NCBI GenBank assembly: GCA_020161975.1
Contig: JAIUNP010000001.1
Coordinates: forward strand, 1-64,000
DNA from: Pseudomonadota bacterium
Lineage (GTDB): Bacteria > Pseudomonadota > Alphaproteobacteria > Rhizobiales > Beijerinckiaceae
Direction of reading: 5' to 3'
DNA: 64,000 nt
Position 1 is the first letter of the stretch. Every line of letters starts with the position of its first letter. Below the pieces are notes generated by a model. The model made no database searches, was not told where the DNA came from, and saw only the letters and a program-made list of their open reading frames with translations. This document shows positions 1 to 64,000 of the stretch, one piece after another. The translations under genes and the position numbers were made by a program.

Positions 1-113
1 CCTCAAAGCTACCCTCAGGTAACCCCTCAACCAATCACCCGTCTCCAGGTCATCAGCGCCAGTCTTTAGAACGAAGCAGTCCGTCGCCAGCAGCGCCGCC
101 GCCCTCGTTCAGT

Positions 114-200
114 GACGCGGCTTATAGACCCGGCCATCGCAGCTCGTCAACAGCCCTTTCAAAAAATCTTCAAAAAACTTTCTATCCAATTGAATAATAA
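114..200 (-). promoter_or_regulatory. rRNA-operon-type promoter reading out of the left edge
   Basis: On the minus strand, TTGACG (145-150) and TATAAG (121-126) are separated by 18 bases. They are preceded by A/T-rich tracts (about 155-200) that look like an UP element. The sequence after the -10 box, CACTGAACGAGGGCGG, resembles the leader of rhizobial rRNA operons. No protein-coding gene is visible in 1-321. The promoter boxes are seen directly; the rrn assignment is inference, because the transcribed gene lies outside the window. Confidence 0.55.
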
Positions 201-267
201 AGGGAAATAATGACACTGACGATTCAGAGCCCTTACGCTCGCCAAGATGGGGTGGGGCTGAAAAGCA

Positions 268-293
268 AAAAGCCCCGGAAACCCGGGGCTTTT
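268..293 (-). terminator. Rho-independent terminator after the small membrane protein
   Basis: An 8-bp perfect stem (AGCCCCGG/CCGGGGCT) with a 4-base loop is flanked by A and T runs, so read on the minus strand it ends in a T tract. It lies about 28 bases after the stop of the minus-strand gene at 322-540 and most likely ends that transcript. Confidence 0.75.
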
Positions 294-321
294 CGAAACT
301 TCGCTCAAAACCGATCCGAAA

Positions 322-540
322 TCAGCCGCGCGACACCCAGACAATGAAGCCGCCGATGATGGCAACCAGCGTCAAGGCGGGGACGATGAGACCAGCAAAG
401 CCGATGGTCAGGAACGCCGTCACCCAGCCGACAATGATGAGAAGAGCGATGATCAGCGGGATCAGGCCTTCGGTCAGCGGACCCTTTTCTTCGGGATGGG
501 CAGGCACGGGAATGACATTGTTGAGCGGCTTGGAAGACAT
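322..540 (-). CDS. Small inner-membrane protein, function unknown
   Basis: A 72-residue protein with a short polar N-terminus (about residues 1-26, rich in Pro, Lys and Glu) and two adjacent hydrophobic helices (about 27-45 and 49-69). This is the pattern of a small two-pass inner-membrane protein. The start at 540 is chosen because GGAG lies nine bases upstream; the alternative ATG at 555 has no recognisable ribosome site. It is divergent from purC and followed by a clear terminator, so it is probably monocistronic. I do not recognise a named family and assign no function. Confidence 0.6.
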   Translation of the reverse strand: MSSKPLNNVIPVPAHPEEKGPLTEGLIPLIIALLIIVGWVTAFLTIGFAGLIVPALTLVAIIGGFIVWVSRG

Positions 541-749
541 GCGCTTATTCTCCATGGCGGGGTGGATTATTTTTGTTGCCCCCTCATACAGTCCTGCGCG
601 CGCGCCTGCAACGCCAGAATAGCGCCGCTGAATGCCTCTTTCGAAGGGTTTGCTTGCGTCCTGCCCTTTGAGGGCGCTAATAGACCAGAGAACAACCGCC
701 GGATCTCTTGTTGTCCGGCTCATGCGACGCACATTCGAGGGTACGAACC

Positions 750-1700
750 TTGCGCATTCTGTCCGAAGCCCATTTCCCGGAACTCCCCAACTACTATCGC
801 GGCAAGGTTCGGGAAAATTACGACCTGCCGAACGGCGAGCGGATCATCATCTCGACGGACCGCCTGAGCGCCTTCGACCGCATCCTCACCTGTATTCCCT
901 ATAAGGGCCAGGTTCTGACCCAGACGGCACGCTACTGGTTTGAGGAAACCGCCGATATTTGCCCCAACCACGTTGTCTCCTATCCGGACCCGAATGTGGT
1001 GGTCGGCAAGCGGCTCGACATTCTGCCCGTTGAGATCGTCGTGCGCGGCTATCTGGCCGGCACCACCGGCACTTCGATCCTCACCCAATACAAGAAGGGT
1101 GTGCGTGAAATGTACGGCATCACCTTCCCGGATGGTCTGAAGGACAATGAAAAGCTGCCGGAAGCCATCATCACCCCCACCAGCAAGGCCTTTGACGGTG
1201 GCCATGATGAGCCGCTTTCGCCCGGCGAGATCGTTGAGACCGGCCTTTTGACGGCTGAGCAGTGGAAAACCTTGTCGCGTTACGCACTGGCCCTCTTCGC
1301 CCGCGGTCAGGAACTGGCCGAGAAGCGCGGCCTCATTCTGGTCGACACGAAATATGAATTCGGCACCGACGAGAACGGCAACATCATTCTTGCCGACGAA
1401 ATCCATACGCCGGATTCGAGCCGGTACTGGATTGCCGCATCCTACCCGCAAAGCTTTGCCACGGGCAGCCGCCCCGAAAGCTTCGACAAGGATTTCGTCC
1501 GCGCCTGGGTGGCGGAACGTTGCGACCCTTATAAGGATGAGATTCCGGAAATTCCCGCCAAGCTGGTGGAGGAAACCTCGGCCGTCTACATCCGCGCCTT
1601 CGAGATGATCACCGGCAAGACCTTTGTGGCCGACGACAGCGCAGCCACCCCGAAGGACCGGGTTCGCGCCAACCTCGCGCCCTACTTCCCGTCTGCCTGA
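750..1700 (+). CDS. purC: Phosphoribosylaminoimidazole-succinocarboxamide synthase (SAICAR synthetase)
   Basis: Catalyses the ATP-dependent joining of aspartate to CAIR in purine biosynthesis (cytoplasm). The N-terminal [11 protein letters not shown] and [10 protein letters not shown] blocks, then VVRGYLAGT and the [11 protein letters not shown] block, are the family's nucleotide and CAIR binding segments. The 316-residue length fits the long form of PurC. The start is TTG at 750, with GAGGG eight bases upstream; the in-frame ATG at 708 would add residues that do not match the family. It stands alone, is divergent from the small membrane gene, and is followed 30 bases later by a TetR gene unrelated in role. 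The family call is firm and the start less so. Confidence 0.95.
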
Positions 1701-1730
1701 GCGGCCATCAAAAGCAAAACAAGCGGGGTA

Positions 1731-2345
1731 ATGAGCCAGATCATGCGACGACCAAGGCAAAAGGCAGAGGACACAAGGCAGGAGGTGCTTTCCATGGCGG
1801 AAAGCATTTTCCGCCAGCAGGGCTTTGCCAATACCACGATTGCCGACATCGCCGCCGGGCTTGGCATGTCACCGGCCAATGTCTTCAAGCATTTCCGGTC
1901 CAAGACAGCCCTGGCCGAGGCAATTGCCGAATGCCACGTGGAGCGCCTTGTGGGTGCGCTGGAATCAATCGATATGGCGCTGCCCGCGTCCAAGCGGCTT
2001 GGGCATTTCGTGCGGCGGCTGATGGAATCGCACCTGGGTAACCTCGCGCAAAACCCGCACATCTTCGAAATCGTCTTGATGACCTCGGGCAGCGACATGG
2101 CCTGCGGGCGGCGCTACAAAAACCTGCTGGAAGAACGCTTTGGCGAAATGATCCGCATGGGCGTCGAAGAGGGCGTTTACTTCACCGACGACATTGAGAG
2201 GTCGGCGCGCTGCGCCAGCGCGGCATTCGCCTGCGTCCTCCACCCGATCTTTCTCGTGCGCTACCAGCCGGAAGAATTACGCGTGCGTTGCGACGAGGTG
2301 ATCGAATTCGTGAACCATTCCTTGACGAACGCTCTTGCAAAGTGA
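1731..2345 (+). CDS. TetR/AcrR-family transcriptional repressor
   Basis: A 204-residue regulator. The N-terminal helix-turn-helix spans about residues 14-60, with TTIADIAAGLGMSPANVFKHF as the recognition region typical of TetR. The C-terminal half is a divergent all-helical ligand domain. The start could also be the ATG at 1743, which has the better-placed GAG. It lies 244 bases upstream of an outer-membrane efflux component on the same strand, and TetR proteins often control efflux genes, so regulation of 2590-4014 is a reasonable inference. No operator could be identified with confidence in the gap. Confidence 0.85.
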   Translation: MSQIMRRPRQKAEDTRQEVLSMAESIFRQQGFANTTIADIAAGLGMSPANVFKHFRSKTALAEAIAECHVERLVGALESIDMALPASKRLGHFVRRLMESHLGNLAQNPHIFEIVLMTSGSDMACGRRYKNLLEERFGEMIRMGVEEGVYFTDDIERSARCASAAFACVLHPIFLVRYQPEELRVRCDEVIEFVNHSLTNALAK

Positions 2346-2589
2346 CTTTTGTTCAATTACGTCACTTTATGTCGTGAACAGCGTCCCACTCTGATCGCGT
2401 TTCGCGCTTTCGGTGTAGCGGCGTGATCACAGACAAAATGCAAATGTGCTTAACAGTGAATTAAAACTACCGGCATGAGGTGCCGCCTGCTAGCCTCCCG
2501 GCGTCCGCAGGTTTGGTTCGAATCACATCTTGTGTGCGGATCGTGGCTGCATCCGCAGTCTTATCTCGAAAACGGAATTCAATCGGCTC

Positions 2590-4014
2590 ATGGCTTCTCT
2601 TCGTTCGGCAACACCCCTCATCATGCTCCTGCTGTCTGGCTGTGTTGTCGGCCCCGACCACGAAGCGCCGAATATGGATCTGCCGCAGAAGTTCTCTGAA
2701 GGCAGCAATCTCAGCAATGGCGATGTCTCTACAAAGCCGTGGTGGCCGGCCTTCAGTGACCCGCGCCTGACGGCCTATGTCGATCAGGGTCTGTCGCAGA
2801 ACCTGTCCGTGCTGCAGGCTATCGAGCGCATCAATGCCGCCGAGGCTGCGGTCATGAGCGCCGGTTCCGGTTCTCTGCCAAGCCTTGCCGGAAGCGCCAG
2901 CGACACGCTGAGCGGCCAGACCGGCGAGTACCGCACGGTCAAGGGCGCAACCAACACCGCCAGCGCCGGGCTTTCCGCATCGTGGCTGCTCGACCTGTTC
3001 GGCCAGTATCGCCGCGCCAAGGAAAGTGCCGCTGCATCGCTCGATGCTGCCTATGCGACCGTTGACGTTGCCCGCCTCACCTATCTGTCGAATATCGTCA
3101 ATGCCTATATCGACGCGCGCTATTATCAGGAGCGTCTGGCACTTGCCCGCAAGAATCTGGCCTCGCGCCGCGAAACGCTGGAACTGACGAAGCTTCAGCT
3201 GGAAGCCGGTGCGGCCTCGCGTCTGGATGTTGTGCAGTCCGAAGGTCTGGTGAACACGACGCTTGCGGAAATCCCGGGCTATGAAAAGGGCTTCCGCGTT
3301 TCTGCCCATTCGATCGCAACGATGCTTGGCCTTCCGGCGGAATCGCTGGTGGCAGAACTGCAGAAGGGCGGCCGTCAGCCGATGGCACGGTTCAGCGTCA
3401 ATGCAGGCGTCCCGGCTGACCTGATCCGCAACCGCCCGGATATCCGCAAGGCTGAACGTGAACTGGCCGCCGCCGTGGCCCAGGTTGGCGTGGCGCAGGC
3501 CGCCTTCTACCCGTCGCTCACCCTTTCCGGGTCGATTACCCCGTCGCTGCGCGACATGGCTGGATCTCCGGCCGGTTGGGTTGGCACCTGGGGCTTTGGC
3601 CCGTCGCTGAACCTGCCGATCTTCACCGGCGGCAAGCTGACCGCCAATCTGACGACCGCCGAATCCAATGCCCGCAACGCTTACCTGTCGTGGAAGCAGA
3701 CGGTTCTGACCGCCGTTCAGGATGTCGCCAATGCCCTGACCGCCATCAAGCGCGATGCCCAGACGGTCAGCGCCCTGCGCAAGACCGTCAGCTCGTATGA
3801 AGAGGCGCTGAAGCTTGCCACCTCCAGCTATCGTGATGGTGCATCCTCGCTGCTCGACGTTCTCGATGCCCAGCGTCAGGTCTCGACGGCGCAGGCAAGC
3901 CTTGCACAGGCCATTCAGACGGTTGCCAAGGATTTTGTGGCCCTGAACGTGGCCATGGGTGGCGGCTATGCTGCCAACGGCCCAGTCAAGGTCGCCGATA
4001 TCAAGAAGCCCTGA
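2590..4014 (+). CDS. NodT/OprM-family outer-membrane efflux lipoprotein
   Basis: An outer-membrane factor that forms the trimeric exit duct of tripartite efflux or type I secretion systems. The signal sequence ends in a lipobox with Cys18 (LLSGC), followed by VVGPDHEAP, the usual start of NodT proteins. Two outer-membrane efflux repeats follow over about residues 60-460, with the RNRPDIRKAERELAAA and FYPSLTLSGS motifs. Its length of 474 is normal. No periplasmic adaptor or inner-membrane pump gene is next to it, so its partners are encoded elsewhere. The upstream TetR gene is the likely regulator, and a strong terminator follows. Confidence 0.9.
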   Translation: MASLRSATPLIMLLLSGCVVGPDHEAPNMDLPQKFSEGSNLSNGDVSTKPWWPAFSDPRLTAYVDQGLSQNLSVLQAIERINAAEAAVMSAGSGSLPSLAGSASDTLSGQTGEYRTVKGATNTASAGLSASWLLDLFGQYRRAKESAAASLDAAYATVDVARLTYLSNIVNAYIDARYYQERLALARKNLASRRETLELTKLQLEAGAASRLDVVQSEGLVNTTLAEIPGYEKGFRVSAHSIATMLGLPAESLVAELQKGGRQPMARFSVNAGVPADLIRNRPDIRKAERELAAAVAQVGVAQAAFYPSLTLSGSITPSLRDMAGSPAGWVGTWGFGPSLNLPIFTGGKLTANLTTAESNARNAYLSWKQTVLTAVQDVANALTAIKRDAQTVSALRKTVSSYEEALKLATSSYRDGASSLLDVLDAQRQVSTAQASLAQAIQTVAKDFVALNVAMGGGYAANGPVKVADIKKP

Positions 4015-4040
4015 TCGGGCTTCTTTCTGAGCGCAAAGAA

Positions 4041-4075
4041 AAACCCCGGAACCGCAAGGCTCCGGGGTTTTTGTT
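4041..4075. terminator. Bidirectional terminator between nodT-like gene and efp
   Basis: An inverted repeat (AACCCCGGA / TCCGGGGTT) with a loop of about 11 bases has A-rich sequence on the left and a T run on the right. It serves the plus-strand efflux gene ending at 4014 and the minus-strand efp ending at 4097. Confidence 0.85.
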
Positions 4076-4096
4076 TGCCGGTCATACGGCTGAAGA

Positions 4097-4666
4097 TCAG
4101 TCCTTCGCGCGCTCCACGTAGGAATTGTCTTCCGTTGCGATCACGACGCGCGTGCCAGCATTGATATGCGGCGGAACCAGCGTGCGGATGCCGTTGGACA
4201 GAATAGCGGGCTTGTAGGACGAGGAAGCCGTCTGGCCCTTCACGACAGGTTCGGTCTCAGCAATTTCCAGCGTCACGTGGCGCGGCAGTTCAACGGACAA
4301 CGGATTGCCTTCATGGATCGACAGGACGCAGGTCATGCCTTCCTGAAGATAGGCCTTCTGCTCGCCCATCGTATCCACATCCACGACCACCTGATCGTAG
4401 GATTCCGGGTTCATGAAGTGGAAGCCTTCGCCGTCTTCGTAGAGGTACTGGAAGTTCAGGTCTTCAACGAAGGCGCGCTCGACCTGCTCGGTGGTGCGCC
4501 AGCGCTCGGAAACCTTCACGCCATCGACGATGCGGCGCATGTCGACCTGCGTGACCGGCGTGCCCTTGCCGGGGTGGAAGTTCTGAGCCGTGAGAACCAC
4601 ATAAAGCTTGCCGTCCACATCGAGAACGTTGCCCTTGCGGACGGAAGAGGCGATGACCTTGACCAT
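4097..4666 (-). CDS. efp: Elongation factor P
   Basis: A 189-residue translation factor that rescues ribosomes stalled at polyproline stretches. It has a KOW-like N-terminal domain (about 1-60) and two OB domains. The modification loop reads FHPGKGTP with Lys34 at its tip, the residue beta-lysylated by EpmA/EpmB, and both enzyme genes are encoded immediately next door in the opposite direction. The start at 4666 (MVKVIASS) has AAGGAAA upstream. An in-frame upstream extension to 4735 was rejected because EF-P starts at this point in the family. Confidence 0.97.
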
Positions 4667-4834
4667 GATATTTCCTTGTAACCGCGTGATGCGCGTCGTA
4701 GAGGACTGCCGACAGGACGGCTCCGGAAGACGCAAAATTTCGAGTTCGGGGCGGAACTACCCTAAATTCACGCGGAAAGCCAGTCCCCGCACGACTTTGA
4801 CCGTCAAAGACGCCAGAAGCAAAAGAAAACGGAC

Positions 4835-5893
4835 ATGACGCAACCCGGCCCGAAGCCCTCCCCCTGGTGGAACCCCGCCGTCCATGCGGACCGGCGTCCC
4901 TTCCTCATGGGGCGCAACCGGATTCAGGCCGCGTTTCGCGCCCGCTTGAGCGCACTGGATTTCATCGAGGTGGATACGGCGGCCCTTCAAGTCTCGCCCG
5001 GCAACGAAACCCATCTTCATGCCTTTGCCACCGAAATCATCGGCAATGACGGCATCGGCCACAAGGCCTACCTCCACACCTCGCCGGAATTTGCGGCCAA
5101 GAAACTGCTGGCGGCGGGTGAACCCCGGATCGCCTGCTTTGCCCATGTCTGGCGCAATCGCGAACGCGGGCCACTGCATCACCCCGAATTCACCATGCTG
5201 GAATGGTATCGCGCCGGGGAAGGCTATGAGGAATTGATGCGCGACTGCGGCTGGATGCTGGCGCTCGCCGCCGAAACCGCAGGCACGGCGCGCTTTCGTT
5301 TTCGTGGCATGGAATGCGATCCCTTTGCCGAACCGGAGCGCCTGTCGGTGGCCGATGCCTTCGACCGCTTTGCAGGCATTGACCTTCTGGCCTCCCTCTC
5401 CGCCGATGGCGAAACCGACCGCGATCATCTGGCGGGTGAACTTAAAAGGGCAGGCATTCGCATGGCCGAGGATGACAGCTGGGCCGATCTTTATAGCCGT
5501 GTGCTGGTGGAAAAGATCGAGCCGCATCTCGGTCAGGGTCGCCCGACCCTTCTCGACGCCTACCCGGTGTCGGAGGCAGCGCTGGCCCGCCGAAGCGCCA
5601 GCGAACCGCGCACGGCCGAACGCTTTGAGCTTTATGCCTGCGGTGTTGAACTCGCCAACGCCTTTGGCGAATTGACCGACCCTGCGGAACAGCGCCAGCG
5701 CTTTGTCCACGAAATGGCCGAGAAACAGCGCATCTATGGCGAAAGCTACCCGATTGACGAAGACTTTCTGGACGCCCTTGCCGTGATGCCGGAAGCCAGT
5801 GGTGCGGCCCTGGGCTTTGACCGCCTCGTCATGCTGGCCACTGGCGCCACTCGTATCGAGCAGGTCATGTGGGCACCCGTTGCGGAATTCTGA
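4835..5893 (+). CDS. epmA: EF-P beta-lysylation ligase (lysyl-tRNA synthetase paralogue)
   Basis: A 352-residue class II synthetase-like enzyme (GenX/PoxA/YjeA). It activates beta-lysine with ATP and attaches it to Lys34 of EF-P. It has only the catalytic core of LysRS and lacks the N-terminal anticodon-binding OB domain. Motif 2 lies around FAHVWRNRERGPLHHPEFTM, and motif 3 is the C-terminal GAALGFDRLVML. The gene faces efp across a 168-bp divergent gap, and its stop is one base before the epmB start, so the pair is surely an operon. The third modification enzyme, EpmC, was not seen. Confidence 0.95.
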   Translation: MTQPGPKPSPWWNPAVHADRRPFLMGRNRIQAAFRARLSALDFIEVDTAALQVSPGNETHLHAFATEIIGNDGIGHKAYLHTSPEFAAKKLLAAGEPRIACFAHVWRNRERGPLHHPEFTMLEWYRAGEGYEELMRDCGWMLALAAETAGTARFRFRGMECDPFAEPERLSVADAFDRFAGIDLLASLSADGETDRDHLAGELKRAGIRMAEDDSWADLYSRVLVEKIEPHLGQGRPTLLDAYPVSEAALARRSASEPRTAERFELYACGVELANAFGELTDPAEQRQRFVHEMAEKQRIYGESYPIDEDFLDALAVMPEASGAALGFDRLVMLATGATRIEQVMWAPVAEF

Positions 5894-5894
5894 C

Positions 5895-6938
5895 ATGGAT
5901 ACACCCCGCACGCTGAAAAGCGCCTATGACCTGATCGCCGCCGGACTTCTCGAGGAGAGCCGCCACAATGAGGCCGCCCGCGTGGGCGAACGTTACGCGA
6001 TTGCCGTCACGCCTGCGATCGCGGAGTTAATCGACCGCGCCGATCCCGCCGACCCAATCGCACTGCAGTTTATTCCGCAGGCCGATGAACTGGTGACGCG
6101 TCCGGAAGAACGGGATGACCCGATTGGCGATCACGCTCATACGCCGATCAAGGGCATCGTCCACCGTTACCCGGATCGCGTGCTTCTGAAGGCCGTGCAT
6201 GTCTGCCCGGTTTATTGCCGCTTTTGCTTCCGCCGCGAAATGGTCGGCCCGGATGGAGACGGCACGCTTTCGGGCGAGGAACTCGAAGCCGCCCTTGCCT
6301 ATATCGCCGCCCATGACGAAATCTGGGAAGTGATTCTGACCGGCGGTGATCCGCTCGTTCTGTCGCCGCGCCGTCTCGCCGCGATCATGCAGGGACTGGC
6401 CGGGATTGACCATGTGCGCATCGTGCGCTTCCATAGCCGCGTTCCGGTGGCCACCCCGCAGGCGATCAATGGTGAGCTGATTGAAGCCTTGAAGGCGGCG
6501 GGCAAAACGGTCTGGGTTGCCCTTCACGCCAACCATCCGAAGGAACTCACCGCCAAGACGCGCGCCGCCTGCGCCCGGCTGATTGATGCAGGCATCGCCA
6601 TGGTCAGCCAGACCGTGCTCCTCAAGGGGGTGAATGACGATCCCGCCATTCTCGGTGCCCTGATGCGCGGCTTTGTCGAAACCCGCATCAAACCCTACTA
6701 TCTCCATCATCCCGATCTTGCGCCCGGAACGGGACATTTCCGCATGGATATTGCCGAGGGTCAGGCCATTGTTGCCGCCCTGCGGGGCCAATATTCGGGC
6801 CTGTGCCAGCCGACCTATGTGCTCGATATTCCCGGCGGCCATGGTAAAACGCCGCTGGCCTCCGCCACAACACAATCTATTGGCGAGGGTTGTTGGTCCG
6901 TTTCCGACTATCGTGGCGAGCGTCATATCTGGCCATGA
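5895..6938 (+). CDS. epmB: EF-P (R)-beta-lysine synthase, radical SAM lysine 2,3-aminomutase
   Basis: Converts (S)-alpha-lysine to (R)-beta-lysine for EF-P modification. Length is 347 residues. The radical-SAM cluster motif is CPVYCRFC, with Cys104, Cys108 and Cys111 (CX3CX2C). The C-terminal IPGGHGKTP carries the likely PLP lysine, Lys318. The short length, without the C-terminal extension of catabolic clostridial aminomutases, and the tight coupling to epmA (one-base gap) favour the EpmB role over lysine fermentation. The start ATG at 5895 sits directly after the epmA stop. Confidence 0.95.
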   Translation: MDTPRTLKSAYDLIAAGLLEESRHNEAARVGERYAIAVTPAIAELIDRADPADPIALQFIPQADELVTRPEERDDPIGDHAHTPIKGIVHRYPDRVLLKAVHVCPVYCRFCFRREMVGPDGDGTLSGEELEAALAYIAAHDEIWEVILTGGDPLVLSPRRLAAIMQGLAGIDHVRIVRFHSRVPVATPQAINGELIEALKAAGKTVWVALHANHPKELTAKTRAACARLIDAGIAMVSQTVLLKGVNDDPAILGALMRGFVETRIKPYYLHHPDLAPGTGHFRMDIAEGQAIVAALRGQYSGLCQPTYVLDIPGGHGKTPLASATTQSIGEGCWSVSDYRGERHIWP

Positions 6939-7118
6939 TCGCCTACGAACGGGCCAAAGCGTCGCGTTTCCTGACATTTTGGCGTTCTTGTGCTCTTTTG
7001 CGACAACAAGATTCCCTTAACTACGCGACTTAGAGGTGTGTTATCACTTCTCGCGTATGCTCCCCGGCAATCATTGATAGTCCCGGCATCAAGACCGGGC
7101 AGGTAAGGGAGCATTCGC

Positions 7119-7370
7119 ATGAACGAAACGATCCGTAATCTTCTCGCAAAAGTCGGTGGTCTTCCGGTCGCCGCAGACGGTCTGGCCGATGAGGCGGATC
7201 TCTACGCGGCGGGGCTTTCCTCCTTCGCGTCCGTTCAGCTCATGCTCGGCCTTGAAGAGGCGTTCGACATCGAATTCCCCGACAGCCTTCTGAACCGCAA
7301 GTCTTTCGCCAGCATCGCCGCCATTGAAAAGACGGTGGCTACGATCCTCTCGTCGCAGAAGGCTGCCTGA
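7119..7370 (+). CDS. Acyl carrier protein of the amino acid:carrier-protein ligase system
   Basis: An 83-residue four-helix carrier protein. The phosphopantetheine site reads AGLSSFASVQL instead of the usual GxDSLxxVEL, so Ser35 aligns with the modified serine and the preceding Asp is replaced by Ser. The fold is otherwise normal. It is the first gene of a compact run (stop at 7370, next start 7372) ending in DUF1839. Related Agrobacterium and Bradyrhizobium carrier proteins are charged with small amino acids by a synthetase-like ligase, and that ligase is two genes downstream. Its partner role here is therefore well supported, although the final acceptor is unknown. Confidence 0.88.
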   Translation: MNETIRNLLAKVGGLPVAADGLADEADLYAAGLSSFASVQLMLGLEEAFDIEFPDSLLNRKSFASIAAIEKTVATILSSQKAA

Positions 7371-7371
7371 T

Positions 7372-8550
7372 ATGAACGCCCATGTAAAAACCCCCGTCGC
7401 ATCGGTGAGCGAGCGCATTGCCCGCGCCGCTGCCGTGGCCGCTCGCTATGCCGATGATGTCGACCAGAAGGGTCGCTTCCCGGCAGAAGCCATGCAGGCA
7501 CTCAAGGACGAACGCCTGATGGGCGTCCAGATCCCGGTCGAACTCGGCGGCGAAGATACGCCGATTGCCGAAATCGCCGAACTCTGCTCGATCCTCGGTC
7601 AGGCCTGCGGTTCCACGGCGATGATTTTCGCCATGCACCACATCAAGCTTTCAAGCCTTGTCGAGCATGGCATGGGTGCCGAATGGCACCGTGGCTTCAT
7701 GCGCCGCATTGCCGACGAGCAGCTTCTGCTCGGCTCCGCCACCACCGAAGGCGGCATCGGCGGCAATCTGCGCAACTCGATCTGCGCCATTGAAGTCGAA
7801 GGCGACATCTGCCGCCTGGAAAAGGAAGCGACCGTCATTTCCTACGGCGTTCAGTCGGATGCCATCCTGATCACCTCGCGCGCCCATAAGGACGCCGCAT
7901 CGTCGGATCAGGTCATGACGGTCTTCCTGAAGGACCAGTACACGCTGGAAAAGACGCATGGCTGGGATACGCTCGGCATGCGCGGCACCTGCTCGGAAGG
8001 CTTCCTCTTCAAGGGCGAAGCACCCGCCGAACAGATCATTCCCGAACCCTTTGCCGAAATCGCCGCCCACTCCATGCTTGCCATGGCGCACCTGCTGTGG
8101 AGCGCGCTGTGGTACGGCATCGCAGTTGACGCCGTGCACCGCGCCCAGGCTTTCGTGCGCGCCGCCGCCCGCAAGTCGCCGGGCCAGACGCCTCCGGGCG
8201 CGCTGCGTCTCGCCGAAATCTCCGGCAAGCTGCAGATGATCAAGACGGATATCATTCATGGCGTTCGCCAGTATGAAGAGATCCGCCGCAACCCGGAAAG
8301 CCTGACCATGGGCTTCCTGATTGCCATGAACAACACGAAGCTCTCCACCTCGACCGCCATCATCGACATCGTCGGCCAGACGCTGTTGATCAACGGCATC
8401 ATGGGCTTCAAGAACGACACGCCCTTCTCGGTCGGTCGTCACCTGCGCGACGCCTATTCGGCCCAGCTGCAGATCTCGAATGAACGTATTTTGATGAACC
8501 AGTCCACCATGTTGCTCGTCAACAAACAGGACATGAGCCTTCTGGGGTAA
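7372..8550 (+). CDS. Acyl-CoA dehydrogenase-like flavoprotein
   Basis: A 392-residue FAD enzyme with the three acyl-CoA dehydrogenase domains: a helical N-terminal domain (about 10-120), a beta domain (about 125-225, including [12 protein letters not shown]) and a helical C-terminal domain. By eye, the canonical C-terminal catalytic EGT position reads near LQISNER, so a Glu base is not obvious there. It starts one base after the carrier-protein stop. In pyrrole and related pathways, homologues oxidise aminoacyl groups tethered to carrier proteins. Acting on the aminoacyl-carrier made by the next gene's product is the likeliest role, by context only. Confidence 0.8.
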
Positions 8551-8554
8551 CAAG

Positions 8555-9463
8555 ATGGATATGCAGGTTTCCTTTCTCGACCGTCTCTTCGATTCCGGTC
8601 TTCTCATTGATACCGGTGTTGAAGGCCTTTATGGCCGCTCCGGCGAATTCGAGGGCGTCATTGCCGCCTTCGAGCGCCTGATCGACAGCATCGGCGGTGC
8701 CGATGGCGCCGAAGCCATTCGCTTCCCGCCCGGCATGAACCGCGCCTTCTTTGAACAGAGCGGCTATATGAAAAGCTTCCCGCAGCTGGCCGGAACGGTG
8801 CATTCGTTCTGCGGTTGCGAGCTCGATCACATCAGCCTGCTGAAATGCATGGAAGAGGGCGGCGACTGGACCGAAGGCCAGAAGGCGACCGAAATCGTCC
8901 TGACCCCGGCAGCCTGCTATCCGCTCTACCCGACGGTTGCCAAGCGTGGCGAATTGCCGATGACCGGCGGCCTCTATGACCTGCAGTCCTACTGCTTCCG
9001 TCATGAGCCCTCCAACGACCCGGCCCGCCAGCAGCTGTTCCGTATGCGCGAATACGTGCGCATGGGTACGCAGGCACAGGTCACCGAGTTCCGTCAGCAG
9101 TGGATGGATCGTGGTGTGAAGATGATGGAAGATCTGGGCCTCAGCGTCGAGATCGATGTCGCCAACGACCCGTTCTTCGGTCGCGCCGGCAAGCTTCTTG
9201 TCAACAACCAGCGTGACCAGAACTTGAAGTTCGAGCTTCTGATCCCTGTCACCTCCGAGGTGAAGAAGACGGCCTGCATGAGCTTCAACTACCATCAGGA
9301 TTCGTTCGGCCTGAAATGGGGCCTGAACCTTGAAGGTGGTGAAGTCGCCCATACCGCCTGCGTCGGCTTCGGTCTGGAACGCATCGCGCTGGCGCTGTTT
9401 GCAGCTCACGGCCTCGATACGAAGCTGTGGCCCGCCAATGTCCGCAAGGTTCTTTGGGGCTGA
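8555..9463 (+). CDS. Amino acid--[acyl-carrier-protein] ligase (class II synthetase-like)
   Basis: A 302-residue homologue of the catalytic core of atypical seryl-tRNA synthetases without a tRNA-binding arm. The published family (Agrobacterium, Bradyrhizobium) activates small amino acids such as glycine or alanine and loads them on a carrier-protein phosphopantetheine. Motif 2 is [20 protein letters not shown], and motif 3 is [12 protein letters not shown]. Cys121, Glu166 and Cys269 are the probable zinc ligands; they are spaced like the Cys/Glu/Cys set of the Bradyrhizobium enzyme as I recall it. The gene sits between the flavoprotein (4-bp gap) and DUF1839 (4-bp gap), so all are co-transcribed with the carrier protein. 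Confidence 0.92.
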
Positions 9464-9467
9464 GACA

Positions 9468-10454
9468 ATGACGAAAATGCTCTCGATGTCTGCGGTCTTT
9501 CCGTGGCTCGATCAGGCGGCCTACGTGCCGCATGCGCTTCACTCACAGGAGCGCATGTGGCCGGAGACCAACTGCTATGTCGACCTGTGGATCGAGGTTC
9601 TGGCGAGCCTCGGCACCCACCCGCAAGCCATGCTCGGCTTCACGCTGACGCAGGACTTTGAGGGCGACCAGTTCACCTTCTTCAAGGTGCCGCTGGAAGA
9701 CATCGAGGCGCTTTACGGCATTCGCGTCACCGAACTGGCGATCTTCGACAATGTGGAAAACCACATTGCCGTGCAGATTGCCCGGGGCCGCCTGTGCATC
9801 GTCGAGATGGACAGTTTCTACATGCCCGACACGCAGGGCGTGGCCTATCGCGCCGAACACGGCAAGACGACGGTCGCCATCAACCGCATGGATGTGGAGG
9901 CCAAGCGCCTCGAATACTTCCACAATGGCGGCTACTTCCGCCTTGAGGGCGATGATTTCGACGGACTGTTCCAGCATCACCTGACGGAAACCGACCCGCC
10001 TTTCCTGCCTTACACGGAATTTGCCAAATTCCCGGGCCGCAACGCCTCGCCGGACCATCTGCGAAGCGTGGCCGACCGGCTGTTGCGCCAGCATTTCGCC
10101 CGTCGACCGCAGGAAAACCCGATTGCCGCCTTCGCGGAAGTCTTTCCGCGTCAGGTCGAAGCGGTGGCGGAACGGCCCTTCGCCTTCTTCCACAAATACG
10201 CCTTCAACACGCTGCGTCAGGTCGGTGCCAACTTCGAGCTTCTGGCAAGCCATCTCGACTGGCTGGCTGAGAACGGGGCCCTGAAGACGGAAGCCGATGC
10301 GGCCCGCGCCATCGCCGAGAACGCCAAGAGCGTCCAGTTCCAGCTGGCCCGCGCTGTGACCCGCAAGAAGTTCGAACCGCTGGCAACGGCTCTTGAACCG
10401 GCCGTCGAAAGCTGGGACAAGCTGATGCAGGGTCTGGAGCGCAAGCTGGGGTGA
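9468..10454 (+). CDS. DUF1839 family protein, candidate aminoacyl transferase
   Basis: A 328-residue protein matching the DUF1839 proteins that accompany amino acid:carrier-protein ligases. The first 145 residues contain Cys36 (in ETNCYVDLW), His131 (in YRAEHGKTT) and Asp142 (in INRMD). This order and spacing fit a papain-like Cys-His-Asp triad, as in the BtrH-type transferases that move acyl groups off carrier proteins. The C-terminal half is helical. By context it could move the aminoacyl group from the carrier to a final acceptor. The triad is read by eye and the function is inferred, not known. Confidence 0.75.
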   Translation: MTKMLSMSAVFPWLDQAAYVPHALHSQERMWPETNCYVDLWIEVLASLGTHPQAMLGFTLTQDFEGDQFTFFKVPLEDIEALYGIRVTELAIFDNVENHIAVQIARGRLCIVEMDSFYMPDTQGVAYRAEHGKTTVAINRMDVEAKRLEYFHNGGYFRLEGDDFDGLFQHHLTETDPPFLPYTEFAKFPGRNASPDHLRSVADRLLRQHFARRPQENPIAAFAEVFPRQVEAVAERPFAFFHKYAFNTLRQVGANFELLASHLDWLAENGALKTEADAARAIAENAKSVQFQLARAVTRKKFEPLATALEPAVESWDKLMQGLERKLG

Positions 10455-10489
10455 TCCGGCAGAGTGCGGCCTGACGGGGAGATGCGCCC

Positions 10490-12940
10490 ATGGACTTCCA
10501 TTGGCCCGACAATCAGAAGACATTGGATGACGGCTGGACGCTGACGCAAAGCGAAGCCGACGCCTATGCCATGCCGTCTGATATCCCGGCAACGCTTGTT
10601 CCTCTTTCCGCCACGGTCCCCGGCACCGTCGCAAAGGCGCTGCAGCAGGCAGGTCGCTTCGACCCCGCCCGCCCGGACCCGCTCGACGGCTTCGATTTCT
10701 GGTATCGCACGACGCTGAATGAGACGCCCGGCCCGGCCACGCTTCAGTTTGACGGTCTTGCCACCGTGGCCGAAATCTTCCTGAACGGCGAGAAGATCGC
10801 GACAAGCGAAAGCATGTATGCGCCGCTTTCGGTTGAGGTGACGCTCACCGGATCGGACGAACTGGCCATCGCCTTTCGCGCGCTGAAACCCCGTCTCGCT
10901 CGCAAGGGGCCGCGCGCCCGCTGGCGTCCGCAGATGATGAGCGAGCAGGGCCTTCGCCTGTTCCGCACCACGACGCTGGGCTACATGCCCGGCTGGTGCC
11001 CGGACGTCCATGCTGTCGGCCCATGGCGGCCCGTCCGTCTCATCCGCCCCGAGGCCGCCTCGCTGGCCGATCTGGAAATCACCGCAACGCTGGACGAAAA
11101 CGGCAACGGCCGCCTCATCGTCTCGTTTGAAGGGGCCGCCCCGCAGAGGTTGAAACTCCTTTGCGAAGGCCATGAGGCAAGCTTTGAACTCTCTCGCGAA
11201 GGCCGCTCAACCGCCACGCTGACCCTTCCGGTGGTCAAGCCGTGGTGGCCCGCCACCCATGGCGAACCGGCTCTTTACGACGTTCGCTTGAGCCTCAACG
11301 GCAAGACAATGCCGCTTGCCCGCACCGGGTTTCGCACCATCACGGTGGATCGCGGGGTGGATGGCAAGGACTTCGCCCTTCTCGTCAACGGCGTGCGCAT
11401 TTTCTGCCGCGGTGCCGTCTGGACCAATGCCGATATTGTCGGCCTGCCCGGCGATCGCGCGGCTTATGAACCATGGCTGAAGCTGGCAGCCGAAGCGGGC
11501 ATGAACATGATCCGCATCGGTGGCACCATGGCCTATGAAAGCCCGGATTTCTTCGCGCTCTGCGATGAACTCGGCCTTCTGGTCTGGCAGGACTTCATGT
11601 TCGCAAACTTCGATTATCCGGCGAAGGATGAGGCTTTCATCGACCTCGTGCGTGCCGAGGTCGGCACTTTCCTGCAAGCCACAGCGGCCTCGCCGTCCCT
11701 GGCCATTCTGTCCGGTGGCAGCGAGATGTACCAGCAAGGTGCCATGCTCGGCCTGCCGGAAAGCACATGGAAGACCGCCCTGACAACGGAAATCCTGCCT
11801 GCCCTGTGCGCGGCCCACCGCCCGGATGCGGTCTATGTGGAAAATTCGCCGTCAGGCGGCGCGCAACCCTTCTTCGTCAATGAAGGGGTGGGCCATTATT
11901 ACGGCGTCGGGGCCTATTGCCGCCCGCTCGATGATGCCCGCCGCGCCAGCGTGCGCTTTGCCTCGGAATGCCTGGCCTTCGCCCATGTGCCGCAGCAGAA
12001 AACGCTCGATGCGCATCTGCCCGTCGCGGCGCTCCATCACCCGGACTGGAAGGCCCGTGTGCCGCGTGACCGCGGCGCAAGCTGGGATTTCGAGGATATT
12101 CGCGAACACTATCTCGGCCTTCTTTACGGCGAAGACCCGGTGCGTCTGCGCCGTGAAAATCCGGCCCGCTATCTGGATCTTTCCCGCGCCGTGACCGGCG
12201 AAGTGGCGATTGAGACGTTCAGCGAATGGCGACACAGCGGCTCGACCTGCAACGGCGCTTTGATCTGGACGCTTCAGGATCTTCTGCCCGGTCCCGGCTG
12301 GGGCGTGATCGACGCCACCGGCACGCCGAAACCCGTCTGGCATGCGCTGAAGCGGGTGCTGAAGCCGGTGAGCGTGGCCTTGACGGACGAGGGCGTGAAC
12401 GGCCTTTCACTCCATGCCATCAATGAAACACCGCAAGCGCTGGACGTGAGGATCGAAGTTTCGGCCTTGCGCGATGGACGCCAGCCCGTCGTATCCGGCG
12501 CGCGCGACCTTCACATCGATGCCCGTCAAACGCTGGAAATTCCCTGCACCGATCTTTTCGGCGCGTTCTTCGATACGAATTATGCCTACCGCTTCGGCCC
12601 GCCCTCACATGAGGTCGTCGTGGCGCGTCTCGTTCTCGGTGAGGAAACGATGGCCGAGGCTTTTCACTTCCCGCTGGGTCGCAGCCGGGCGCTCTATCCT
12701 GGCAAGATCGCCGCAGCGCTCCAACAGGACGAGACCGGCTGGTCGCTGCTTCTGGAAGCCGATACGTTCCAGCAGTCGGTTCAGATTCTGGTGGACGGTT
12801 TCAGTGCGGCGGAAGACTGGTTCCACCTGTCCCCGAACGCGGTCAAGGTGATTGCCCTTCATCGTCTCGATGGAACCGCAAACGATGTCCGCCCCAGCGG
12901 CGAAGTCCGCAGCCTGTCCGGTTCAGCCACACATTTTTAA
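10490..12940 (+). CDS. Glycoside hydrolase family 2 protein, beta-mannosidase-like
   Basis: An 816-residue enzyme with an N-terminal jelly-roll sugar-binding domain (about 40-190), an immunoglobulin-like domain (about 190-300), a TIM barrel (about 300-620) and a C-terminal beta domain. The probable acid/base is Glu412 in LSGGSEMYQQG, where the usual Asn before it is Ser. Glu493 in RFASECLAF is the probable nucleophile. No signal peptide is visible, so it is likely cytoplasmic. It follows DUF1839 by 35 bases and probably belongs to the same operon. It may trim or remodel the saccharide that the locus makes; the substrate is unknown. Confidence 0.85.
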   Translation: MDFHWPDNQKTLDDGWTLTQSEADAYAMPSDIPATLVPLSATVPGTVAKALQQAGRFDPARPDPLDGFDFWYRTTLNETPGPATLQFDGLATVAEIFLNGEKIATSESMYAPLSVEVTLTGSDELAIAFRALKPRLARKGPRARWRPQMMSEQGLRLFRTTTLGYMPGWCPDVHAVGPWRPVRLIRPEAASLADLEITATLDENGNGRLIVSFEGAAPQRLKLLCEGHEASFELSREGRSTATLTLPVVKPWWPATHGEPALYDVRLSLNGKTMPLARTGFRTITVDRGVDGKDFALLVNGVRIFCRGAVWTNADIVGLPGDRAAYEPWLKLAAEAGMNMIRIGGTMAYESPDFFALCDELGLLVWQDFMFANFDYPAKDEAFIDLVRAEVGTFLQATAASPSLAILSGGSEMYQQGAMLGLPESTWKTALTTEILPALCAAHRPDAVYVENSPSGGAQPFFVNEGVGHYYGVGAYCRPLDDARRASVRFASECLAFAHVPQQKTLDAHLPVAALHHPDWKARVPRDRGASWDFEDIREHYLGLLYGEDPVRLRRENPARYLDLSRAVTGEVAIETFSEWRHSGSTCNGALIWTLQDLLPGPGWGVIDATGTPKPVWHALKRVLKPVSVALTDEGVNGLSLHAINETPQALDVRIEVSALRDGRQPVVSGARDLHIDARQTLEIPCTDLFGAFFDTNYAYRFGPPSHEVVVARLVLGEETMAEAFHFPLGRSRALYPGKIAAALQQDETGWSLLLEADTFQQSVQILVDGFSAAEDWFHLSPNAVKVIALHRLDGTANDVRPSGEVRSLSGSATHF

Positions 12941-12953
12941 AGCTTGGCGCGGT

Positions 12954-14696
12954 TTAAAACCGCAAGGCCAGCGCCTGCACCTCATCGCGAAACGCATCGC
13001 GGGCGCAAGCAGGCGTCAGATTGTGGTCGGCATTGGCGACAGTCTTGAACGTGGCCATGCCGTACTCGCCCAAACGCTTGCCATCGGCACCAAAATAGCT
13101 GGCAAAATGATCAAGCCCGGGATCGGTCTCGCTATAAAACAGCGAGAGCGGGGCCTTGCGTTCGGCAATGGCGTGGAAGGCTGCATGAACGGCGCGACCT
13201 TCCTGCGTGTAATGGCGAATGAAGAAGCCAACCGGAGCAAAGAGCCTGCGGCAGGTCGCCCGCGAAATATTCAGGAACGCACCGATGAGGTCGATCTCGC
13301 CTTTCAACAGGCGGCTGACCGTCGACATTTGCAAAAGGCGCTGGCCATAGTCACCCAGTGCCCGAGGTGTTGATCGCAAGCGCGCATCAACATCATTGTC
13401 CGGGTTCCAGTGGAAAAGCGGCGGATTGGCAATCGCGGCCCCGGCCACGCGCCCATCTTCGACAGCCCCCTGAAATGCCACATAGGCACCCGAGCAACGG
13501 CCAGCCACGACAATGGGACCAGCGCCCTGCGCCTTCAGGAAATCGAGTGCCGACGAAAGATCGCGCTGCGGACCGTCGGTATAAAGCACCTGATCCGGCG
13601 CGCCGGGCGCGGGCGGGCTATCGGCGACATTGGCATTGTCAAACCGCAGGGAGACAATGCCCTGGCGCGCCATATCCCGCGCCATGGTGGCCGTCGCCCT
13701 TCCCCACCCGGCATGCCGGTCATAGGCCGTCGACAGGAACAGAACCGTTGCGCCCTTCGGCTCGCAAGCCGGTCGGGTCAGCACACCGTAAAGCGGCGAG
13801 CGATCACCGAAGCGCACTGCGGTCTCAATGAAATGTCCGCCATCAAGCGAAGGCGCTTTCGGCAGGGGAGAATTGACGACGGCTCCACACTCTTTCGGTG
13901 CGTGCCCCGCCACCCAGTCCGCCACCGCATGAGCAAAGGCCTCTGGCACAACGGAAACGGCAGGGTTGGCCGTCAGCGCATCATAGCCATCGAAAGGAAA
14001 GCGTTCGACATCCGTGCCCAGCGCGGCAAGGAAGGCGAAAAACTCGCTGTCCGAGGTCCGGGACGCGCGCTCGCCAATCAGAACCGGGCAGGCCGGCGCC
14101 AAAGGCATTTTCATCAGGTCCACACCGCGAAGCCCGGATGCGATTTCGTCGGGCAGGACAAATCCGGCAATGCTGACGCCCTGATGCTCGCGATAATCAC
14201 TGGAAAGCCCCAGACTATCGTCAACCATCCGCGACATGGCGGAAAGTTCGCGCAGGAAGAACCGCCCCGAGGTCACGGGCGCAAGGGCCGCAATGCCTGC
14301 CAGACCTTCAACCCGTGCGGCCACCTGCATGGCAAGCATGGCACCCAGCCCCTGACCGACGAGGAAGATGCGGGACACGCCGGAAAGACGTCGAAGGGTT
14401 TGGGTCGCTTCGACAACGGCATTTTCCCAGAGCGCAATTCCGCCCTCGGAAAAGTCGGGGTCAAGCGAATCGCCGGTCCCCGGCAAATCGAAACGCAGCG
14501 ACGCAATGCCATGCTTGGTCAGGCGTTCGGACATGACGCGCCAGAACTTGCGCACGCACATATCTTCAAGGGCCCAGGGGCTGACGAAGAGAACCGCCGC
14601 ATCGACACCATCGCGAACCGGCGCATAAAGCCCGGCCATGCCCGAGAAGGACACCGGCACCGCGGCCTCGGAAAAATGATCCTGCAAACTGGTCAT
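12954..14696 (-). CDS. Tandem alpha/beta hydrolase, exosortase-associated-hydrolase-like
   Basis: A 580-residue protein with two alpha/beta-hydrolase domains (about 15-265 and 290-580). In the first, the nucleophile elbow reads G-Q-G-L-G, so Gly116 occupies the nucleophile position and the domain looks inactive. In the second it reads G-R-C-S-G, placing Cys401 there, with Asp525 (SETDPG) and His559 (NADHN) completing a possible Cys-Asp-His triad. Similar paired hydrolases are found in exosortase-type polysaccharide loci, but no exosortase is present here. The start at 14696 overlaps the flippase stop by four bases (ATGA). It is convergent with the GH2 gene. Confidence 0.8.
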   Translation of the reverse strand: MTSLQDHFSEAAVPVSFSGMAGLYAPVRDGVDAAVLFVSPWALEDMCVRKFWRVMSERLTKHGIASLRFDLPGTGDSLDPDFSEGGIALWENAVVEATQTLRRLSGVSRIFLVGQGLGAMLAMQVAARVEGLAGIAALAPVTSGRFFLRELSAMSRMVDDSLGLSSDYREHQGVSIAGFVLPDEIASGLRGVDLMKMPLAPACPVLIGERASRTSDSEFFAFLAALGTDVERFPFDGYDALTANPAVSVVPEAFAHAVADWVAGHAPKECGAVVNSPLPKAPSLDGGHFIETAVRFGDRSPLYGVLTRPACEPKGATVLFLSTAYDRHAGWGRATATMARDMARQGIVSLRFDNANVADSPPAPGAPDQVLYTDGPQRDLSSALDFLKAQGAGPIVVAGRCSGAYVAFQGAVEDGRVAGAAIANPPLFHWNPDNDVDARLRSTPRALGDYGQRLLQMSTVSRLLKGEIDLIGAFLNISRATCRRLFAPVGFFIRHYTQEGRAVHAAFHAIAERKAPLSLFYSETDPGLDHFASYFGADGKRLGEYGMATFKTVANADHNLTPACARDAFRDEVQALALRF

Positions 14697-16225
14697 GCAA
14701 CAGCCCTCCGGGCATGCGGCGCGACAAAATGAACGATGGCGATCAGGCCACGTTTCAGCTTGCCGGGGAAACGGTCCGCCAGTTTCATCAGGGCATCGAC
14801 ATCGCTCTCGGGAACGGCCTTGAACAGGCGAAGTGCGAGAATATAGGCCACCGCCCCGGCCGGGATCGCCAGAATGAGGCCGACAAGACCGCCGAACAAC
14901 AGAATATTGGCTTCCGCCGCAAGACCGCAAACCATGGCAGCGAGGGTCACAGGCAAAAGCGTGCGGAAAACATGGCCGATCGAGCCATCGAATTCCATGG
15001 CTGACGCCATGAACAGGCACATGGCAACAAAACTCACGGCGCGGACCACAGCAGCCCCGGGGCCGCCATAGAGCGGCACCAGCAGAATGCAGCCGCCGAC
15101 AATGATCGCCGAACCGATGAAATCCACGAGAAGGCGCGTTTTGATCTGCCCCTGCGAGAACAGATACTGCGTGCAAAGTTGCGAGAACACGAAGACCGGC
15201 GTCGCCAGCGCGAGAATGGCGACGATCATTCCAGCCGGCGTGAACTCAGGCCCGAACACCGATGTCACCAGCTCCTGCGAAATGGCGGCAAGCCCAAAAC
15301 TCATCGGCAGCGTGATATAGGCAAGGCTGCGGACCACAACTGCGAACATATCGATGGGCAACCGCCCCTGACCCGACGCTTCGAGCTTTTCGGAATAGTA
15401 GGGCATCAGACTGCCGGTCAGCTGCACCGGCAGCTGCAAGGCCAGGTTCGCAAGCGTCAGCGCCACGGCGTAAAAGCCGACATTTTCCTTGTCGAAAAAC
15501 CGCTGCAGGAAGAGAATTTCCAGCCGCGTCAGGAAAATCGACGTGATGACATATTCAAGCGACAGCAGAAAAGACGAGGCGGCGAGCGTGCGCCGGTGCA
15601 TGCCGCACGGATTGGCGCGCGTCAGGAAAATCCGCACGCTGTAAATAAAGGGAGCGATCTGCCCGAGCAGATAGCCGATCAAGGCCGCCTCGATGCTCTT
15701 GAAGACCACCGCGCCGACGACCACGCCGACAAGCTGCATGAGGGCGGCAATCACCGTGATCTGGAAAAACGGACCCAAACGCTGTTCACCGATCAGATAA
15801 TTCTTGGAATAGGACCCGATCGACTGGATGATGAAGAGAACGCCCGTCAGGGTCGCCACCATCGGCGTCATGTCCAGCCAATGGTCTTCATCCAGACGCC
15901 CGACAACGAAGAAATAGGCCGCGGCAAGCAGAAGCGTCGCCGCCACCACAGGCACTTGCAGATAGGCCGCAAAGCCGCGCCGGTCCTTTTCGCTGACACC
16001 CTGAACGGTCAACTGCGGCAGGATGCGCAACAGCATGACGCCCGTGCCCAGTTCCGCAATCAGCGAACCCGTCGTCACCAGCATCTGCGAGAAGGCAATC
16101 GTGCCATTGGCAGCCGGGCCCAGCAGGCGGGCGGCCACAATCGAACAGGCAAAGCCCGTCAACAACTGGGCAAGCCCGGAGGCCGCGTTAAGGGCCGAAT
16201 TGGCCAGAATGTTCTTGCTGCTCAT
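14693..16225 (-). CDS. Polysaccharide flippase (MOP superfamily, Wzx-like)
   Basis: A 510-residue integral membrane protein with about 12-14 hydrophobic helices throughout. It begins NILANSALNAASGLAQLL, the typical first helix of Wzx/O-antigen flippases. Such proteins move undecaprenyl-linked repeat units to the periplasmic face of the inner membrane. The start at 16225 has GGTGG upstream. It is downstream of two glycosyltransferases on the same strand and translationally coupled to the tandem hydrolase. With the Wzy-like polymerase and co-polymerase encoded divergently, it completes a Wzx/Wzy-type export set. Confidence 0.9.
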   Translation of the reverse strand: MSSKNILANSALNAASGLAQLLTGFACSIVAARLLGPAANGTIAFSQMLVTTGSLIAELGTGVMLLRILPQLTVQGVSEKDRRGFAAYLQVPVVAATLLLAAAYFFVVGRLDEDHWLDMTPMVATLTGVLFIIQSIGSYSKNYLIGEQRLGPFFQITVIAALMQLVGVVVGAVVFKSIEAALIGYLLGQIAPFIYSVRIFLTRANPCGMHRRTLAASSFLLSLEYVITSIFLTRLEILFLQRFFDKENVGFYAVALTLANLALQLPVQLTGSLMPYYSEKLEASGQGRLPIDMFAVVVRSLAYITLPMSFGLAAISQELVTSVFGPEFTPAGMIVAILALATPVFVFSQLCTQYLFSQGQIKTRLLVDFIGSAIIVGGCILLVPLYGGPGAAVVRAVSFVAMCLFMASAMEFDGSIGHVFRTLLPVTLAAMVCGLAAEANILLFGGLVGLILAIPAGAVAYILALRLFKAVPESDVDALMKLADRFPGKLKRGLIAIVHFVAPHARRAVA

Positions 16226-16338
16226 CAATCCACCGGGAAGGGCTTTGGCGAAGCCGAAGCGAAATCTTGTCCCGCAATCTGGCATGGCGAGCTTAAGATT
16301 TGGCTGACCGAGAGCGTAAACGCATGTTTACCTGGGGC

Positions 16339-17436
16339 TTAGGCGAAGAGAACCCGCGCCGTTTCCACCCAGCTCATCACTTCATTGGTGTCGATGATGC
16401 TGCGGTCAAACTGCTTTGCCGCCTCAAAGGCTGCAAGGATCGACGCTTCGTTGCCCGGCTGATAACCGCACACATGGGCGCGCCCGGCTGCTGCAAACAG
16501 CGGTGCCACGATGGGCAGGCGGCAATAGGTGTACTGGATCATCTTCAGGCTGGACTGGCTGAGATAGCTGGCGCCCTTGCCATCCTGATAAGGCGCAATC
16601 CCGATATCGGCATGGCGAATATAACCGGCAACGGTTTCAAACGGCGTTTCGCCATGGGCGATCACATTGGCAACGGGCGTATCAAGCTGCGCCTTGCGGC
16701 CAAACAGGTGAAAGGTCCAGTCCGGGTTGGATCGCGCCAGCGTCGTCAGCACATGCGGATCAAAGAGCATGTCCCCCACGCTCACCGCATTGCGCGCACT
16801 CGTGAAGGGATTGCGCTCAGCCCTGTCGAACACCTCCGTGGAAATGCCGTGACGCAACAGCAGGATCGGAACACCGCCCGGCATATCCTTGCGCTGGTCT
16901 TCCGCCAGAATGTGGATGAGGTCATAATCCTTGGCAGAGGCCTTCAGGACATCTTCGAAACACGGATGCGCGCCAATCGTCTGCAACTGATCGGCAGCGT
17001 GATAGATAATCTTTGCCTTGGGCGCGAGCTTTCGAAGAATCGGCGTCAACAAGGCGCCAATCCCGCTTTCAACGAGAATATGCGTGTAATCGGGAAGGCG
17101 CTTGCGCGCAGCCTCCGGCAGCAGCATGCCATAATGGCGAAAGACCAGTCCACTCAACCAGTTCAAGAGGCGATATCGCATCGCGAAGGGGTGAATGAGG
17201 CTGACCCAGATATATTCGTCGCGCAGGTCGGATAGCGTTACCCAGCGATTGCAGGTGCGCGTGCGGGCATATTCCCAACGCCCTTCGCTGGAAAACCGGC
17301 TGACCTGACTCAGACGCAACGACAGGAAATCGGCGCGATCACCCTCGGCATTCAAGGCATCGGCCAGAAAATGCAGATCGACTTTGCGCGGTGCCTCGGC
17401 AAAATGCTGCCCGGTAACGAAAAGGACGTTTCTCAA
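16339..17436 (-). CDS. Glycosyltransferase, GumK-like (GT70) or related GT-B
   Basis: A 365-residue cytoplasmic GT-B protein. The N-terminal half holds the acceptor domain (RNVLFVTGQHF... with the HILVESG strand). The C-terminal half has RHGIST, SVGDMLFDP and FGRKAQLD elements like the nucleotide-sugar domain of GumK, the xanthan glucuronosyltransferase, and ends with a SLKMIQYTYCRLPIVAP donor-binding segment. It overlaps the upstream GT4 gene by four bases. Likely it adds one sugar, perhaps glucuronate, to the lipid-linked repeat unit; sugar specificity cannot be read from the sequence. Confidence 0.8.
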   Translation of the reverse strand: MRNVLFVTGQHFAEAPRKVDLHFLADALNAEGDRADFLSLRLSQVSRFSSEGRWEYARTRTCNRWVTLSDLRDEYIWVSLIHPFAMRYRLLNWLSGLVFRHYGMLLPEAARKRLPDYTHILVESGIGALLTPILRKLAPKAKIIYHAADQLQTIGAHPCFEDVLKASAKDYDLIHILAEDQRKDMPGGVPILLLRHGISTEVFDRAERNPFTSARNAVSVGDMLFDPHVLTTLARSNPDWTFHLFGRKAQLDTPVANVIAHGETPFETVAGYIRHADIGIAPYQDGKGASYLSQSSLKMIQYTYCRLPIVAPLFAAAGRAHVCGYQPGNEASILAAFEAAKQFDRSIIDTNEVMSWVETARVLFA

Positions 17437-18653
17437 TGGATCGGCCCTTCACTCGGCACCAGAGACAAGCCAACCGTTTCATCAGGAATGACGCGATCAT
17501 AGATCCCGCAATACTGATCCGTCACGCCGTTCCAGGAATAGATCTGCGCTTGTGCCATCAGCGTCTTGCGCAATAGGGCACCACCCGCTTCCACCGCATC
17601 AAAGGCATCGGCCAGCGCCTTGGCAGCCTTTTTCGGGTCCGTGAAATCGGTGATCGTTACACAATCATGGCGCTCGGCAAGAAGCCGGTAGGCCTCATTG
17701 GCGTGCAAGACGGGCACAAGCCCCGCGCTCATGCCCTCGATGGCAACAAGGCCAAAGCCTTCATATTCTGAGGCCGAAGCCAGAATGGAGGCACCACCGA
17801 TCAACCCGGCAATCCCCGGATTATCGAGATTGCAGTGAACGCTGACCCGGCCCTCAAGACCGCGTTCGGCGATGGCGACGGAAAGCGCTTCTTCGGTGAT
17901 GTCACCGGGAACGCCAATCACATCCAGATGCCAGTCCGGGTGCTCACCGGCCAGAACGCGCATGGCGTCAAGCAGTCGATCAATGCGCTTGTTGACGGAA
18001 AACCGACCGATGGTGACCATGCGGCGCGTTGCCGTCTGGCTGGCGCAATCGGCAAACTTGGCCGTATCGGCCCCGTTTTCAACGGTCACCGTGCGTCCGG
18101 GCGCAATCTTCGCAAACAGCGCCGTGTCTGACCGGCTGCAGCCGATGATATGGGCATAACCAAGCGCCGACATCCGCGTCAGCGTCTGGAACCAGATCTT
18201 CTTGATGAGGGCGAATTTCGTCGTGTGGAAGAAGCCGCCATGCGTCGTTGCCACCATCGGACGGCGATGCAGCAGCCAGCCCAGCGAAAGCGCATCAAAG
18301 AAGAAGTCGATGGCGTGAACGTGGATGAGGTCGGCATCACGAACATGGTGGAAGACGGACGGCGCCAGCGGGTATCGGGTCGAACCGCTCCACGGCACGC
18401 GCACGATTTCAATCCCTTCATGCACTTCAAAAGCAGGCAGCTTCGTTTCAGGCTTGAGGTAAAGCCTGTCGAGCGTGACAACGCGCACGCGATAGCCGCG
18501 CGCAATCAGCCCCCGACAGAGGTTCATCACCACGTCTTCGAGGCCGCCACGATTGGGGTAAAACTGCCGCACGACATGAACGACCAGCGGCCCCTTGGCC
18601 TGAGGATAGACCCGCGTCGGTCCCGTATGCTGCAACTTGGCGGTCAACGTCAC
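17433..18653 (-). CDS. Glycosyltransferase family 4
   Basis: A 406-residue GT-B glycosyltransferase, first gene of the minus-strand run GT4-GumK-like-flippase-tandem hydrolase. The N-terminal domain has VRQFYPNRGGLEDVVMNL, the glycine-rich acceptor loop of GT4. The C-terminal Rossmann domain has TIGRFSVNKRIDRLLDA, and SASEYEGFGLVAIEGMSAG carries the EX7E donor-binding motif (first Glu in EGFG, second in IEG). The start is GTG at 18653 with CAGGGTGA upstream. It is divergent from the co-polymerase gene across 346 bases. Confidence 0.9.
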   Translation of the reverse strand: MTLTAKLQHTGPTRVYPQAKGPLVVHVVRQFYPNRGGLEDVVMNLCRGLIARGYRVRVVTLDRLYLKPETKLPAFEVHEGIEIVRVPWSGSTRYPLAPSVFHHVRDADLIHVHAIDFFFDALSLGWLLHRRPMVATTHGGFFHTTKFALIKKIWFQTLTRMSALGYAHIIGCSRSDTALFAKIAPGRTVTVENGADTAKFADCASQTATRRMVTIGRFSVNKRIDRLLDAMRVLAGEHPDWHLDVIGVPGDITEEALSVAIAERGLEGRVSVHCNLDNPGIAGLIGGASILASASEYEGFGLVAIEGMSAGLVPVLHANEAYRLLAERHDCVTITDFTDPKKAAKALADAFDAVEAGGALLRKTLMAQAQIYSWNGVTDQYCGIYDRVIPDETVGLSLVPSEGPIH

Positions 18654-18999
18654 GTGTCACCCTGAAACGCGGTTAAGTATATTGGGGGGAACCCACTCAC
18701 CCGACCTATATCGGCCAGTCTTTAAAATCCCCTTACGAGCAACCTCTTCGCCCCGGTGGCTAACGGGTTTCAAGGCGCGCGAACGCCGCTGGCGTCATCA
18801 TCCGCAACATTAGCATTCAAAGGCTAAATGCGAGATTCATGTCGTTTTTTTGGCCCCGTGTGCACTGCACCTGAAACAAACCGGCGCTTTAGCAATCGTT
18901 AATCATATTCTGCAAGATTGCGGGCAAGATCGTGCAAAACTGCGGCCAAGCGGGCTGCTTTTGCCGGTTCGGGTACCGGGTCGCGTATTGGACAGCCGC
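18654..18999. promoter_or_regulatory. Divergent intergenic region between the two polysaccharide operons
   Basis: A 346-bp gap between divergent starts (GT4 leftward, co-polymerase rightward), so both promoters must lie here. It is more A/T-rich than its surroundings, with several short inverted repeats (for example around 18770-18800). No confident -35/-10 pair or operator was found, and no plausible coding frame. Confidence 0.4.
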
Positions 19000-21021
19000 A
19001 TGGAAATCGACATTTTTCAGTTGCCGGGCATATTGAAGAAGCGGGCGCACTACATCGTGCTGTCCGTGATTGCCTGTGTCGCGCTGGCATTCCTGTATCT
19101 GTCAACGCTGGTTCCCACCTACCGCTCCTCCACCGACATTCTTCTCGATCCTCAGGGCCTTGCAGAGCGCCGCGATCTCATCGTCGCAGGCTCCTCGCCG
19201 CAGGAACAATCGAGCCTTGAGAGCCAGATCTACATCGTCCAGTCGCGTGATGTCCTCAACGACGTCATCGACAAGCTTTCGCTTGAACAGGACCCGTTCC
19301 TGATCAAGGCCGCCAAGTTTTCGGACAACGCCACCCCCGAGATGCGCAAGGACGCTATCCTTGGTGCGCTGGTCAAACGCCTGAAGGTGGAGCGCGCCGG
19401 TCAGTCCTTCATCATGACCATTTCGGCCGAGCATTCCGATCCGGAAAAAAGCGCCCAGATCGCCAACACCATTGCCCAGACCTATCTCAGCAAGATCTCC
19501 GATACCCGCGTTGAAGCCAACCGTCGCGCTGGCGAAAGCTTCCAGTCGCAGGCCGGCGAACTGCGCGAACGCGTGCTGAAAGCAGAGCTTGCGGTTGAGG
19601 ATTTCAAGGCTGAAAACGGCCTGACGACGACGGGTGAGCAAGGCGGTTTGCTGATCAACCAGCAGGTTTCCGGCATCAGCGAGCAGCTGACAGCAGCTCG
19701 TGTCGCGGAAGAACAGCAAAAGGCCAATTTCGACCAGGCCCGCAATCTGACGGTGGCCGCCATTGAAGCAGGCGCCATTCCCGAAGCGGCCCAATCCCAG
19801 AGCATCGAACTTCTGCGCTCGCGCTACACCCAGTTGCTGGAGCGCGAGGCCGAACTGGCCGCGGCCCTTGGCACCAACCATCCGCAGATGCGCGCCGTGC
19901 GTTCGCAGCTGGCCGGGGTGCGGCAGTCGATCAACGCCGAAATTTCCCGCCTGCGCGAAAGCATGCGCGCCAGCTATGAGCGCGCGGCGGCCAACACCAA
20001 GGCCATTTCCGACCAGCTCAACAAGCTGACCAAGTCCAGCTTCGACAAGGGCGAGGCGCTGACCCGCATGCGCCAGCTGGAAAGCGAGGCCGATGCGGTT
20101 CGCACCATCTACAAGACCTTCCTCGGCAAGGCGGAGGAACTGGGCCAGTCCCAGAGCGTCAACAATAACAACTCGCATGTGATTTCGGTCGCTGTACCGC
20201 CCTCCGCACCGCCAAGCGGCATCAAGAAGATTGTTCTGGCCGCCGCCGCGATGTTCGGCGTTGCGCTGGGCAGCGTACTGGCCGTGCTGCGCGAAATTCT
20301 GGGCAGCAATGGCAGCGGTGCCCGCACGCATCTGCTGCGCTCCGGCATTCCGATCATTGCCAGCTTCCCGGCCGAAACCAAGACAAGCAAGAGCAGCCGT
20401 ATGGGCGCGCTGATGGGCATGGGTCGCACGCCCAAGCGCAGCGGTCGTCGCGACGATCACCGTCGCCGCGAAATCGGCATGCTGCGCATCGCCCACCTGC
20501 TTTTGAACCACTTCGGTGGCCGGCAAATTCCCGCAGCCATCATTTTCATGGCGCCGGGCGAGGATGAGGACGAAGGCCTAGTGGCGGAAGTGGCCGAGCT
20601 TCTGGCAAGCCTTGGCCAGAACGTGGCCTATGCGCCCGGTCAGCTGTCTCGCACCGCCCGCCAGAGCCAGCGCCCGGTTCGCCCCGTTCGCGGCATGCTC
20701 GCCACCCGTCAGGATCTTGACGAGGATGAGGATCAGTTCCTCCTTCTCGGTGATCGTCTGGTTTACGAGCGACTGTCAGGCGAAACGTCATCCTCTCGCT
20801 ATGGTCAGCGCCTGATGCCGCCCGCCGATATCGTCCTGATCAATGCCTGCGGCACGGCCGCCTGCGAATTCTTGCCGACGCTTCTGGAAAGCGGCGATGC
20901 CATCGTGCCGATCACCAATCTTGATCTGGTCGACCGCAACGACGCCGAAGACATGCTCTACACACTCGATCCGTTCCGGGAGAAGGTTCCGGGAATGGTG
21001 GTCATCGGTAAGGACGCATGA
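19000..21021 (+). CDS. Polysaccharide co-polymerase (Wzz/GumC/ExoP type) with degenerate kinase domain
   Basis: A 673-residue inner-membrane chain-length regulator. It has a first transmembrane helix at about 18-38, a long periplasmic coiled-coil domain (about 40-405), and a second transmembrane helix at about 410-432 preceded by the Pro-rich PPSAPPSG motif. The cytoplasmic C-terminus corresponds to a BY-kinase, but its Walker A loop reads APGEDEDEG (518-526) with no Lys-Ser/Thr. Walker A' reads YAPGQ, the Walker B strand IVLINACG has no terminal Asp, and there is no Tyr-rich tail. It overlaps the polymerase start by four bases. The start at 19000 has GGA nine bases upstream; a longer N-terminus is possible. 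Confidence 0.9.
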   Translation: MEIDIFQLPGILKKRAHYIVLSVIACVALAFLYLSTLVPTYRSSTDILLDPQGLAERRDLIVAGSSPQEQSSLESQIYIVQSRDVLNDVIDKLSLEQDPFLIKAAKFSDNATPEMRKDAILGALVKRLKVERAGQSFIMTISAEHSDPEKSAQIANTIAQTYLSKISDTRVEANRRAGESFQSQAGELRERVLKAELAVEDFKAENGLTTTGEQGGLLINQQVSGISEQLTAARVAEEQQKANFDQARNLTVAAIEAGAIPEAAQSQSIELLRSRYTQLLEREAELAAALGTNHPQMRAVRSQLAGVRQSINAEISRLRESMRASYERAAANTKAISDQLNKLTKSSFDKGEALTRMRQLESEADAVRTIYKTFLGKAEELGQSQSVNNNNSHVISVAVPPSAPPSGIKKIVLAAAAMFGVALGSVLAVLREILGSNGSGARTHLLRSGIPIIASFPAETKTSKSSRMGALMGMGRTPKRSGRRDDHRRREIGMLRIAHLLLNHFGGRQIPAAIIFMAPGEDEDEGLVAEVAELLASLGQNVAYAPGQLSRTARQSQRPVRPVRGMLATRQDLDEDEDQFLLLGDRLVYERLSGETSSSRYGQRLMPPADIVLINACGTAACEFLPTLLESGDAIVPITNLDLVDRNDAEDMLYTLDPFREKVPGMVVIGKDA

Positions 21022-22403
21022 ACGCAACGGCCGCCTTCGCCCCCGCCGCATCCTTTGCCGGAAGGCCTCGCGCCCCCGGCGAGCAGGCAGACGGTACGAA
21101 GGCCAGCTTTTACGAACGTCTTTGCCGCGTTCTGGTCGTTTTAACGGTCATCGGCGGCCTGACGTTCAATTTCTTCCTGTGCTTTGTGAATACCCGCATC
21201 ACCACGACGTGGGATTCCTACGTCATCACCTGCGAGCTGATTCTGGTGGCGCTGGCCTTTGTCGTGGCCTTTGATCGCCGTGCCGGGATGTACATGTTCC
21301 TCGCGGTTTTCGTCACCTATATGGTGCTCCTCTTCACGCTGCGCGGTCAGGTGGACTCCAAGGCCGTGCGCGATATCGTCGTTCCGCTGGTCTTCTACTT
21401 CATGGGCGCGAAGATGCGCGATCTGGCCTTGGCCGACAAGCTGGTGGCCACATCGGTCGCGATTGTCGTCACCTTCGGCATGTTCGAATATCTGGCGACG
21501 GACCTCTACCTCGATTTCTTCAACGTGCTTGGCTACTATCTGGCCCGTGGCTCCTTGAACCTGACGGAAACCTTCGGCCATACCCGAGGTCTGTTCATCT
21601 CGGGCCTGCGGCCTGAACCGCGCACGATCCTGCCCTTCCTTCTGGAACAGCACCGCGTTGCCTCCGTCTTCCTGGAGCCGGTTTCGACCGGCAATTTCGG
21701 CGTGATTGCCTATAGCTGGGCACTGTTCCGCTCGGGCATGCGCGGGCGTTACTTCGTGATGTTCGGCGCCTTGACGGTCATTGCCATGGCCGATGCCCGC
21801 TTCGGTCTCTATACCTGCGTGCTCATCACCGCCGTATCCCCGGTCTTGCGCTTCATCCCGCGTCCGGTCTGGCTGGTGCTGCCCTTCATCATGCTCGCCC
21901 TAGTCGCGACCTATGGCATCGCGACCGGCACCAAGGGCGGCGACAACAGCCTCGGCGGACGCATGGCCGTCACCGCCCACATTCTGACGGGCCTGACGAC
22001 CGATGTCGTTTTCGGGGCCGCATCCACCGACAAGTTCACCGCAGACTCCGGTCTGGCCTATACGCTGACCAAGTTCGGCCTTCTGGGCTTTATCTCTTTG
22101 TGGGGTTCGCTGGTCTTCCTGCCGGTCAAAAGCGCCCGCGCCTGGCCCTATCTTTCGATGGTCCTGATCTATCTTCTGCTTTTGATGCTGATCAGTAACT
22201 CGTTCTACTCGATCAAGACCGGGGCCTTGCTGTGGTTCATTCTCGGCACGGCCACCCATGCCGACATTCCGGCCCACATATCGTGGTTCAAGCGCACCCT
22301 GATGCCGGGCAAGGCAGCGGGAAGCCATGCTACTCCCCGCCGTTCTTCGGTGTTCAGCGCTCCAGCGCCGGGCAGGACAAGCCCCGCTTGGAACGATCGT
22401 TGA
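21018..22403 (+). CDS. Wzy-like polysaccharide polymerase
   Basis: A 461-residue membrane protein with about 10-11 predicted helices and a large periplasmic loop between about residues 165 and 225 (FGHTRGLFISGLRPEPRT), as expected for O-antigen/EPS polymerases of the Wzy class. Sequence conservation in this class is low, so the call rests on topology and on its place directly behind the co-polymerase (ATGA overlap). The last 50 bp overlap tail-to-tail with the GH5 gene. An O-antigen ligase (WaaL) fold cannot be excluded, but the partner genes favour Wzy. Confidence 0.8.
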   Translation: MNATAAFAPAASFAGRPRAPGEQADGTKASFYERLCRVLVVLTVIGGLTFNFFLCFVNTRITTTWDSYVITCELILVALAFVVAFDRRAGMYMFLAVFVTYMVLLFTLRGQVDSKAVRDIVVPLVFYFMGAKMRDLALADKLVATSVAIVVTFGMFEYLATDLYLDFFNVLGYYLARGSLNLTETFGHTRGLFISGLRPEPRTILPFLLEQHRVASVFLEPVSTGNFGVIAYSWALFRSGMRGRYFVMFGALTVIAMADARFGLYTCVLITAVSPVLRFIPRPVWLVLPFIMLALVATYGIATGTKGGDNSLGGRMAVTAHILTGLTTDVVFGAASTDKFTADSGLAYTLTKFGLLGFISLWGSLVFLPVKSARAWPYLSMVLIYLLLLMLISNSFYSIKTGALLWFILGTATHADIPAHISWFKRTLMPGKAAGSHATPRRSSVFSAPAPGRTSPAWNDR

Positions 22404-23433
22404 GGATCGGGGTCAAGGCGGACAACTGCGGCTTGTCGACACCTTTGACCGGCTGAATGTTCAGCGGCTCCTCGGCCGGCCACCAGTCGCCTGCCGCCCA
22501 ATAGGCCCAGCCAACCCAGATATCGCGGTTTTCTTCCACCACCTTGGTCATGGCCGTCAGGTGGGACAGGCAATCCTTGCCAGCGGGCGCGCCAAACTCG
22601 CCGAGATAACCCCGTTGCCCATGATTGCGCAGCCACAGCGTGAAGTCTTCGAGCGCCTTGATGGCATCCGCACCCCGCGAACACGTGCCCTTGTGGCCGG
22701 AAAAATCGCTGTCGAGATACTGATGAACTTCATAGGCATAGTTGGAGGCCGGGTCCTTGATACCGGCCATGACGGTGGCGTTTGACCCATCCTTGAGCTC
22801 CGCCCGCCAGCTATGGGCTCCGGTCCACGATGTGCCCGGCACCAGAATGAGGTTGCGCGCGCCGCCGGTACGGATCGCCGCAATCGCCGTATTGGCGCTT
22901 TTGAGCCACTGCGTCGCGGCCACATCATGCGGTTCGTTCATCAGGGCAAAGCTCACCGCCTCGTCATTGGCAAAGGCCTGCGCCAAGCGGTGCCAGAAAT
23001 CGGCAAATGCCACATCCGGCACATCGCTCGTACCGATGACCTTACCCTCATATCGCGCATAATTATGCGGATCGATCACGACACTCATGCCGTTATCTTT
23101 AATGAGTTCAACCGTCTCCTGCAGGCGGGCCAGTTCGTCTTCGTCAAAGGGCTTGTTCAGCCGCGGCTGCAGACGTTCCCACCGAAACGGCAGGCGCACC
23201 GACGTAAACCCCTTCTCGGCAAAATGGGTGATCGTCTCCTCGGACGGGTATTTGTAGTCTTTTTCATAGACATTGCCCTCACCGAATTCGGCCCCGGCAA
23301 GGTTGATCCCGCGAAAGCAGGACGCCGCATCGGCGAAACCGGGCTGCAGGCTCGCCATCAGCGCAACACTCGAAAAAGCCAGCATGCGCATGCGGTGGGG
23401 AAGGTTCGTCTTGGCGGAATTGACGCTTATCAT
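22354..23433 (-). CDS. Secreted glycoside hydrolase family 5 (endoglucanase-like)
   Basis: A 359-residue enzyme with a signal peptide (hydrophobic stretch about 17-33, cleavage probably near ADA at 34-36) and a GH5 TIM barrel. Conserved points are RGINLAG, VRLPFRWERLQ, DPHNYARYEG, the acid/base Glu167 in ALMNEPHD and the nucleophile Glu279 in GYLGEFGAP. Polysaccharide loci commonly encode such a glycanase to cut or turn over the polymer in the periplasm. The start at 23433 is preferred (GGA about eight bases upstream), but starts at 23469 or 23385 are possible. It overlaps the end of the polymerase gene on the other strand. Confidence 0.9.
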   Translation of the reverse strand: MISVNSAKTNLPHRMRMLAFSSVALMASLQPGFADAASCFRGINLAGAEFGEGNVYEKDYKYPSEETITHFAEKGFTSVRLPFRWERLQPRLNKPFDEDELARLQETVELIKDNGMSVVIDPHNYARYEGKVIGTSDVPDVAFADFWHRLAQAFANDEAVSFALMNEPHDVAATQWLKSANTAIAAIRTGGARNLILVPGTSWTGAHSWRAELKDGSNATVMAGIKDPASNYAYEVHQYLDSDFSGHKGTCSRGADAIKALEDFTLWLRNHGQRGYLGEFGAPAGKDCLSHLTAMTKVVEENRDIWVGWAYWAAGDWWPAEEPLNIQPVKGVDKPQLSALTPILNDRSKRGLSCPALER

Positions 23434-23668
23434 CGGATCATCCGTTGCTCTTGCAGGAGGAGACAGCATGTCTCTATTCTTGCCCTTATGAAGGCGAATG
23501 AATACGACAAGGTTACTTTCGTCCGAAATTTTCCTGCCATCACCACCTCTTGATCGTTGCGGACGCTCTCCAGCGATCATGATCGGGCCTTGTGACAAGG
23601 CCAGACTCGCCTCGATCCGGGTCACAAGGCAAGTTTTGTTTCCTTAAATGAATATTATTTTCCCTTTA

Positions 23669-23697
23669 TTGATCATCTGTGAAAAGCCTGCTAGCTC
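23669..23697 (+). promoter_or_regulatory. Possible promoter of the mgsABC operon
   Basis: TTGATC (23669-23674) and TAGCTC (23692-23697) are separated by 17 bases and sit 32 bases before the mgsA start in an A/T-rich stretch. The -10 match is weak, so this is tentative. Confidence 0.35.
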
Positions 23698-23729
23698 TGT
23701 CTCCAGTGAGAATTTGGAGATCGTGATCC

Positions 23730-24638
23730 ATGTGTGGGATTGTAGGATTGTTTTTGAAGGACCGATCGCTTGAGGGTCGTTTGGGCGAGTTGTTGAGCGA
23801 GATGCTTGTGACGATGACGGACCGCGGTCCGGATTCGGCTGGCATTGCGATTTACGGCTCGGGCGATGCCGGCAAGGTGAAGCTGACGGTTCAGTCTGCG
23901 ACGCCGGAGACGGATTTTGTCGGTCTGGAAGGTGCGCTGGAAGCGGAACTGGGGTCGAAGGTTTCGGTCTCGGTTCGTGATACCCATGCGGTGGTGACGG
24001 TCGATGCGGGTCTTGCGGATGCGGCGCGGGCAGCGATTGCTGCGGTGCGTCCGAACCTTCGCATGATGTCGGTCGGCGAGACGATCGAGATCTACAAGGA
24101 AACGGGCCTGCCGAAGGATGTGGTCGCCCGCTTCGGCGTATCGGCGATGACGGGTTCGCATGGCATCGGCCACACCCGCATGGCGACCGAAAGTGCCGTG
24201 ACGACGCTCGGTGCGCACCCGTTCTCGACGGGGTCCGACCAGTGCCTGGTGCACAATGGCTCGCTGTCGAACCACAACAACCTTCGCCGTGAGCTGATCA
24301 AGGCGGGCATGGGCTTTGCGACCCAGAACGACTCGGAAGTCGCCGCCGCCTATCTGACGGCCGAGATGAACAAGGGCGCCAATCTGGGCGAAGCGCTCGA
24401 CCACGCGATTGGCGATCTCGATGGCTTCTTCACCTTCGTGGTGGGCACGAAGTCGGGCTTTGGCGTTCTGCGCGATCCGATTGCCTGCAAGCCTGCGGTG
24501 ATGGCCGAGACGGACCAGTATGTGGCCTTCGGTTCGGAATACCGCGCGCTGGTCAACCTTCCGGGCATCGAGAATGCGCGGGTGTGGGAGCCGGAGCCGG
24601 CCACCGTCTACTTCTGGGACCACGAGCAGGCGGCCTAA
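23730..24638 (+). CDS. mgsA: N-methylglutamate synthase subunit A (GlxB-like class II glutamine amidotransferase)
   Basis: A 302-residue Ntn-type glutaminase domain. The mature N-terminal Cys follows Met directly (MCGIVGLF), with TMTDRGPDSAG, GIGHTRMATES and the LVHNGSLSNHNNLR block all present. In N-methylglutamate synthase this subunit releases methylamine from gamma-glutamylmethylamide and passes it to the FMN subunit, analogous to glutamate synthase. It is the first of three genes (A 302, B 228, C 442 residues), followed later by gmaS. Rhizobial annotation often calls these glxBCD. The methylamine role is inferred from gmaS, dmm and tmm downstream. Confidence 0.88.
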   Translation: MCGIVGLFLKDRSLEGRLGELLSEMLVTMTDRGPDSAGIAIYGSGDAGKVKLTVQSATPETDFVGLEGALEAELGSKVSVSVRDTHAVVTVDAGLADAARAAIAAVRPNLRMMSVGETIEIYKETGLPKDVVARFGVSAMTGSHGIGHTRMATESAVTTLGAHPFSTGSDQCLVHNGSLSNHNNLRRELIKAGMGFATQNDSEVAAAYLTAEMNKGANLGEALDHAIGDLDGFFTFVVGTKSGFGVLRDPIACKPAVMAETDQYVAFGSEYRALVNLPGIENARVWEPEPATVYFWDHEQAA

Positions 24639-24723
24639 CCAATTCAAACGGCCAGGGCGCGGTCTCGCGGGTCTTGTGATCCGCGCGGCGCGATGGCCAG
24701 GACATTCTCCAGGGATTTTTGTG

Positions 24724-25410
24724 ATGCCAACATTTGATCTTTCCACCCAGACGCTGCGCGATTTGAACTCGGCGCTGCATTCGATTGATGCGGGCAAGAA
24801 CGATCTTGCCTTTGAGGTTGTGAACCCGCGCGGCAGCCATGCGGTGGCGGTTGGCATCGACCAGCCGGTCAGCGTCGATGTGAAGGGCTCGGTCGGTTAC
24901 TACTGCGCCGGCATGAACGACGGCGGCACGGTCACGGTGCATGGGTCTGCCGGTCCGGGTGTGGCCGAGAACATGATGAGCGGCACGGTGGTGGTCGAGG
25001 GTGATGCCTCGCAGTACGCCGGTGCGACGGGTCGCGGCGGTCTTCTGGTCATCAAGGGCAATGCGGCCTCGCGCTGCGGCATCTCGATGAAGGGCATCGA
25101 TATCGTCGTCCACGGCAATATCGGCCACATGTCGGCCTTCATGGCGCAGTCGGGTCATCTGGTGGTGCTGGGGGATGCGGGCGATGCGCTGGGGGATTCG
25201 CTTTATGAAGCGAAGCTCTTCGTGCGCGGCACGGTCAAGAGCCTCGGTGCGGACTGCATCGAGAAGGAGCTTCGTCCCGAGCACATCGCAAAGCTTGCCG
25301 AACTTCTCGACAAGGCGGGCGTCACCGACGTCAAGCCGGAAGAGTTCAAGCGCTACGGTTCGGCCCGCAAGCTCTACAACTTCAACATCGACAATGCAGA
25401 TGCATACTAA
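24724..25410 (+). CDS. mgsB: N-methylglutamate synthase subunit B (GlxC-like, glutamate-synthase beta-helix domain)
   Basis: A 228-residue protein made of the GXGXG beta-helix repeats found in the C-terminal domain of glutamate synthase large subunits (segments such as GTVTVHGSAGPGVAENM and GGLLVIKGNAASRCG). It is a structural subunit that links the amidotransferase and FMN subunits. The start ATG at 24724 has CAGGGA upstream; an in-frame GTG at 24721 is possible. It lies 85 bases after mgsA and 23 bases before mgsC. Confidence 0.87.
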   Translation: MPTFDLSTQTLRDLNSALHSIDAGKNDLAFEVVNPRGSHAVAVGIDQPVSVDVKGSVGYYCAGMNDGGTVTVHGSAGPGVAENMMSGTVVVEGDASQYAGATGRGGLLVIKGNAASRCGISMKGIDIVVHGNIGHMSAFMAQSGHLVVLGDAGDALGDSLYEAKLFVRGTVKSLGADCIEKELRPEHIAKLAELLDKAGVTDVKPEEFKRYGSARKLYNFNIDNADAY

Positions 25411-25433
25411 GTGACCGCGGAAGGGCCAAGATC

Positions 25434-26762
25434 ATGAGCTACCAGAACCCCCATACCCCGCCGCGCAAGTCCGCGACCTTTGATGATTACACGATGGCCG
25501 AGATCCGCCGTGCGGCGGCCACCGGCATCTACGACATTCGCGGCGGCGGCACCAAGCGCAAGGTGCCCCACTTTGACGACCTTCTGTTCCTTGGCGCCTC
25601 CATGTCGCGCTATCCGCTGGAAGGCTACCGCGAGCGCTGCGACACCTCGGTGGTGCTCGGTTCGCGCTTTGCCAAGAAGCCGATCGAACTGAAGATCCCG
25701 ATCACCATTGCCGGCATGTCGTTCGGTGCGCTGTCCGGCCCGGCCAAGGAAGCGCTCGGCCGTGGGGCCACGATTGCCGGAACGTCGACCACCACCGGCG
25801 ACGGCGGCATGACGGATGAGGAGCGCGGCCATTCCCAGACGCTGGTCTACCAGTATCTGCCGTCGCGCTATGGCATGAACCCGAAGGACCTGCGCCGCGC
25901 CGACGCCATTGAAGTGGTGATCGGTCAGGGCGCCAAGCCCGGCGGCGGCGGCATGCTGCTCGGCCAGAAGATCTCCGACCGCGTCGCCGAGATGCGCACC
26001 CTGCCCAAGGGCATCGACCAGCGCTCGGCCTGCCGTCACCCGGACTGGACTGGCCCGGACGATCTGGAGATCAAGATCGGCGAGCTGCGCGAGATCACCG
26101 ACTGGGAAAAGCCGATCTACATCAAGATCGGTGGCGCACGCCCCTATTACGATACGGCGCTGGCCGTCAAAGCCGGTGCGGACGTGGTCGTTCTCGACGG
26201 CATGCAGGGCGGCACGGCAGCCACCCAGGACGTGTTCATCGAGCATGTCGGCATGCCGACGCTTGCCTGCATTCGTCCCGCCGTTCAGGCCCTTCAGGAC
26301 CTCGGCATGCACCGCAAGGTGCAGCTCATCGTCTCGGGCGGCATTCGCTCCGGTGCGGATGTGGCCAAGGCTCTGGCGCTCGGCGCTGACGCCGTTTCCA
26401 TCGGCACGGCGGCCATGGTCGCCATCGGTGACAACGACCCGCACTGGGAAAGCGAATACCAGAAGCTCGGCACGACCTCCGGCGCCTATGACGACTGGCA
26501 TGAGGGCAAGGACCCGGCCGGCATCACCACGCAGGACCCGGACCTGGCAAGCCGCCTCGACCCGGTTGTCGCCGGTCGTCGTCTCGCCAACTATCTGAAG
26601 GTCATGACGCTCGAAGCCCAGACGATTGCCCGCGCCTGCGGCCACAATCACGTCCACAACCTCGAGCCGGAAGATCTGGTGGCGCTCACCATCGAGGCTG
26701 CCGCCATGGCCCGCGTGCCGCTGGCTGGCACCAACTGGGTGCCCGGCACCACGCCCTTCTGA
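25434..26762 (+). CDS. mgsC: N-methylglutamate synthase subunit C (GlxD-like FMN glutamate synthase domain)
   Basis: A 442-residue FMN-binding TIM barrel of the glutamate-synthase type. It has ITIAGMSFGALSGPAKEALGRGA, the GQGAKPGGGGML loop, LDGMQGGTAA and VSGGIRSGADVAKALALGADAVSIGT, which bind FMN and 2-oxoglutarate. In N-methylglutamate synthase it reductively joins methylamine to 2-oxoglutarate. It ends the mgsABC run and is followed by a hairpin at 26785-26807. Without the neighbouring methylamine genes it would be called a generic glutamate synthase-like protein. Confidence 0.9.
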   Translation: MSYQNPHTPPRKSATFDDYTMAEIRRAAATGIYDIRGGGTKRKVPHFDDLLFLGASMSRYPLEGYRERCDTSVVLGSRFAKKPIELKIPITIAGMSFGALSGPAKEALGRGATIAGTSTTTGDGGMTDEERGHSQTLVYQYLPSRYGMNPKDLRRADAIEVVIGQGAKPGGGGMLLGQKISDRVAEMRTLPKGIDQRSACRHPDWTGPDDLEIKIGELREITDWEKPIYIKIGGARPYYDTALAVKAGADVVVLDGMQGGTAATQDVFIEHVGMPTLACIRPAVQALQDLGMHRKVQLIVSGGIRSGADVAKALALGADAVSIGTAAMVAIGDNDPHWESEYQKLGTTSGAYDDWHEGKDPAGITTQDPDLASRLDPVVAGRRLANYLKVMTLEAQTIARACGHNHVHNLEPEDLVALTIEAAAMARVPLAGTNWVPGTTPF

Positions 26763-26784
26763 GGCGCACCGTTTGAAGACCCGA

Positions 26785-26812
26785 AGCCCGCGAACGTCTC
26801 GCGGGCTTTCCT
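26785..26812 (+). terminator. Hairpin after mgsC, probable terminator
   Basis: A 9-bp perfect stem (AGCCCGCGA/TCGCGGGCT) with a 5-base loop is followed by a short pyrimidine run (TTTCCTC). The weak T tract suggests partial termination between mgsC and gmaS. Confidence 0.6.
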
Positions 26813-26941
26813 CTGCCCCGGCAGAGACTGCCTGTAAACCGCGGTTCCTGCAGTCCGGTTCCCTCCCAAGGCCGGCCTGCCAGACAAGGGAACCGCCTTG
26901 ACCCACATCTTGTCCATAATAACCACAAAGGGGAACGGGAC

Positions 26942-28249
26942 ATGACACAAGACCTCGCAAGCTTCGCCCGCGACAAGGGCGTGAAGTACTTCATGATCAG
27001 CTATACGGACCTTTTTGGCGCGCAGCGCGCCAAGCTGGTGCCCGCCGCCGCCATTGCCGAGATGCAGGCCGATGGCGCGGGCTTTGCGGGCTTTGCCACC
27101 TGGCTTGATCTGACGCCCGCCCATCCCGATCTGTTTGCCATTCCCGATGCCTCGTCCGTCATCCAGTTGCCGTGGAAGAAGGATGTGGCCTGGGTTGCCG
27201 CCGATCTTCACATGGATGGCAAGCCGCTCGATCAGGCGCCGCGCGTCATGCTGAAGACGCTGGTCGCCGAGGCCGCTGAAAAGGGCCTGCGCGTCAAGAC
27301 CGGCGTCGAGCCGGAGTTCTTCCTGATCTCGGAAGATGGTTCGGAAATCTCCGACGCCAAGGACACCGCCGACAAGCCCTGCTACGACCAGCAGGCGCTG
27401 ATGCGCCGCTATGATGTGATCGCCGAGATCTGCGATGCCATGCTGGAGCTGGGCTGGAAGCCCTACCAGAACGACCATGAGGACGCCAACGGCCAGTTCG
27501 AGATGAACTGGGAGTATGACGATGCGCTGGCGACCGCCGACAAGCACTCCTTCTTCAAGTTCATGGTCAAGTCCATTGCCGAGAAGCATGGCCTTCGCGC
27601 CACCTTCATGCCCAAGCCCTTCAAGGGCCTGACGGGCAATGGCTGCCACGCCCATATCTCGGTCTGGGATGTCGATGGCAAGGTCAACGCCTTCGCCGAC
27701 AAGGCCATGCCGTTTGGTCTGTCCGCTGAGGGCAAGACCTTCCTCGGCGGCATCATGAAGCACGCGTCAGCGCTTGCCGCCGTCACCAACCCGACGGTCA
27801 ATTCCTACAAGCGCATCAACGCGCCGCGCACCATCTCGGGCGCGACCTGGTCGCCGAACACCGTGACCTGGACCGGCAATAACCGCACCCACATGGTGCG
27901 CGTGCCCGGCCCCGGCCGCTTCGAGCTGCGTCTGCCCGATGGTGCCGTCAACCCCTACCTCCTGCAGGCCATCATCATCGCAGCAGGTCTGTCCGGCGTG
28001 AAGACCAATGCCGATCCGGGTCCTTACTCCGACATCGACATGTATGCCGAAGGCCACACCATCACCAACGCCCCGAAGCTGCCCTTGAACCTCCTCGACG
28101 CCCTTCGCGCCTACGAGGCCGACACCGAGCTCCAAAAGGCCCTCGGCACCAGCTTCTCCAAAGCTTACCTCAAGCTCAAGCACAACGAGTGGAATACCTA
28201 TTGCGCCCAGTTCAGCGCGTGGGAGCATAACACCACGCTCGACGTGTAA
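26942..28249 (+). CDS. gmaS: Gamma-glutamylmethylamide synthetase (glutamine synthetase family, GlnT/GmaS)
   Basis: A 435-residue glutamine-synthetase fold. It has an N-terminal beta-grasp (about 10-100) and a catalytic domain with GVEPEFFLI, NDHEDANGQFEMNWEYD, NGCHAHISVWD, NRTHMVRVPGPGRFELRLPDGAVNPY. Using ATP it joins methylamine to glutamate, the first assimilation step before Mgs. AAAGGGGAAC lies just before the ATG, and the same ten bases precede dmmD and tmm. The choice of GmaS over a type III glutamine synthetase rests on context (mgsABC upstream, dmm/tmm downstream). Confidence 0.88.
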   Translation: MTQDLASFARDKGVKYFMISYTDLFGAQRAKLVPAAAIAEMQADGAGFAGFATWLDLTPAHPDLFAIPDASSVIQLPWKKDVAWVAADLHMDGKPLDQAPRVMLKTLVAEAAEKGLRVKTGVEPEFFLISEDGSEISDAKDTADKPCYDQQALMRRYDVIAEICDAMLELGWKPYQNDHEDANGQFEMNWEYDDALATADKHSFFKFMVKSIAEKHGLRATFMPKPFKGLTGNGCHAHISVWDVDGKVNAFADKAMPFGLSAEGKTFLGGIMKHASALAAVTNPTVNSYKRINAPRTISGATWSPNTVTWTGNNRTHMVRVPGPGRFELRLPDGAVNPYLLQAIIIAAGLSGVKTNADPGPYSDIDMYAEGHTITNAPKLPLNLLDALRAYEADTELQKALGTSFSKAYLKLKHNEWNTYCAQFSAWEHNTTLDV

Positions 28250-28263
28250 GCGATTGATAGAAA

Positions 28264-28297
28264 AGGAACCGGGTGGCCCGCACGTCGCCCGGTTCCT
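28264..28297 (+). other. Long hairpin between gmaS and folC
   Basis: A perfect 10-bp inverted repeat (AGGAACCGGG/CCCGGTTCCT) has a 14-base loop and lies 15 bases after the gmaS stop. No T tract follows, so it may act as an RNA-stabilising or processing hairpin, or as a weak terminator, rather than a classical terminator. Confidence 0.55.
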
Positions 28298-28320
28298 GTC
28301 GGCCCATGCTTCAGGTCCAA

Positions 28321-28350
28321 CCAAGGTTTTGCCGGCCAAGGTCTTGCCGG
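28321..28350 (+). repeat. Tandem 15-bp duplication in the folC leader
   Basis: Two adjacent copies of CCAAGGTTTTGCCGG, differing at one base, end where the folC ribosome site (GGGGAG) begins. The origin is unknown and a replication slip is likely. Confidence 0.8.
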
Positions 28351-28363
28351 GGAGTGCGTTGCC

Positions 28364-29755
28364 ATGCTTGCGGGAAAGAAAATTGTGCCCAATCCGACAT
28401 CCCGTCTCGAGACCGCGCAAAGCGGTGAGCGTTCGCTGCGGCTGATCGTCGACAAGCCTGCCCATGGCGTGAAAAACGCAGCACTCGACCGCGTGCTTGG
28501 CGAGCTTGACCGGCTGACCAACTGGGAAAACCGTCCGCGCGGCGGCATGCGCGTCAGCCTCGATTGCATTCGCGATCTTTCCGAACGCCTTGGCTTTCCC
28601 GAGCTTTATTTCCGTTCGATTCATGTGACCGGCACCAAGGGCAAAAGCTCCACCTGCGCCCTCATTGAGGCCTCGCTGAAAAAGGCGGGCTTTCGCGTGG
28701 GCCGCTATTCCTCGCCACATGTCGAACATATCGGCGAACGCATGACGATTGACGGCGCGCCCGTTGAAGAGGCGCTGATGGCCGAAGTGCTGGAAAGCGC
28801 GCTGGATGCTTTTCGCACGGCACGCCGCGCCGCAACCGCCGGACAGGATGCGACGTGGTTCGATATTCTGACCATCGCCGCCTTCGAACTCTTTCGCCGT
28901 CAGGGTGTTGAATGGGCGATTGTCGAGGCGGGGCTTGGCGGGCGTCTCGATTCCACCAACATCGTCGATAGTGATATTGCCATCATCACCAATGTCGAGC
29001 TGGAACACACCGAAGTGCTGGGCGATACGCGCGGCAAGATTGCCTTTGAAAAGGCGGGCATCATCAAGGCCGGAAGTGTTGCCGTGACACCGCTGACCGA
29101 ACTGGACGAGGCGGGCGCGACCATTGCGGTGAAGGCGCTGGAAATGGGCGCGTCGCTTGTGGTGCCTGCCATTCCGCGCGATGCGACGATTGCCGAACGC
29201 AATGCGCTGGTGGTGGGCGCCGCCCTCGATGCGCTCGGCGAACGCGGCGTCTGGGAAAAGGAAAATGCGCCCTATCATCGCCGCGTCGGCAGCTGGCTGA
29301 TTGACGCGCTTGCGCCGGAAGACGCGCGTCTGCCCGGCCGCATGGAGCGGCTCGATGTGGCGGTCGAGACGGATGCAGGCGTCAAAACGGTTCCGGTTGT
29401 CATCGATGGTGCGCATGTGCCGTTCAATCTGCGCGCCGTGCTCACCGATCTTCGTCGTGATGCGCGTCTGGCCGGTCCCTTCTTCACGCTCATTTCCGTG
29501 GCGCCCGACAAGGATGCGCGCGGCCTTCTCTCCGTCTTTCTGGAAGAAGACGCCGATATCACGCTGACACGCGCGACGGTGCGTTCACGCGACCCGCTCG
29601 AACTCGCCCGCATCGCCGATGAAATAGGCCTTGCGCACAGGCTGGAAGCCGATCCGCTTCTCGCCTATAAGCAGGCCCTCGATGAAGCTGCTGCGAGCGG
29701 GCGCTGGGTGCTGGTCACCGGGTCGCTCTATCTGGCGGGCATCGTGCCGCGATAG
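28364..29755 (+). CDS. folC: Bifunctional dihydrofolate synthase / folylpolyglutamate synthase
   Basis: A 463-residue Mur-ligase-family enzyme that adds glutamate to dihydropteroate and to folates, ATP-dependent, in the cytoplasm. The P-loop is HVTGTKGKSST; the omega-loop region (GRYSSPHVEHIGERM), AGLGGRLDSTN and TNVELEHTEVLGDT are conserved, and VVIDGAHVP marks the C-terminal domain. The start ATG at 28364 has GGGGAG nine bases upstream. It heads the operon folC-pabB-pabA-folBK, whose genes overlap or nearly touch. Its position directly behind gmaS suggests supply of tetrahydrofolate for methyl-group oxidation. Confidence 0.93.
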   Translation: MLAGKKIVPNPTSRLETAQSGERSLRLIVDKPAHGVKNAALDRVLGELDRLTNWENRPRGGMRVSLDCIRDLSERLGFPELYFRSIHVTGTKGKSSTCALIEASLKKAGFRVGRYSSPHVEHIGERMTIDGAPVEEALMAEVLESALDAFRTARRAATAGQDATWFDILTIAAFELFRRQGVEWAIVEAGLGGRLDSTNIVDSDIAIITNVELEHTEVLGDTRGKIAFEKAGIIKAGSVAVTPLTELDEAGATIAVKALEMGASLVVPAIPRDATIAERNALVVGAALDALGERGVWEKENAPYHRRVGSWLIDALAPEDARLPGRMERLDVAVETDAGVKTVPVVIDGAHVPFNLRAVLTDLRRDARLAGPFFTLISVAPDKDARGLLSVFLEEDADITLTRATVRSRDPLELARIADEIGLAHRLEADPLLAYKQALDEAAASGRWVLVTGSLYLAGIVPR

Positions 29756-29760
29756 GGCGC

Positions 29761-31203
29761 GTGGCCCTCTTGCTGGAAACCCCTCTGGCGGATGGAGCCT
29801 CAAAAGGCATGCTGGATTTTGCGATGGATCGCATCACCGTGGCAGACGCGGCGAAAAGACTGGCGAACAGGCCGGGCTTTGCGCTGCTCGACAGCACGGG
29901 TGAGCATGGCGATCTGGCGCGCTTCAGCTTCATCGGCGTCGATCCTTTCGCGACCTTCCAGGTGATCGATGGTATTGCCCACTGGAACGGCGAACCGCTT
30001 GCCGGCGAACCGTTGGCGCTGTTGCGCGAACGCCTGCGTGCGTATGATTTGCCGCGTGGCGACGGGGCCTTTCCCTTCCGGGGCGGGGTGATCGGCTATC
30101 TCGCCTATGACTTCGGCAAGCGCCTCGAAAAGCTGGACGAACCGGCGCGGAGCGATCACGGTCTCGATGAACTGCGCTTCGATGTCTACGATCTGGTGCT
30201 CGGCTTCGACCGGCTGAGCGGCGAAGTACGCCTCTTTTCCTCCGGCTTTCCCGAGACCGGGGACGAGGCCCGTGCACGGCGCGCCAAGCTCCGTGCCGAA
30301 GCGCTGATTGGATGGTTGAGCGAGGCTGCGCCGGAAGGTGAGTGCGGTTCGCGCCTGATCGGCCCCTGGCAATCGAACTTCACGCCCAAGGCTTATGAAG
30401 CCGCTGTTTCCCGCGTCAAGGATTACATTCTGGCGGGGGATATCTATCAGGCCAATATCGCCCAGCGTTTTACCTGCGAACTCGCCGACGGGTTCGATGC
30501 CTTTGCCTTTTATGAGACGTTGCGGGCGGCCAATCCGGCCCCGTTCGGGGCGTTCCTGCGTTCGGGCGAAGCGGCCATTGCCTGCTCGTCGCCGGAACGG
30601 TTTTTAAGCTGCCGCAACGGCCAGGTGGAGGCGCGCCCGATCAAGGGCACGGCGCGGAGCAACCCTGACCCGGCCCGGGATGCGGCGGTGGCGGCAGGCC
30701 TGTTGTCCTCGGAAAAGGATCGCGCCGAAAACACCATGATCGTCGATCTTCTGCGCAATGACCTGTCGCGCGTGGCCCGCCCCGGCACAGTGAAGGTGCC
30801 GACGCTGTGCGGGCTGGAAACCTATGAGGGCCTGCATCACCTGACCTCGGTGGTGAAGGGGGAATTGCGCGAGGGGCTGGATGGGCTTGACCTTCTAGCC
30901 GCGACCTTCCCCGGCGGCTCGATCACCGGCGCGCCGAAGCTGCGCGCCATGGATATTATCACCGAGATCGAGGGCGTGGCCCGCGGCGTCTATTGCGGGG
31001 CCATCGGCTATATCGGCTTTGATGGCGACCTCGATTTCAACATCGCCATCCGCACCGTGACGCTGACGCCGGGCCGGGCGCAGTTTTCGGCGGGCGGCGG
31101 GGTGACGCTTCTCTCCGACCCGACCGCCGAACATGCCGAAACGCTGGTCAAGGCCGACCGCATCTTCAAGGCGTTCCGCCGCCATGCCGGAGGCGATGCC
31201 TGA
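29761..31203 (+). CDS. pabB: Aminodeoxychorismate synthase component I
   Basis: A 480-residue chorismate-binding enzyme that aminates chorismate to 4-amino-4-deoxychorismate for folate synthesis. The diagnostic motif is RPIKGTARS with Lys295. PIKGT marks PabB, whereas anthranilate synthase has PIAGT, so TrpE is excluded. Other conserved blocks are GDIYQANIAQRF, SSPERFL, ENTMIVDLLRNDL and FPGGSITGAPK. The start is taken as GTG at 29761, six bases after the folC stop; internal ATGs at 29809 and 29824 are alternatives. Its stop overlaps the pabA start by one base (TGATG). Confidence 0.9.
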   Translation: MALLLETPLADGASKGMLDFAMDRITVADAAKRLANRPGFALLDSTGEHGDLARFSFIGVDPFATFQVIDGIAHWNGEPLAGEPLALLRERLRAYDLPRGDGAFPFRGGVIGYLAYDFGKRLEKLDEPARSDHGLDELRFDVYDLVLGFDRLSGEVRLFSSGFPETGDEARARRAKLRAEALIGWLSEAAPEGECGSRLIGPWQSNFTPKAYEAAVSRVKDYILAGDIYQANIAQRFTCELADGFDAFAFYETLRAANPAPFGAFLRSGEAAIACSSPERFLSCRNGQVEARPIKGTARSNPDPARDAAVAAGLLSSEKDRAENTMIVDLLRNDLSRVARPGTVKVPTLCGLETYEGLHHLTSVVKGELREGLDGLDLLAATFPGGSITGAPKLRAMDIITEIEGVARGVYCGAIGYIGFDGDLDFNIAIRTVTLTPGRAQFSAGGGVTLLSDPTAEHAETLVKADRIFKAFRRHAGGDA

Positions 31204-31802
31204 TGCTGCTCGTCATCGACAATTACGATTCCTTCGTCTTCAATCTGGTGCGCTATTGCGAGGAACTGGGCGAGACGGTTGAGGCGGTGCGCAACGACCG
31301 CATCGATGTGGCGGGGATTGAGGCGCTGGCCCCGGATGCCATTCTCATTTCACCCGGCCCCTGTTCGCCGGCGGAGGCGGGCATCTCGCTTGCGGCGATC
31401 GCCACCTTTTCCGGCCGCATTCCTCTGCTCGGCGTCTGCCTTGGCCATCAATGCATCGGGGCGGCCTTTGGGGCTGACGTCGTGCGGGCGAAAGTGCCGA
31501 TGCATGGCCGTGCCTCGCGCATTACCCATGACGGGCAGGGGCTCTTTGCCGGTCTGCCGCAGCCGCTCAGCGTCGGGCGCTATCACTCGCTGATCGTCGC
31601 GCCGTCGCAAACCGCCACGCCGCTCGCCTTCAACGCCTTTTCACCGGAAGGGGAGGTGATGGCGCTGTCGCATGTCAGCCACCCGACCTATGGCGTGCAA
31701 TTTCATCCGGAATCCATTCTTTCCGATCATGGCCATGATCTTCTGGCCAATTTCTTTGCCATGGCGCGTGCCTGGCGCAACCCCGAAAGGGACATCGCAT
31801 GA
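31203..31802 (+). CDS. pabA: Aminodeoxychorismate synthase component II (glutamine amidotransferase)
   Basis: A 199-residue class I amidotransferase that delivers ammonia from glutamine to PabB. The catalytic triad is Cys79 (GVCLGHQC), His168 and Glu170 (FHPES). The N-terminal LLVIDNYDSFVFNLV is typical of PabA/TrpG. Because its translational partner is a PIKGT-type PabB, the PabA assignment is preferred over TrpG. It is coupled to both neighbours: TGATG upstream and a four-base overlap with folBK downstream. Confidence 0.92.
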   Translation: MLLVIDNYDSFVFNLVRYCEELGETVEAVRNDRIDVAGIEALAPDAILISPGPCSPAEAGISLAAIATFSGRIPLLGVCLGHQCIGAAFGADVVRAKVPMHGRASRITHDGQGLFAGLPQPLSVGRYHSLIVAPSQTATPLAFNAFSPEGEVMALSHVSHPTYGVQFHPESILSDHGHDLLANFFAMARAWRNPERDIA

Positions 31803-32644
31803 GTGACCGCGTTTTCGTTTCCAATCTCTGCCTGCACGGCTTTCACGGGCTTTATCCGGAAGAAACGCGCCTCGGTCAGAAGTTCTATTTCGATATCGAA
31901 TGCGATCTCGATCTGGCCCCGGCGGCGCTGTCCGATGATTACGAGAAGGCGGTGGGTTACGACACGCTGTGCAATATCGCCCGCGAAGTCTCGAATGCCG
32001 GTCCCTACAAGCTGATCGAAACGCTGGCGCATCGCGTCGCCGAGGCGGTGCTGGAGCGCTTTTATATCGTCAATCAGGTGGTGGTGCGCGTGCGCAAACC
32101 GTCTGCCCCGATGCCCGACAATTTCGACGCGGTGGGTGTTGAAATCCGCCGCCGCCGCCGCCGCCGCATCGGCCTGTCGCTCGGCTCCAATATGGGCAAC
32201 AAGGTCGCCAATATTGAAACGGCGCTGTCCTTGCTGCGCACCGAAAACGTCATCGAGTTCGAGGCGATTTCAAAATTTTACCGCACCGCGCCCTGGGGGC
32301 TGGAAGATCAGGACTGGTTCGTCAACGCCTGCGCCATCGGCTGGACGACGCTGACCCCGCAGGATGTACTCAAAGCCTTCAAGCGGGTGGAATTCCACGT
32401 GGGCCGTGTGCCGACGCTGCGCTGGGGACCGCGCGCCATCGATATCGATATTCTCTTTATCGATGATGTGGAGATCGAAGGGCCGGAGCTGACCCTGCCG
32501 CACCGGGAGATGTTTAACCGCGCCTTCGTGCTGGTGCCGCTGGCCGAAATCGCCGCCGACAGAACGGTTGGCGGGCGGCGGATTGGCGATCAGGTCGCAC
32601 GACTTTACCTGAAGCCTGGTGAAGTGGAACCGCTCGCCGATTGA
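31799..32644 (+). CDS. Fused dihydroneopterin aldolase / HPPK (FolB-FolK)
   Basis: A 281-residue fusion. Residues 1-118 are dihydroneopterin aldolase (FVSNLCLHGFHGLYPEE, then YDTLCNIA and LIETLAHRVAE with the catalytic region). Residues 123-281 are 6-hydroxymethyl-7,8-dihydropterin pyrophosphokinase (IGLSLGSNMGNK, FYRTAPWG, RWGPRAIDIDILFID). The junction is a run of seven arginines from tandem CGC codons (about 32147-32167). Together the domains perform consecutive pterin steps before FolP. It is the last gene of the folate operon, overlapping pabA by four bases. Confidence 0.93.
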   Translation: MSDRVFVSNLCLHGFHGLYPEETRLGQKFYFDIECDLDLAPAALSDDYEKAVGYDTLCNIAREVSNAGPYKLIETLAHRVAEAVLERFYIVNQVVVRVRKPSAPMPDNFDAVGVEIRRRRRRRIGLSLGSNMGNKVANIETALSLLRTENVIEFEAISKFYRTAPWGLEDQDWFVNACAIGWTTLTPQDVLKAFKRVEFHVGRVPTLRWGPRAIDIDILFIDDVEIEGPELTLPHREMFNRAFVLVPLAEIAADRTVGGRRIGDQVARLYLKPGEVEPLAD

Positions 32645-33075
32645 TGCGCTGCGGAATTTCCTGAGGGTGAAGAGAATTTGAACATGACTGCGGGGGCCGT
32701 TTCCGGACAGCTCCCGCAAATTTGAAAACACAGTCTCTATAATGATTTCATTGACTTAAGTGAAAATGACGGTTCCGGTCAGCGGCAGCCAAGCCGCTTT
32801 TCCCTTGCCAGAAACCAATATATCGGCATGAAATAAAATCGCTTCACAGGAAGAAAAATAGTTTCGCCCTAGTTGATTTAGTTTCATGTGGGTGATATTC
32901 AGTCAAGCCATGAAACGCGCGATGCGTCAGCATGCCGCGCCGCAATGAAGCGGCAGAGGCAGGGCGTTCGTGGTTCATCCCTGTAACGGGTGCGGTCCGC
33001 CCCGCACCGTCATTGGGTCCGCCATAACCGATATGAACGACAAGGATGCGTCAGACCATGACGCAAGGAGATGCA
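32645..33075. promoter_or_regulatory. Intergenic region upstream of purU
   Basis: A 431-bp non-coding stretch. Its left part (about 32730-32900) is A/T-rich and probably holds the purU promoter; TTGCCA at 32805-32810 is one possible -35 box. Near the gene, a hairpin with a 7-bp GC stem (32989-32995 with 33002-33008) lies 68 bases before the start and could be a leader structure. No open frame is convincing, and no known riboswitch consensus was recognised. Confidence 0.4.
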
Positions 33076-33969
33076 ATGTCCACGACTGCGAATTACGTGC
33101 TCACCGTCACCTGCAAGTCCACGCGCGGCATCGTCGCTGCCATTTCCGGTTATCTGGCAGGTCGAGGTTGCAACATCGCCGATTCATCGCAGTTCGACGA
33201 TTTCGAGACCGGCAAGTTCTTCATGCGCGTCTCGATCCGTTCGGAAGAAGGCGTCACCATCGATGATCTGAAGCAGGGCTTCCAGCCGATCGCGGACAAG
33301 TTCGCGATGGAATACAACATCTATGACGCCGACAAGCCGATGAAGGTTCTGCTCATGGTGTCGCGTTTCGGCCACTGCCTGAACGACCTGCTCTATCGCT
33401 GGCGCATCGGTGCCCTGCCGATCGAGATCGTCGGCGTCGTGTCGAACCACTTCGAGTACCAGAAGGTTGTCGTCAACCACGACATCCCCTTCCACCACAT
33501 CAAGGTGACGAAGGAGAATAAGCCGCAGGCCGAAGCCCAGCTTCTCAACATCGTTGAGCAGTCCGGCACGGAACTGGTTGTTCTCGCCCGTTACATGCAG
33601 ATTCTGTCGGATAAGCTCTGCCAGAAGATGTCGGGCCGTATCATCAATATCCACCACTCGTTCCTGCCGTCCTTCAAGGGCGCCAACCCCTACAAGCAGG
33701 CTTATGAGCGCGGTGTGAAGCTGATCGGTGCCACTGCTCACTACGTGACCTCGGACCTCGATGAAGGCCCGATCATCGAGCAGGACACGGTTCGCATCAC
33801 GCACGCCCAGTCGCCGGACGATTACGTCTCGCTTGGTCGCGATGTCGAAAGCCAGGTTCTGGCCCGCGCCATCCACGCCCATATCCACCACCGCTCGTTC
33901 ATCAACGGCAACCGCACGGTCGTCTTCCCGGCATCTCCGGGTTCGTATGCGTCCGAGCGGATGGGGTGA
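33076..33969 (+). CDS. purU: Formyltetrahydrofolate deformylase
   Basis: A 297-residue enzyme that hydrolyses 10-formyl-THF to formate and THF. It has an N-terminal ACT domain (about 6-85) and a formyltransferase-like catalytic domain (about 90-297) with NIHHSFLPSFKGANPY, GATAHYV and LDEGPIIEQD. The start at 33076 has AAGGAG six bases upstream; ATGs at 33046 and 33058 are less likely. In methylated-amine clusters this enzyme regenerates THF while releasing formate from methyl groups oxidised through FolD. It is transcribed in the direction of folD, 242 bases away. Confidence 0.93.
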   Translation: MSTTANYVLTVTCKSTRGIVAAISGYLAGRGCNIADSSQFDDFETGKFFMRVSIRSEEGVTIDDLKQGFQPIADKFAMEYNIYDADKPMKVLLMVSRFGHCLNDLLYRWRIGALPIEIVGVVSNHFEYQKVVVNHDIPFHHIKVTKENKPQAEAQLLNIVEQSGTELVVLARYMQILSDKLCQKMSGRIINIHHSFLPSFKGANPYKQAYERGVKLIGATAHYVTSDLDEGPIIEQDTVRITHAQSPDDYVSLGRDVESQVLARAIHAHIHHRSFINGNRTVVFPASPGSYASERMG

Positions 33970-34017
33970 GGAGCGGTCGGGCCGAAAGGCCCGAGCCATC
34001 GATCCAGTGAATCGATG

Positions 34018-34128
34018 GCAGCGACGAACGCGCGAAGCCATGCGTAGCGCCGGGTGACTTGAAAAAGTCGAACGCCCGGAGCGTAAGCGAAGGGCCGGGC
34101 AGCAGCGACGAACGCGCGAAGCCATGCG
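34018..34128 (+). repeat. Imperfect direct repeat between purU and folD
   Basis: A 27-base sequence (GCAGCGACGAACGCGCGAAG and seven more bases) occurs identically at 34018-34044 and 34102-34128, 84 bases apart, each followed by a CGCCGGG tail. The flanks (GCCCGGAG, CGCCCGG) can pair with the tails. It looks like a short intergenic repeat element of the REP type, not coding sequence. Confidence 0.75.
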
Positions 34129-34211
34129 GTGCGCCGGGCATTTGCAAGAAACGCCCGGTGCCTTCACGCCGGGTGGAGCAGATTTGCGCCCGCAAGGATA
34201 GGAGAACGAGC

Positions 34212-35105
34212 ATGATCATTAATGGTAAGGAGGTTGCTGCGTCCGTGATCGACAAGATCAAGGGTGCGAGCGCCGAACTGGAACAAAAAGCAGGCGTGAA
34301 GACGGGTCTTGCCGTCGTCATCGTCGGCGATGATCCGGCAAGCCACACCTATGTCGGCGCGAAAAGCCGCATGGCCAAGGAATGTGGCTTCACCTCCGTG
34401 CAGCACACGCTGCCGGAAGACACGACGCAAGAGGCGCTGATGGCGCTGGTCGCTGAACTCAACGCCGATCCGGCGATCCACGGTGTTCTCGTGCAGCTAC
34501 CGCTGCCGAAGCATCTCGATAGCGAGCCGGTCATTCAGTCGATCCTGCCGGAAAAGGACGTGGACGGTCTGCATGTCGTCAACGCGGGCAAGCTTGCGAC
34601 CGGCGATCTCGACACGGGCCTCATTTCCTGCACGCCCGCCGGGTCCATGCTGCTGGTCCGTCAGGTCCATGGCGCTGATCTGTCGGGGCTGAACGCCGTC
34701 GTCATCGGCCGCTCGAACCTGTTCGGCAAGCCGATGGGTCAGCTGCTGCTGAACGCCAATGCAACCGTCACCATGGCGCATTCGCGCACCAAGGATCTCG
34801 CCGCCATCTGCCGCACGGCGGATATTCTGGTCGCCGCTGTCGGCCGCCCGGAAATGGTGAAGTCCGATTGGGTAAAACACGGCGCAACGGTCATCGATGT
34901 CGGCATCAACCGCGTGGCCGCCCCTGAAAAGGGCGAGGGTAAGTCGAAGCTGGTCGGCGATGTTGCTTACACGGAAGTGTCCGAGATTGCCGGTGCCATC
35001 ACCCCGGTTCCCGGCGGCGTCGGTCCCATGACCATCGCCATGCTGATGGCCAACACCGTGATTGCCGCCTATCGGGCCGCCGCTGAAAAGCCTCCGGTCT
35101 TTTGA
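34212..35105 (+). CDS. folD: Methylenetetrahydrofolate dehydrogenase / methenyltetrahydrofolate cyclohydrolase
   Basis: A 297-residue bifunctional NADP enzyme oxidising methylene-THF to formyl-THF. The conserved [13 protein letters not shown] (substrate Tyr and Lys), [37 protein letters not shown] and the C-terminal [15 protein letters not shown] are all present. The start at 34212 has GGAGAACGAG upstream. With purU it turns formaldehyde-derived C1 units on THF into formate and NADPH, which fits demethylation by the dmm/tmm genes that follow. Confidence 0.95.
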
Positions 35106-35251
35106 GTGAAAAATATTTCGGGCGGTGAATGAAAATTCCCGCCCGAAATGCTGAATACGGGTCTTTTTGAAGGCAACTCCCACTGTTTTTCAAAGGCCTA
35201 CGGCATTCAAAATGACGAATGGCAAGTACGACATTGCAGCGCAACCAGGGC

Positions 35252-35279
35252 TTGCCAGATAAAGGAAAACCGCTATAGT
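35252..35279 (+). promoter_or_regulatory. Probable promoter of the dmmDABC operon
   Basis: TTGCCA (35252-35257) and TATAGT (35274-35279) are 16 bases apart, 52 bases before the dmmD start. The sequence GCCAGATAAAGGAAAACCGC within it resembles GCCAGACAAGGGAACCGC upstream of gmaS (26879-26896), so part of it may be a shared regulator site. Confidence 0.45.
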
Positions 35280-35331
35280 TGGGAAATAAATATTCCGGAC
35301 AAGAAAGTTCGGACCAAAAAGGGGAACAGAT

Positions 35332-36465
35332 ATGACGACTACCTGGCGCTTCACCGCGCTTGCCGATCGGCATCGCGCACTGGGTTCCAAGCTCGAAGAC
35401 TGGAGCGGCATGCAGACCGCCTGGACCTACGACAAGGACATTTACGCCGAGCATGTTGCCATCCGCACCAAGGCTGGCCTGATGGATGTTTCCGGCCTCA
35501 AGAAGGTGCATCTGGTGGGCCCGCACGCGCTGGCCGTGCTCGATTACGTCACCACCCGCGACGTTTCCAAGATTTATCCCGGCAAGTCGGTCTATGCTGC
35601 CATGCTCAACGAGCGCGGCCAGTTTACCGATGACTGCATCATCTACCGCACCGGCCCGAATTCCTGGATGCTCGTCCACGGCTCCGGCACCGGCCATGAG
35701 GAAATCGTCAAGCAGGCCGCTGGTCGCAACTGCGCCGTCCTGTTCGATGACGATCTCCACGATCTTTCGCTTCAGGGTCCGCTCGCCGTTGATTTCCTTG
35801 CCAAATACGTGCCGGGCATTCGCGACCTGAAGTATTTCCACCACATCCAGACGACGCTCTTCGGTGTGCCGGTCATGATCTCGCGTACCGGCTACACCGG
35901 CGAGCGCGGATACGAAATCTTCGTTCGCGGCCAGGATGCGCCGCTGGTCTGGGATACGATCCTCGCCGAGGGCGCGGATATGGGCATCATCCCCTGCTGC
36001 TTCAGCGTTCTCGATATGCTGCGCGTCGAAAGCTACCTGCTGTTCTTCCCCTACGATAACTCGCAGATGTATCCCTTTGAGGATCAGGCTCCGGGCGACA
36101 CGCTGTGGGAACTCGGCCTCGACTTCACGGTCTCCAAGGGCAAGACGGGCTTCCGCGGTGCGGAAGAGCACTACCGCCTCAAGGGCAAGGAGCGCTTCAA
36201 GATCTTCGGCATGCTGATCGATGCGGATTGTCCGGCTGATCTCGGCGACGAGGTTTATGCCGATGGCAAGAAGGTCGGTGTCATCACCTGCCCCTGCTAT
36301 TCGACGCTGACGGGCAAATCGATGGCAATCGCTCGCCTCGATGTGGACAAGGCCGTTCAGGGTACGCCGCTCGAAGTACGCGGCAAGTCGCTCTCCGCCA
36401 CGGCGATCGCGCATACGCTGCCGTTCGACGATCCGGAAAAGAAGAAGCGCACGGCCATCGGCTAA
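35332..36465 (+). CDS. dmmD: GcvT-like aminomethyltransferase, DmmD of dimethylamine monooxygenase cluster
   Basis: A 377-residue protein with the folate-binding GcvT fold (about 40-280: GLMDVSGLKKVHLVGPHA, RTGYTGERGYEIFV) and the C-terminal barrel (about 285-365). It probably channels the methyl group (as formaldehyde or methylene-THF) released in dimethylamine oxidation. It is the first gene of a four-gene run (D-A-B-C) matching the dmmDABC order known from methylamine-degrading bacteria. AAAGGGGAAC precedes the ATG, as in gmaS and tmm. Taken alone it could be any aminomethyltransferase; the neighbours define it. Confidence 0.82.
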   Translation: MTTTWRFTALADRHRALGSKLEDWSGMQTAWTYDKDIYAEHVAIRTKAGLMDVSGLKKVHLVGPHALAVLDYVTTRDVSKIYPGKSVYAAMLNERGQFTDDCIIYRTGPNSWMLVHGSGTGHEEIVKQAAGRNCAVLFDDDLHDLSLQGPLAVDFLAKYVPGIRDLKYFHHIQTTLFGVPVMISRTGYTGERGYEIFVRGQDAPLVWDTILAEGADMGIIPCCFSVLDMLRVESYLLFFPYDNSQMYPFEDQAPGDTLWELGLDFTVSKGKTGFRGAEEHYRLKGKERFKIFGMLIDADCPADLGDEVYADGKKVGVITCPCYSTLTGKSMAIARLDVDKAVQGTPLEVRGKSLSATAIAHTLPFDDPEKKKRTAIG

Positions 36466-36476
36466 GGGAGACGGAC

Positions 36477-37082
36477 ATGCTGGTTGAACCCATTAAAAGC
36501 CGGCCCGTCTACAAGGGGATCACCGTTGATCCCCGCGCCCGCCGGCACATTTTCGTCCTCGAAGGGGAGGGTGCCAACGCCCTCCTCGAGCAGAAGGACA
36601 AGCTCACGCCCGCCATTCTGGCGGAAACGGATATTCTCTATGTCGCGCGCGGCTCTGTCGGGCGCGGCTATGAAGAGGCCCTTGCCGCCCTTGATGCCGG
36701 GTCCGACTGGACGGCGCCGACGGTCGAAACCCTGTTGTTTCGCTTGAAGGTGGTTCTGGGTTCGGCGGATATGGGTACCCGCCTCTATATCGCCGGAACC
36801 GAAGGTTTCATCGGTCAGGCCATGCAGATCGCGCTTGATGCGGGCATGGACTATTCGGCCATTCCCACCGAACATCGTGGTTCGCTGGCGCGACGCGTTC
36901 AGTGTGTCCATTGCAAGGGCATCACCGAAAACGTCACCACCAGCCCCTTCACCTGCACCCATTGCGGCCTCTCGCTCTTCGTTCGCGATCATTATTCGCG
37001 GCGGATCGGCGCCTTCCAGGGCGTCATCATCGATGCGGAAGAACCGGGCAATGTGCCTGAGCCGGAGGAGTTGTACCTGTGA
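36477..37082 (+). CDS. dmmA: Dimethylamine monooxygenase subunit DmmA
   Basis: A 201-residue protein. An alpha/beta N-terminal part (about 1-135, with RLYIAGTEGFIGQAMQIA) precedes a zinc-ribbon-like C-terminus with Cys143, Cys146, Cys160 and Cys163 (CVHC...CTHC). Such pairs suggest a metal site, but whether it binds zinc or an iron-sulfur cluster cannot be told from sequence. It sits between dmmD (11-bp gap) and dmmB (four-base overlap). Together with DmmB and DmmC it forms the monooxygenase that converts dimethylamine to methylamine and formaldehyde. Confidence 0.82.
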   Translation: MLVEPIKSRPVYKGITVDPRARRHIFVLEGEGANALLEQKDKLTPAILAETDILYVARGSVGRGYEEALAALDAGSDWTAPTVETLLFRLKVVLGSADMGTRLYIAGTEGFIGQAMQIALDAGMDYSAIPTEHRGSLARRVQCVHCKGITENVTTSPFTCTHCGLSLFVRDHYSRRIGAFQGVIIDAEEPGNVPEPEELYL

Positions 37083-38041
37083 GCCAAACCGATTTTTCCG
37101 TCCGCGTGGCAAGCGTCACGCCCGTTGCCGAAACCATCAAGCGCTTCCGTTTCGAGCGCGTTGACGGGGAGGCCCTGCCGATCTTTTCCGGTGGTGCCCA
37201 TATCGTCGTGTCGATGAAGGATGGCAGCGTCACCCGCCGCAACGCCTATTCGCTGATGTCGGACCCGGCAGACCCGTCGGGCTATGAAATCAGCGTCGCC
37301 AAGGCCGAGGAAAGCCGTGGCGGTTCCGTCTTCATGCATGAGAAGGTGAAGGTCGGCGATGTGCTGACGATCAGCGCGCCAGTCAACCTCTTCTCGCCGG
37401 ATTGGCGCGGCCGCAAGCATATCCTCATTGCCGGTGGCATCGGGATTACGCCCTTCATGTCGATGATGGCGCAGTTTGACAAGGCTGGTGTTGCCTTTGA
37501 ACTGCACTACGCCGTGCGGGAACGTGCCCGCGGTGCCTATCTTGAGGATCTGGTGGCCCGTTACGGTTCTGCCCGCGTCAAGACCTATGTCAGCGAGGAA
37601 GGCACCCGCATTCCGCTGGAAGACATCCTGACCCGTCAGCCGCTTGGCACGCATCTTTACGTCTGCGGCCCGGATCGCCTGATTGCCGGTGTGCTGGATG
37701 CGGGGCGTGATGCCGGTTGGCCGGACTATAATCTGCATGCCGAACACTTCCTGACCCCGCCGCCCGGCAAGCCGTTCTCGGTGGAACTGACGCGCTCGGG
37801 CAAGACGGTGGCGGTTGGCGAGCACGAGAGCATTCTGGAAGCGCTGGAAGCTGCCGGCGTGGATGCGCCTTACCTCTGCCGCGGCGGTGCCTGCGGCCAG
37901 TGCGAAACGGGGGTCGCGGCCTGCGAAGGCATCCTCCTCCACAATGACCTCTTCCTTTCGGACGACGAAAAGGCGTCCGGCAAGAAGATCATGATCTGCG
38001 TGTCCCGTTTCGAGGGGCAGCGCGTGGCACTCGAACTCTAA
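37079..38041 (+). CDS. dmmB: Dimethylamine monooxygenase reductase subunit DmmB (VanB/PDR-type)
   Basis: A 320-residue reductase. It has a flavin-binding barrel with RRNAYSLMSDP (about 55-65), an NAD(P)-binding domain with LIAGGIGITPFMSMM, and a C-terminal plant-type [2Fe-2S] ferredoxin domain with Cys267, Cys272, Cys275 and Cys307 (CX4CX2CX31C). It passes electrons from NAD(P)H to the haem subunit DmmC. The start is GTG at 37079, overlapping the dmmA stop. This architecture is also seen in vanillate demethylase reductases; the dmm context decides. Confidence 0.88.
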   Translation: MSQTDFSVRVASVTPVAETIKRFRFERVDGEALPIFSGGAHIVVSMKDGSVTRRNAYSLMSDPADPSGYEISVAKAEESRGGSVFMHEKVKVGDVLTISAPVNLFSPDWRGRKHILIAGGIGITPFMSMMAQFDKAGVAFELHYAVRERARGAYLEDLVARYGSARVKTYVSEEGTRIPLEDILTRQPLGTHLYVCGPDRLIAGVLDAGRDAGWPDYNLHAEHFLTPPPGKPFSVELTRSGKTVAVGEHESILEALEAAGVDAPYLCRGGACGQCETGVAACEGILLHNDLFLSDDEKASGKKIMICVSRFEGQRVALEL

Positions 38042-38109
38042 CGCGTCCCGGTGTGCCGGGCGGACCTCCCAACCGCCCGAAGCCGCACCCAAGACAGGAG
38101 ATGATGGAA

Positions 38110-39150
38110 ATGGCGATTGTATTCCGGCAGGAAACCTTCCGCGACGACTTCACCTATCGCAACAGCCCGGAAAACATCCGGCGCTTTCCGTTCCCGTTCC
38201 CGGACGACAACTACATGTACTCCGTCAACATGGAGCCGCATGTGAAGGGTGCCGCTGGCACGGTGTTCGAGAACCTCATCGACGTGGATGAGCACTACAT
38301 CTCGGAAATGGCCGACCGCGCGCTGGTTCTGAAAGCCGATCCGCTGCGCTATCAGGCCCTGCCGCACATGATGCAGGCCCAGTGGGATACGCTGGAACTT
38401 TTGATGGAACAGCAGGCGGCCGGTTATCCCGAGCACTTCACGCTGGAAAAGAACGGCGACCGCTGGCGCTGGATCAACCGCCCGCTCGGCATTGATGACA
38501 CGTTCACCTTCGGTGATCTGACCACGCTGCCGATGGAGCCGCTTGAATATATCTCCCGCCAGACGCAGGGCGATATCACCATCGTCGACCAGCGTGACAA
38601 CAATCTCTGGATGGATGCCGGCATGGTCACCACCCAGGCCGACTGGTCGCTCGATTTCGACGTGGGCATGAACTTCATGGAATGGCATGGCCCGGTGCCG
38701 CTTGCCCACCAGCAGGGTGTATTCGAACGCGCGCTGAAGTTCCTGCTCAACATGCAGCTCGGCAAGCCGATCCGCCGTTACAACTGGACGATGACGATCA
38801 ACCCGCGTCTCGACACCAGCCCGGAAAACTACCCGAAATGGGGCAAGGACCGCACGACGGTTACGCCCGAGAATGTCGGCGACAAGGTTCACCTTCGCGT
38901 CGAGGTGCAGACGCTGTGGCGTCTGCCGCGCTCCAATGCTCTCCTGTTCGTCATCCGCTGCTACCTCATGAACATGAGCGAGCTGGTGACGGTGCCGAAG
39001 TGGGCCAACCGCTTCCACCGCGTGCTCGGCTCGCTGCCGACCGAGCTTGTCGATTACAAGGGGATTACCCGCTACCGCGACGTCACTGTTGAGTGGCTGT
39101 CGAAGTATGATGACGGCGCTCCCACCAGCGCTGGCACTTTCCCGGATTAA
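38110..39150 (+). CDS. dmmC: Dimethylamine monooxygenase haem subunit DmmC (DUF3445)
   Basis: A 346-residue member of the haem-dependent oxidative N-demethylase family (DUF3445). Conserved blocks are NWTMTINPRLD, VHLRVEVQTLWRLPRSNALLFVIRCYL and LPTELVDYKGI. The haem ligand cannot be named safely from the sequence. It is the catalytic subunit of dimethylamine monooxygenase. Three ATGs compete: AGGAG ends at 38100, so 38110 (nine bases away) is best placed, while 38101 and 38104 are too close. A hairpin follows before tmm. Confidence 0.85.
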   Translation: MAIVFRQETFRDDFTYRNSPENIRRFPFPFPDDNYMYSVNMEPHVKGAAGTVFENLIDVDEHYISEMADRALVLKADPLRYQALPHMMQAQWDTLELLMEQQAAGYPEHFTLEKNGDRWRWINRPLGIDDTFTFGDLTTLPMEPLEYISRQTQGDITIVDQRDNNLWMDAGMVTTQADWSLDFDVGMNFMEWHGPVPLAHQQGVFERALKFLLNMQLGKPIRRYNWTMTINPRLDTSPENYPKWGKDRTTVTPENVGDKVHLRVEVQTLWRLPRSNALLFVIRCYLMNMSELVTVPKWANRFHRVLGSLPTELVDYKGITRYRDVTVEWLSKYDDGAPTSAGTFPD

Positions 39151-39184
39151 GACCGTAGAGCCTTGAACCGGAACCAACCATTCC

Positions 39185-39212
39185 CGGAAAGGCGCGACTT
39201 TGCGGCTTTCCG
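39185..39212 (+). other. Hairpin between dmmC and tmm
   Basis: A 7-bp inverted repeat (CGGAAAG/CTTTCCG) with a 14-base GC-containing loop lies in the 147-base gap. No T tract follows. It may stabilise the dmm message end or partly separate tmm expression. Confidence 0.5.
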
Positions 39213-39297
39213 ACCGGAATTGCGAGAAAGCAAAGAGATAGAGCGTTTTCCAACCCGCTGAAACGGAACCGCTCAACTCACCAAAAGGGGAACGAAA

Positions 39298-40638
39298 ATG
39301 ACGAAAATTGCTGTAATCGGGGCTGGTCCGTCCGGCCTCGCGGCTCTGCGCGCCTTCCAGTCCGCCAAGATGAAGGGTGCCGAAATCCCGGAAATCGTCT
39401 GCTTCGAAAAGCAGTCCGATTGGGGTGGCCTGTGGAACTACACCTGGCGCACCGGCGTCGATGAAAACGGCGAGCCGGTTCATTGCTCCATGTATCGCTA
39501 CCTGTGGACCAACGGTCCGAAGGAAGGTCTCGAATTCGCCGACTACTCCTTCGAAGAGCATTTCGGCAAGCAGATCGCCTCCTACCCGCCGCGCGCCGTG
39601 ATGATGGATTACATCGAAGGCCGTGTGAAGAAGGCCAACGTGCGCGACTGGATCCGCTTCTCCACCGTCGTTCGCTGGGTCGAGTACAATGAAGCCACCA
39701 ATGATTTTACCGTGACGGTTCACGACATGGTGGCCGACAAGGTCACCAAGGACCGCTTCGATTACGTCATCTGCGCCTCGGGCCATTTCTCTTCGCCGAA
39801 CGTTCCGGAATATCCGGGCTTCGACCAGTTCTATGGCCGCATCGTCCACGCGCACGATTTCCGTGACGCCCGCGAATTCGCCGGTCAGGACGTTCTGCTG
39901 GTGGGCGCTTCCTACTCTGCTGAAGACATTGGTTCGCAGTGCTGGAAGTATGGCGCCAAGACCGTCACGACCTCCTACCGCTCCGCTCCGATGGGCTTCA
40001 ACTGGCCGGACAACTGGGAAGAAAAGCCCGCGCTTGAGCGCGTCGAAGGCAAGACCGCCTTCTTCAAGGACGGCACGTCCAAGCAGGTCGATGCCATCAT
40101 CCTGTGCACGGGCTACAAGCACTACTTCCCGTTCCTGCCGGATGACCTGCGCCTGAAGACGAAGAACCGTCTGGCCACGCACGACCTCTACAAGGGCGTC
40201 GTCTATGTCCACAATCCGAAGATGTTCTTCCTCGGCATGCAGGACCAGTGGTTCACCTTCAACATGTTCGACGCGCAGGCCTGGTATGTCCGTGACATCA
40301 TCCTCGGCCGCATCGACGTGCCGGCTGACAAGCAGGTTCTGCTGGATGACGTGGCCGAGCGCGAAGCCCGCGAAGAAGCCTCCGACGACGTGAAGTACGC
40401 GATCAAGTATCAGGGCGCTTACGTCAAGGAACTGATCGCCGATACCGACTATCCGAGCTTCGACGTCGATGGTGCCTGCAAGGCCTTCTTCGAGTGGAAG
40501 CAGCACAAGATCGACGACATCATGGGCTTCCGCAACAACTGCTACAAGTCGCTGATGACCGGCACCATGGCCCCCATCCACCACACCCCGTGGAAGGATG
40601 CGCTGGACGACTCCATGGAAGCCTATCTCAAGAACTGA
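39298..40638 (+). CDS. tmm: Trimethylamine monooxygenase (flavin-containing monooxygenase)
   Basis: A 446-residue bacterial FMO that oxidises trimethylamine to TMAO with NADPH and O2. The FAD motif is GAGPSG (8-13), the FMO signature [11 protein letters not shown] follows the first Rossmann domain, and the NADPH motif GASYSAED is at about 203-210 with Tyr206 matching the active-site Tyr of known Tmm proteins. [12 protein letters not shown] and [20 protein letters not shown] are also Tmm-like. AAAGGGGAAC precedes the start. TMAO demethylase (Tdm), normally the next step, is not in the window. Confidence 0.92.
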
Positions 40639-40668
40639 TCCTGACCTTCAGGGTGAGGCGACTGGCAG

Positions 40669-40715
40669 ACGACCGGGCCACCCCCCGGCCGTCCGCTGGC
40701 GTTTTAGGCTTCAGC
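40669..40715 (+). terminator. Possible terminator after tmm
   Basis: A near-perfect GC-rich inverted repeat (ACGACCGGG / CCCGGCCGT, one mismatch) is followed by a spacer and TTTT at 40712. It is a weak candidate because the T run is displaced from the stem. Confidence 0.35.
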
Positions 40716-40853
40716 GTGCAGCGCCTCGCAATTCTGTGATGGTGCGGCGCAGCAAATTTGACAATTCGCAACCGGAAATTCACCAAGCCGTAACCATTTC
40801 ACGAAACTATTGTTCCCGTCATTCAAGATAACTCCCGGCGACAGGGCGGACCG

Positions 40854-41453
40854 ATGGATTTTCAGGAAAGTGTGCTAGGGCGAATGAACGGCTTTCTTTA
40901 CCGTTGCCGGGCCGATGCGGATTATACCATGCTCGCCATGACCAACGGTATCGACCGTGTTTTCGGCTATCCGGTCGATGAGATCGTCGGCAACCGGCTG
41001 CGCACCTTCTCCTCGCTGGTGCATGAGGATGACCTAGCCGCCATGGACGAGGCGGTGGGCGCGGCGCTGGAGAAGAAAACCAACTGGTCGATGGAATATC
41101 GCATGCGCCATCGCGACGGGCGGTTGATCTGGGTGGCCGAAACCGGCGGCGGCATCTGGGATGCTGATGGCGAATTGCAATATCTCGAAGGCTCGATCAT
41201 CTCGATTGATACGCTCTACCAGCGCCTCGACGAGCAGACCTCGGAGATGCGCGTCACGGCGTCAAAGACCGGGGAAATCCTGCATTCGCTGCGCTATCTG
41301 AAGCTTCTGGCCGTCAATGCGGGCATCGAGGCGGCGCGGGCCGGAACGTCGGGTGCGGGTTTTGCCGTGCTCGCCACCGAAATGCGCCAGCTTGCCAATG
41401 CCTCGGAAGAAGCGGCCCGTGACATTACCCGCGCCCAGCAGCGTCGCGCCTGA
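40854..41453 (+). CDS. Short soluble PAS/chemoreceptor-tip protein
   Basis: A 199-residue protein with no membrane segment. A PAS domain (about 10-122; [24 protein letters not shown] and the following PAC part) is joined to a fragment of an MCP signalling domain (about 122-199) that contains the hairpin tip, [27 protein letters not shown]. That is the CheA/CheW-binding region, but the long methylation helices are missing. This small form recurs in Alphaproteobacteria and is probably complete, not truncated. It could sense redox state or a ligand and feed the chemotaxis array. The ATG has AGGGCGG upstream. Confidence 0.8.
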
Positions 41454-41596
41454 CAAGACGGGTGAATTTTCCACGAAAAGACGAAGATTGAGGCGGGCTT
41501 TTCGCTCTGGCCGCTCGTAAGGCAATGCCGTTAGTCGATTATTCCTCTGCGCTACGGCACACTTTGCCCATGTTCAGTCAAGTTCAAGGACATGGC

Positions 41597-42196
41597 ATGT
41601 GTATCCCCACCCTGATCGTTCCCGGCCTCAACGGGTCGCCCGAGGGCCACTGGCAGCAGCACTGGCTGCGCGACAGGGCCGACGCACGGCTGGTCGATCA
41701 GGACAACTGGAACTGCCCGGTGCTCGATGAATGGCAGGCCCGGCTGGAAGCCGCGCTGGATGCGGTGGACGAGGGCGCCTTCATCGTGGCGCACAGTCTC
41801 GGCTGCGTGCTGACCGCAAGCCTTGCCAACCGCCCCTCGGCACGCAAGATCAGGGGCGCGCTTCTCGTCGCTCCCGCCGATCTCGACAAGGTGGAGGCGC
41901 TCCACCCCTGCGTCGTCAGTTTTGGTGTGAAGCCGCTTCAGACGCTACCGTTTACGAGCCTCGTCATCGGCAGCCTGAACGATCCTTACATGGATGTGGC
42001 CGATCTTTCCCGCCATGTGGACGGCTGGGGAAGCCAGCTCGTCAATCTCGGCGCGGTCGGCCACATCAACATCGCCAGCGGCTTCGGTCGCTGGGAAGAG
42101 GGCTATGCCTTCGCCGACCGGCTGAACCGCGCCCCGGCCTTTTCCTTTGCCGCCCGGTCTGTGTCGCCCGAGGAAGGCCGCAACGCCGCTCTGTAA
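41597..42196 (+). CDS. RBBP9/YdeN-family serine hydrolase
   Basis: A 199-residue small alpha/beta hydrolase. PTLIVPGLNGSPEGHWQQHW is the family N-terminus, the nucleophile serine is in VAHSLGC, the acid is probably the Asp in SLNDPYM and the histidine is in VGHINI. Family substrates are mostly unknown. The start at 41597 is preferred because AAGGA lies about seven bases upstream; the ATGs at 41525 and 41570 would add sequence without family match. It stands alone between the PAS/MCP gene and the catabolic island. Confidence 0.82.
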   Translation: MCIPTLIVPGLNGSPEGHWQQHWLRDRADARLVDQDNWNCPVLDEWQARLEAALDAVDEGAFIVAHSLGCVLTASLANRPSARKIRGALLVAPADLDKVEALHPCVVSFGVKPLQTLPFTSLVIGSLNDPYMDVADLSRHVDGWGSQLVNLGAVGHINIASGFGRWEEGYAFADRLNRAPAFSFAARSVSPEEGRNAAL

Positions 42197-42319
42197 AGGC
42201 ACGGCCCTCATCTTCGTTGAGCCCTTTCAAGCCGCCCGTCCGTTCAGACGTGGCGGCTTTTCCATGACTCGTCGCAAAATATCCACTGGACGAAAATAAA
42301 ATGGATGTGTATTCAAATA

Positions 42320-42334
42320 TGAAATGACATTCAG
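42320..42334. promoter_or_regulatory. IclR-type operator before the aroE-like gene
   Basis: TGAAATGACATTCAG matches 12 of 15 positions of the palindrome TGGAATGTCATTCCA seen upstream of three other units in this island. A second, weaker copy (TGGATGTGTATTCAA, 42302-42316) lies directly beside it. It is 18 bases before the start codon, so binding there would block transcription or initiation. Confidence 0.55.
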
Positions 42335-42351
42335 ATTTTGTGGAGGAGACG

Positions 42352-43143
42352 ATGAATCTGGAACTCAACGGTGCGTCGCGTCTGTGCATGGTGATCGGCG
42401 ATCCCATCGCGCAGGTGAAGTCACCGGCAGGCGTCAGCGAGATGTTGCAGGCGCGCGGCAAAAATGCCGTCTGTATTCCCGGTCACGTTGCTCCAAAAGA
42501 CCTTGAAGCGTGCTGGGCGGGCTTGAAGGCGGTTCAGAATCTCGACAGCGTGATCATCACCGTGCCGCACAAGATTGCGGCCATCACCATGGCTGACCGG
42601 CTTTCGGAGCGGGCTGCGTTTCTGGGCGCGGTCAATACCCTTCGCCGCACGCCCACCGGTTGGGAAGGCGATATGTTTGACGGGATAGGCCATGTCGCGG
42701 CGCTGCAAAAGGCGGGCTGCGTGCTGGAAGGCAAGCGCGCCATTCTGGCCGGTGCCGGTGGCGCAGGGAGTGCCATTGCCCATGCGCTGGTTCTTGCCGG
42801 TGTCTCGGAACTGGCGATCCATGAAATGGACGAGGCCCGCCGCTCGAGCCTCATGCAGCGCCTTGCATCCTTGGGCAAGGCGAAGGTTACGGCTGGAAGT
42901 GCAGACCCGACCGGCTTTGATGTGGTGGTCAACGCGACGCCCGCAGGCATGCGTGATGGCGACCCGCTCCCGTTTGACGGTGACAAGCTGACGCCGAATA
43001 TGTTCATCGGTGAAGTGATTACCCAGCCCGCCGTTTCGCCGCTTGTCGCGCGGGCGCGTGCTATCGGCTGCGGCGCGATTACCGGCGTCGATATGTTCGT
43101 TGAGGTGCGCGACCTGATGGTCGATTACATGTGCGCGGTCTGA
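42352..43143 (+). CDS. Shikimate/quinate dehydrogenase-like enzyme (AroE family)
   Basis: A 263-residue AroE-fold NAD(P) oxidoreductase. The catalytic Lys74 (TVPHK), Asn95 (AVNTL), Asp110 (GDMFDGIG) and the nucleotide loop GAGGAGSA are present. The substrate-carboxylate motif, normally SKSP with two serines, reads VKSP here (Val22, Ser24), so one contact of true shikimate dehydrogenase is lost. The start at 42352 has GGAGGAGA upstream, and the next gene starts seven bases after the stop. A catabolic enzyme acting on a related ring hydroxy-acid is more likely than the biosynthetic AroE. Confidence 0.82.
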   Translation: MNLELNGASRLCMVIGDPIAQVKSPAGVSEMLQARGKNAVCIPGHVAPKDLEACWAGLKAVQNLDSVIITVPHKIAAITMADRLSERAAFLGAVNTLRRTPTGWEGDMFDGIGHVAALQKAGCVLEGKRAILAGAGGAGSAIAHALVLAGVSELAIHEMDEARRSSLMQRLASLGKAKVTAGSADPTGFDVVVNATPAGMRDGDPLPFDGDKLTPNMFIGEVITQPAVSPLVARARAIGCGAITGVDMFVEVRDLMVDYMCAV

Positions 43144-43150
43144 GGGTGCC

Positions 43151-43963
43151 ATGACGAGACATTTTGCTCTGGCCTTCCTGACGGTGGCCGATCTTGCCCC
43201 GGCTGAAGCCATTCGACTGGCAGCGGAAACCGGCTATTCCAGCGTGGGCCTTCGCCTTCTGCCGGCTGCGGCGAGCGGCGAGGGCCCCTATCCCATCATG
43301 AGCGACCGGAGCGTGCTGGTCGAAGCGCAAAAGGCGCTTGCCGAGACCGGTATCAAGGTTGGTGATGTGGAGATCGTGCGGCTGAAAGCCGAAACCGATG
43401 TGCGTGATTTCCTGCCCTTCCTTGAGTGTGCAGAGGCACTGGGCGCTTCCAATATTCTGGTGGCGGGCGATGACACAAACCACGAGCGTTTGACGCAGAC
43501 CTTTGCGGCCTTTGCTGAACTCGCGGCCCGGTATCGCCTCACCGCGGATCTCGAATTCATGCCCTGGACGGGGGTGAAAAATGCCGAAGAGGCCCGTCGC
43601 ATCGTCGAGGCAGCAAGCCAGCCGAATGGCGGTGTCTTGGCCGACGCGCTGCATTGGGATCGCACCGGCGGCAAGGTGGCCGATCTGAAGGCCATTGCCC
43701 CCGACCGCATTCACTACTTCCAGCTTTGCGATGCGCCCGCCGAATATGACCCAAGTGATGCCGGTCTGATTGCCATTGCCCGTGGCGGTCGCCTGTTGCC
43801 CGGCGATGGTGGCATCGATCTTGTCTCCTTCGTCCGCGCGCTTCCGAAAACGGTGCCGATCAGCGTCGAGATTGCCTCAAGCGAAATGATGAAACGGCTT
43901 TCGCCGCGTGAGCGGGCAGAGCAGGCGCTGGCTGCGGCACGACGGATCATCGAAAAAGCATAA
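43151..43963 (+). CDS. Xylose-isomerase-like TIM barrel, candidate dehydroshikimate dehydratase-type enzyme
   Basis: A 270-residue single-domain TIM barrel of the sugar-phosphate isomerase/AP endonuclease 2 superfamily. Four probable metal ligands can be placed: Glu135 (DLEFMPW), Asp165 (LADALHW), Gln191 (YFQLCDAP) and Glu240 (SVEIASS). The Glu-Asp-Gln-Glu order and spacing match my recollection of bacterial 3-dehydroshikimate dehydratase QuiC1. It is co-transcribed with the AroE-like gene. It may dehydrate or isomerise that enzyme's product; a sugar isomerase is the alternative. Confidence 0.75.
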   Translation: MTRHFALAFLTVADLAPAEAIRLAAETGYSSVGLRLLPAAASGEGPYPIMSDRSVLVEAQKALAETGIKVGDVEIVRLKAETDVRDFLPFLECAEALGASNILVAGDDTNHERLTQTFAAFAELAARYRLTADLEFMPWTGVKNAEEARRIVEAASQPNGGVLADALHWDRTGGKVADLKAIAPDRIHYFQLCDAPAEYDPSDAGLIAIARGGRLLPGDGGIDLVSFVRALPKTVPISVEIASSEMMKRLSPRERAEQALAAARRIIEKA

Positions 43964-43982
43964 ACGGAATACAATTATTATA

Positions 43983-43997
43983 TGGAATGTCATTCCA
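43983..43997. promoter_or_regulatory. IclR-type operator, perfect palindrome
   Basis: TGGAATGTCATTCCA is a perfect inverted repeat extending one more pair on each side (43982-43998). It lies 20 bases after the TIM-barrel gene and 137 bases before the first desaturase start, in the promoter region of the desaturase operon. It is the best copy of the motif and defines the consensus. Confidence 0.65.
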
Positions 43998-44133
43998 TTT
44001 TGTGCATAAGATGCTGCGAATAAGCAGAGTGGCGCGCTGACGAGGAGTGGCGCGCCTTGTCTAGACAATCAAGAGGTTGCACCGACGCCCACTGGCGCGG
44101 AACGAACCCTTGCGCTTCTGGAGGAGGCGTCGA

Positions 44134-45900
44134 ATGAAGGATAAGGATGCGGCTCTTGCGGATCATGGTGCGGTGATTACCTGTGACGTTCTGGTCATTG
44201 GCTCAGGTGCGGGTGGCCTGGCGGCGGCGGTGGTTGCGGCGCATCGCGGCCTCAAGGTCATCGTTGCGGAAAAGGCGGACACCTTTGGCGGCACCAGCGC
44301 CTATTCCGGCGGCTGGCTGTGGGTGCCGAATGCGCCCCACGCCGTTGCGGCTGGTCATGGCGAAGACCCGGAAGGGCCGCGAACCTATCTGCGTGCCGTG
44401 CTTGGCAACCAGTATGACGAGGCGAAAATTGCCGCGTTTCTCGACGCTGGTCCGCGTATGCTCTCCTTTTTCGAGGAAAACACCGAGGTCCATTTCAATG
44501 TGGGCAGTGGTGTGCCGGATTTTTACGGTCATTTGCCCGGGGCGGTCACCGGCTGGCGTTCGGTGGTGGCGGCACCCTATGATGGCCGGCATCTGGGAGC
44601 CTTGATCACGCGGCTGCGCCCACCCATCCCTGAGACCACATTTCTGGGTATGGGCATCGCCTCCGGCGTGGATATGCGCATGTTCCTGACGGCGATGCGG
44701 TCCGTAAAGGCATTTGCCTATGTCACCCGCCGCGTGTTGAAGCATATCCGGGATCTGGCCGTTCATCGCCGCGCCATGCAGCTGGTCAACGGTAATGCGC
44801 TGATTGCAAGACTGTTACGGTCTGCCGCTGATGCCGGTGTCATGTTACTGTCCGCGTCCCCGGCCAAAGGTCTGCTGCGCGATGGCAGCCGCGTGACCGG
44901 CGCGATCCTGGCAACGGAACGTGGTGAGGTTCAGGTTACGGCCCGCTGCGGGGTTGTTCTGGCCACCGGTGGCTTCCCGCATGATCCCAAGCGTTTGAAC
45001 GATCTTCTGCCTCACGTTAAGGCAGGCACACCGCATTATTCGGCGGCTCCTCAAGACAATAGTGGTGACGGGCTGCGACTGGCGGAAAGCGTCGGCGGTC
45101 ATGTCGCGCAAACGCTTGCCCATGCGGCGGCCTATGCGCCGGTTTCGCTCGTGCCGCGCGCCGATGGCAGTGTTGGACGCTTTCCGCATCTGGTGGAACG
45201 CGGCAAGCCGGGCATCATCGCGGTGATGGCGAACGGACGGCGTTTCACCGATGAGGGCGGGCCTTATCATGATTACGTGCGGGCGATGATTGCCGCCACC
45301 CCGCCGGGTGAGCCATCCGTTTCGTGGCTTATCTGCGACCGCCGCTTCCTGCGTCGCTATGGTCTGGGCGCGGTCAAACCGGCACCCGTTTCCATCGGTC
45401 CCTTCCTGAAAAACGGCTATCTGATCGAAGCGCCGACGATGGCCGATCTGGCGCATCGCTGCGGCATCGATGCGGCTGGGCTAGGCGAAACGGTCGAGAC
45501 CTTCAATCGCCATGCCGCGCGGGGCGAAGACCCGCAATTCCATCGCGGTGAAACGCCCTATCAGCGGGTGCAGGGCGACCCCGACCACAAGCCGAACCCG
45601 TGCATAGCGCCCATCGTGAACGGTCCTTTCTATGCGGTCAAAGTGGTGCCGGGCAGCCTTGGCACCTTTGCGGGCATCGAGACGGATGCCGCCGCCCGGG
45701 TGCTCGACCCCACAGGGCAGCCGGTTCCCGGCCTCTATGCGGCGGGCAACGATATGAGCAGCATCATGGGCGGCCATTATCCGAGCGGCGGTATCACGCT
45801 TGGACCGGCCATGACCTTTGGATTTATGGCCGCCGAAACCATCGCCATGGGCGAGCGGCAGACGCAAGACACTGACGGGAGGAGAGAAAATGCCGTCTGA
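44134..45900 (+). CDS. FAD-dependent desaturase 1, 3-ketosteroid delta1-dehydrogenase-like
   Basis: A 588-residue flavoprotein of the fumarate reductase/KSTD superfamily. It has an N-terminal dinucleotide motif GSGAGGLAAA, an FGGTSAYSGGWLWVP loop and a C-terminal FAD motif GGITLGPAMTFG. The KSTD active-site pair is kept: Tyr549 and Gly553 in YPSGG. A further Tyr is in GGPYHDY, the likely equivalent of the KSTD proton-abstracting Tyr. The start at 44134 follows GGAGGAGG. It overlaps desaturase 2 by 11 bases. Probable substrates are 4-oxo-cyclohexane-type acids and not steroids, because no steroid genes are near. Confidence 0.85.
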   Translation: MKDKDAALADHGAVITCDVLVIGSGAGGLAAAVVAAHRGLKVIVAEKADTFGGTSAYSGGWLWVPNAPHAVAAGHGEDPEGPRTYLRAVLGNQYDEAKIAAFLDAGPRMLSFFEENTEVHFNVGSGVPDFYGHLPGAVTGWRSVVAAPYDGRHLGALITRLRPPIPETTFLGMGIASGVDMRMFLTAMRSVKAFAYVTRRVLKHIRDLAVHRRAMQLVNGNALIARLLRSAADAGVMLLSASPAKGLLRDGSRVTGAILATERGEVQVTARCGVVLATGGFPHDPKRLNDLLPHVKAGTPHYSAAPQDNSGDGLRLAESVGGHVAQTLAHAAAYAPVSLVPRADGSVGRFPHLVERGKPGIIAVMANGRRFTDEGGPYHDYVRAMIAATPPGEPSVSWLICDRRFLRRYGLGAVKPAPVSIGPFLKNGYLIEAPTMADLAHRCGIDAAGLGETVETFNRHAARGEDPQFHRGETPYQRVQGDPDHKPNPCIAPIVNGPFYAVKVVPGSLGTFAGIETDAAARVLDPTGQPVPGLYAAGNDMSSIMGGHYPSGGITLGPAMTFGFMAAETIAMGERQTQDTDGRRENAV

Positions 45901-47608
45901 CAGCAATCGCAACATGATCGAAGAGGTTGACCTTCTGGTCTGCGGCGCCGGTGCGGGCGGCATGACGGCGGCGCTGATTGCGGCCCTTGAAGGCCTGTCG
46001 GTGATCGTGGCCGAAAAGACAGCGCAAGTGGGCGGTACAACCTCGACCTCGGGCGGCACGACCTGGGTTCCCGGGACGCATCTTTCGAAGCTGGCGGGTG
46101 TGCCGGACAGGATAGAGGATGCGCGCGCCTTCCTGGAGGCGACCGTTGCAAACCGGGGTGGTGCGCATTTGCGCGAGGCCTTCCTCGAATCCGGCCCCGT
46201 CGCCATTGAGGAACTCGACCGCAGGACCGACGTGAAGTTTGCCGCCGCCGCTGCCCATCCCGATTATCTGGATGGACCGGGTGCGGCCTATGGTGGTCGC
46301 GCGCTGGGACCGGTGGCCTTCGATGGCAGATTGCTGGGCCGCGAAGATTTCGACCGCGTGCGCCCGCCGCGCCGTGAATTCATGGGGCTGGGCGGCATGA
46401 TGGTCGGCCGCAACGAACTGGGCGCCTTGCTCTCCCCTTTTGCGTCTTTTTCCAACCTGCGCACCACGCTGGAAATCGTCGGTCGCTATGCGCTTGATCG
46501 CCTGTCCTACAAGCGCGGCACGCGTCTTTTGATGGGAAATGCACTGGTGGCGCGCCTGCTGTATAGCCTGCGCAAGGCCAAGGTGCCGATTCTGTTTGAA
46601 GCCGGTGTTCGTGAACTGATCGTCGAGAATGGCCGCGTCACCGGCGCGGTTCTGGATGGTCCCGGCGGCGTGCGTCGGATCAAGGCGCGCAAGGGGGTGG
46701 TGCTGGCAACCGGCGGTGTCTGCTGGAACCGTGCCATCCGTGAGAAGCTTTTCCCGCCAGGTACGCGCGACTATGCGCTGGGACCGCAGAACAACACGGG
46801 CGATGGCGCTAATGTCGCAACCGCGATTGGTGCGCGTCTCGATGATGGTGGCGACAGCCCTGCGCTGTGGATGCCTTGCTCGTCATATCGCCGTGCCGAT
46901 GGCTCGATGGCAGTCTGGCCGCACATCATTCTCGACCGCGCCAAACCCGGCCTGTTTGCCGTGGACGCGCGTGGCCGTCGCTTCGTCAACGAGGCCAACT
47001 CCTATCACGACTTTGCCATGGGGCAGATCGCTCATGGTGCGATCCCGGCGCATCTCGTCTGCGATGCCGCCTTCATGAAGCGCTATGGTCTGGGCATGAT
47101 CCTGCCCGGAGCGAGCAATCTCAAAGCCATGCTGAAGGCGGGCTATGTGGTGACGGGCCGCACGCTGTCCGAACTGGCGGCCAAAATCGGCTGTGATCCG
47201 CTGGCGCTGTCGGAAACGGTCAATGCCTATAATCGGTCTGCGGCGTCCGGCGTGGATGAGGCCTTCGGTCGAGGCTCGACCGTGGTGAACCGCTTCAACG
47301 GCGATGCGGAAGCGGGTGGCGCCAACCCCTGCCTCGGGCCTGTCGGGGCCGGACCTTACTATGCCATGGCTGTTCGCCCGTCCGACCTTGCCTCCAGTGC
47401 GGGGCTGGCGGGCGATGAATATGGTCGTGTGCTCAATGAAACGGGAACTTTCATTCCCGGCCTTTATGCCTGCGGCAATGATCTCGCCTCGATCTTCCGC
47501 GGCACCTATCCCGGACCGGGCACCACCATCGGCCCGGCCATGGTGTTTGGCTGGCGCATCGCAAAGCATGCCGCTGGCAAGCTCAATTCCTCCGCTCAGG
47601 CTGCCTGA
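45890..47608 (+). CDS. FAD-dependent desaturase 2, 3-ketosteroid delta1-dehydrogenase-like
   Basis: A 572-residue paralogue of the preceding enzyme. It has GAGAGGMTAA at the N-terminus, QVGGTTSTSGGTTWVPG, Tyr in ANSYHDF, and Tyr540/Gly544 in the exact KSTD form YPGPG, then TTIGPAMVFG. It starts within desaturase 1 (11-base overlap) behind GGGAGGAGAG, so the two are made together. Two successive ring desaturations would be needed to aromatise a cyclohexanone ring, and a coupled pair fits that. Which enzyme does which step cannot be read from sequence. Confidence 0.85.
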   Translation: MPSDSNRNMIEEVDLLVCGAGAGGMTAALIAALEGLSVIVAEKTAQVGGTTSTSGGTTWVPGTHLSKLAGVPDRIEDARAFLEATVANRGGAHLREAFLESGPVAIEELDRRTDVKFAAAAAHPDYLDGPGAAYGGRALGPVAFDGRLLGREDFDRVRPPRREFMGLGGMMVGRNELGALLSPFASFSNLRTTLEIVGRYALDRLSYKRGTRLLMGNALVARLLYSLRKAKVPILFEAGVRELIVENGRVTGAVLDGPGGVRRIKARKGVVLATGGVCWNRAIREKLFPPGTRDYALGPQNNTGDGANVATAIGARLDDGGDSPALWMPCSSYRRADGSMAVWPHIILDRAKPGLFAVDARGRRFVNEANSYHDFAMGQIAHGAIPAHLVCDAAFMKRYGLGMILPGASNLKAMLKAGYVVTGRTLSELAAKIGCDPLALSETVNAYNRSAASGVDEAFGRGSTVVNRFNGDAEAGGANPCLGPVGAGPYYAMAVRPSDLASSAGLAGDEYGRVLNETGTFIPGLYACGNDLASIFRGTYPGPGTTIGPAMVFGWRIAKHAAGKLNSSAQAA

Positions 47609-47637
47609 GCGCTCCCCGCTTCACGAAAGGATTTTCC

Positions 47638-48249
47638 ATGCAGCGTTATGAAATCGCGACACTTTCCACCAGCATGGGTGCAGCCGCCAAGGCAGCCCCC
47701 GCTATTGAAACCTTCGCCCGGGAAGGCAAGGGCAAGCTGCTGGGCATCTTCTATGCTGACATCGGCGTCCTCAACCGCGTGCTGGTGTTTCGTGGCTTCG
47801 AGACCGTTGCCGACTATGATGCCGAGCGTGAACGCACGCTGCGCGCTGCCAATCCCTTCGGCTCGGCGGAATGGCTGACCGGGTTGGAACTGGAAGGCTA
47901 TGCGCCGTTTCCCTTCCTGCCGCCGGTTGAAACCGGTTCCTTCGGTCCGGCCTATGAATTCCGCACCTATGTTCTGAAGACCGGCGGCCTTGAGCCGACC
48001 ATCAAGGCTTGGGAAGCCGCCATTCCGGCCCGTACGGAACTCTCGAAGCTGACCATTTCGATGTATGGCGTCGATGGCAAGCCGCGTATGACGCATATCT
48101 GGCCCTTCGCATCGGTCAATGAACGCGGTCAGATCCGCGCCGATTCCGTAGCGCAGGGCGTCTGGCCGCCGAAGGGTGGACCGGACTGGCTGACCACCGA
48201 CATGCGCTCGACCATTGCCTTCCCGACGGCCAATTCGCCTTTGAAGTGA
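47638..48249 (+). CDS. NIPSNAP-family protein
   Basis: A 203-residue protein with two ferredoxin-like NIPSNAP halves (about 1-95, and 100-203 beginning FGPAYEFRTYVLKTGG). It is 29 bases after desaturase 2 and ends the operon at a strong terminator. A second NIPSNAP gene precedes pobA. Biochemical roles of bacterial NIPSNAP proteins are mostly unknown. The dimeric alpha/beta-barrel fold is shared with small monooxygenases and isomerases, so a part in ring isomerisation is possible but unproven. Confidence 0.8.
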   Translation: MQRYEIATLSTSMGAAAKAAPAIETFAREGKGKLLGIFYADIGVLNRVLVFRGFETVADYDAERERTLRAANPFGSAEWLTGLELEGYAPFPFLPPVETGSFGPAYEFRTYVLKTGGLEPTIKAWEAAIPARTELSKLTISMYGVDGKPRMTHIWPFASVNERGQIRADSVAQGVWPPKGGPDWLTTDMRSTIAFPTANSPLK

Positions 48250-48265
48250 GGTCTCTTTCCGGACA

Positions 48266-48304
48266 GAAAAAAGGCCCTCATCGGTTGATGGGGGCCTTTT
48301 TCGT
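48266..48304. terminator. Strong bidirectional terminator
   Basis: AAAAAAGGCCC and GGGCCTTTTT form a long stem around a loop with TCATCGGTTGATG. It lies between the NIPSNAP gene (plus) and iclR (minus) and serves both. Confidence 0.88.
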
Positions 48305-49102
48305 TCAACTGCGCTTGTTAAGGCCGGGGAAGTAGCGTGAACCGCTGGCCGACATGCCGATTTCTTCCGCCGCGCGTGCCAGATGCGGCGCCAGCTCGGC
48401 CATGCGTTCCGGCGTCATGCGCACGGCAGGCCCGGCAATCGACAGGCAACTGATCACCTGACCATTGCTGCTGACGACGGGCATCGCCATGGCCGCCATG
48501 CCGACGATGTAGCTGTTGACGGCAACCGCATAGCCGCGTTTGCGGGTCTCGGCGAGGATCGCCAGAAGCTCGGCAATGGTTTTGGGCGAGTTGGTGTTTG
48601 CCGGTGCGCCGGTGCGGGTCAGTCCCTGACGCGCGACGCGGGCCAGCGCTTCCTCATCACTCATCGAGGAAAGCCAGGCCTGCCCGCCGGAACTGGACGC
48701 CAGATGCACGACGACACCCTGTTCCTGACCCGGATCATAGCGAAGGCCGCTGGTGGCACCCTGCGCAACGGCCACCCAGATCAGGTCGTCACCATCGATC
48801 ACCGAAAGGCGGATCAACTCGCCGCTCGTCTGCGCCAACCGGTCGAGAATGGGTTGCGCCACATCGCCAACCCCGGTGCGACCGAGAAAGCCCACGCCCA
48901 TGGCGGCCAGCTTCATCGTCAGCGCATAATCGCCCTGATCCTGCACCTGCCGGACATAACCAAGCCGCATCAACTCGTTGAGTGTGCGATGAACCCCGCT
49001 TGCGGGCTGGTTCACGGTTTGGGCAATGGACGAAACGGACATGCCGCCCGGCTTGACCGCGAGAAGTTCGATGATCGACAGGGATTTTTCGAGCGTGCTC
49101 AT
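48305..49102 (-). CDS. IclR-family transcriptional regulator
   Basis: A 265-residue regulator. The winged helix (about 1-65: STLEKSLSIIELLA, SVSSIAQTVNQPASGVHRTLNELMRLGYV) is followed by the IclR effector domain (about 80-255) with GYAVAVNSYIVGMAAMAMPV and SCLSIAGPAVRM. The start at 49102 has TTGGA upstream; the alternative at 49126 would lie inside a palindrome. That palindrome (49116-49130) suggests self-control. The same motif lies before the AroE-like gene, desaturase 1 and the Gfo/Idh gene, so this protein is the likely regulator of the island. Confidence 0.88.
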   Translation of the reverse strand: MSTLEKSLSIIELLAVKPGGMSVSSIAQTVNQPASGVHRTLNELMRLGYVRQVQDQGDYALTMKLAAMGVGFLGRTGVGDVAQPILDRLAQTSGELIRLSVIDGDDLIWVAVAQGATSGLRYDPGQEQGVVVHLASSSGGQAWLSSMSDEEALARVARQGLTRTGAPANTNSPKTIAELLAILAETRKRGYAVAVNSYIVGMAAMAMPVVSSNGQVISCLSIAGPAVRMTPERMAELAPHLARAAEEIGMSASGSRYFPGLNKRS

Positions 49103-49115
49103 GCGTTTTCCAATC

Positions 49116-49130
49116 TGGATTATCATTCCA
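49116..49130. promoter_or_regulatory. IclR-type operator in the iclR promoter
   Basis: TGGATTATCATTCCA matches the 15-bp palindrome at 13 of 15 positions. It lies 13 bases upstream of the chosen iclR start, as expected for autoregulation. Confidence 0.6.
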
Positions 49131-49239
49131 TTTTTGACGCAGGGTGCCGGATAGTCAAGAGTTTTCCATGGTCATCCGCAGGAAAGGCGAAATGACGCAG
49201 GAAACAAGTCATGCGAGTGAGGATACTCGCCGCGTCCTG

Positions 49240-49311
49240 CGTCACCCCCGGATCACCGGAGGCCCATGCCCGCAATTGGCCATGGATGCCCGGTGGATGC
49301 CGGGCATGACG
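49240..49311. repeat. Rhizobiales-type intergenic palindromic element
   Basis: The segment begins GTCACCCCCGGATCACCGG and ends GCCGGGCATGAC, with inner CCATGG and GCCCGGTGGATGCCGGGC self-complementary parts. It resembles the common GTCATCCCCGG...GGGCATGAC intergenic palindromes of Rhizobiales and is somewhat degenerate. It lies in the gap between iclR and pobA, which holds no gene. Confidence 0.6.
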
Positions 49312-49358
49312 AAGGAGGGGGCCGCGAAAAGGGCTGTCAGACGGATGGTCCGTCCGGG

Positions 49359-50525
49359 TCAGTAAGGCAGGCCGACATAGTTTTCGGCAAGCGCTGTCTG
49401 TGCGGCTTTCGAGCCCGCCAGATAGTCGATCTCCGAAGCCTGCATGCGTCGCAGGAAGTCGCCTTCCGCCGGGAAGGTGTGCAGCATGCGTGTCATCGAC
49501 CACGAGAAGCGCGAGGCTTTCCACACACGTGCAAGCGCCGTTGCCGAATAGGTCTTGAGAAGCCCGTCGTCTCCGGCATAGCGGGCAATGAGCGCGCGAG
49601 ACAGGTAATACACATCGGAAGCCGCCAGATTAAGACCCTTGGCACCGGTCGGCGGCACGATATGGGCGGCATCCCCGGCGAGATACAGGCGACCCCAGCT
49701 CATGGGTTCGGAGATGAAGCTGCGAAGCGGCGCAATGGACTTTTCAATCGACGGACCCGTTTCCAGTGTGTCAGCCAGTTCAGCGGGCAGACGGCGGCGC
49801 AGTTCATCCCAGAAGAGATCATCGCTCCAGGCTTCCACCTTGTCGGTCAACGGCACCTGCAGATAGTGACGGCTCAGTTGCGCATTGCGCATGGAGCAAA
49901 GGGCAAAGCCACGGTCCGACCCGGCATAGACCAGTTCTTCGTGCAGTGGCTTGGTTTCCGACAGAATGCCCAGCCACCCGAAGGGGTAGACGTGTTCATA
50001 TTCGCGCCGCGTGCCTTCGGGAATGGTGCGGCGGCTCACGCCATGGAAACCGTCGCAGCCCGCGATATAGTCGCAGTCGATGCGCTGTCCCTTGCCGTTA
50101 TGCGTGAAGGTGACGTAGGGCGCATCGCTGTCCGCGCCGTGGATTTCGACCCCTTCCGCCTCGTGGAAGATCGGCGCGCCAGTGCGGTCGAGTTCATCGT
50201 AAAGGTCGCGGGTCACTTCCGTCTGGCCGTAAATGGTGACGCTGGAACCGGTCAGCGCCTTGAAATCGATATGGACGGTCTGGCCGTGCGCGGTGATGAG
50301 CGTGCCGTCATGCACGAAGCCTTCGGCATCCAGACGCTTGCCCACACCCGCTTCGCGCAAGAGATCGCAAAGGCCCTGTTCGAGAACGCCAGCGCGAATG
50401 CGCGCCAACACGTAATCACGCGTGCGCTGTTCGAGAACCACGGCGTCCACGCCCTTGCGGCGCAGAAGAAGCGACAGGAGAAGGCCGGACGGTCCTCCGC
50501 CAATGATGACAACCTGATGTCTCAT
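49359..50525 (-). CDS. pobA: 4-hydroxybenzoate 3-monooxygenase
   Basis: A 388-residue class A flavoprotein hydroxylase converting 4-hydroxybenzoate to protocatechuate with NADPH and O2. It has GGGPSG at the N-terminus, the CDG motif in YIAGCDGFHG, and the GD motif in LYLAGDAAHIVPPTGAKGLN. The substrate pocket of characterised PobA is kept: the Tyr in YPFGWLG, and Ser and Arg in ALCSMRN. The start at 50525 has GGGAGGA upstream. It is 22 bases after the NIPSNAP-2 stop, so both share a transcript. It is a strong clue that the island's end product is 4-hydroxybenzoate or protocatechuate. Confidence 0.96.
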   Translation of the reverse strand: MRHQVVIIGGGPSGLLLSLLLRRKGVDAVVLEQRTRDYVLARIRAGVLEQGLCDLLREAGVGKRLDAEGFVHDGTLITAHGQTVHIDFKALTGSSVTIYGQTEVTRDLYDELDRTGAPIFHEAEGVEIHGADSDAPYVTFTHNGKGQRIDCDYIAGCDGFHGVSRRTIPEGTRREYEHVYPFGWLGILSETKPLHEELVYAGSDRGFALCSMRNAQLSRHYLQVPLTDKVEAWSDDLFWDELRRRLPAELADTLETGPSIEKSIAPLRSFISEPMSWGRLYLAGDAAHIVPPTGAKGLNLAASDVYYLSRALIARYAGDDGLLKTYSATALARVWKASRFSWSMTRMLHTFPAEGDFLRRMQASEIDYLAGSKAAQTALAENYVGLPY

Positions 50526-50547
50526 GCTTGTATTCCTCCCAGAATGA

Positions 50548-51111
50548 TCAAAGCGGTGAAAAGTGAAGCGGGCGCAGCACAATGTGGCTGACGCCGGAAA
50601 GGGGCTCGGCAGGAACGGGATCGGCACTGCGTGGCAGAAGCGAGAAGGGACCGCCTGCCGCACCGGACAGCGTTTCGAAAACGGCAACGGAGCCGGTGAG
50701 CGCCAGACCGGAAACCAGCGCGGCGCATTCGCGCGCCATCAAGGGAGCGCCCGCATTGCGGCAAGGCCTGACGGTCCGGCGTGCGGCAAGTGCTGCGTCG
50801 AAAGCGGGCGATGAGGTGGTCAGGCGCAGGAAGCGGTTTTCCTGCTCTTCCACCAGAGCGAAAGCGCGCGGAATGAAACCCTTGACCCAGCCTTCCTCGG
50901 TGGCGAGCGAAGCCCGGCAGGCTTCGCGCTCGGCCCAGTCGGCATAGCTCCACAGATGATGGATGGTGTTGAGCGGCCCGGTTTCACCCAGCCAGTAACC
51001 TGTCATCGGCAGGTGCCGGGTGACGAGCGGCAGGCCTTCATCGGCCAGCATCGCCAGATAAATCGGTGCCGCACCGGGCTTCAGCCGGTAGCTTCGCCAT
51101 TCATGGATCAT
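50548..51111 (-). CDS. NIPSNAP-family protein 2
   Basis: A 187-residue NIPSNAP protein. The first half (MIHEWRSYRLKPGAAPIYLAM, HLWSYADWAEREACRASL) is a clear NIPSNAP domain; the second half is degenerate. It lies directly upstream of pobA and 105 bases downstream of the AraC regulator on the same strand. It is only distantly similar to the NIPSNAP protein at 47638-48249. Function is unknown; the tight link to pobA argues for a role in making or handling 4-hydroxybenzoate. Confidence 0.8.
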   Translation of the reverse strand: MIHEWRSYRLKPGAAPIYLAMLADEGLPLVTRHLPMTGYWLGETGPLNTIHHLWSYADWAEREACRASLATEEGWVKGFIPRAFALVEEQENRFLRLTTSSPAFDAALAARRTVRPCRNAGAPLMARECAALVSGLALTGSVAVFETLSGAAGGPFSLLPRSADPVPAEPLSGVSHIVLRPLHFSPL

Positions 51112-51216
51112 GATGTCCTCCCATGGTCGGCAAACTGACCAAGAGAGGCGATTTGGGAAATGGACGGAGCGTCGGAAAGATTGGACGATACCCGGAGGGC
51201 CGCCGTCCGCTCTCCG

Positions 51217-52116
51217 TCAGGTGTCGTGATGCAGGGCTTGTTTGCGGAAGGCGCCCGGCGACAGGCCAACGCGCTGGGTAAAGAAGCGGTTGAAATAGGC
51301 CGGGTCGTCAAATCCGGTCATGTGCGCCACCTGCGCCACGCTGCTTTCGGTGTAGACGAGGTAGCGCTTGGCTTCGATGATGATGCGTTCATAGAGCAGA
51401 TCGGACGCTGTTTTGCCCGCGCGGGCCTTGCAGGCGGCGTTGAGCCGGGCCTGTGTCACTGCCATTTCACCCGCGTAGAAGGTGAGCGACCGTTCATTGC
51501 GGAAATGTTCTTCAAGAAGGGCGCGGTATCGCACCAGAAGATCATAATCGCGGTCGGGGGCCGCCATACCCGGATCGTCATGGGTCACGTAAAGCCGGAG
51601 CACCACCACGAGGATGCGCATATATTGTGCCATGATGGCCGTGCGGCGCCCCGGTGCTGACCAGATGAACTCGCGGTGCAGCCATTCAAACGTATCCTGC
51701 ACCGCCGCAATGTTCACCCCCGTTCCTTCCAGCGGATAGGCCGCCGGCTGTTGCGCGGCCTTGGCCAGACGCGGGTCGGCGATGGTGGCCGCCTTGAGGC
51801 AGCCGAGCGCCGCTGTCACCACGAAGCCATCCGTGCCGGGGTTGAAGTCGATCTGGTGAACGATACCAGCGGGCACAACAAGAATGCCCGGCGCGGGGAT
51901 CGGCAGAATCCGGTCTTCCATGCGAATGGTGCCGCCGCCGCTTTTGACGAGAAGCACCTGCATGTGATCGGGATGCGCATGCGGACGAATTCTCCAGTCG
52001 TTCGGGCCGGAGCGGTCGCGAATAGGCTCCATGTGCAGGAAGTCGAGTTCAACGTCCGCATCCTGATCGCCATAGAGATAGTAATGCGGAATCCCGCTCT
52101 GGGCTTCGCTCGCCAT
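51217..52116 (-). CDS. AraC-family regulator, PobR-like
   Basis: A 299-residue regulator with an N-terminal cupin sensor (about 40-130, with RPHAHPDHMQVLLVKSGGG) and a C-terminal AraC double helix-turn-helix (about 200-295; SSVAQVAHMTGFDDPAYFNRFFTQRVGLSPGAFR). The pobA activator of Agrobacterium is of the AraC family, and pobA lies two genes downstream, so PobR is the likely identity. The start at 52116 is fixed by a strong GGGAGGAAG five bases upstream. It is divergent from desaturase 3, which it might also control. Confidence 0.85.
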   Translation of the reverse strand: MASEAQSGIPHYYLYGDQDADVELDFLHMEPIRDRSGPNDWRIRPHAHPDHMQVLLVKSGGGTIRMEDRILPIPAPGILVVPAGIVHQIDFNPGTDGFVVTAALGCLKAATIADPRLAKAAQQPAAYPLEGTGVNIAAVQDTFEWLHREFIWSAPGRRTAIMAQYMRILVVVLRLYVTHDDPGMAAPDRDYDLLVRYRALLEEHFRNERSLTFYAGEMAVTQARLNAACKARAGKTASDLLYERIIIEAKRYLVYTESSVAQVAHMTGFDDPAYFNRFFTQRVGLSPGAFRKQALHHDT

Positions 52117-52232
52117 TCTTCCTCCCGAATGTCTGCCAAGCGAATTGTGCAACAATTGCGCCGGTGCGTCCATTGGTCTGATCCACTCTCCTAAGTTAGC
52201 AAAGATCAATGCCAGAAGTCAGGGAGGAACCT

Positions 52233-53945
52233 ATGGAGCGGCACAAGAAGGAAGAGCGTGTCTGCGATGTGCTCGTTATTGGATCGGGGGCAGGTGGACT
52301 TGCCACCGCCATCACCGCCAAGAAACACGGGCTTTCCGTGATCGTGATCGAGAAGGAGCCGGTCTTCGGCGGCACGACGGCCTTTTCCGGCGGCGTGTTA
52401 TGGATTCCGGGCAATCGCCACGGCAAGGCCAACAATCCGGCCGATACGCGGGAGGCTGCGCGCCGCTACATGCAGGCCGAAACCGGCAACTGGTTTGATG
52501 CAAAGTCCGTCGATGCCTTCCTAGATGCCGGTCCGCAAATGCTGGACTGGTTCGAGAAGGAAACGTCCGTCAAGTTCGTCCCCACCCTTTATCCCGATTA
52601 CCACCCGACCGTGGATGGTGGTGTGGATGTGGGCCGTTCGGTGCTGGCAGCCCCTTTCGATACGTCATCGCTCGGCGATAACCTGAAGCGCCTGCGTCCG
52701 CCGCTGGCGACCATCACCTTCATGGGCATGATGTTCAATTCATCGAATGCCGATATCAAGCACTTCTTCAACGCCACCAAGTCCGTCACCTCGTTTTTCT
52801 ACGTGCTGAAGCGGCTGGCCGCCCATGCGGGTGAAGTGGTGCGCTATGGTCGCGGCGTGCAGGTGACGAGCGGCAATGCTCTGGCCGCGCGTCTTGCCAA
52901 GAGCTGCTTTGATCTCTCTATTCCGATCCTCACCGAAACACCGGCTCTCAAGCTGACCACCGAGAATGGTCGCGTGACCGGTGCCGTGATTGGCGGGGAT
53001 CAACCCGGCACAATCACCGCCCGCCGCGGCGTGGTTCTGGCCTGCGGTGGCTATGCCCATGATCTTGCCCGCCGCGCTGGCGTTTACAAGCACCTGACGG
53101 GGAAGATGGCAGAGCATTACTCGCCGGTGCCGGAGGGCAATACGGGCGATGGCATTCGTCTTGGTGAAGAGGTGGGCGGCGCGTTTGACGCTGAATTTTC
53201 CGAACCCGCGGCCTGGATGCCGGTGAGCCGCGTGCCGGGCCATGGCATTTTTCCGCATCTGCTCGATCGCTACAAACCGGGCATGATCGCGGTCTTGTCG
53301 AACGGCAAGCGCTTCACCAATGAAAGCGAAAGCTATCACGATGTCGGCGCGGCGATGATTGCCGCCGGGGAAGGGGCGGCCTGGCTGATCTGCGACCACC
53401 GCACCATTCGCAAGTATGGACTTGGCCATGCCAAGCCCGCGCCCATGCCGCTCGCCAGCTGGCTGCGCTCGGGATACCTCAAAAAGGGCCGGACGCTGGC
53501 CGAGCTTGCCCGCGCCTGCGGCATTGATCCGGTCGGTCTGGAGCAAACGGTTGCCGAGTTCAATCGCGGTGCGGTTAAGGGACGCGACGAGGCTTTCCAT
53601 CGTGGTGAAACCTCGTTCAACCGCTATCTCGCCGATCCGGAAAACAAGCCGAACCCGTGCGTCGCACCGGTTGAGCAGGGGCCATTCTATGCGGTGAAAA
53701 TGGAGATGGGTGATCTCGGCACGTTCGATGGCTTGAAGACCACGGTTCCAGGTGAAGTTCTTGACCGGCAGGGCGATGTCATTCCCGGCCTTTATGCGGT
53801 GGGCAATGATCGCGCCTCGATCATGGGCGGCAATTACCCCGGCGCGGGCATCACGCTTGGGCCTGCCATGACCTTTGGCTGGATCACGGGACGAGCGCTT
53901 GCCGCATCCGCAGCACAATCGACGCAGGAAGGAGGCGTGGCATGA
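52233..53945 (+). CDS. FAD-dependent desaturase 3, 3-ketosteroid delta1-dehydrogenase-like
   Basis: A 570-residue third paralogue. It has GSGAGGLATAI, VFGGTTAFSGGVLWIPG, Tyr in SESYHDV, and Tyr535/Gly539 in YPGAG followed by ITLGPAMTFG. By eye it is closer to desaturase 1 than to desaturase 2 (both contain long shared C-terminal blocks such as HRGET and KPNPC). The start at 52233 has GGGAGGAA upstream. It overlaps the next SDR gene by four bases, giving a desaturase-SDR-SDR operon divergent from the PobR-like gene. Confidence 0.85.
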   Translation: MERHKKEERVCDVLVIGSGAGGLATAITAKKHGLSVIVIEKEPVFGGTTAFSGGVLWIPGNRHGKANNPADTREAARRYMQAETGNWFDAKSVDAFLDAGPQMLDWFEKETSVKFVPTLYPDYHPTVDGGVDVGRSVLAAPFDTSSLGDNLKRLRPPLATITFMGMMFNSSNADIKHFFNATKSVTSFFYVLKRLAAHAGEVVRYGRGVQVTSGNALAARLAKSCFDLSIPILTETPALKLTTENGRVTGAVIGGDQPGTITARRGVVLACGGYAHDLARRAGVYKHLTGKMAEHYSPVPEGNTGDGIRLGEEVGGAFDAEFSEPAAWMPVSRVPGHGIFPHLLDRYKPGMIAVLSNGKRFTNESESYHDVGAAMIAAGEGAAWLICDHRTIRKYGLGHAKPAPMPLASWLRSGYLKKGRTLAELARACGIDPVGLEQTVAEFNRGAVKGRDEAFHRGETSFNRYLADPENKPNPCVAPVEQGPFYAVKMEMGDLGTFDGLKTTVPGEVLDRQGDVIPGLYAVGNDRASIMGGNYPGAGITLGPAMTFGWITGRALAASAAQSTQEGGVA

Positions 53946-54721
53946 GCTGGCTTGGACTGGAAGGAAAAACCGCAGTTATCACAGGGGCCGGGGGTGGCAT
54001 CGGGCAGGCGCTGGCGCGGGCCTTTGCCGCTGAGGGCGCACGCGTCGTTTTGCTCGACCGCGACGAGGAGCGCACGGCCCCGCTTGTCGCCGAACTGGGC
54101 CATGGTGCTTTCACCCTTGTCTGTGATCTGTCGAAGGCGGGAGAAATTGCAGCCGCCGCTGAACGGGTCGATGCCGCAGGCGGTGCCGACATTCTCGTCA
54201 ACAATGCCGGGATCTTGCGCCCTGGCCCGCTGGAGAGTGTTTCCGAGGCCGATTGGTCGGCCATGCTGGCCGTCAACCTCACGGGCTATCTGGCGGCGGC
54301 GCAGGCCTTCGGCAAGGGTATGATGGCGCGCGGCGGCGGTGCGCTGGTGCATGTGGCGAGCATTGCCGGTTCACATCCCCAGCCGGCCAGCGGGGCCTAT
54401 TCCGCCTCGAAGGCCGCCATTCTGATGCTGTCGCGCCAATTGGCCTATGAATGGGGTCCGAAAGGCATTCGCTCGAACACGGTCAGCCCCGGCCTTGTGC
54501 GCACACCGTTGTCGGAACCGTTTTACCGGGACGAGGCGGTGAAAGCCAAGCGCGAGGCCATGGTGCCGATGCGCCGGATCGCAACCCCGCAGGATATGGC
54601 GGACGCCGCCCTTTTCCTCGCCTCGAACCGTGCGTCCTACATTTCCGGTCAGGATATTGTGGTCGATGGCGGCTTGTCGCAAACCCTGATGGGGCTGGTG
54701 CCGAGGCCGGGTTATGCGTGA
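53942..54721 (+). CDS. Short-chain dehydrogenase/reductase 1
   Basis: A 259-residue classical SDR. It has TGAGGGIGQA for NAD(P) binding, VNNAGIL, the catalytic Ser in HVASIAGS and Tyr-Lys in YSASKAA, with an Asp at the end of beta-2 (LLDRDEE) that favours NAD. The tail includes VDGGLSQ. It is coupled to desaturase 3 (four-base overlap) and to the next SDR (eight-base overlap). A plausible role is oxidising a ring hydroxyl to the ketone that a KSTD-like desaturase needs. Confidence 0.85.
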   Translation: MSWLGLEGKTAVITGAGGGIGQALARAFAAEGARVVLLDRDEERTAPLVAELGHGAFTLVCDLSKAGEIAAAAERVDAAGGADILVNNAGILRPGPLESVSEADWSAMLAVNLTGYLAAAQAFGKGMMARGGGALVHVASIAGSHPQPASGAYSASKAAILMLSRQLAYEWGPKGIRSNTVSPGLVRTPLSEPFYRDEAVKAKREAMVPMRRIATPQDMADAALFLASNRASYISGQDIVVDGGLSQTLMGLVPRPGYA

Positions 54722-55520
54722 AGAGCAATTCCAGCAAAAGTGTGAAGCGGTTTTGCGTCCGGAATTGCGAAAGGAAAGGCATGCACTGGTAACTGGGGGA
54801 GCCGAGGGGATCGGCTTCGCCATTGCCACGGCGCTGGCCGCTGCGGGTTATTGGGTCACCATTGCCGATCTCGATGGTGACAAGGCCGCTGCACGGGCCG
54901 CTGAACTGGGGGAAGGCCATCAGGGCCTTTCCTGTGACATTACCGATGAGGCGCAGGCGATGGCGGCAGCCGCGTCTGCGCCTTTCGACGTTCTGGTCAA
55001 TAATGCCGGGATTGGCGACACGCATCTGCCGACGTTGGAGCAGAGCGTGGAGAGTTTCCGCAAGGTGCTGGATGTGCATCTCGCCGGAACCTTCCTGATG
55101 TCACGCGAAGTGGGGCGCGGAATGGTGGAGCGGGGGGCGGGTTCTATCATCAACCTGTCGTCCATCGCGGGCCTGACCGGCCTGCCGAAGCGCAATGCCT
55201 ATGGCGCCGCCAAGGCTGGCATCGCCGCTATGACCCGCGCCATGGCGTGTGAATGGGCGGGCAAGGGCGTGCGTGTCAACGCTGTCGCCCCCGCTTTCGT
55301 GGAGACGGCATTGGTCAGGAAGCTGGCGGAAGCCGGACGGCTTGACCTGCCGACGCTGCGGCGTCGCACCCCCATCGGTCGGTTGATCCAGGCGGAAGAA
55401 GTGGCGGCAGCCGTCGCCTTTCTGGCTTCGTCCGCTGCGTCTGGCATCACCGGTGCTATTCTGCCGGTCGATGGCGGCTGGACGGCCTTCGGCGATTTTG
55501 GGGATGCTTCGGCGGGGTGA
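54714..55520 (+). CDS. Short-chain dehydrogenase/reductase 2
   Basis: A 268-residue classical SDR. It has TGGAEGIGFA, an Asp-Leu-Asp after beta-2 (IADLDGDK) suggesting NAD, VNNAGIG, Ser in LSSIAGL and Tyr-Lys in YGAAKAG. The first 20 residues are an unusual charged extension. It starts inside SDR 1, eight bases before that gene's stop, and ends the operon at the terminator at 55539. With SDR 1 it may act on different ring hydroxyls or stereoisomers. Confidence 0.85.
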   Translation: MREEQFQQKCEAVLRPELRKERHALVTGGAEGIGFAIATALAAAGYWVTIADLDGDKAAARAAELGEGHQGLSCDITDEAQAMAAAASAPFDVLVNNAGIGDTHLPTLEQSVESFRKVLDVHLAGTFLMSREVGRGMVERGAGSIINLSSIAGLTGLPKRNAYGAAKAGIAAMTRAMACEWAGKGVRVNAVAPAFVETALVRKLAEAGRLDLPTLRRRTPIGRLIQAEEVAAAVAFLASSAASGITGAILPVDGGWTAFGDFGDASAG

Positions 55521-55538
55521 TCGTCCGAACGTGAAATG

Positions 55539-55573
55539 GAAAGGCCCGGCGAGATGATCGCCGGGCCTTTTGC
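55539..55573. terminator. Bidirectional terminator between SDR 2 and livF
   Basis: A 13-bp stem (AAAGGCCCGGCGA / TCGCCGGGCCTTT) with a three- to four-base loop ends in TTTT on the plus strand and A-rich sequence on the other side. It separates the convergent SDR and ABC-transporter operons. Confidence 0.9.
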
Positions 55574-55596
55574 TTTGCGCCTGAGGGAAGAGAGGA

Positions 55597-56319
55597 TCAG
55601 GCGGCATCCTCGATGTGGCCGCCGAGGAAGAGCTGGCCGACGCGGGGATCTTTCAGAAGCTTGTCGGCCTTGTCGAACATACGCGTCTGGCCGAGTTCAA
55701 GCACAAGACCGTAATCCGACATGGCGAGCGCGGCCTTGGCGTTCTGCTCGACCATCAGGATCGTCACACCTTGGTCGCGCAGGCGGATCAGCGTCTGGAA
55801 AACGTCCTGCACGAGGTTGGGCGACAGGCCGATCGATGGTTCGTCAATCAGGATAAGCTTCGGATCAAGCAGCAGGGCGCGGGCGATTTCCAGCTGCTTC
55901 TGCTGGCCGCCGGAAAGCTCGATGGCCTTCTGGTCCTTGCGCTGGCGAAGCATGGGAAACTGGTCCATGACCTCTTCCATGCGCTGCTTGACCTTGGTCT
56001 GGTCCTTGGAGGTGATGCCCCCGAGTTCCAGATTGTGGAGCACGGAAAGCTGCGGCACGACGTTGCGACCCTGCGGAACGTAGGTGACACCGCGCGCGAT
56101 CATTTCCGCCGGCTTCTTTCGGGTGACGTTCTCGCCATCGAGCAGGATTTCACCGCCATGGATGTTGAGAAGGCCGAAAATCGCCTTGAAGACGGTGGAT
56201 TTGCCCGCCCCGTTCGGCCCGATCACCGTGGTGATCGAGGCCTTGGGAATGGTGAAGGACGTGCCGTTGAGAATGGTGATGCGGCCATAACCGCCCGTGA
56301 TGTTCTTCAACTCCAGCAT
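55597..56319 (-). CDS. ABC transporter ATP-binding protein, LivF type
   Basis: A 240-residue ATPase. It has Walker A GPNGAGKST, Q-loop VPQGRNVVPQLS, signature LSGGQQKQLEIARALL and Walker B LILIDEPSIGL, followed by the switch region MVEQNAKAAL. This is the LivF subclass of branched-chain-amino-acid-type (HAAT) importers. It is the last gene of the SBP-LivH-LivM-LivG-LivF operon. In this setting the cargo is probably a ring carboxylic acid; HAAT importers are known for aromatic acids. Confidence 0.92.
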   Translation of the reverse strand: MLELKNITGGYGRITILNGTSFTIPKASITTVIGPNGAGKSTVFKAIFGLLNIHGGEILLDGENVTRKKPAEMIARGVTYVPQGRNVVPQLSVLHNLELGGITSKDQTKVKQRMEEVMDQFPMLRQRKDQKAIELSGGQQKQLEIARALLLDPKLILIDEPSIGLSPNLVQDVFQTLIRLRDQGVTILMVEQNAKAALAMSDYGLVLELGQTRMFDKADKLLKDPRVGQLFLGGHIEDAA

Positions 56320-56320
56320 G

Positions 56321-57088
56321 TCAGCCTCCCAGATATGCGTCGATGACCATCTGGTTCGACCGGATTTCGTCCGGGCTCCCCTCGGCAATGATTTCCCCCT
56401 GCGCCAGCACGATGATGCGGGTGCAAAGCGACATGACGAATTCCATGTTGTGTTCGATGACGACAAAAGTCGTGCCGTGCTCGCGGTTATAGGTGATGAG
56501 CCGTTCCTTCAGATGGCCGAGCATGGTGAGGTTCACCCCGCCTGCAGGCTCGTCGAGAAGAACAATGCCCGGACCTGCCATGAAGGCCATAGCCGCATCG
56601 ACAAGCTTCTGCTGGCCATAAGAAAGCGAACCGGCAGGCGTATCGCGATAAGGGGTCAGGCGGAAGAACTCGATCAGCTGTTCGGCCTTTTCCGTCAGCC
56701 CGGCATCGGGCTTGCCAAAGAGGCGCGACAGCATCGACCCCTCATGTTCCTGACCGGCCATGATGACGTTGTCGAGCACCGTCATTTTCGGGAACACGGA
56801 CAGCTGCTGGAACGTGCGGCCAATGCCCATCAGCGACATGTCGGCTGGGCGCACGCCATCGGTGTTCTGGCCGTTGATCTCGCAATGTCCCTCGGTCGGG
56901 CGAAGCTGGCCGAGAATGCAATTGAACAGCGTTGATTTGCCGGAGCCGTTCGGTCCGATGAGACCGAGGATTTCGCCGCGCTGGACATCGAAGCTGACCC
57001 CGTTGACGGCACGAATGCCGCCGAACTGCTTGGAAATATTGCGGACCGAGAGAATGGGTCCGTCGGTGTTGCGAGAATGCGCGTTCAC
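56321..57088 (-). CDS. ABC transporter ATP-binding protein, LivG type
   Basis: A 255-residue ATPase. It has Walker A GPNGSGKST, the Q-loop region IGRTFQQLSVFPKMTV, signature GSLSYGQQKLVDAAMAFM and Walker B IVLLDEPAGGVN, with the LivG-type H-loop VVIEHNMEFVM. It pairs with the LivF protein as the cytoplasmic motor of the importer. It overlaps livM by four bases and ends one base before livF starts. Confidence 0.92.
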   Translation of the reverse strand: MNAHSRNTDGPILSVRNISKQFGGIRAVNGVSFDVQRGEILGLIGPNGSGKSTLFNCILGQLRPTEGHCEINGQNTDGVRPADMSLMGIGRTFQQLSVFPKMTVLDNVIMAGQEHEGSMLSRLFGKPDAGLTEKAEQLIEFFRLTPYRDTPAGSLSYGQQKLVDAAMAFMAGPGIVLLDEPAGGVNLTMLGHLKERLITYNREHGTTFVVIEHNMEFVMSLCTRIIVLAQGEIIAEGSPDEIRSNQMVIDAYLGG

Positions 57089-58059
57089 AGCTGGACTCCC
57101 TGTTTCAGATCGCGGCGGGCTTCATGCTTGGGCTTGAACTTGTCGAACAGCTTCTGGCCAAGGCCGATCAGTCCGTTCGGCGAAAACACCATCAGAACGA
57201 TGACCAGGGCGGCGTAGATGATGAGGTAATAGCCTTCGGTAAAGCGCAGTACTTCCGGCAGAAGAATGACAACGGCAGCACCCAGCATCGGGCCGAAGAA
57301 GAAGCCAGAACCACCAACCACCACCATCAGCAGAAGCTTCAGAGAGTGGATGAGAGCAAAGCTCGACGGTTCGATGAACTGAACGAGCGGGGCCTGCATC
57401 GCTCCGGCAAGACCGCCGAAGGCCGAGCCAATGGCAAAGGCAAGAAGCGTCTGGCGGCGAACCTTGAGGCCAAGGCTTTCGGCGCGGACCGGGTTTTCGC
57501 GCAGCGCCTTGAAAGCGCGGCCCCACGGCGAATGCAGGATCCACCAAAGGGTTCCGGCTGCCACCAGGAAGCAGACGAGCGAGAAGTAGTAGAAGGCGAT
57601 GTTCGAATCCGTCGTGAAGCCGAAGAAGATCGGGCGCTCCATGCCGCTGAGGCCGAAGGAGCCGCCGGTGATTTCCTCTTCATTGCGCAGCACAAGAAAC
57701 AGCAGCGTGTTGAAGGCCAGCGTTACGAAGGCGAGGAAGTGGTGCTGGACGCGCAGCGCCGGATAGCCCAGCAGAAGGCCCATGGCGAAGCTTGCCGTAA
57801 TCGACAGGATGACAGCAAAGATCCAGTGAACACCGGCAAGCGTCATGAGTGCGGTGATATAGGCACCGATGCCCATGAAACCTGCCTGTGCGAGGCTCAC
57901 CTGTCCGGCATAGCCGAGCGTCAGGTTCAGACCCATGGCGGCGATGGAAAAGAGAAGCCACGAGCACAGCGTATAGACGATGTAGTTGCCCTGGCCGATG
58001 GGAGCCATAACAAGGGCGGCAATGCCAAGGGCAAGAAGAACGGGGCGAAGGCGGGTCAT
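57085..58059 (-). CDS. ABC transporter permease, LivM type
   Basis: A 324-residue inner-membrane permease with about nine hydrophobic helices. It carries LNLTLGYAGQVSLAQAGFMGIGAYITAL near the N-terminus and the ATPase-coupling loop ALRENPVRAESLGL, both hallmarks of LivM. It overlaps the LivH-type gene and the LivG-type gene by four bases each. Confidence 0.92.
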   Translation of the reverse strand: MTRLRPVLLALGIAALVMAPIGQGNYIVYTLCSWLLFSIAAMGLNLTLGYAGQVSLAQAGFMGIGAYITALMTLAGVHWIFAVILSITASFAMGLLLGYPALRVQHHFLAFVTLAFNTLLFLVLRNEEEITGGSFGLSGMERPIFFGFTTDSNIAFYYFSLVCFLVAAGTLWWILHSPWGRAFKALRENPVRAESLGLKVRRQTLLAFAIGSAFGGLAGAMQAPLVQFIEPSSFALIHSLKLLLMVVVGGSGFFFGPMLGAAVVILLPEVLRFTEGYYLIIYAALVIVLMVFSPNGLIGLGQKLFDKFKPKHEARRDLKQGVQL

Positions 58060-58934
58060 ACGGTTCTCCCTTCCGGGGTGCCGAGCAGGCCCTGCGGGCG
58101 CAGCAGGATGATGATGATGAGCAGGATGAGCGGCATGGCCGAGCGATACTGGGCCGAAATGTAAACCGCCGAGAAGTTGTCGATGACACCGATCAGCAGG
58201 CCGCCGACGAGCGCGCCGCGGATCTGGTTGAAGCCGCCGACGATGGCCGCGATGAAGGCCACGAGGCCAAGCGTTTCACCGTTCGAGAACTTGGCGAGAT
58301 AGATCGGCGAGATCAGCACGGAGGCAATGGTGGCGAGCGCCGCGTTGATCAGGAAGGTGTAGAGCACCATGCGCTTGACGTTGACGCCGAGAATTTCAGC
58401 GACGCCAGGGTTCTGGGCCGAAGCCTGCATGCAGCGACCGGTACGTGTGCGGCTGAGGAACAGCTGAAGTCCGCCAATGGCCAGCATAGAGACGATCAAG
58501 TTGCAGATATCCTGAACCGAAACGCTGGCGCCAGCGATATGATAGACCGTCTGCGGGAAGATGGGCGGGAAGGGCTGTGCCGTCGCGCCATAAAACTCCT
58601 TGACGCTTTCCTTCATCAGAAGGCCGAGCGCGATGGTAGCGATCACGAGCGGCAGCGTGCCATGCGGTAGCATTGGCTCGACAATCAACCGCTTGAAGGC
58701 GACACCGAGAATGAGAAGCGCCAGGCCAAGGCCGAGGAAAATGGAGAGCCAGAGCGGCAGCCCGAAAACGGTCATGCCGATCAGCACGAAGAACGCGGGC
58801 AGCATGACGAATTCGCCCTGCGCGAAATTGATCGTCTGCGATGCCTGCCAGAGCAGGGTAAAACCCACGGCGGCCAGCGCATAGATGGAACCGGCGGCCA
58901 AGCCGGAAATCAGAATTTGAAGAAGCTCGGCCAT
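58056..58934 (-). CDS. ABC transporter permease, LivH type
   Basis: A 292-residue inner-membrane permease with about eight helices. It begins LLQILISGLAAGSIYALAAVGFTLLW and includes QTINFAQGEFVML, the family N-terminus. The coupling loop RCMQASAQNPGVAEILGVNV is present. It lies 97 bases after the binding-protein gene and overlaps the LivM-type gene by four bases. Confidence 0.92.
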   Translation of the reverse strand: MAELLQILISGLAAGSIYALAAVGFTLLWQASQTINFAQGEFVMLPAFFVLIGMTVFGLPLWLSIFLGLGLALLILGVAFKRLIVEPMLPHGTLPLVIATIALGLLMKESVKEFYGATAQPFPPIFPQTVYHIAGASVSVQDICNLIVSMLAIGGLQLFLSRTRTGRCMQASAQNPGVAEILGVNVKRMVLYTFLINAALATIASVLISPIYLAKFSNGETLGLVAFIAAIVGGFNQIRGALVGGLLIGVIDNFSAVYISAQYRSAMPLILLIIIILLRPQGLLGTPEGRTV

Positions 58935-59031
58935 GAGTATGTCCTAAACGGCTGTTGGTCGGCTTAGCGAACGGGGATGGGGAGACCGGCGACGAAATCC
59001 GTCACCGGTCCGTTTTTGAAGGATTTGGGGC

Positions 59032-60159
59032 TCAGTTCGGGGGCAGAATGGCGTCCACGACCTGCTTGCCGTTCTCGACCTTCACGAAGAAGCTCTCGCG
59101 CGACATTTCACCCGTGTCATCCCAGCTGACATCCATGAGAACGCCCGGATATTCCGACGCCTTCAGCGTCAGGCCGTGCAGCTTTTCGGCGATCGCCTTG
59201 CTATCCGGCTTGCCAGCCAGTTCGGTCACATACTTCAGCGTCCAGGCGCCGATGTAGCCCTTGATGGCGTTGTGATCCGGCGTGTACTTGTACTTGGCCT
59301 TGAAGCGCTCAACCATCTCCTTGAGTGCCGGAACATTGGCATCCGGCGTCAGGCCGACGTGACCGGCAGCGCCGTTGGCGGCCTCACCGGCCAGTTCGAT
59401 CACCTTGTGGCCGACGAGCGTGGTTTCGCCGAGCAGCGGCTTGGAAATGCCCTGCTTGCGGGCTTCGCGCAGGAAGCGGGCGCTTTCTTCCTCGGTGTAG
59501 TAGACGAAGAAGGCATCGGCATCGGAGTTCTTGAGCTTCAGAACGTCGGCGGAGAAATCGGCCTGCGCCTGTTCGGACGGCACGTCGACGACGATTTCCA
59601 GACCGGCCTTCTTGGCTTCATCGATAAATGCCTGATGACCGCCCTTGCCGAATTCGGTGTTGGCCCAGGCCACGCCCACCTTCTTCACGCCCATCTTGTC
59701 GACCATGTACTTCACGAGCTTCGGCACGCCCTTCTGCGAACCGAAGGCGGTGCGGAAGATATAGGGATTGCCCTTAGCCGTGATCGAAGGGGCTTCCGAG
59801 CCGGTGAACTGCGGAATGCCATACTGCTTGGCAACCATCATGTTGACGACGGTAGACGAGGAAAAGACGGTGCCCATGATGGCATAGACATTTTCGTCAA
59901 TGGCCTTCTGAACGAGGGCGCGCGAGACCTGCGGGTCGGTCTGGCTGTCATATTCAAGGATTTCCACCTTTTCCTTGAGAATGCCACCCTGAGCGTTGAT
60001 TTCTTCAAAGCCCATGTGGACGCCGTCGCGGAAGTTGGTCCCGGCAGCAGCGCCCGGGCCAGACAGTTCGACAATTGAGCCGACCTTGAGGTCAGCGAGT
60101 GCAGGCATGGCGCCCAGTGCCAGAACCATGGCGGTTGCAGACAGCAGTTTCTTGATCAT
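59032..60159 (-). CDS. Periplasmic substrate-binding protein (LivK/HAAT type)
   Basis: A 375-residue secreted binding protein. The signal peptide is residues 1-22 (MIKKLLSATAMVLALGAMPALA), followed by two Rossmann-like lobes (LKVGSIVELSGPGAAAGTNFRDGV is the start of the fold; GTVFSSSTVVNMMVAKQ and SEAPSITAKGNPYIFRT lie in the ligand cleft). It captures the ligand for the permease encoded downstream. The ligand is probably a cyclic acid, judging by the surrounding catabolic genes. The start at 60159 has GGAGGA upstream. A hairpin in its leader is at 60234-60255. Confidence 0.9.
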   Translation of the reverse strand: MIKKLLSATAMVLALGAMPALADLKVGSIVELSGPGAAAGTNFRDGVHMGFEEINAQGGILKEKVEILEYDSQTDPQVSRALVQKAIDENVYAIMGTVFSSSTVVNMMVAKQYGIPQFTGSEAPSITAKGNPYIFRTAFGSQKGVPKLVKYMVDKMGVKKVGVAWANTEFGKGGHQAFIDEAKKAGLEIVVDVPSEQAQADFSADVLKLKNSDADAFFVYYTEEESARFLREARKQGISKPLLGETTLVGHKVIELAGEAANGAAGHVGLTPDANVPALKEMVERFKAKYKYTPDHNAIKGYIGAWTLKYVTELAGKPDSKAIAEKLHGLTLKASEYPGVLMDVSWDDTGEMSRESFFVKVENGKQVVDAILPPN

Positions 60160-60233
60160 TGAAATCCTCCCGATAATGATCGTTTGCATCGTCCTTGGGG
60201 TGCGACCCGATGGGGCCGCCCTTCGGAACGCAA

Positions 60234-60255
60234 CCACCGGTCTCCTCACCGGTGG
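60234..60255 (-). other. Leader hairpin upstream of the binding-protein gene
   Basis: A perfect 8-bp inverted repeat (CCACCGGT/ACCGGTGG) with a six-base loop lies 75 bases before the start of the binding-protein gene. Such a hairpin may protect or attenuate the transporter mRNA if transcription enters from the epimerase gene upstream. Confidence 0.5.
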
Positions 60256-60388
60256 CTGCGAATTGGGTTCAGGCTTTTCCTCCTGATGCACGACGGTTCA
60301 AGGTCGCGGCAAATGAGCCTTCAGCTTGAGGCTGACTTCGCTGAGCGGTGCGCCCTCGATGACGGGCCTCATTTGATGATTGACAAAA

Positions 60389-61321
60389 TCATGGCCCTCG
60401 CATCCGGGAAATGGACGATGAGGACGAAACGTTGGACTTTTCGTCAGTCAGATTTTTCAGTTCGGCCAGCGCGCGCGAAATCCCGTTGGCGACCGAAGTC
60501 ACCGGCTGGTCGCCGAAAACCGGTGGAACCTGGTCGGACACCAGATCGGCGGGAATGCGCAGCGGCAAACCACTGACGGATATGCCGTCAAAGCCGGATT
60601 GGCGTGCCAGTTCAGCCACGAAATCATCCATCTCGGCGGTGTCGCCCGCCATGGTCAGAACGGTCGCTTGGGTCAAGGGTGCGCGCATCGCGGTCGCCAG
60701 CAGGCGGGCCACATCGTCCACATACACAAAGCCGACACGGCCGGAAAACTGGATCGTTGCGGGTTCGCGGCGCACGCTGGCGTCGATCGCAATGGACGGG
60801 CCAGCCGCAATGCCGGAGCTGATACCCGGCCCATAGATAATGTAGGGGCGAAGCCCAAGGCTTGGAACACCGTGATCCATAAAGAAGGCCCTTGCGGCAC
60901 CCTCCACGGCAAGCTTCGTCGCGCCGTAGATGGTCATCGGAAGGGGGTGCGTCGCATCCTGCGGGCCGAAGACGCCTGCGGTGGACAGGTAGGCCACGGG
61001 AAGGCGACGGGCCTTTGCCGCCTCGAACACATTGAGGCTGCCGATCAGATTGACACGCGCGCCGAGCGCCGGATCGCGGGCGCAGTCGACGGTCATCAGT
61101 CCGGCGAGATGGACAATTCCATCACAGTCTTGCGCTGCTGCTTGAACAGCACTGCTGTCTGTAATGTCGCCGCTAACCACCTCGACCGGAATTCCGGCGG
61201 CAATACGTTCGGGGCGCGGCATCAGATCAAAAATGCGTAGCGTATTGCCCTCGGCATGAAGGGCGGCAAGGGTGCGCAGTCCGACAAAGCCGGTGCCGCC
61301 TGTGACAAGGATGCGGCTCAT
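60389..61321 (-). CDS. NAD-dependent epimerase/dehydratase (extended SDR)
   Basis: A 310-residue extended SDR. It has ILVTGGTGFVGLRTL for NAD binding, the Ser/Thr region LSTAGVFGP and Tyr-Lys in YGATK, then LRPYIIYGPG. It resembles uronate dehydrogenase or UDP-sugar epimerase-like proteins seen in catabolic operons. The start at 61321 has AAGGAGA upstream. It is divergent from the Gfo/Idh gene, with one IclR-type site between them, and may be the first gene of the transporter operon (229-base gap). The substrate is unknown. Confidence 0.8.
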   Translation of the reverse strand: MSRILVTGGTGFVGLRTLAALHAEGNTLRIFDLMPRPERIAAGIPVEVVSGDITDSSAVQAAAQDCDGIVHLAGLMTVDCARDPALGARVNLIGSLNVFEAAKARRLPVAYLSTAGVFGPQDATHPLPMTIYGATKLAVEGAARAFFMDHGVPSLGLRPYIIYGPGISSGIAAGPSIAIDASVRREPATIQFSGRVGFVYVDDVARLLATAMRAPLTQATVLTMAGDTAEMDDFVAELARQSGFDGISVSGLPLRIPADLVSDQVPPVFGDQPVTSVANGISRALAELKNLTDEKSNVSSSSSISRMRGP

Positions 61322-61460
61322 GCCCCGGTCTCCTTGCCCGGCTTCAAAATGCAAACCCGTTTTGACCGGCTGACGGTCGTGCGGTTCAGTGCTTGACGGC
61401 GCATGCGACCCTCCCGGTCTTGCTGTTGTCCTCAACCTTGATCCAGACCATTGCAAAGAA

Positions 61461-61475
61461 TGGAATGATATTCAA
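61461..61475. promoter_or_regulatory. IclR-type operator between epimerase and Gfo/Idh genes
   Basis: TGGAATGATATTCAA matches the 15-bp palindrome at 12 of 15 positions. It lies in the divergent promoter region, 68 bases before the Gfo/Idh start and 139 bases before the epimerase start, and could control both directions. Confidence 0.55.
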
Positions 61476-61543
61476 GATTAAACTTTAATTCCGTTTTGAT
61501 TTTTGCTTGTTATGATCCCGGACACAAATAAGGGAGGGATTCC

Positions 61544-62602
61544 ATGGTTGAAAAAATTGGCGTTGCCGTAATCGGGGCAGGGGCCATTGGCCGCACACAC
61601 ATTGAAACGCTGGCCAAATCCAAGGCTTTGCGCCTCAGTGCACTGGTCGATCCGGCACCGGGCGGCGTGGCGCTTGCCCAGTCGCTCGGGGTGCCTTGCC
61701 TGCCTGATGTGGCCGCGCTCACCGCATCCGGTCTGGCTGAAGCCGCTATCGTTGCGACCCCAAACGAGACCCATCTGCCGATCTCTGCCGTACTTCTGGT
61801 AGCGGGCATGCCCGTTCTCCTTGAAAAGCCGGTGGCTGAGAGTCTCACCTCGGCGTTGCGTCTGATTGAGGTTGGCGAACGCACCGGCGTGCCGCTTCTG
61901 ATCGGCCATCACCGCCGCCATAACCCCATCATCCGCGCCGCCCATGCGGCGATCCATGCGGGCCGGATCGGCGATCTGGTGATGGCCAACGTCACCTGTA
62001 CACTGGCCAAGCCGCCATCCTATTTCGATGCGGCCTGGCGCAGAACGCCGGGGGCCGGAGGGCCGCTTCTCATCAATCTCGTCCACGAGATCGATCTTTT
62101 GCGCCACTTCTTCGGCGAAATCGAAAGCGTTCAGGCGATCGCCAGCCATGCGCGCCGGGGCTTCGCCGTGGAAGACAGCGCTGCCGTCGCCCTGACTTTC
62201 GTGTGCGGTGGCCTCGCCACGCTTTGCATCTCCGATGCCGCCAATGGTCCCTGGGCCTGGGATCTGTCGGCGGGCGAAAATCCGGTGCGCTTCCCCGCTC
62301 ACCCCGTTACCGCCCATCATTATGCCGGTAGTCATGCCGGTCTCTCCTTGCCTGACCTGACGCTCTGGGAGCCGGAAGGTGCGCCGGACTGGACCCGAGT
62401 GCTCAAGCCCTTGCAGCTTCCCGTGACCCATGCGGACCCCTATGAGCAGCAGCTCGACCATTTCGATACGCTGATCCGAAAGGGTGGAGACCCGCTTGTG
62501 TCGGCCCGCGACGCGACGGCCAATCTGATTGTTCTCGATGCCATTCGACTGGCGGCTGAACGCGGCGCGTCGGTTCAGGTGGACCTGTCGCCACTGGCTT
62601 AA
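61544..62602 (+). CDS. Gfo/Idh/MocA-family oxidoreductase
   Basis: A 352-residue NAD(P)-dependent dehydrogenase. It has an N-terminal Rossmann domain (about 1-125) with VAVIGAGAIGRTH and the conserved LLEKPVAES (Lys of the EKP motif), and a C-terminal alpha/beta domain with PLLINLVHEIDLLRHFFGE, holding the probable catalytic Asp and His. It probably oxidises a hydroxyl on a cyclic polyol or acid; members act on inositols and on quinate- or shikimate-like rings. The ATG follows AGGGAGG. It carries the IclR-type site in its promoter. Confidence 0.85.
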   Translation: MVEKIGVAVIGAGAIGRTHIETLAKSKALRLSALVDPAPGGVALAQSLGVPCLPDVAALTASGLAEAAIVATPNETHLPISAVLLVAGMPVLLEKPVAESLTSALRLIEVGERTGVPLLIGHHRRHNPIIRAAHAAIHAGRIGDLVMANVTCTLAKPPSYFDAAWRRTPGAGGPLLINLVHEIDLLRHFFGEIESVQAIASHARRGFAVEDSAAVALTFVCGGLATLCISDAANGPWAWDLSAGENPVRFPAHPVTAHHYAGSHAGLSLPDLTLWEPEGAPDWTRVLKPLQLPVTHADPYEQQLDHFDTLIRKGGDPLVSARDATANLIVLDAIRLAAERGASVQVDLSPLA

Positions 62603-62606
62603 GAGC

Positions 62607-64000
62607 TTATCCACGTGGCATGCCCGCCGGGCCCGAAAGGCGACGCTGGGCGGCAATCCGGAACGGGGCATTCATAGCCCCGTATCCGCCGTATGCACCG
62701 CGCCGCTCGATGATTTCGAAGAAGAAACCCTCCGCGAAGGTTCTGCTGTAAATCTGGAAATATTCACCACGGTCGTCGCGGTCATAAAGGATGCTCGCGG
62801 CGCGCAGCGCATCGGAAAAGGCGGGCTCGAGGCCGAAGCGTGCTTCCAGATCATCATAGTAGTTGCGCGAAATAGGCAGCGCTTCAAAACCGAGTTCGGC
62901 CAGCCGGTTGGCGGTTGCAAAAATATCATCCGTCGCAAGGGCGATGTGCTGAATGCTGGTGCCAAACCCTTCGGCGAGAAATTTCCCGGCAAAGGTCTTT
63001 CGGCTGTCCGCGCCGTTCATCGTCAGGCGGAAGGTCGGTTCCGGCACACTTTCAATCGCCTGGCTTCGCACCAGTCCGCCGGGATCGACCACGTCGACCA
63101 TCGGCGTGCGCCGGGTCGAAAAGATTGACGTGTAGAAGAGAAGCCAGGTCAGCATCTCGTCGTAATGGGTGGTTTGCGCCAGATGGTCGATGCGCGTGAG
63201 ACCGGCCGTTGGTTGCGCCGCCTCTTCTTCGACGGGCACAAATTCCGCGTCCCAGATCGTGGAAAGTTTCGCGCTGTCATCGAGGAAATAGATCACCCCG
63301 TTGCCAACACCCTGAATGGCCGGAACGTGGACTTCGCCCGCTTTGCGCGGCTCGGAAAAGGTGGTCGCTCCAAGGGCCGCCGCTCGCTTCAGGGCGTCCA
63401 TGGCATTGTCGACTTTCATGCCAAAGGCATAGGCATTCGTGCCGTGCACGGAATAGGACGATACCGCAAAACTGTCCCCCGTCTGGTCGGTATTGATGAC
63501 GATGCGAATGTCGCCCTGTCGATATAGATCGACACTGCGCGTGCGATGTCTGGCGACCCTGTTAAAGCCAAGCGTGCCGAGCAGGCTGGCGAGATTGGCC
63601 TTTTCCGCCGGGGCGGTGGTGAATTCGACAAACTCAACGCCATGCGCGGTGATGCGGTCGGGCATATCCGGAACCGCGATGCGAATGTCAGGCTCCTGCC
63701 GCTTCACCTGATCCATGATGTAGACGAGCGAGCGGTGGCCGTCTTCGGCCAGCGCCCGGGCATGTCCGCCGCGAAACTGGTCGTTGAAAATCTCCAGCGA
63801 AAGCGGCCCCGTATAGCCGGTCGCCGCCACGGCGCGCATGAAATCCACCACCGGCAGGTCGCCTTCTCCCGGCATATTGCGGAAGTGGCGGCTCCAGTAG
63901 AGCAGGTCCATGTCGAAAAGCGGCGCGTCGGCGAGTTGCACGATGAAAATCTTGTCGCCGGGAATGGAGCGGATCGAATTCGGGTCGATCTTGCGCGAAA
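62607..64000 (-). CDS. 3-dehydroshikimate dehydratase, QuiC type (TIM barrel plus HPPD-like domain), cut by window end
   Basis: At least 464 residues are visible; the frame stays open to the right edge, so the N-terminus is outside. The visible start is the end of a TIM barrel with the metal ligands Gln (KIFIVQLADAP) and Glu (LSLEIFND). It is followed by a two-part 4-hydroxyphenylpyruvate-dioxygenase-like domain (HGVEFVEFTT, DHLAQTTHYDEML, QHIALATDDI, FFFEIIERRG). This fusion is typical of bacterial QuiC, which turns 3-dehydroshikimate into protocatechuate, the same product as PobA. It is convergent with Gfo/Idh, four bases apart. Confidence 0.85.
   Translation of the reverse strand, partial: SRKIDPNSIRSIPGDKIFIVQLADAPLFDMDLLYWSRHFRNMPGEGDLPVVDFMRAVAATGYTGPLSLEIFNDQFRGGHARALAEDGHRSLVYIMDQVKRQEPDIRIAVPDMPDRITAHGVEFVEFTTAPAEKANLASLLGTLGFNRVARHRTRSVDLYRQGDIRIVINTDQTGDSFAVSSYSVHGTNAYAFGMKVDNAMDALKRAAALGATTFSEPRKAGEVHVPAIQGVGNGVIYFLDDSAKLSTIWDAEFVPVEEEAAQPTAGLTRIDHLAQTTHYDEMLTWLLFYTSIFSTRRTPMVDVVDPGGLVRSQAIESVPEPTFRLTMNGADSRKTFAGKFLAEGFGTSIQHIALATDDIFATANRLAELGFEALPISRNYYDDLEARFGLEPAFSDALRAASILYDRDDRGEYFQIYSRTFAEGFFFEIIERRGAYGGYGAMNAPFRIAAQRRLSGPAGMPRG

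Follow-up and report, generated by a model that had tools for sequence, protein, structure and literature searches.

A carrier-protein cassette with a seryl-tRNA-synthetase-like ligase that may attach an amino acid to a sugar, beside polysaccharide genes in Rhizobiales

Amino acid:carrier-protein (aa:CP) ligases, relatives of seryl-tRNA synthetase, charge carrier proteins with amino acids; their biological role was still termed unknown in a 2022 review (PMC9437257). One such ligase is encoded in the 64,000-nucleotide stretch of DNA analyzed here (the window), within a compact gene set close to polysaccharide genes. A preliminary description of this DNA held that the role of the ligase after carrier loading was unresolved, in agreement with the review, but it overlooked an idea that has been in print since 2010, when a note in proof in Biol Direct (PMC2922099) predicted that this system links an amino acid to the amine of a sugar and named the DUF1839 gene, Atu2574, as the transferase. 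Apart from work on the ligase, no experiment on the cassette came up in literature searches that covered DUF1839, the Atu locus tags, and aminoacyl carrier protein. New here are the full-length fold match of DUF1839 to CcbD, CtaG, and AziU3, the GH2_14 marks of an associated glycosidase, and a flavoprotein that lacks the catalytic glutamate.

The cassette lies on the plus strand and begins with a carrier protein (CP; 7119-7370, 83 aa; PF00550; NCBIfam NF005480, 117 bits against a cut-off of 72), followed by a flavoprotein of acyl-CoA dehydrogenase fold (7372-8550, 392 aa; PF02771), the aa:CP ligase (8555-9463, 302 aa; NF005479, 502 bits against a cut-off of 357), and DUF1839, a papain-like, predicted CP-dependent acyltransferase (9468-10454, 328 aa from the ATG at 9468; PF08893, 460 bits). 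These Pfam and NCBIfam matches bear out the four identities given in the preliminary description for 7119-10454, and its tight packing with gaps of 1-4 bases also holds, with intergenic gaps of 1, 4, and 4 bases; the CP gene thus ends a single base upstream of the flavoprotein gene, in the same operon as the ligase. The limit of four genes did not hold, as a GH2 glycoside hydrolase (10490-12940, 816 aa; PF22666/PF00703) had been overlooked and is the fifth member of the cassette. In an order-wide sample, the five genes were colinear at 47 of 49 loci, the remaining two being interrupted by contig ends, and because order and strand were identical in these 47 and in 78 of 80 named loci, the arrangement is not due to chance. 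The source genome carries a second complete five-gene copy on another contig (C289, locus L005). The same genes in the same order form Atu2571-Atu2575 of Agrobacterium and its rhizobial orthologues, to which the window cassette is orthologous; nothing fundamental differs, except that the window cassette directly adjoins a Wzx/GumK/GT4/Wzz locus.

The first step of the proposed pathway has been shown by others for close homologues: the ligase would activate a small amino acid, probably glycine, and load it onto the phosphopantetheine of the CP. The attachment serine, Ser35 in a GLSSF motif, is invariant in 139 of 139 relatives, and the closest solved structures are Atu2571 (2jq4) and 4h2w_C. 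By sequence, the ligase belongs to the aa:CP ligases of NF005479, with best PDB matches to the solved complexes closest for ligase and CP (4h2w, E 3e-94; 3mey, E 4e-89) and up to 84% identity to relatives from the same order. Core residues C121, R149, E151, E166, C269, and R276, which cover class II motifs and Zn-ligand-type Cys/Glu, are invariant in 19 sequences, and the DUF1839-linked ligases form one clade with support of 99/100.

In the second step, the flavoprotein may oxidize the CP-bound aminoacyl group, a possibility raised in the preliminary description, with a mono-oxygenation such as N-hydroxylation favored over α,β-desaturation. Its AF2 model (pLDDT 80.5) matches acyl-CoA dehydrogenases (Z 34-35) and shares the fold of class-D flavin monooxygenases such as DszC (tied at Z 36.2), KijD3, and DnmZ; with Z 34-36 for both groups, fold search was rejected as a means of separating them. 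HMMER alignment places Ile368 at the first catalytic-glutamate position in 143 of 143 sequences and Ala/Ser-His at the second, with Cys or Thr in 3 of 144; these sites are of the MCAD Glu376 and IVD Glu254 types, respectively. Judged by this alignment, the flavoprotein, though conserved, has no glutamate at either of the positions where true acyl-CoA dehydrogenases carry it.

The third step is assigned to DUF1839, in which Cys39 is predicted, from the fold and the catalytic cysteine, to accept the acyl group and hand it on to an amine. The acceptor would most likely be an amino sugar, through its amino group, and CcbD acts in this way when celesticetin is made. The AF2 model (pLDDT 85.9, pTM 0.86) matches AziU3, CcbD, and CtaG with Z 15.7-18.1 over 271-288 of 331 residues, against 8.1 for the next best match, and Foldseek gives E-values of 1e-7 to 6e-4 for the same three. 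Residues C39, H134, T137, and H155 (codons 9573-9575, 9858-9860, 9867-9869, and 9921-9923; numbering counts from codon 9459, with 3 to be subtracted for the ATG at 9468) are invariant in 130 of 130 relatives, and C39 opens the core helix 39-50 of the model. Of the DUF1839 copies seen, only two lack C39; these have also lost the KTT motif, and both genomes keep a second, intact copy. A DUF1839 profile search of PDB sequences revealed no homology to CcbD, CtaG, or BtrH, and its matches, such as vinculin helices, were rejected as chance-level. Nor was BtrH_N (PF14399) matched, PF08893 being the sole Pfam match, and hhalign against BtrH homologues gave a non-significant probability of 0.5-1.5%. 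The hhalign alignment itself puts Cys on Cys, with the LP motif in register. Because no sequence homology was found, DUF1839 is likened to CcbD, as an enzyme said on the basis of the model to work like it, and is not called a member of its family.

CcbD uses cysteine ping-pong chemistry to join carrier-bound proline to an amino sugar (PMC12945683). Aminoacyl transfer to a saccharide is the reading of the cassette with the most support, and it is backed by the structural match of DUF1839 to this enzyme, which makes an amide from a prolyl CP and an amino sugar. Besides the missing sequence homology, further observations count against it. DUF1839 has been placed in the papain superfamily with the catalytic order C, T/S, H (PMC10318531), whereas CcbD has Cys-His-Glu, so the order appears permuted in the sequence; and no amino-sugar synthesis gene was identified within the cassette. 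On balance, it is moderately probable that the cassette loads an amino acid on the CP and transfers it to a sugar belonging to a polysaccharide of the cell surface or to the precursor of that polymer.

The polysaccharide part of this reading draws on gene neighborhood. Upstream of the cassette lie genes for EF-P, EpmA, and a lysine-2,3-aminomutase-like protein. Downstream, the minus strand encodes a tandem α/β-hydrolase (12954-14696, 580 aa), a Wzx-type flippase (14693-16285; PF13440/PF01943), a GumK-like glycosyltransferase (16339-17436; PF22059, 2.7e-52), and a GT4 glycosyltransferase (17433-18653; PF13439/PF00534). These are followed on the plus strand by a Wzz/Wzc-like co-polymerase (18850-21021; PF02706, PF13807; TIGR01005 below cut-off) and a candidate Wzy-like membrane protein (21018-22403), and on the minus strand by a GH5 glycoside hydrolase (22354-23625; PF00150, 2.1e-55), which is found near the cassette at 9 of 49 loci. 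The cassette had been described as lying between housekeeping genes and a full Wzx/Wzy/co-polymerase locus; Wzx, GumK-like, GT4, and Wzz genes were confirmed, but the Wzy candidate matches no Pfam or NCBIfam model, and its assignment draws on homologues that come after Wzz in loci L062, L063, L171, L217, and L218.

The tandem hydrolase, next after GH2, had been overlooked. It is homologous to exosortase-A-system hydrolases 2 and 1, and because it scores below both cut-offs (TIGR03100, 59 bits in a range of 59-89, cut-off 168; TIGR03101, 78.6 bits in a range of about 79-82, cut-off 203) it is classed by sequence as related to these EPS hydrolases and not as a member. Its second domain carries a Cys nucleophile motif, GRC401SG, the first having lost its nucleophile, and C401 and H558 are conserved in 33 of 33 sequences. 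It lies near the cassette at 32 of 49 loci, compared with 1 of 20 random regions. Plus-strand ORFs at 12852-13373 and 13410-14732 were rejected as genes, being shadows of this hydrolase.

DUF1839 occurred in no other genome of a class-level sample of 142, and wider statistics were therefore taken from order and phylum samples. Within about 8 kb of the cassette, polysaccharide genes are present at 31 of the 49 loci of the order-wide sample, compared with 1 of 20 random regions taken from the same genomes as control, and at least two kinds are present at 26 of 49 as against 0 of 20. The preliminary description had proposed that an aminoacyl group made on the carrier is moved to a saccharide or its lipid-linked precursor, and had called for a check of co-occurrence with polysaccharide genes; these counts and the CcbD-type fold speak for it, although the association is not universal among families. 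The condition it had named as refuting, a gene set mostly without polysaccharide genes, did not hold in this sample. Polysaccharide genes within 8 kb are lacking at all seven loci of one family and at all four from the family to which the window belongs, and two closely inspected Agrobacterium loci have only the hydrolase from the neighbor set. In a final step, the modified sugar, as a precursor or a lipid-linked unit, would join the adjacent Wzx/Wzz route, and GH2 may trim or recycle substituted glycosides within the cytoplasm.

A rather unlikely alternative is that the product is a small soluble aminoacyl-sugar of lincosamide- or mycothiol-like type, the polysaccharide genes being unrelated or sharing only a nucleotide-sugar precursor. 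The nearest mechanistic relatives, CcbD, CtaG, AziU3, and BtrH, all act in small-molecule synthesis; GH2 has no evident signal peptide and would thus meet soluble sugars; and polysaccharide genes were undetected around the cassette in families f165 and f1. Against this, unrelated polysaccharide neighbors (WcaJ, Wzx, Wzz, Wzy, and GT4) recur in seven of nine families and at all six additional loci with the full cassette.

That the sugar is part of a glycoside is suggested by GH2. It aligns with β-mannosidase structures (E to 1.9e-84), with S411-E412 as acid/base, E493 as nucleophile, and G344 where β-mannosidases have Trp, a position defined by alignment to the Bacteroides-type β-mannosidase structure 2vjx. 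The Ser of the Ser-Glu motif (SE in place of NE) is present in 124 of 126 relatives, and position 344 is Gly in 98 of 126 and otherwise Ser, Pro, or Ala. Both marks of GH2_14 are present, the SE acid/base and Gly in place of the His, Trp, or Glu found near C2 elsewhere in GH2, so the aligned active site is of GH2_14 type; such changes have been tied to substituted substrates, and tested members showed slow β-galactosidase activity only (PMC12243196). Among 297 genomes drawn from the same order (Rhizobiales), 48 have both DUF1839 and GH2, one has DUF1839 alone, at a contig end, and none has GH2 alone. This co-occurrence points to a glycoside, and thereby argues against an improbable alternative in which DUF1839 acylates a hydroxyl or a non-sugar amine (of a lipid, protein, or polyamine), giving an ester or a modified lipid in the manner of Dlt or AlmEFG. 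Divergent ligases of the family at loci L102-L105 do sit with a CP and an MBOAT O-acyltransferase in place of DUF1839, but they form a separate lineage without DUF1839 and GH2. Moreover, CcbD makes an amide on an amino sugar, and CtaG, too, is a carrier-dependent amide-forming enzyme.

A role for DUF1839 in editing or hydrolyzing aminoacyl-CP, as a cysteine peptidase, amidase, or thioesterase and not a transferase, is very unlikely: the protein's papain-like fold and superfamily listing (PMC10318531) would allow this, but the full-length fold matches are all biosynthetic, and peptidases score no higher than Z 7, over some 150 residues. Least probable is that the charged CP feeds a non-ribosomal peptide, the original 2010 suggestion, as expressed in the title of a PNAS paper that PMC9437257 and PMC2922099 cite; aminoacyl-CP is a standard NRPS intermediate, but the annotated neighbors include no condensation, thioesterase, or NRPS module.

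Among known systems, aminoacyl transfer to a saccharide by this cassette would resemble lincosamide synthetase (the CcbC/LmbC adenylation domain, a carrier domain, and CcbD/LmbD), in which a papain-like cysteine enzyme, with the full-length fold seen in the DUF1839 model, couples a CP-loaded amino acid to an amino sugar. Here the loader is a tRNA-synthetase relative and not an A domain, a flavoprotein and GH2 are added, the triad order appears permuted, and the context is polysaccharide, not antibiotic. BtrH (butirosin) and CtaG (closthioamide) share the CP-dependent papain-like acyl transfer to an amine predicted for DUF1839, from which they differ in lacking significant sequence similarity. 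Dlt and AlmEFG also use a CP-borne small amino acid in cell-envelope decoration, with transfer by MBOAT or other transferases and without DUF1839 or GH2, a layout that only the L102-L105 ligases resemble; neither the MBOAT DltB nor DltD was found among the cassette and adjacent genes scanned in the window. Mycothiol and bacillithiol synthesis and EpmA likewise form amides with tRNA-synthetase relatives outside translation, but act without a CP. A more specific version, decidedly unlikely as it stands, is that exopolysaccharide amino sugars carry a glycyl amide in an oxidized form (N-hydroxy, for instance) that is made on the CP and checked by the dedicated cytoplasmic GH2; to our knowledge, no such polymer substituent has been described.

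The 2010 idea now has a structural and genomic footing specific enough for bench testing, with DUF1839 as a named candidate for the missing transferase that can be tested by a CcbD-derived assay. If true, aminoacyl transfer to a surface saccharide would give GH2_14 glycosidases a physiological context and assign a tRNA-synthetase relative a part in the surface-polysaccharide decoration of plant-associated bacteria.

In the window, five genes on the forward strand form a cassette: a carrier protein (7119-7370), nearest to Atu2571 and 4h2w_C; a flavoprotein of acyl-CoA-dehydrogenase fold (7372-8550); a SerRS-like amino acid:carrier-protein ligase (8555-9463), which scores 502 bits against NF005479 (cut-off 357) and whose nearest solved structures are the amino acid:carrier-protein ligases 4h2w and 3mey; DUF1839 (9468-10454); and a GH2 enzyme (10490-12940) that starts 35 bases past DUF1839. 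The tight packing of the first four genes noted in the preliminary description is borne out, with gaps of 1, 4, and 4 bases. Directly upstream lie EF-P, EpmA, and a lysine-2,3-aminomutase-like protein (4097-6938), making two tRNA-synthetase-derived amino-acid ligases neighbors; in L035, L036, L038, and L039, too, the cassette comes after EpmA and the aminomutase.

Among 297 genomes drawn from the window's order, from which every DUF1839 locus found was fetched, 49 had a DUF1839 match, including the window's own genome with two copies, giving 49 loci besides the window itself. The five genes occur in the same order and strand in 47 of these, the remaining two being at contig ends, and the cassette is complete in 78/80 named loci on genome contigs. 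Searched independently, GH2 was found in 48/297 genomes, every one a DUF1839 genome (Fisher p 7e-55), and the single DUF1839 genome lacking it has its DUF1839 gene ∼330 bases from a contig end. The ligase is present in all 49 DUF1839 genomes; another 15 genomes have an above-cut-off ligase and no DUF1839, usually with carrier protein and flavoprotein retained and GH2 missing. In a tree of the ligases, one branch (support 99/100) holds all those linked to DUF1839. From these co-occurrence counts and the ligase tree, ligase, carrier protein, and flavoprotein are a core, to which DUF1839 and GH2 are joined as an inseparable pair.

Loci L087-L101 put this core to a separate and mostly non-polysaccharide use: they are ligase-flavoprotein sets, mostly with carrier protein, that lack DUF1839 and GH2 and in some cases adjoin an AMP-binding enzyme, SDR, and TPP enzyme. 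Divergent ligase relatives (about 150 bits, under the cut-off, with ∼100 extra N-terminal residues) adjoin an MBOAT O-acyltransferase in L102, L103, L104, and L105 (genomes G178, G420, G397, and G244), with a short carrier protein alongside in three of the four; this layout resembles Dlt, but the loader is tRNA-synthetase-like. The window's genome (465 contigs, 79% complete) holds a second five-gene cassette, L005 (G000:C289). The window ligase nests among those of another family (f161) and the L005 ligase branches elsewhere, which suggests transfer or a binning mix-up.

DUF1839 was previously assigned by modeling to the papain-like superfamily, with a C(T/S)H site (PMC10318531, 2023). Our AlphaFold2 model, built from 42 sequences (pLDDT 85.9, pTM 0.86), places C39 at a helix start (numbering from codon 9459), and its only full-length PDB matches are AziU3, CcbD, and CtaG (Foldseek E 1e-7 to 6e-4; VIA Z 15.7-18.1 over 271-288 residues, with the next row at 8.1). 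CcbD takes proline from its carrier onto its own cysteine and passes it on to the amine of a thio-octose amino sugar (PMC12945683). All 130 sequences compared have C39, H134, T137, and H155. In two Burkholderia-sized genomes, the in-cassette DUF1839 lacks both C39 and the KTT motif, and each of these genomes keeps a second DUF1839 with C39 and KTT intact. Such two-copy genomes, seen with loci L214, L216, and L219, possibly hold an active/inactive pair. Because sequence homology of DUF1839 to CcbD or BtrH was not detected, the model is best read as indicating that DUF1839 may work like CcbD, not that it is a member of its family.

At flavoprotein position 368, where MCAD-type dehydrogenases have their catalytic Glu in the alignment, 143/143 sequences have Ile, and the isovaleryl-CoA-dehydrogenase Glu position is Ala or Ser (Cys/Thr in 3/144), followed by an invariant His. 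In a fold search, monooxygenases (TdsC, KijD3, MsuC, DszC, and the nitrososynthase DnmZ) ranked equally with dehydrogenases. Desaturation may be a poorer fit than a non-standard oxidation, for example mono-oxygenation, which was also the guess made in PMC2922099. The GH2 enzyme retains E412 and E493 in 126/126 sequences aligned to beta-mannosidases; the residue ahead of the acid/base is Ser rather than Asn in 124/126, and the beta-mannosidase Trp position is Gly in 98/126 and otherwise S, P, or A. The same pair of changes has been described in subfamily GH2_14; both of its tested members were slow beta-galactosidases with no detectable beta-mannosidase activity, and the changes, it was argued, may accommodate substituted substrates (PMC12243196). 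By eye, no obvious signal peptide was seen at the start of the window's GH2.

At 31/49 loci, versus 1/20 random regions, there are polysaccharide genes of the kinds GT4, GT2, Wzx, Wzz, Wzy, or WcaJ no more than ∼8 kb away, and at least two kinds at 26/49 versus 0/20 (p 1.4e-5), counts that come from profiles seeded from these same loci and include non-independent relatives. The proposed polysaccharide setting holds for most loci but not for every family (10/10, 11/12, 4/4, 2/2, 1/1, 2/5, 1/4, 0/4, and 0/7); six later full-cassette loci from phylum-level hits all had WcaJ, Wzz, Wzy, or GT4 genes. Adjoining the cassette on the reverse strand, a tandem alpha/beta-hydrolase (12954-14696), related below cut-off to exosortase-A-system hydrolases 2 and 1, recurs near 32/49 loci versus 1/20 random regions of the same genomes. 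Its first domain lacks a nucleophile and its second has an invariant Cys nucleophile motif; the protein could act as another acyltransferase in this pathway. Further along, next to the polysaccharide locus, 23730-40638 is a methylated-amine island. A glutamate-synthase-like set is accompanied there by type III glutamine synthetase, and after these come folate/C1 genes, an HODM-like oxidative demethylase, and a trimethylamine monooxygenase scoring 832 bits.

Glycine is the amino acid likely to be loaded. A table in PMC9437257 points the same way, and that paper summarizes carrier loading shown by others for ligase homologs. The flavoprotein would then oxidize the loaded group, DUF1839, judging from its fold, would transfer it, the acceptor would be an amino sugar, and the product may be destined for a polymer. 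The idea that an aminoacyl group is made on the carrier and moved to a saccharide or its lipid-linked precursor is a rediscovery of an earlier prediction of amino acid attachment to a sugar amine (PMC2922099). New here are the missing dehydrogenase glutamates of the flavoprotein, the joint absence of C39 and KTT from some DUF1839 copies, the control statistics, the strict linkage of five genes including a GH2 enzyme with a GH2_14-type site, and the structural match of DUF1839 to CcbD, CtaG, and AziU3.
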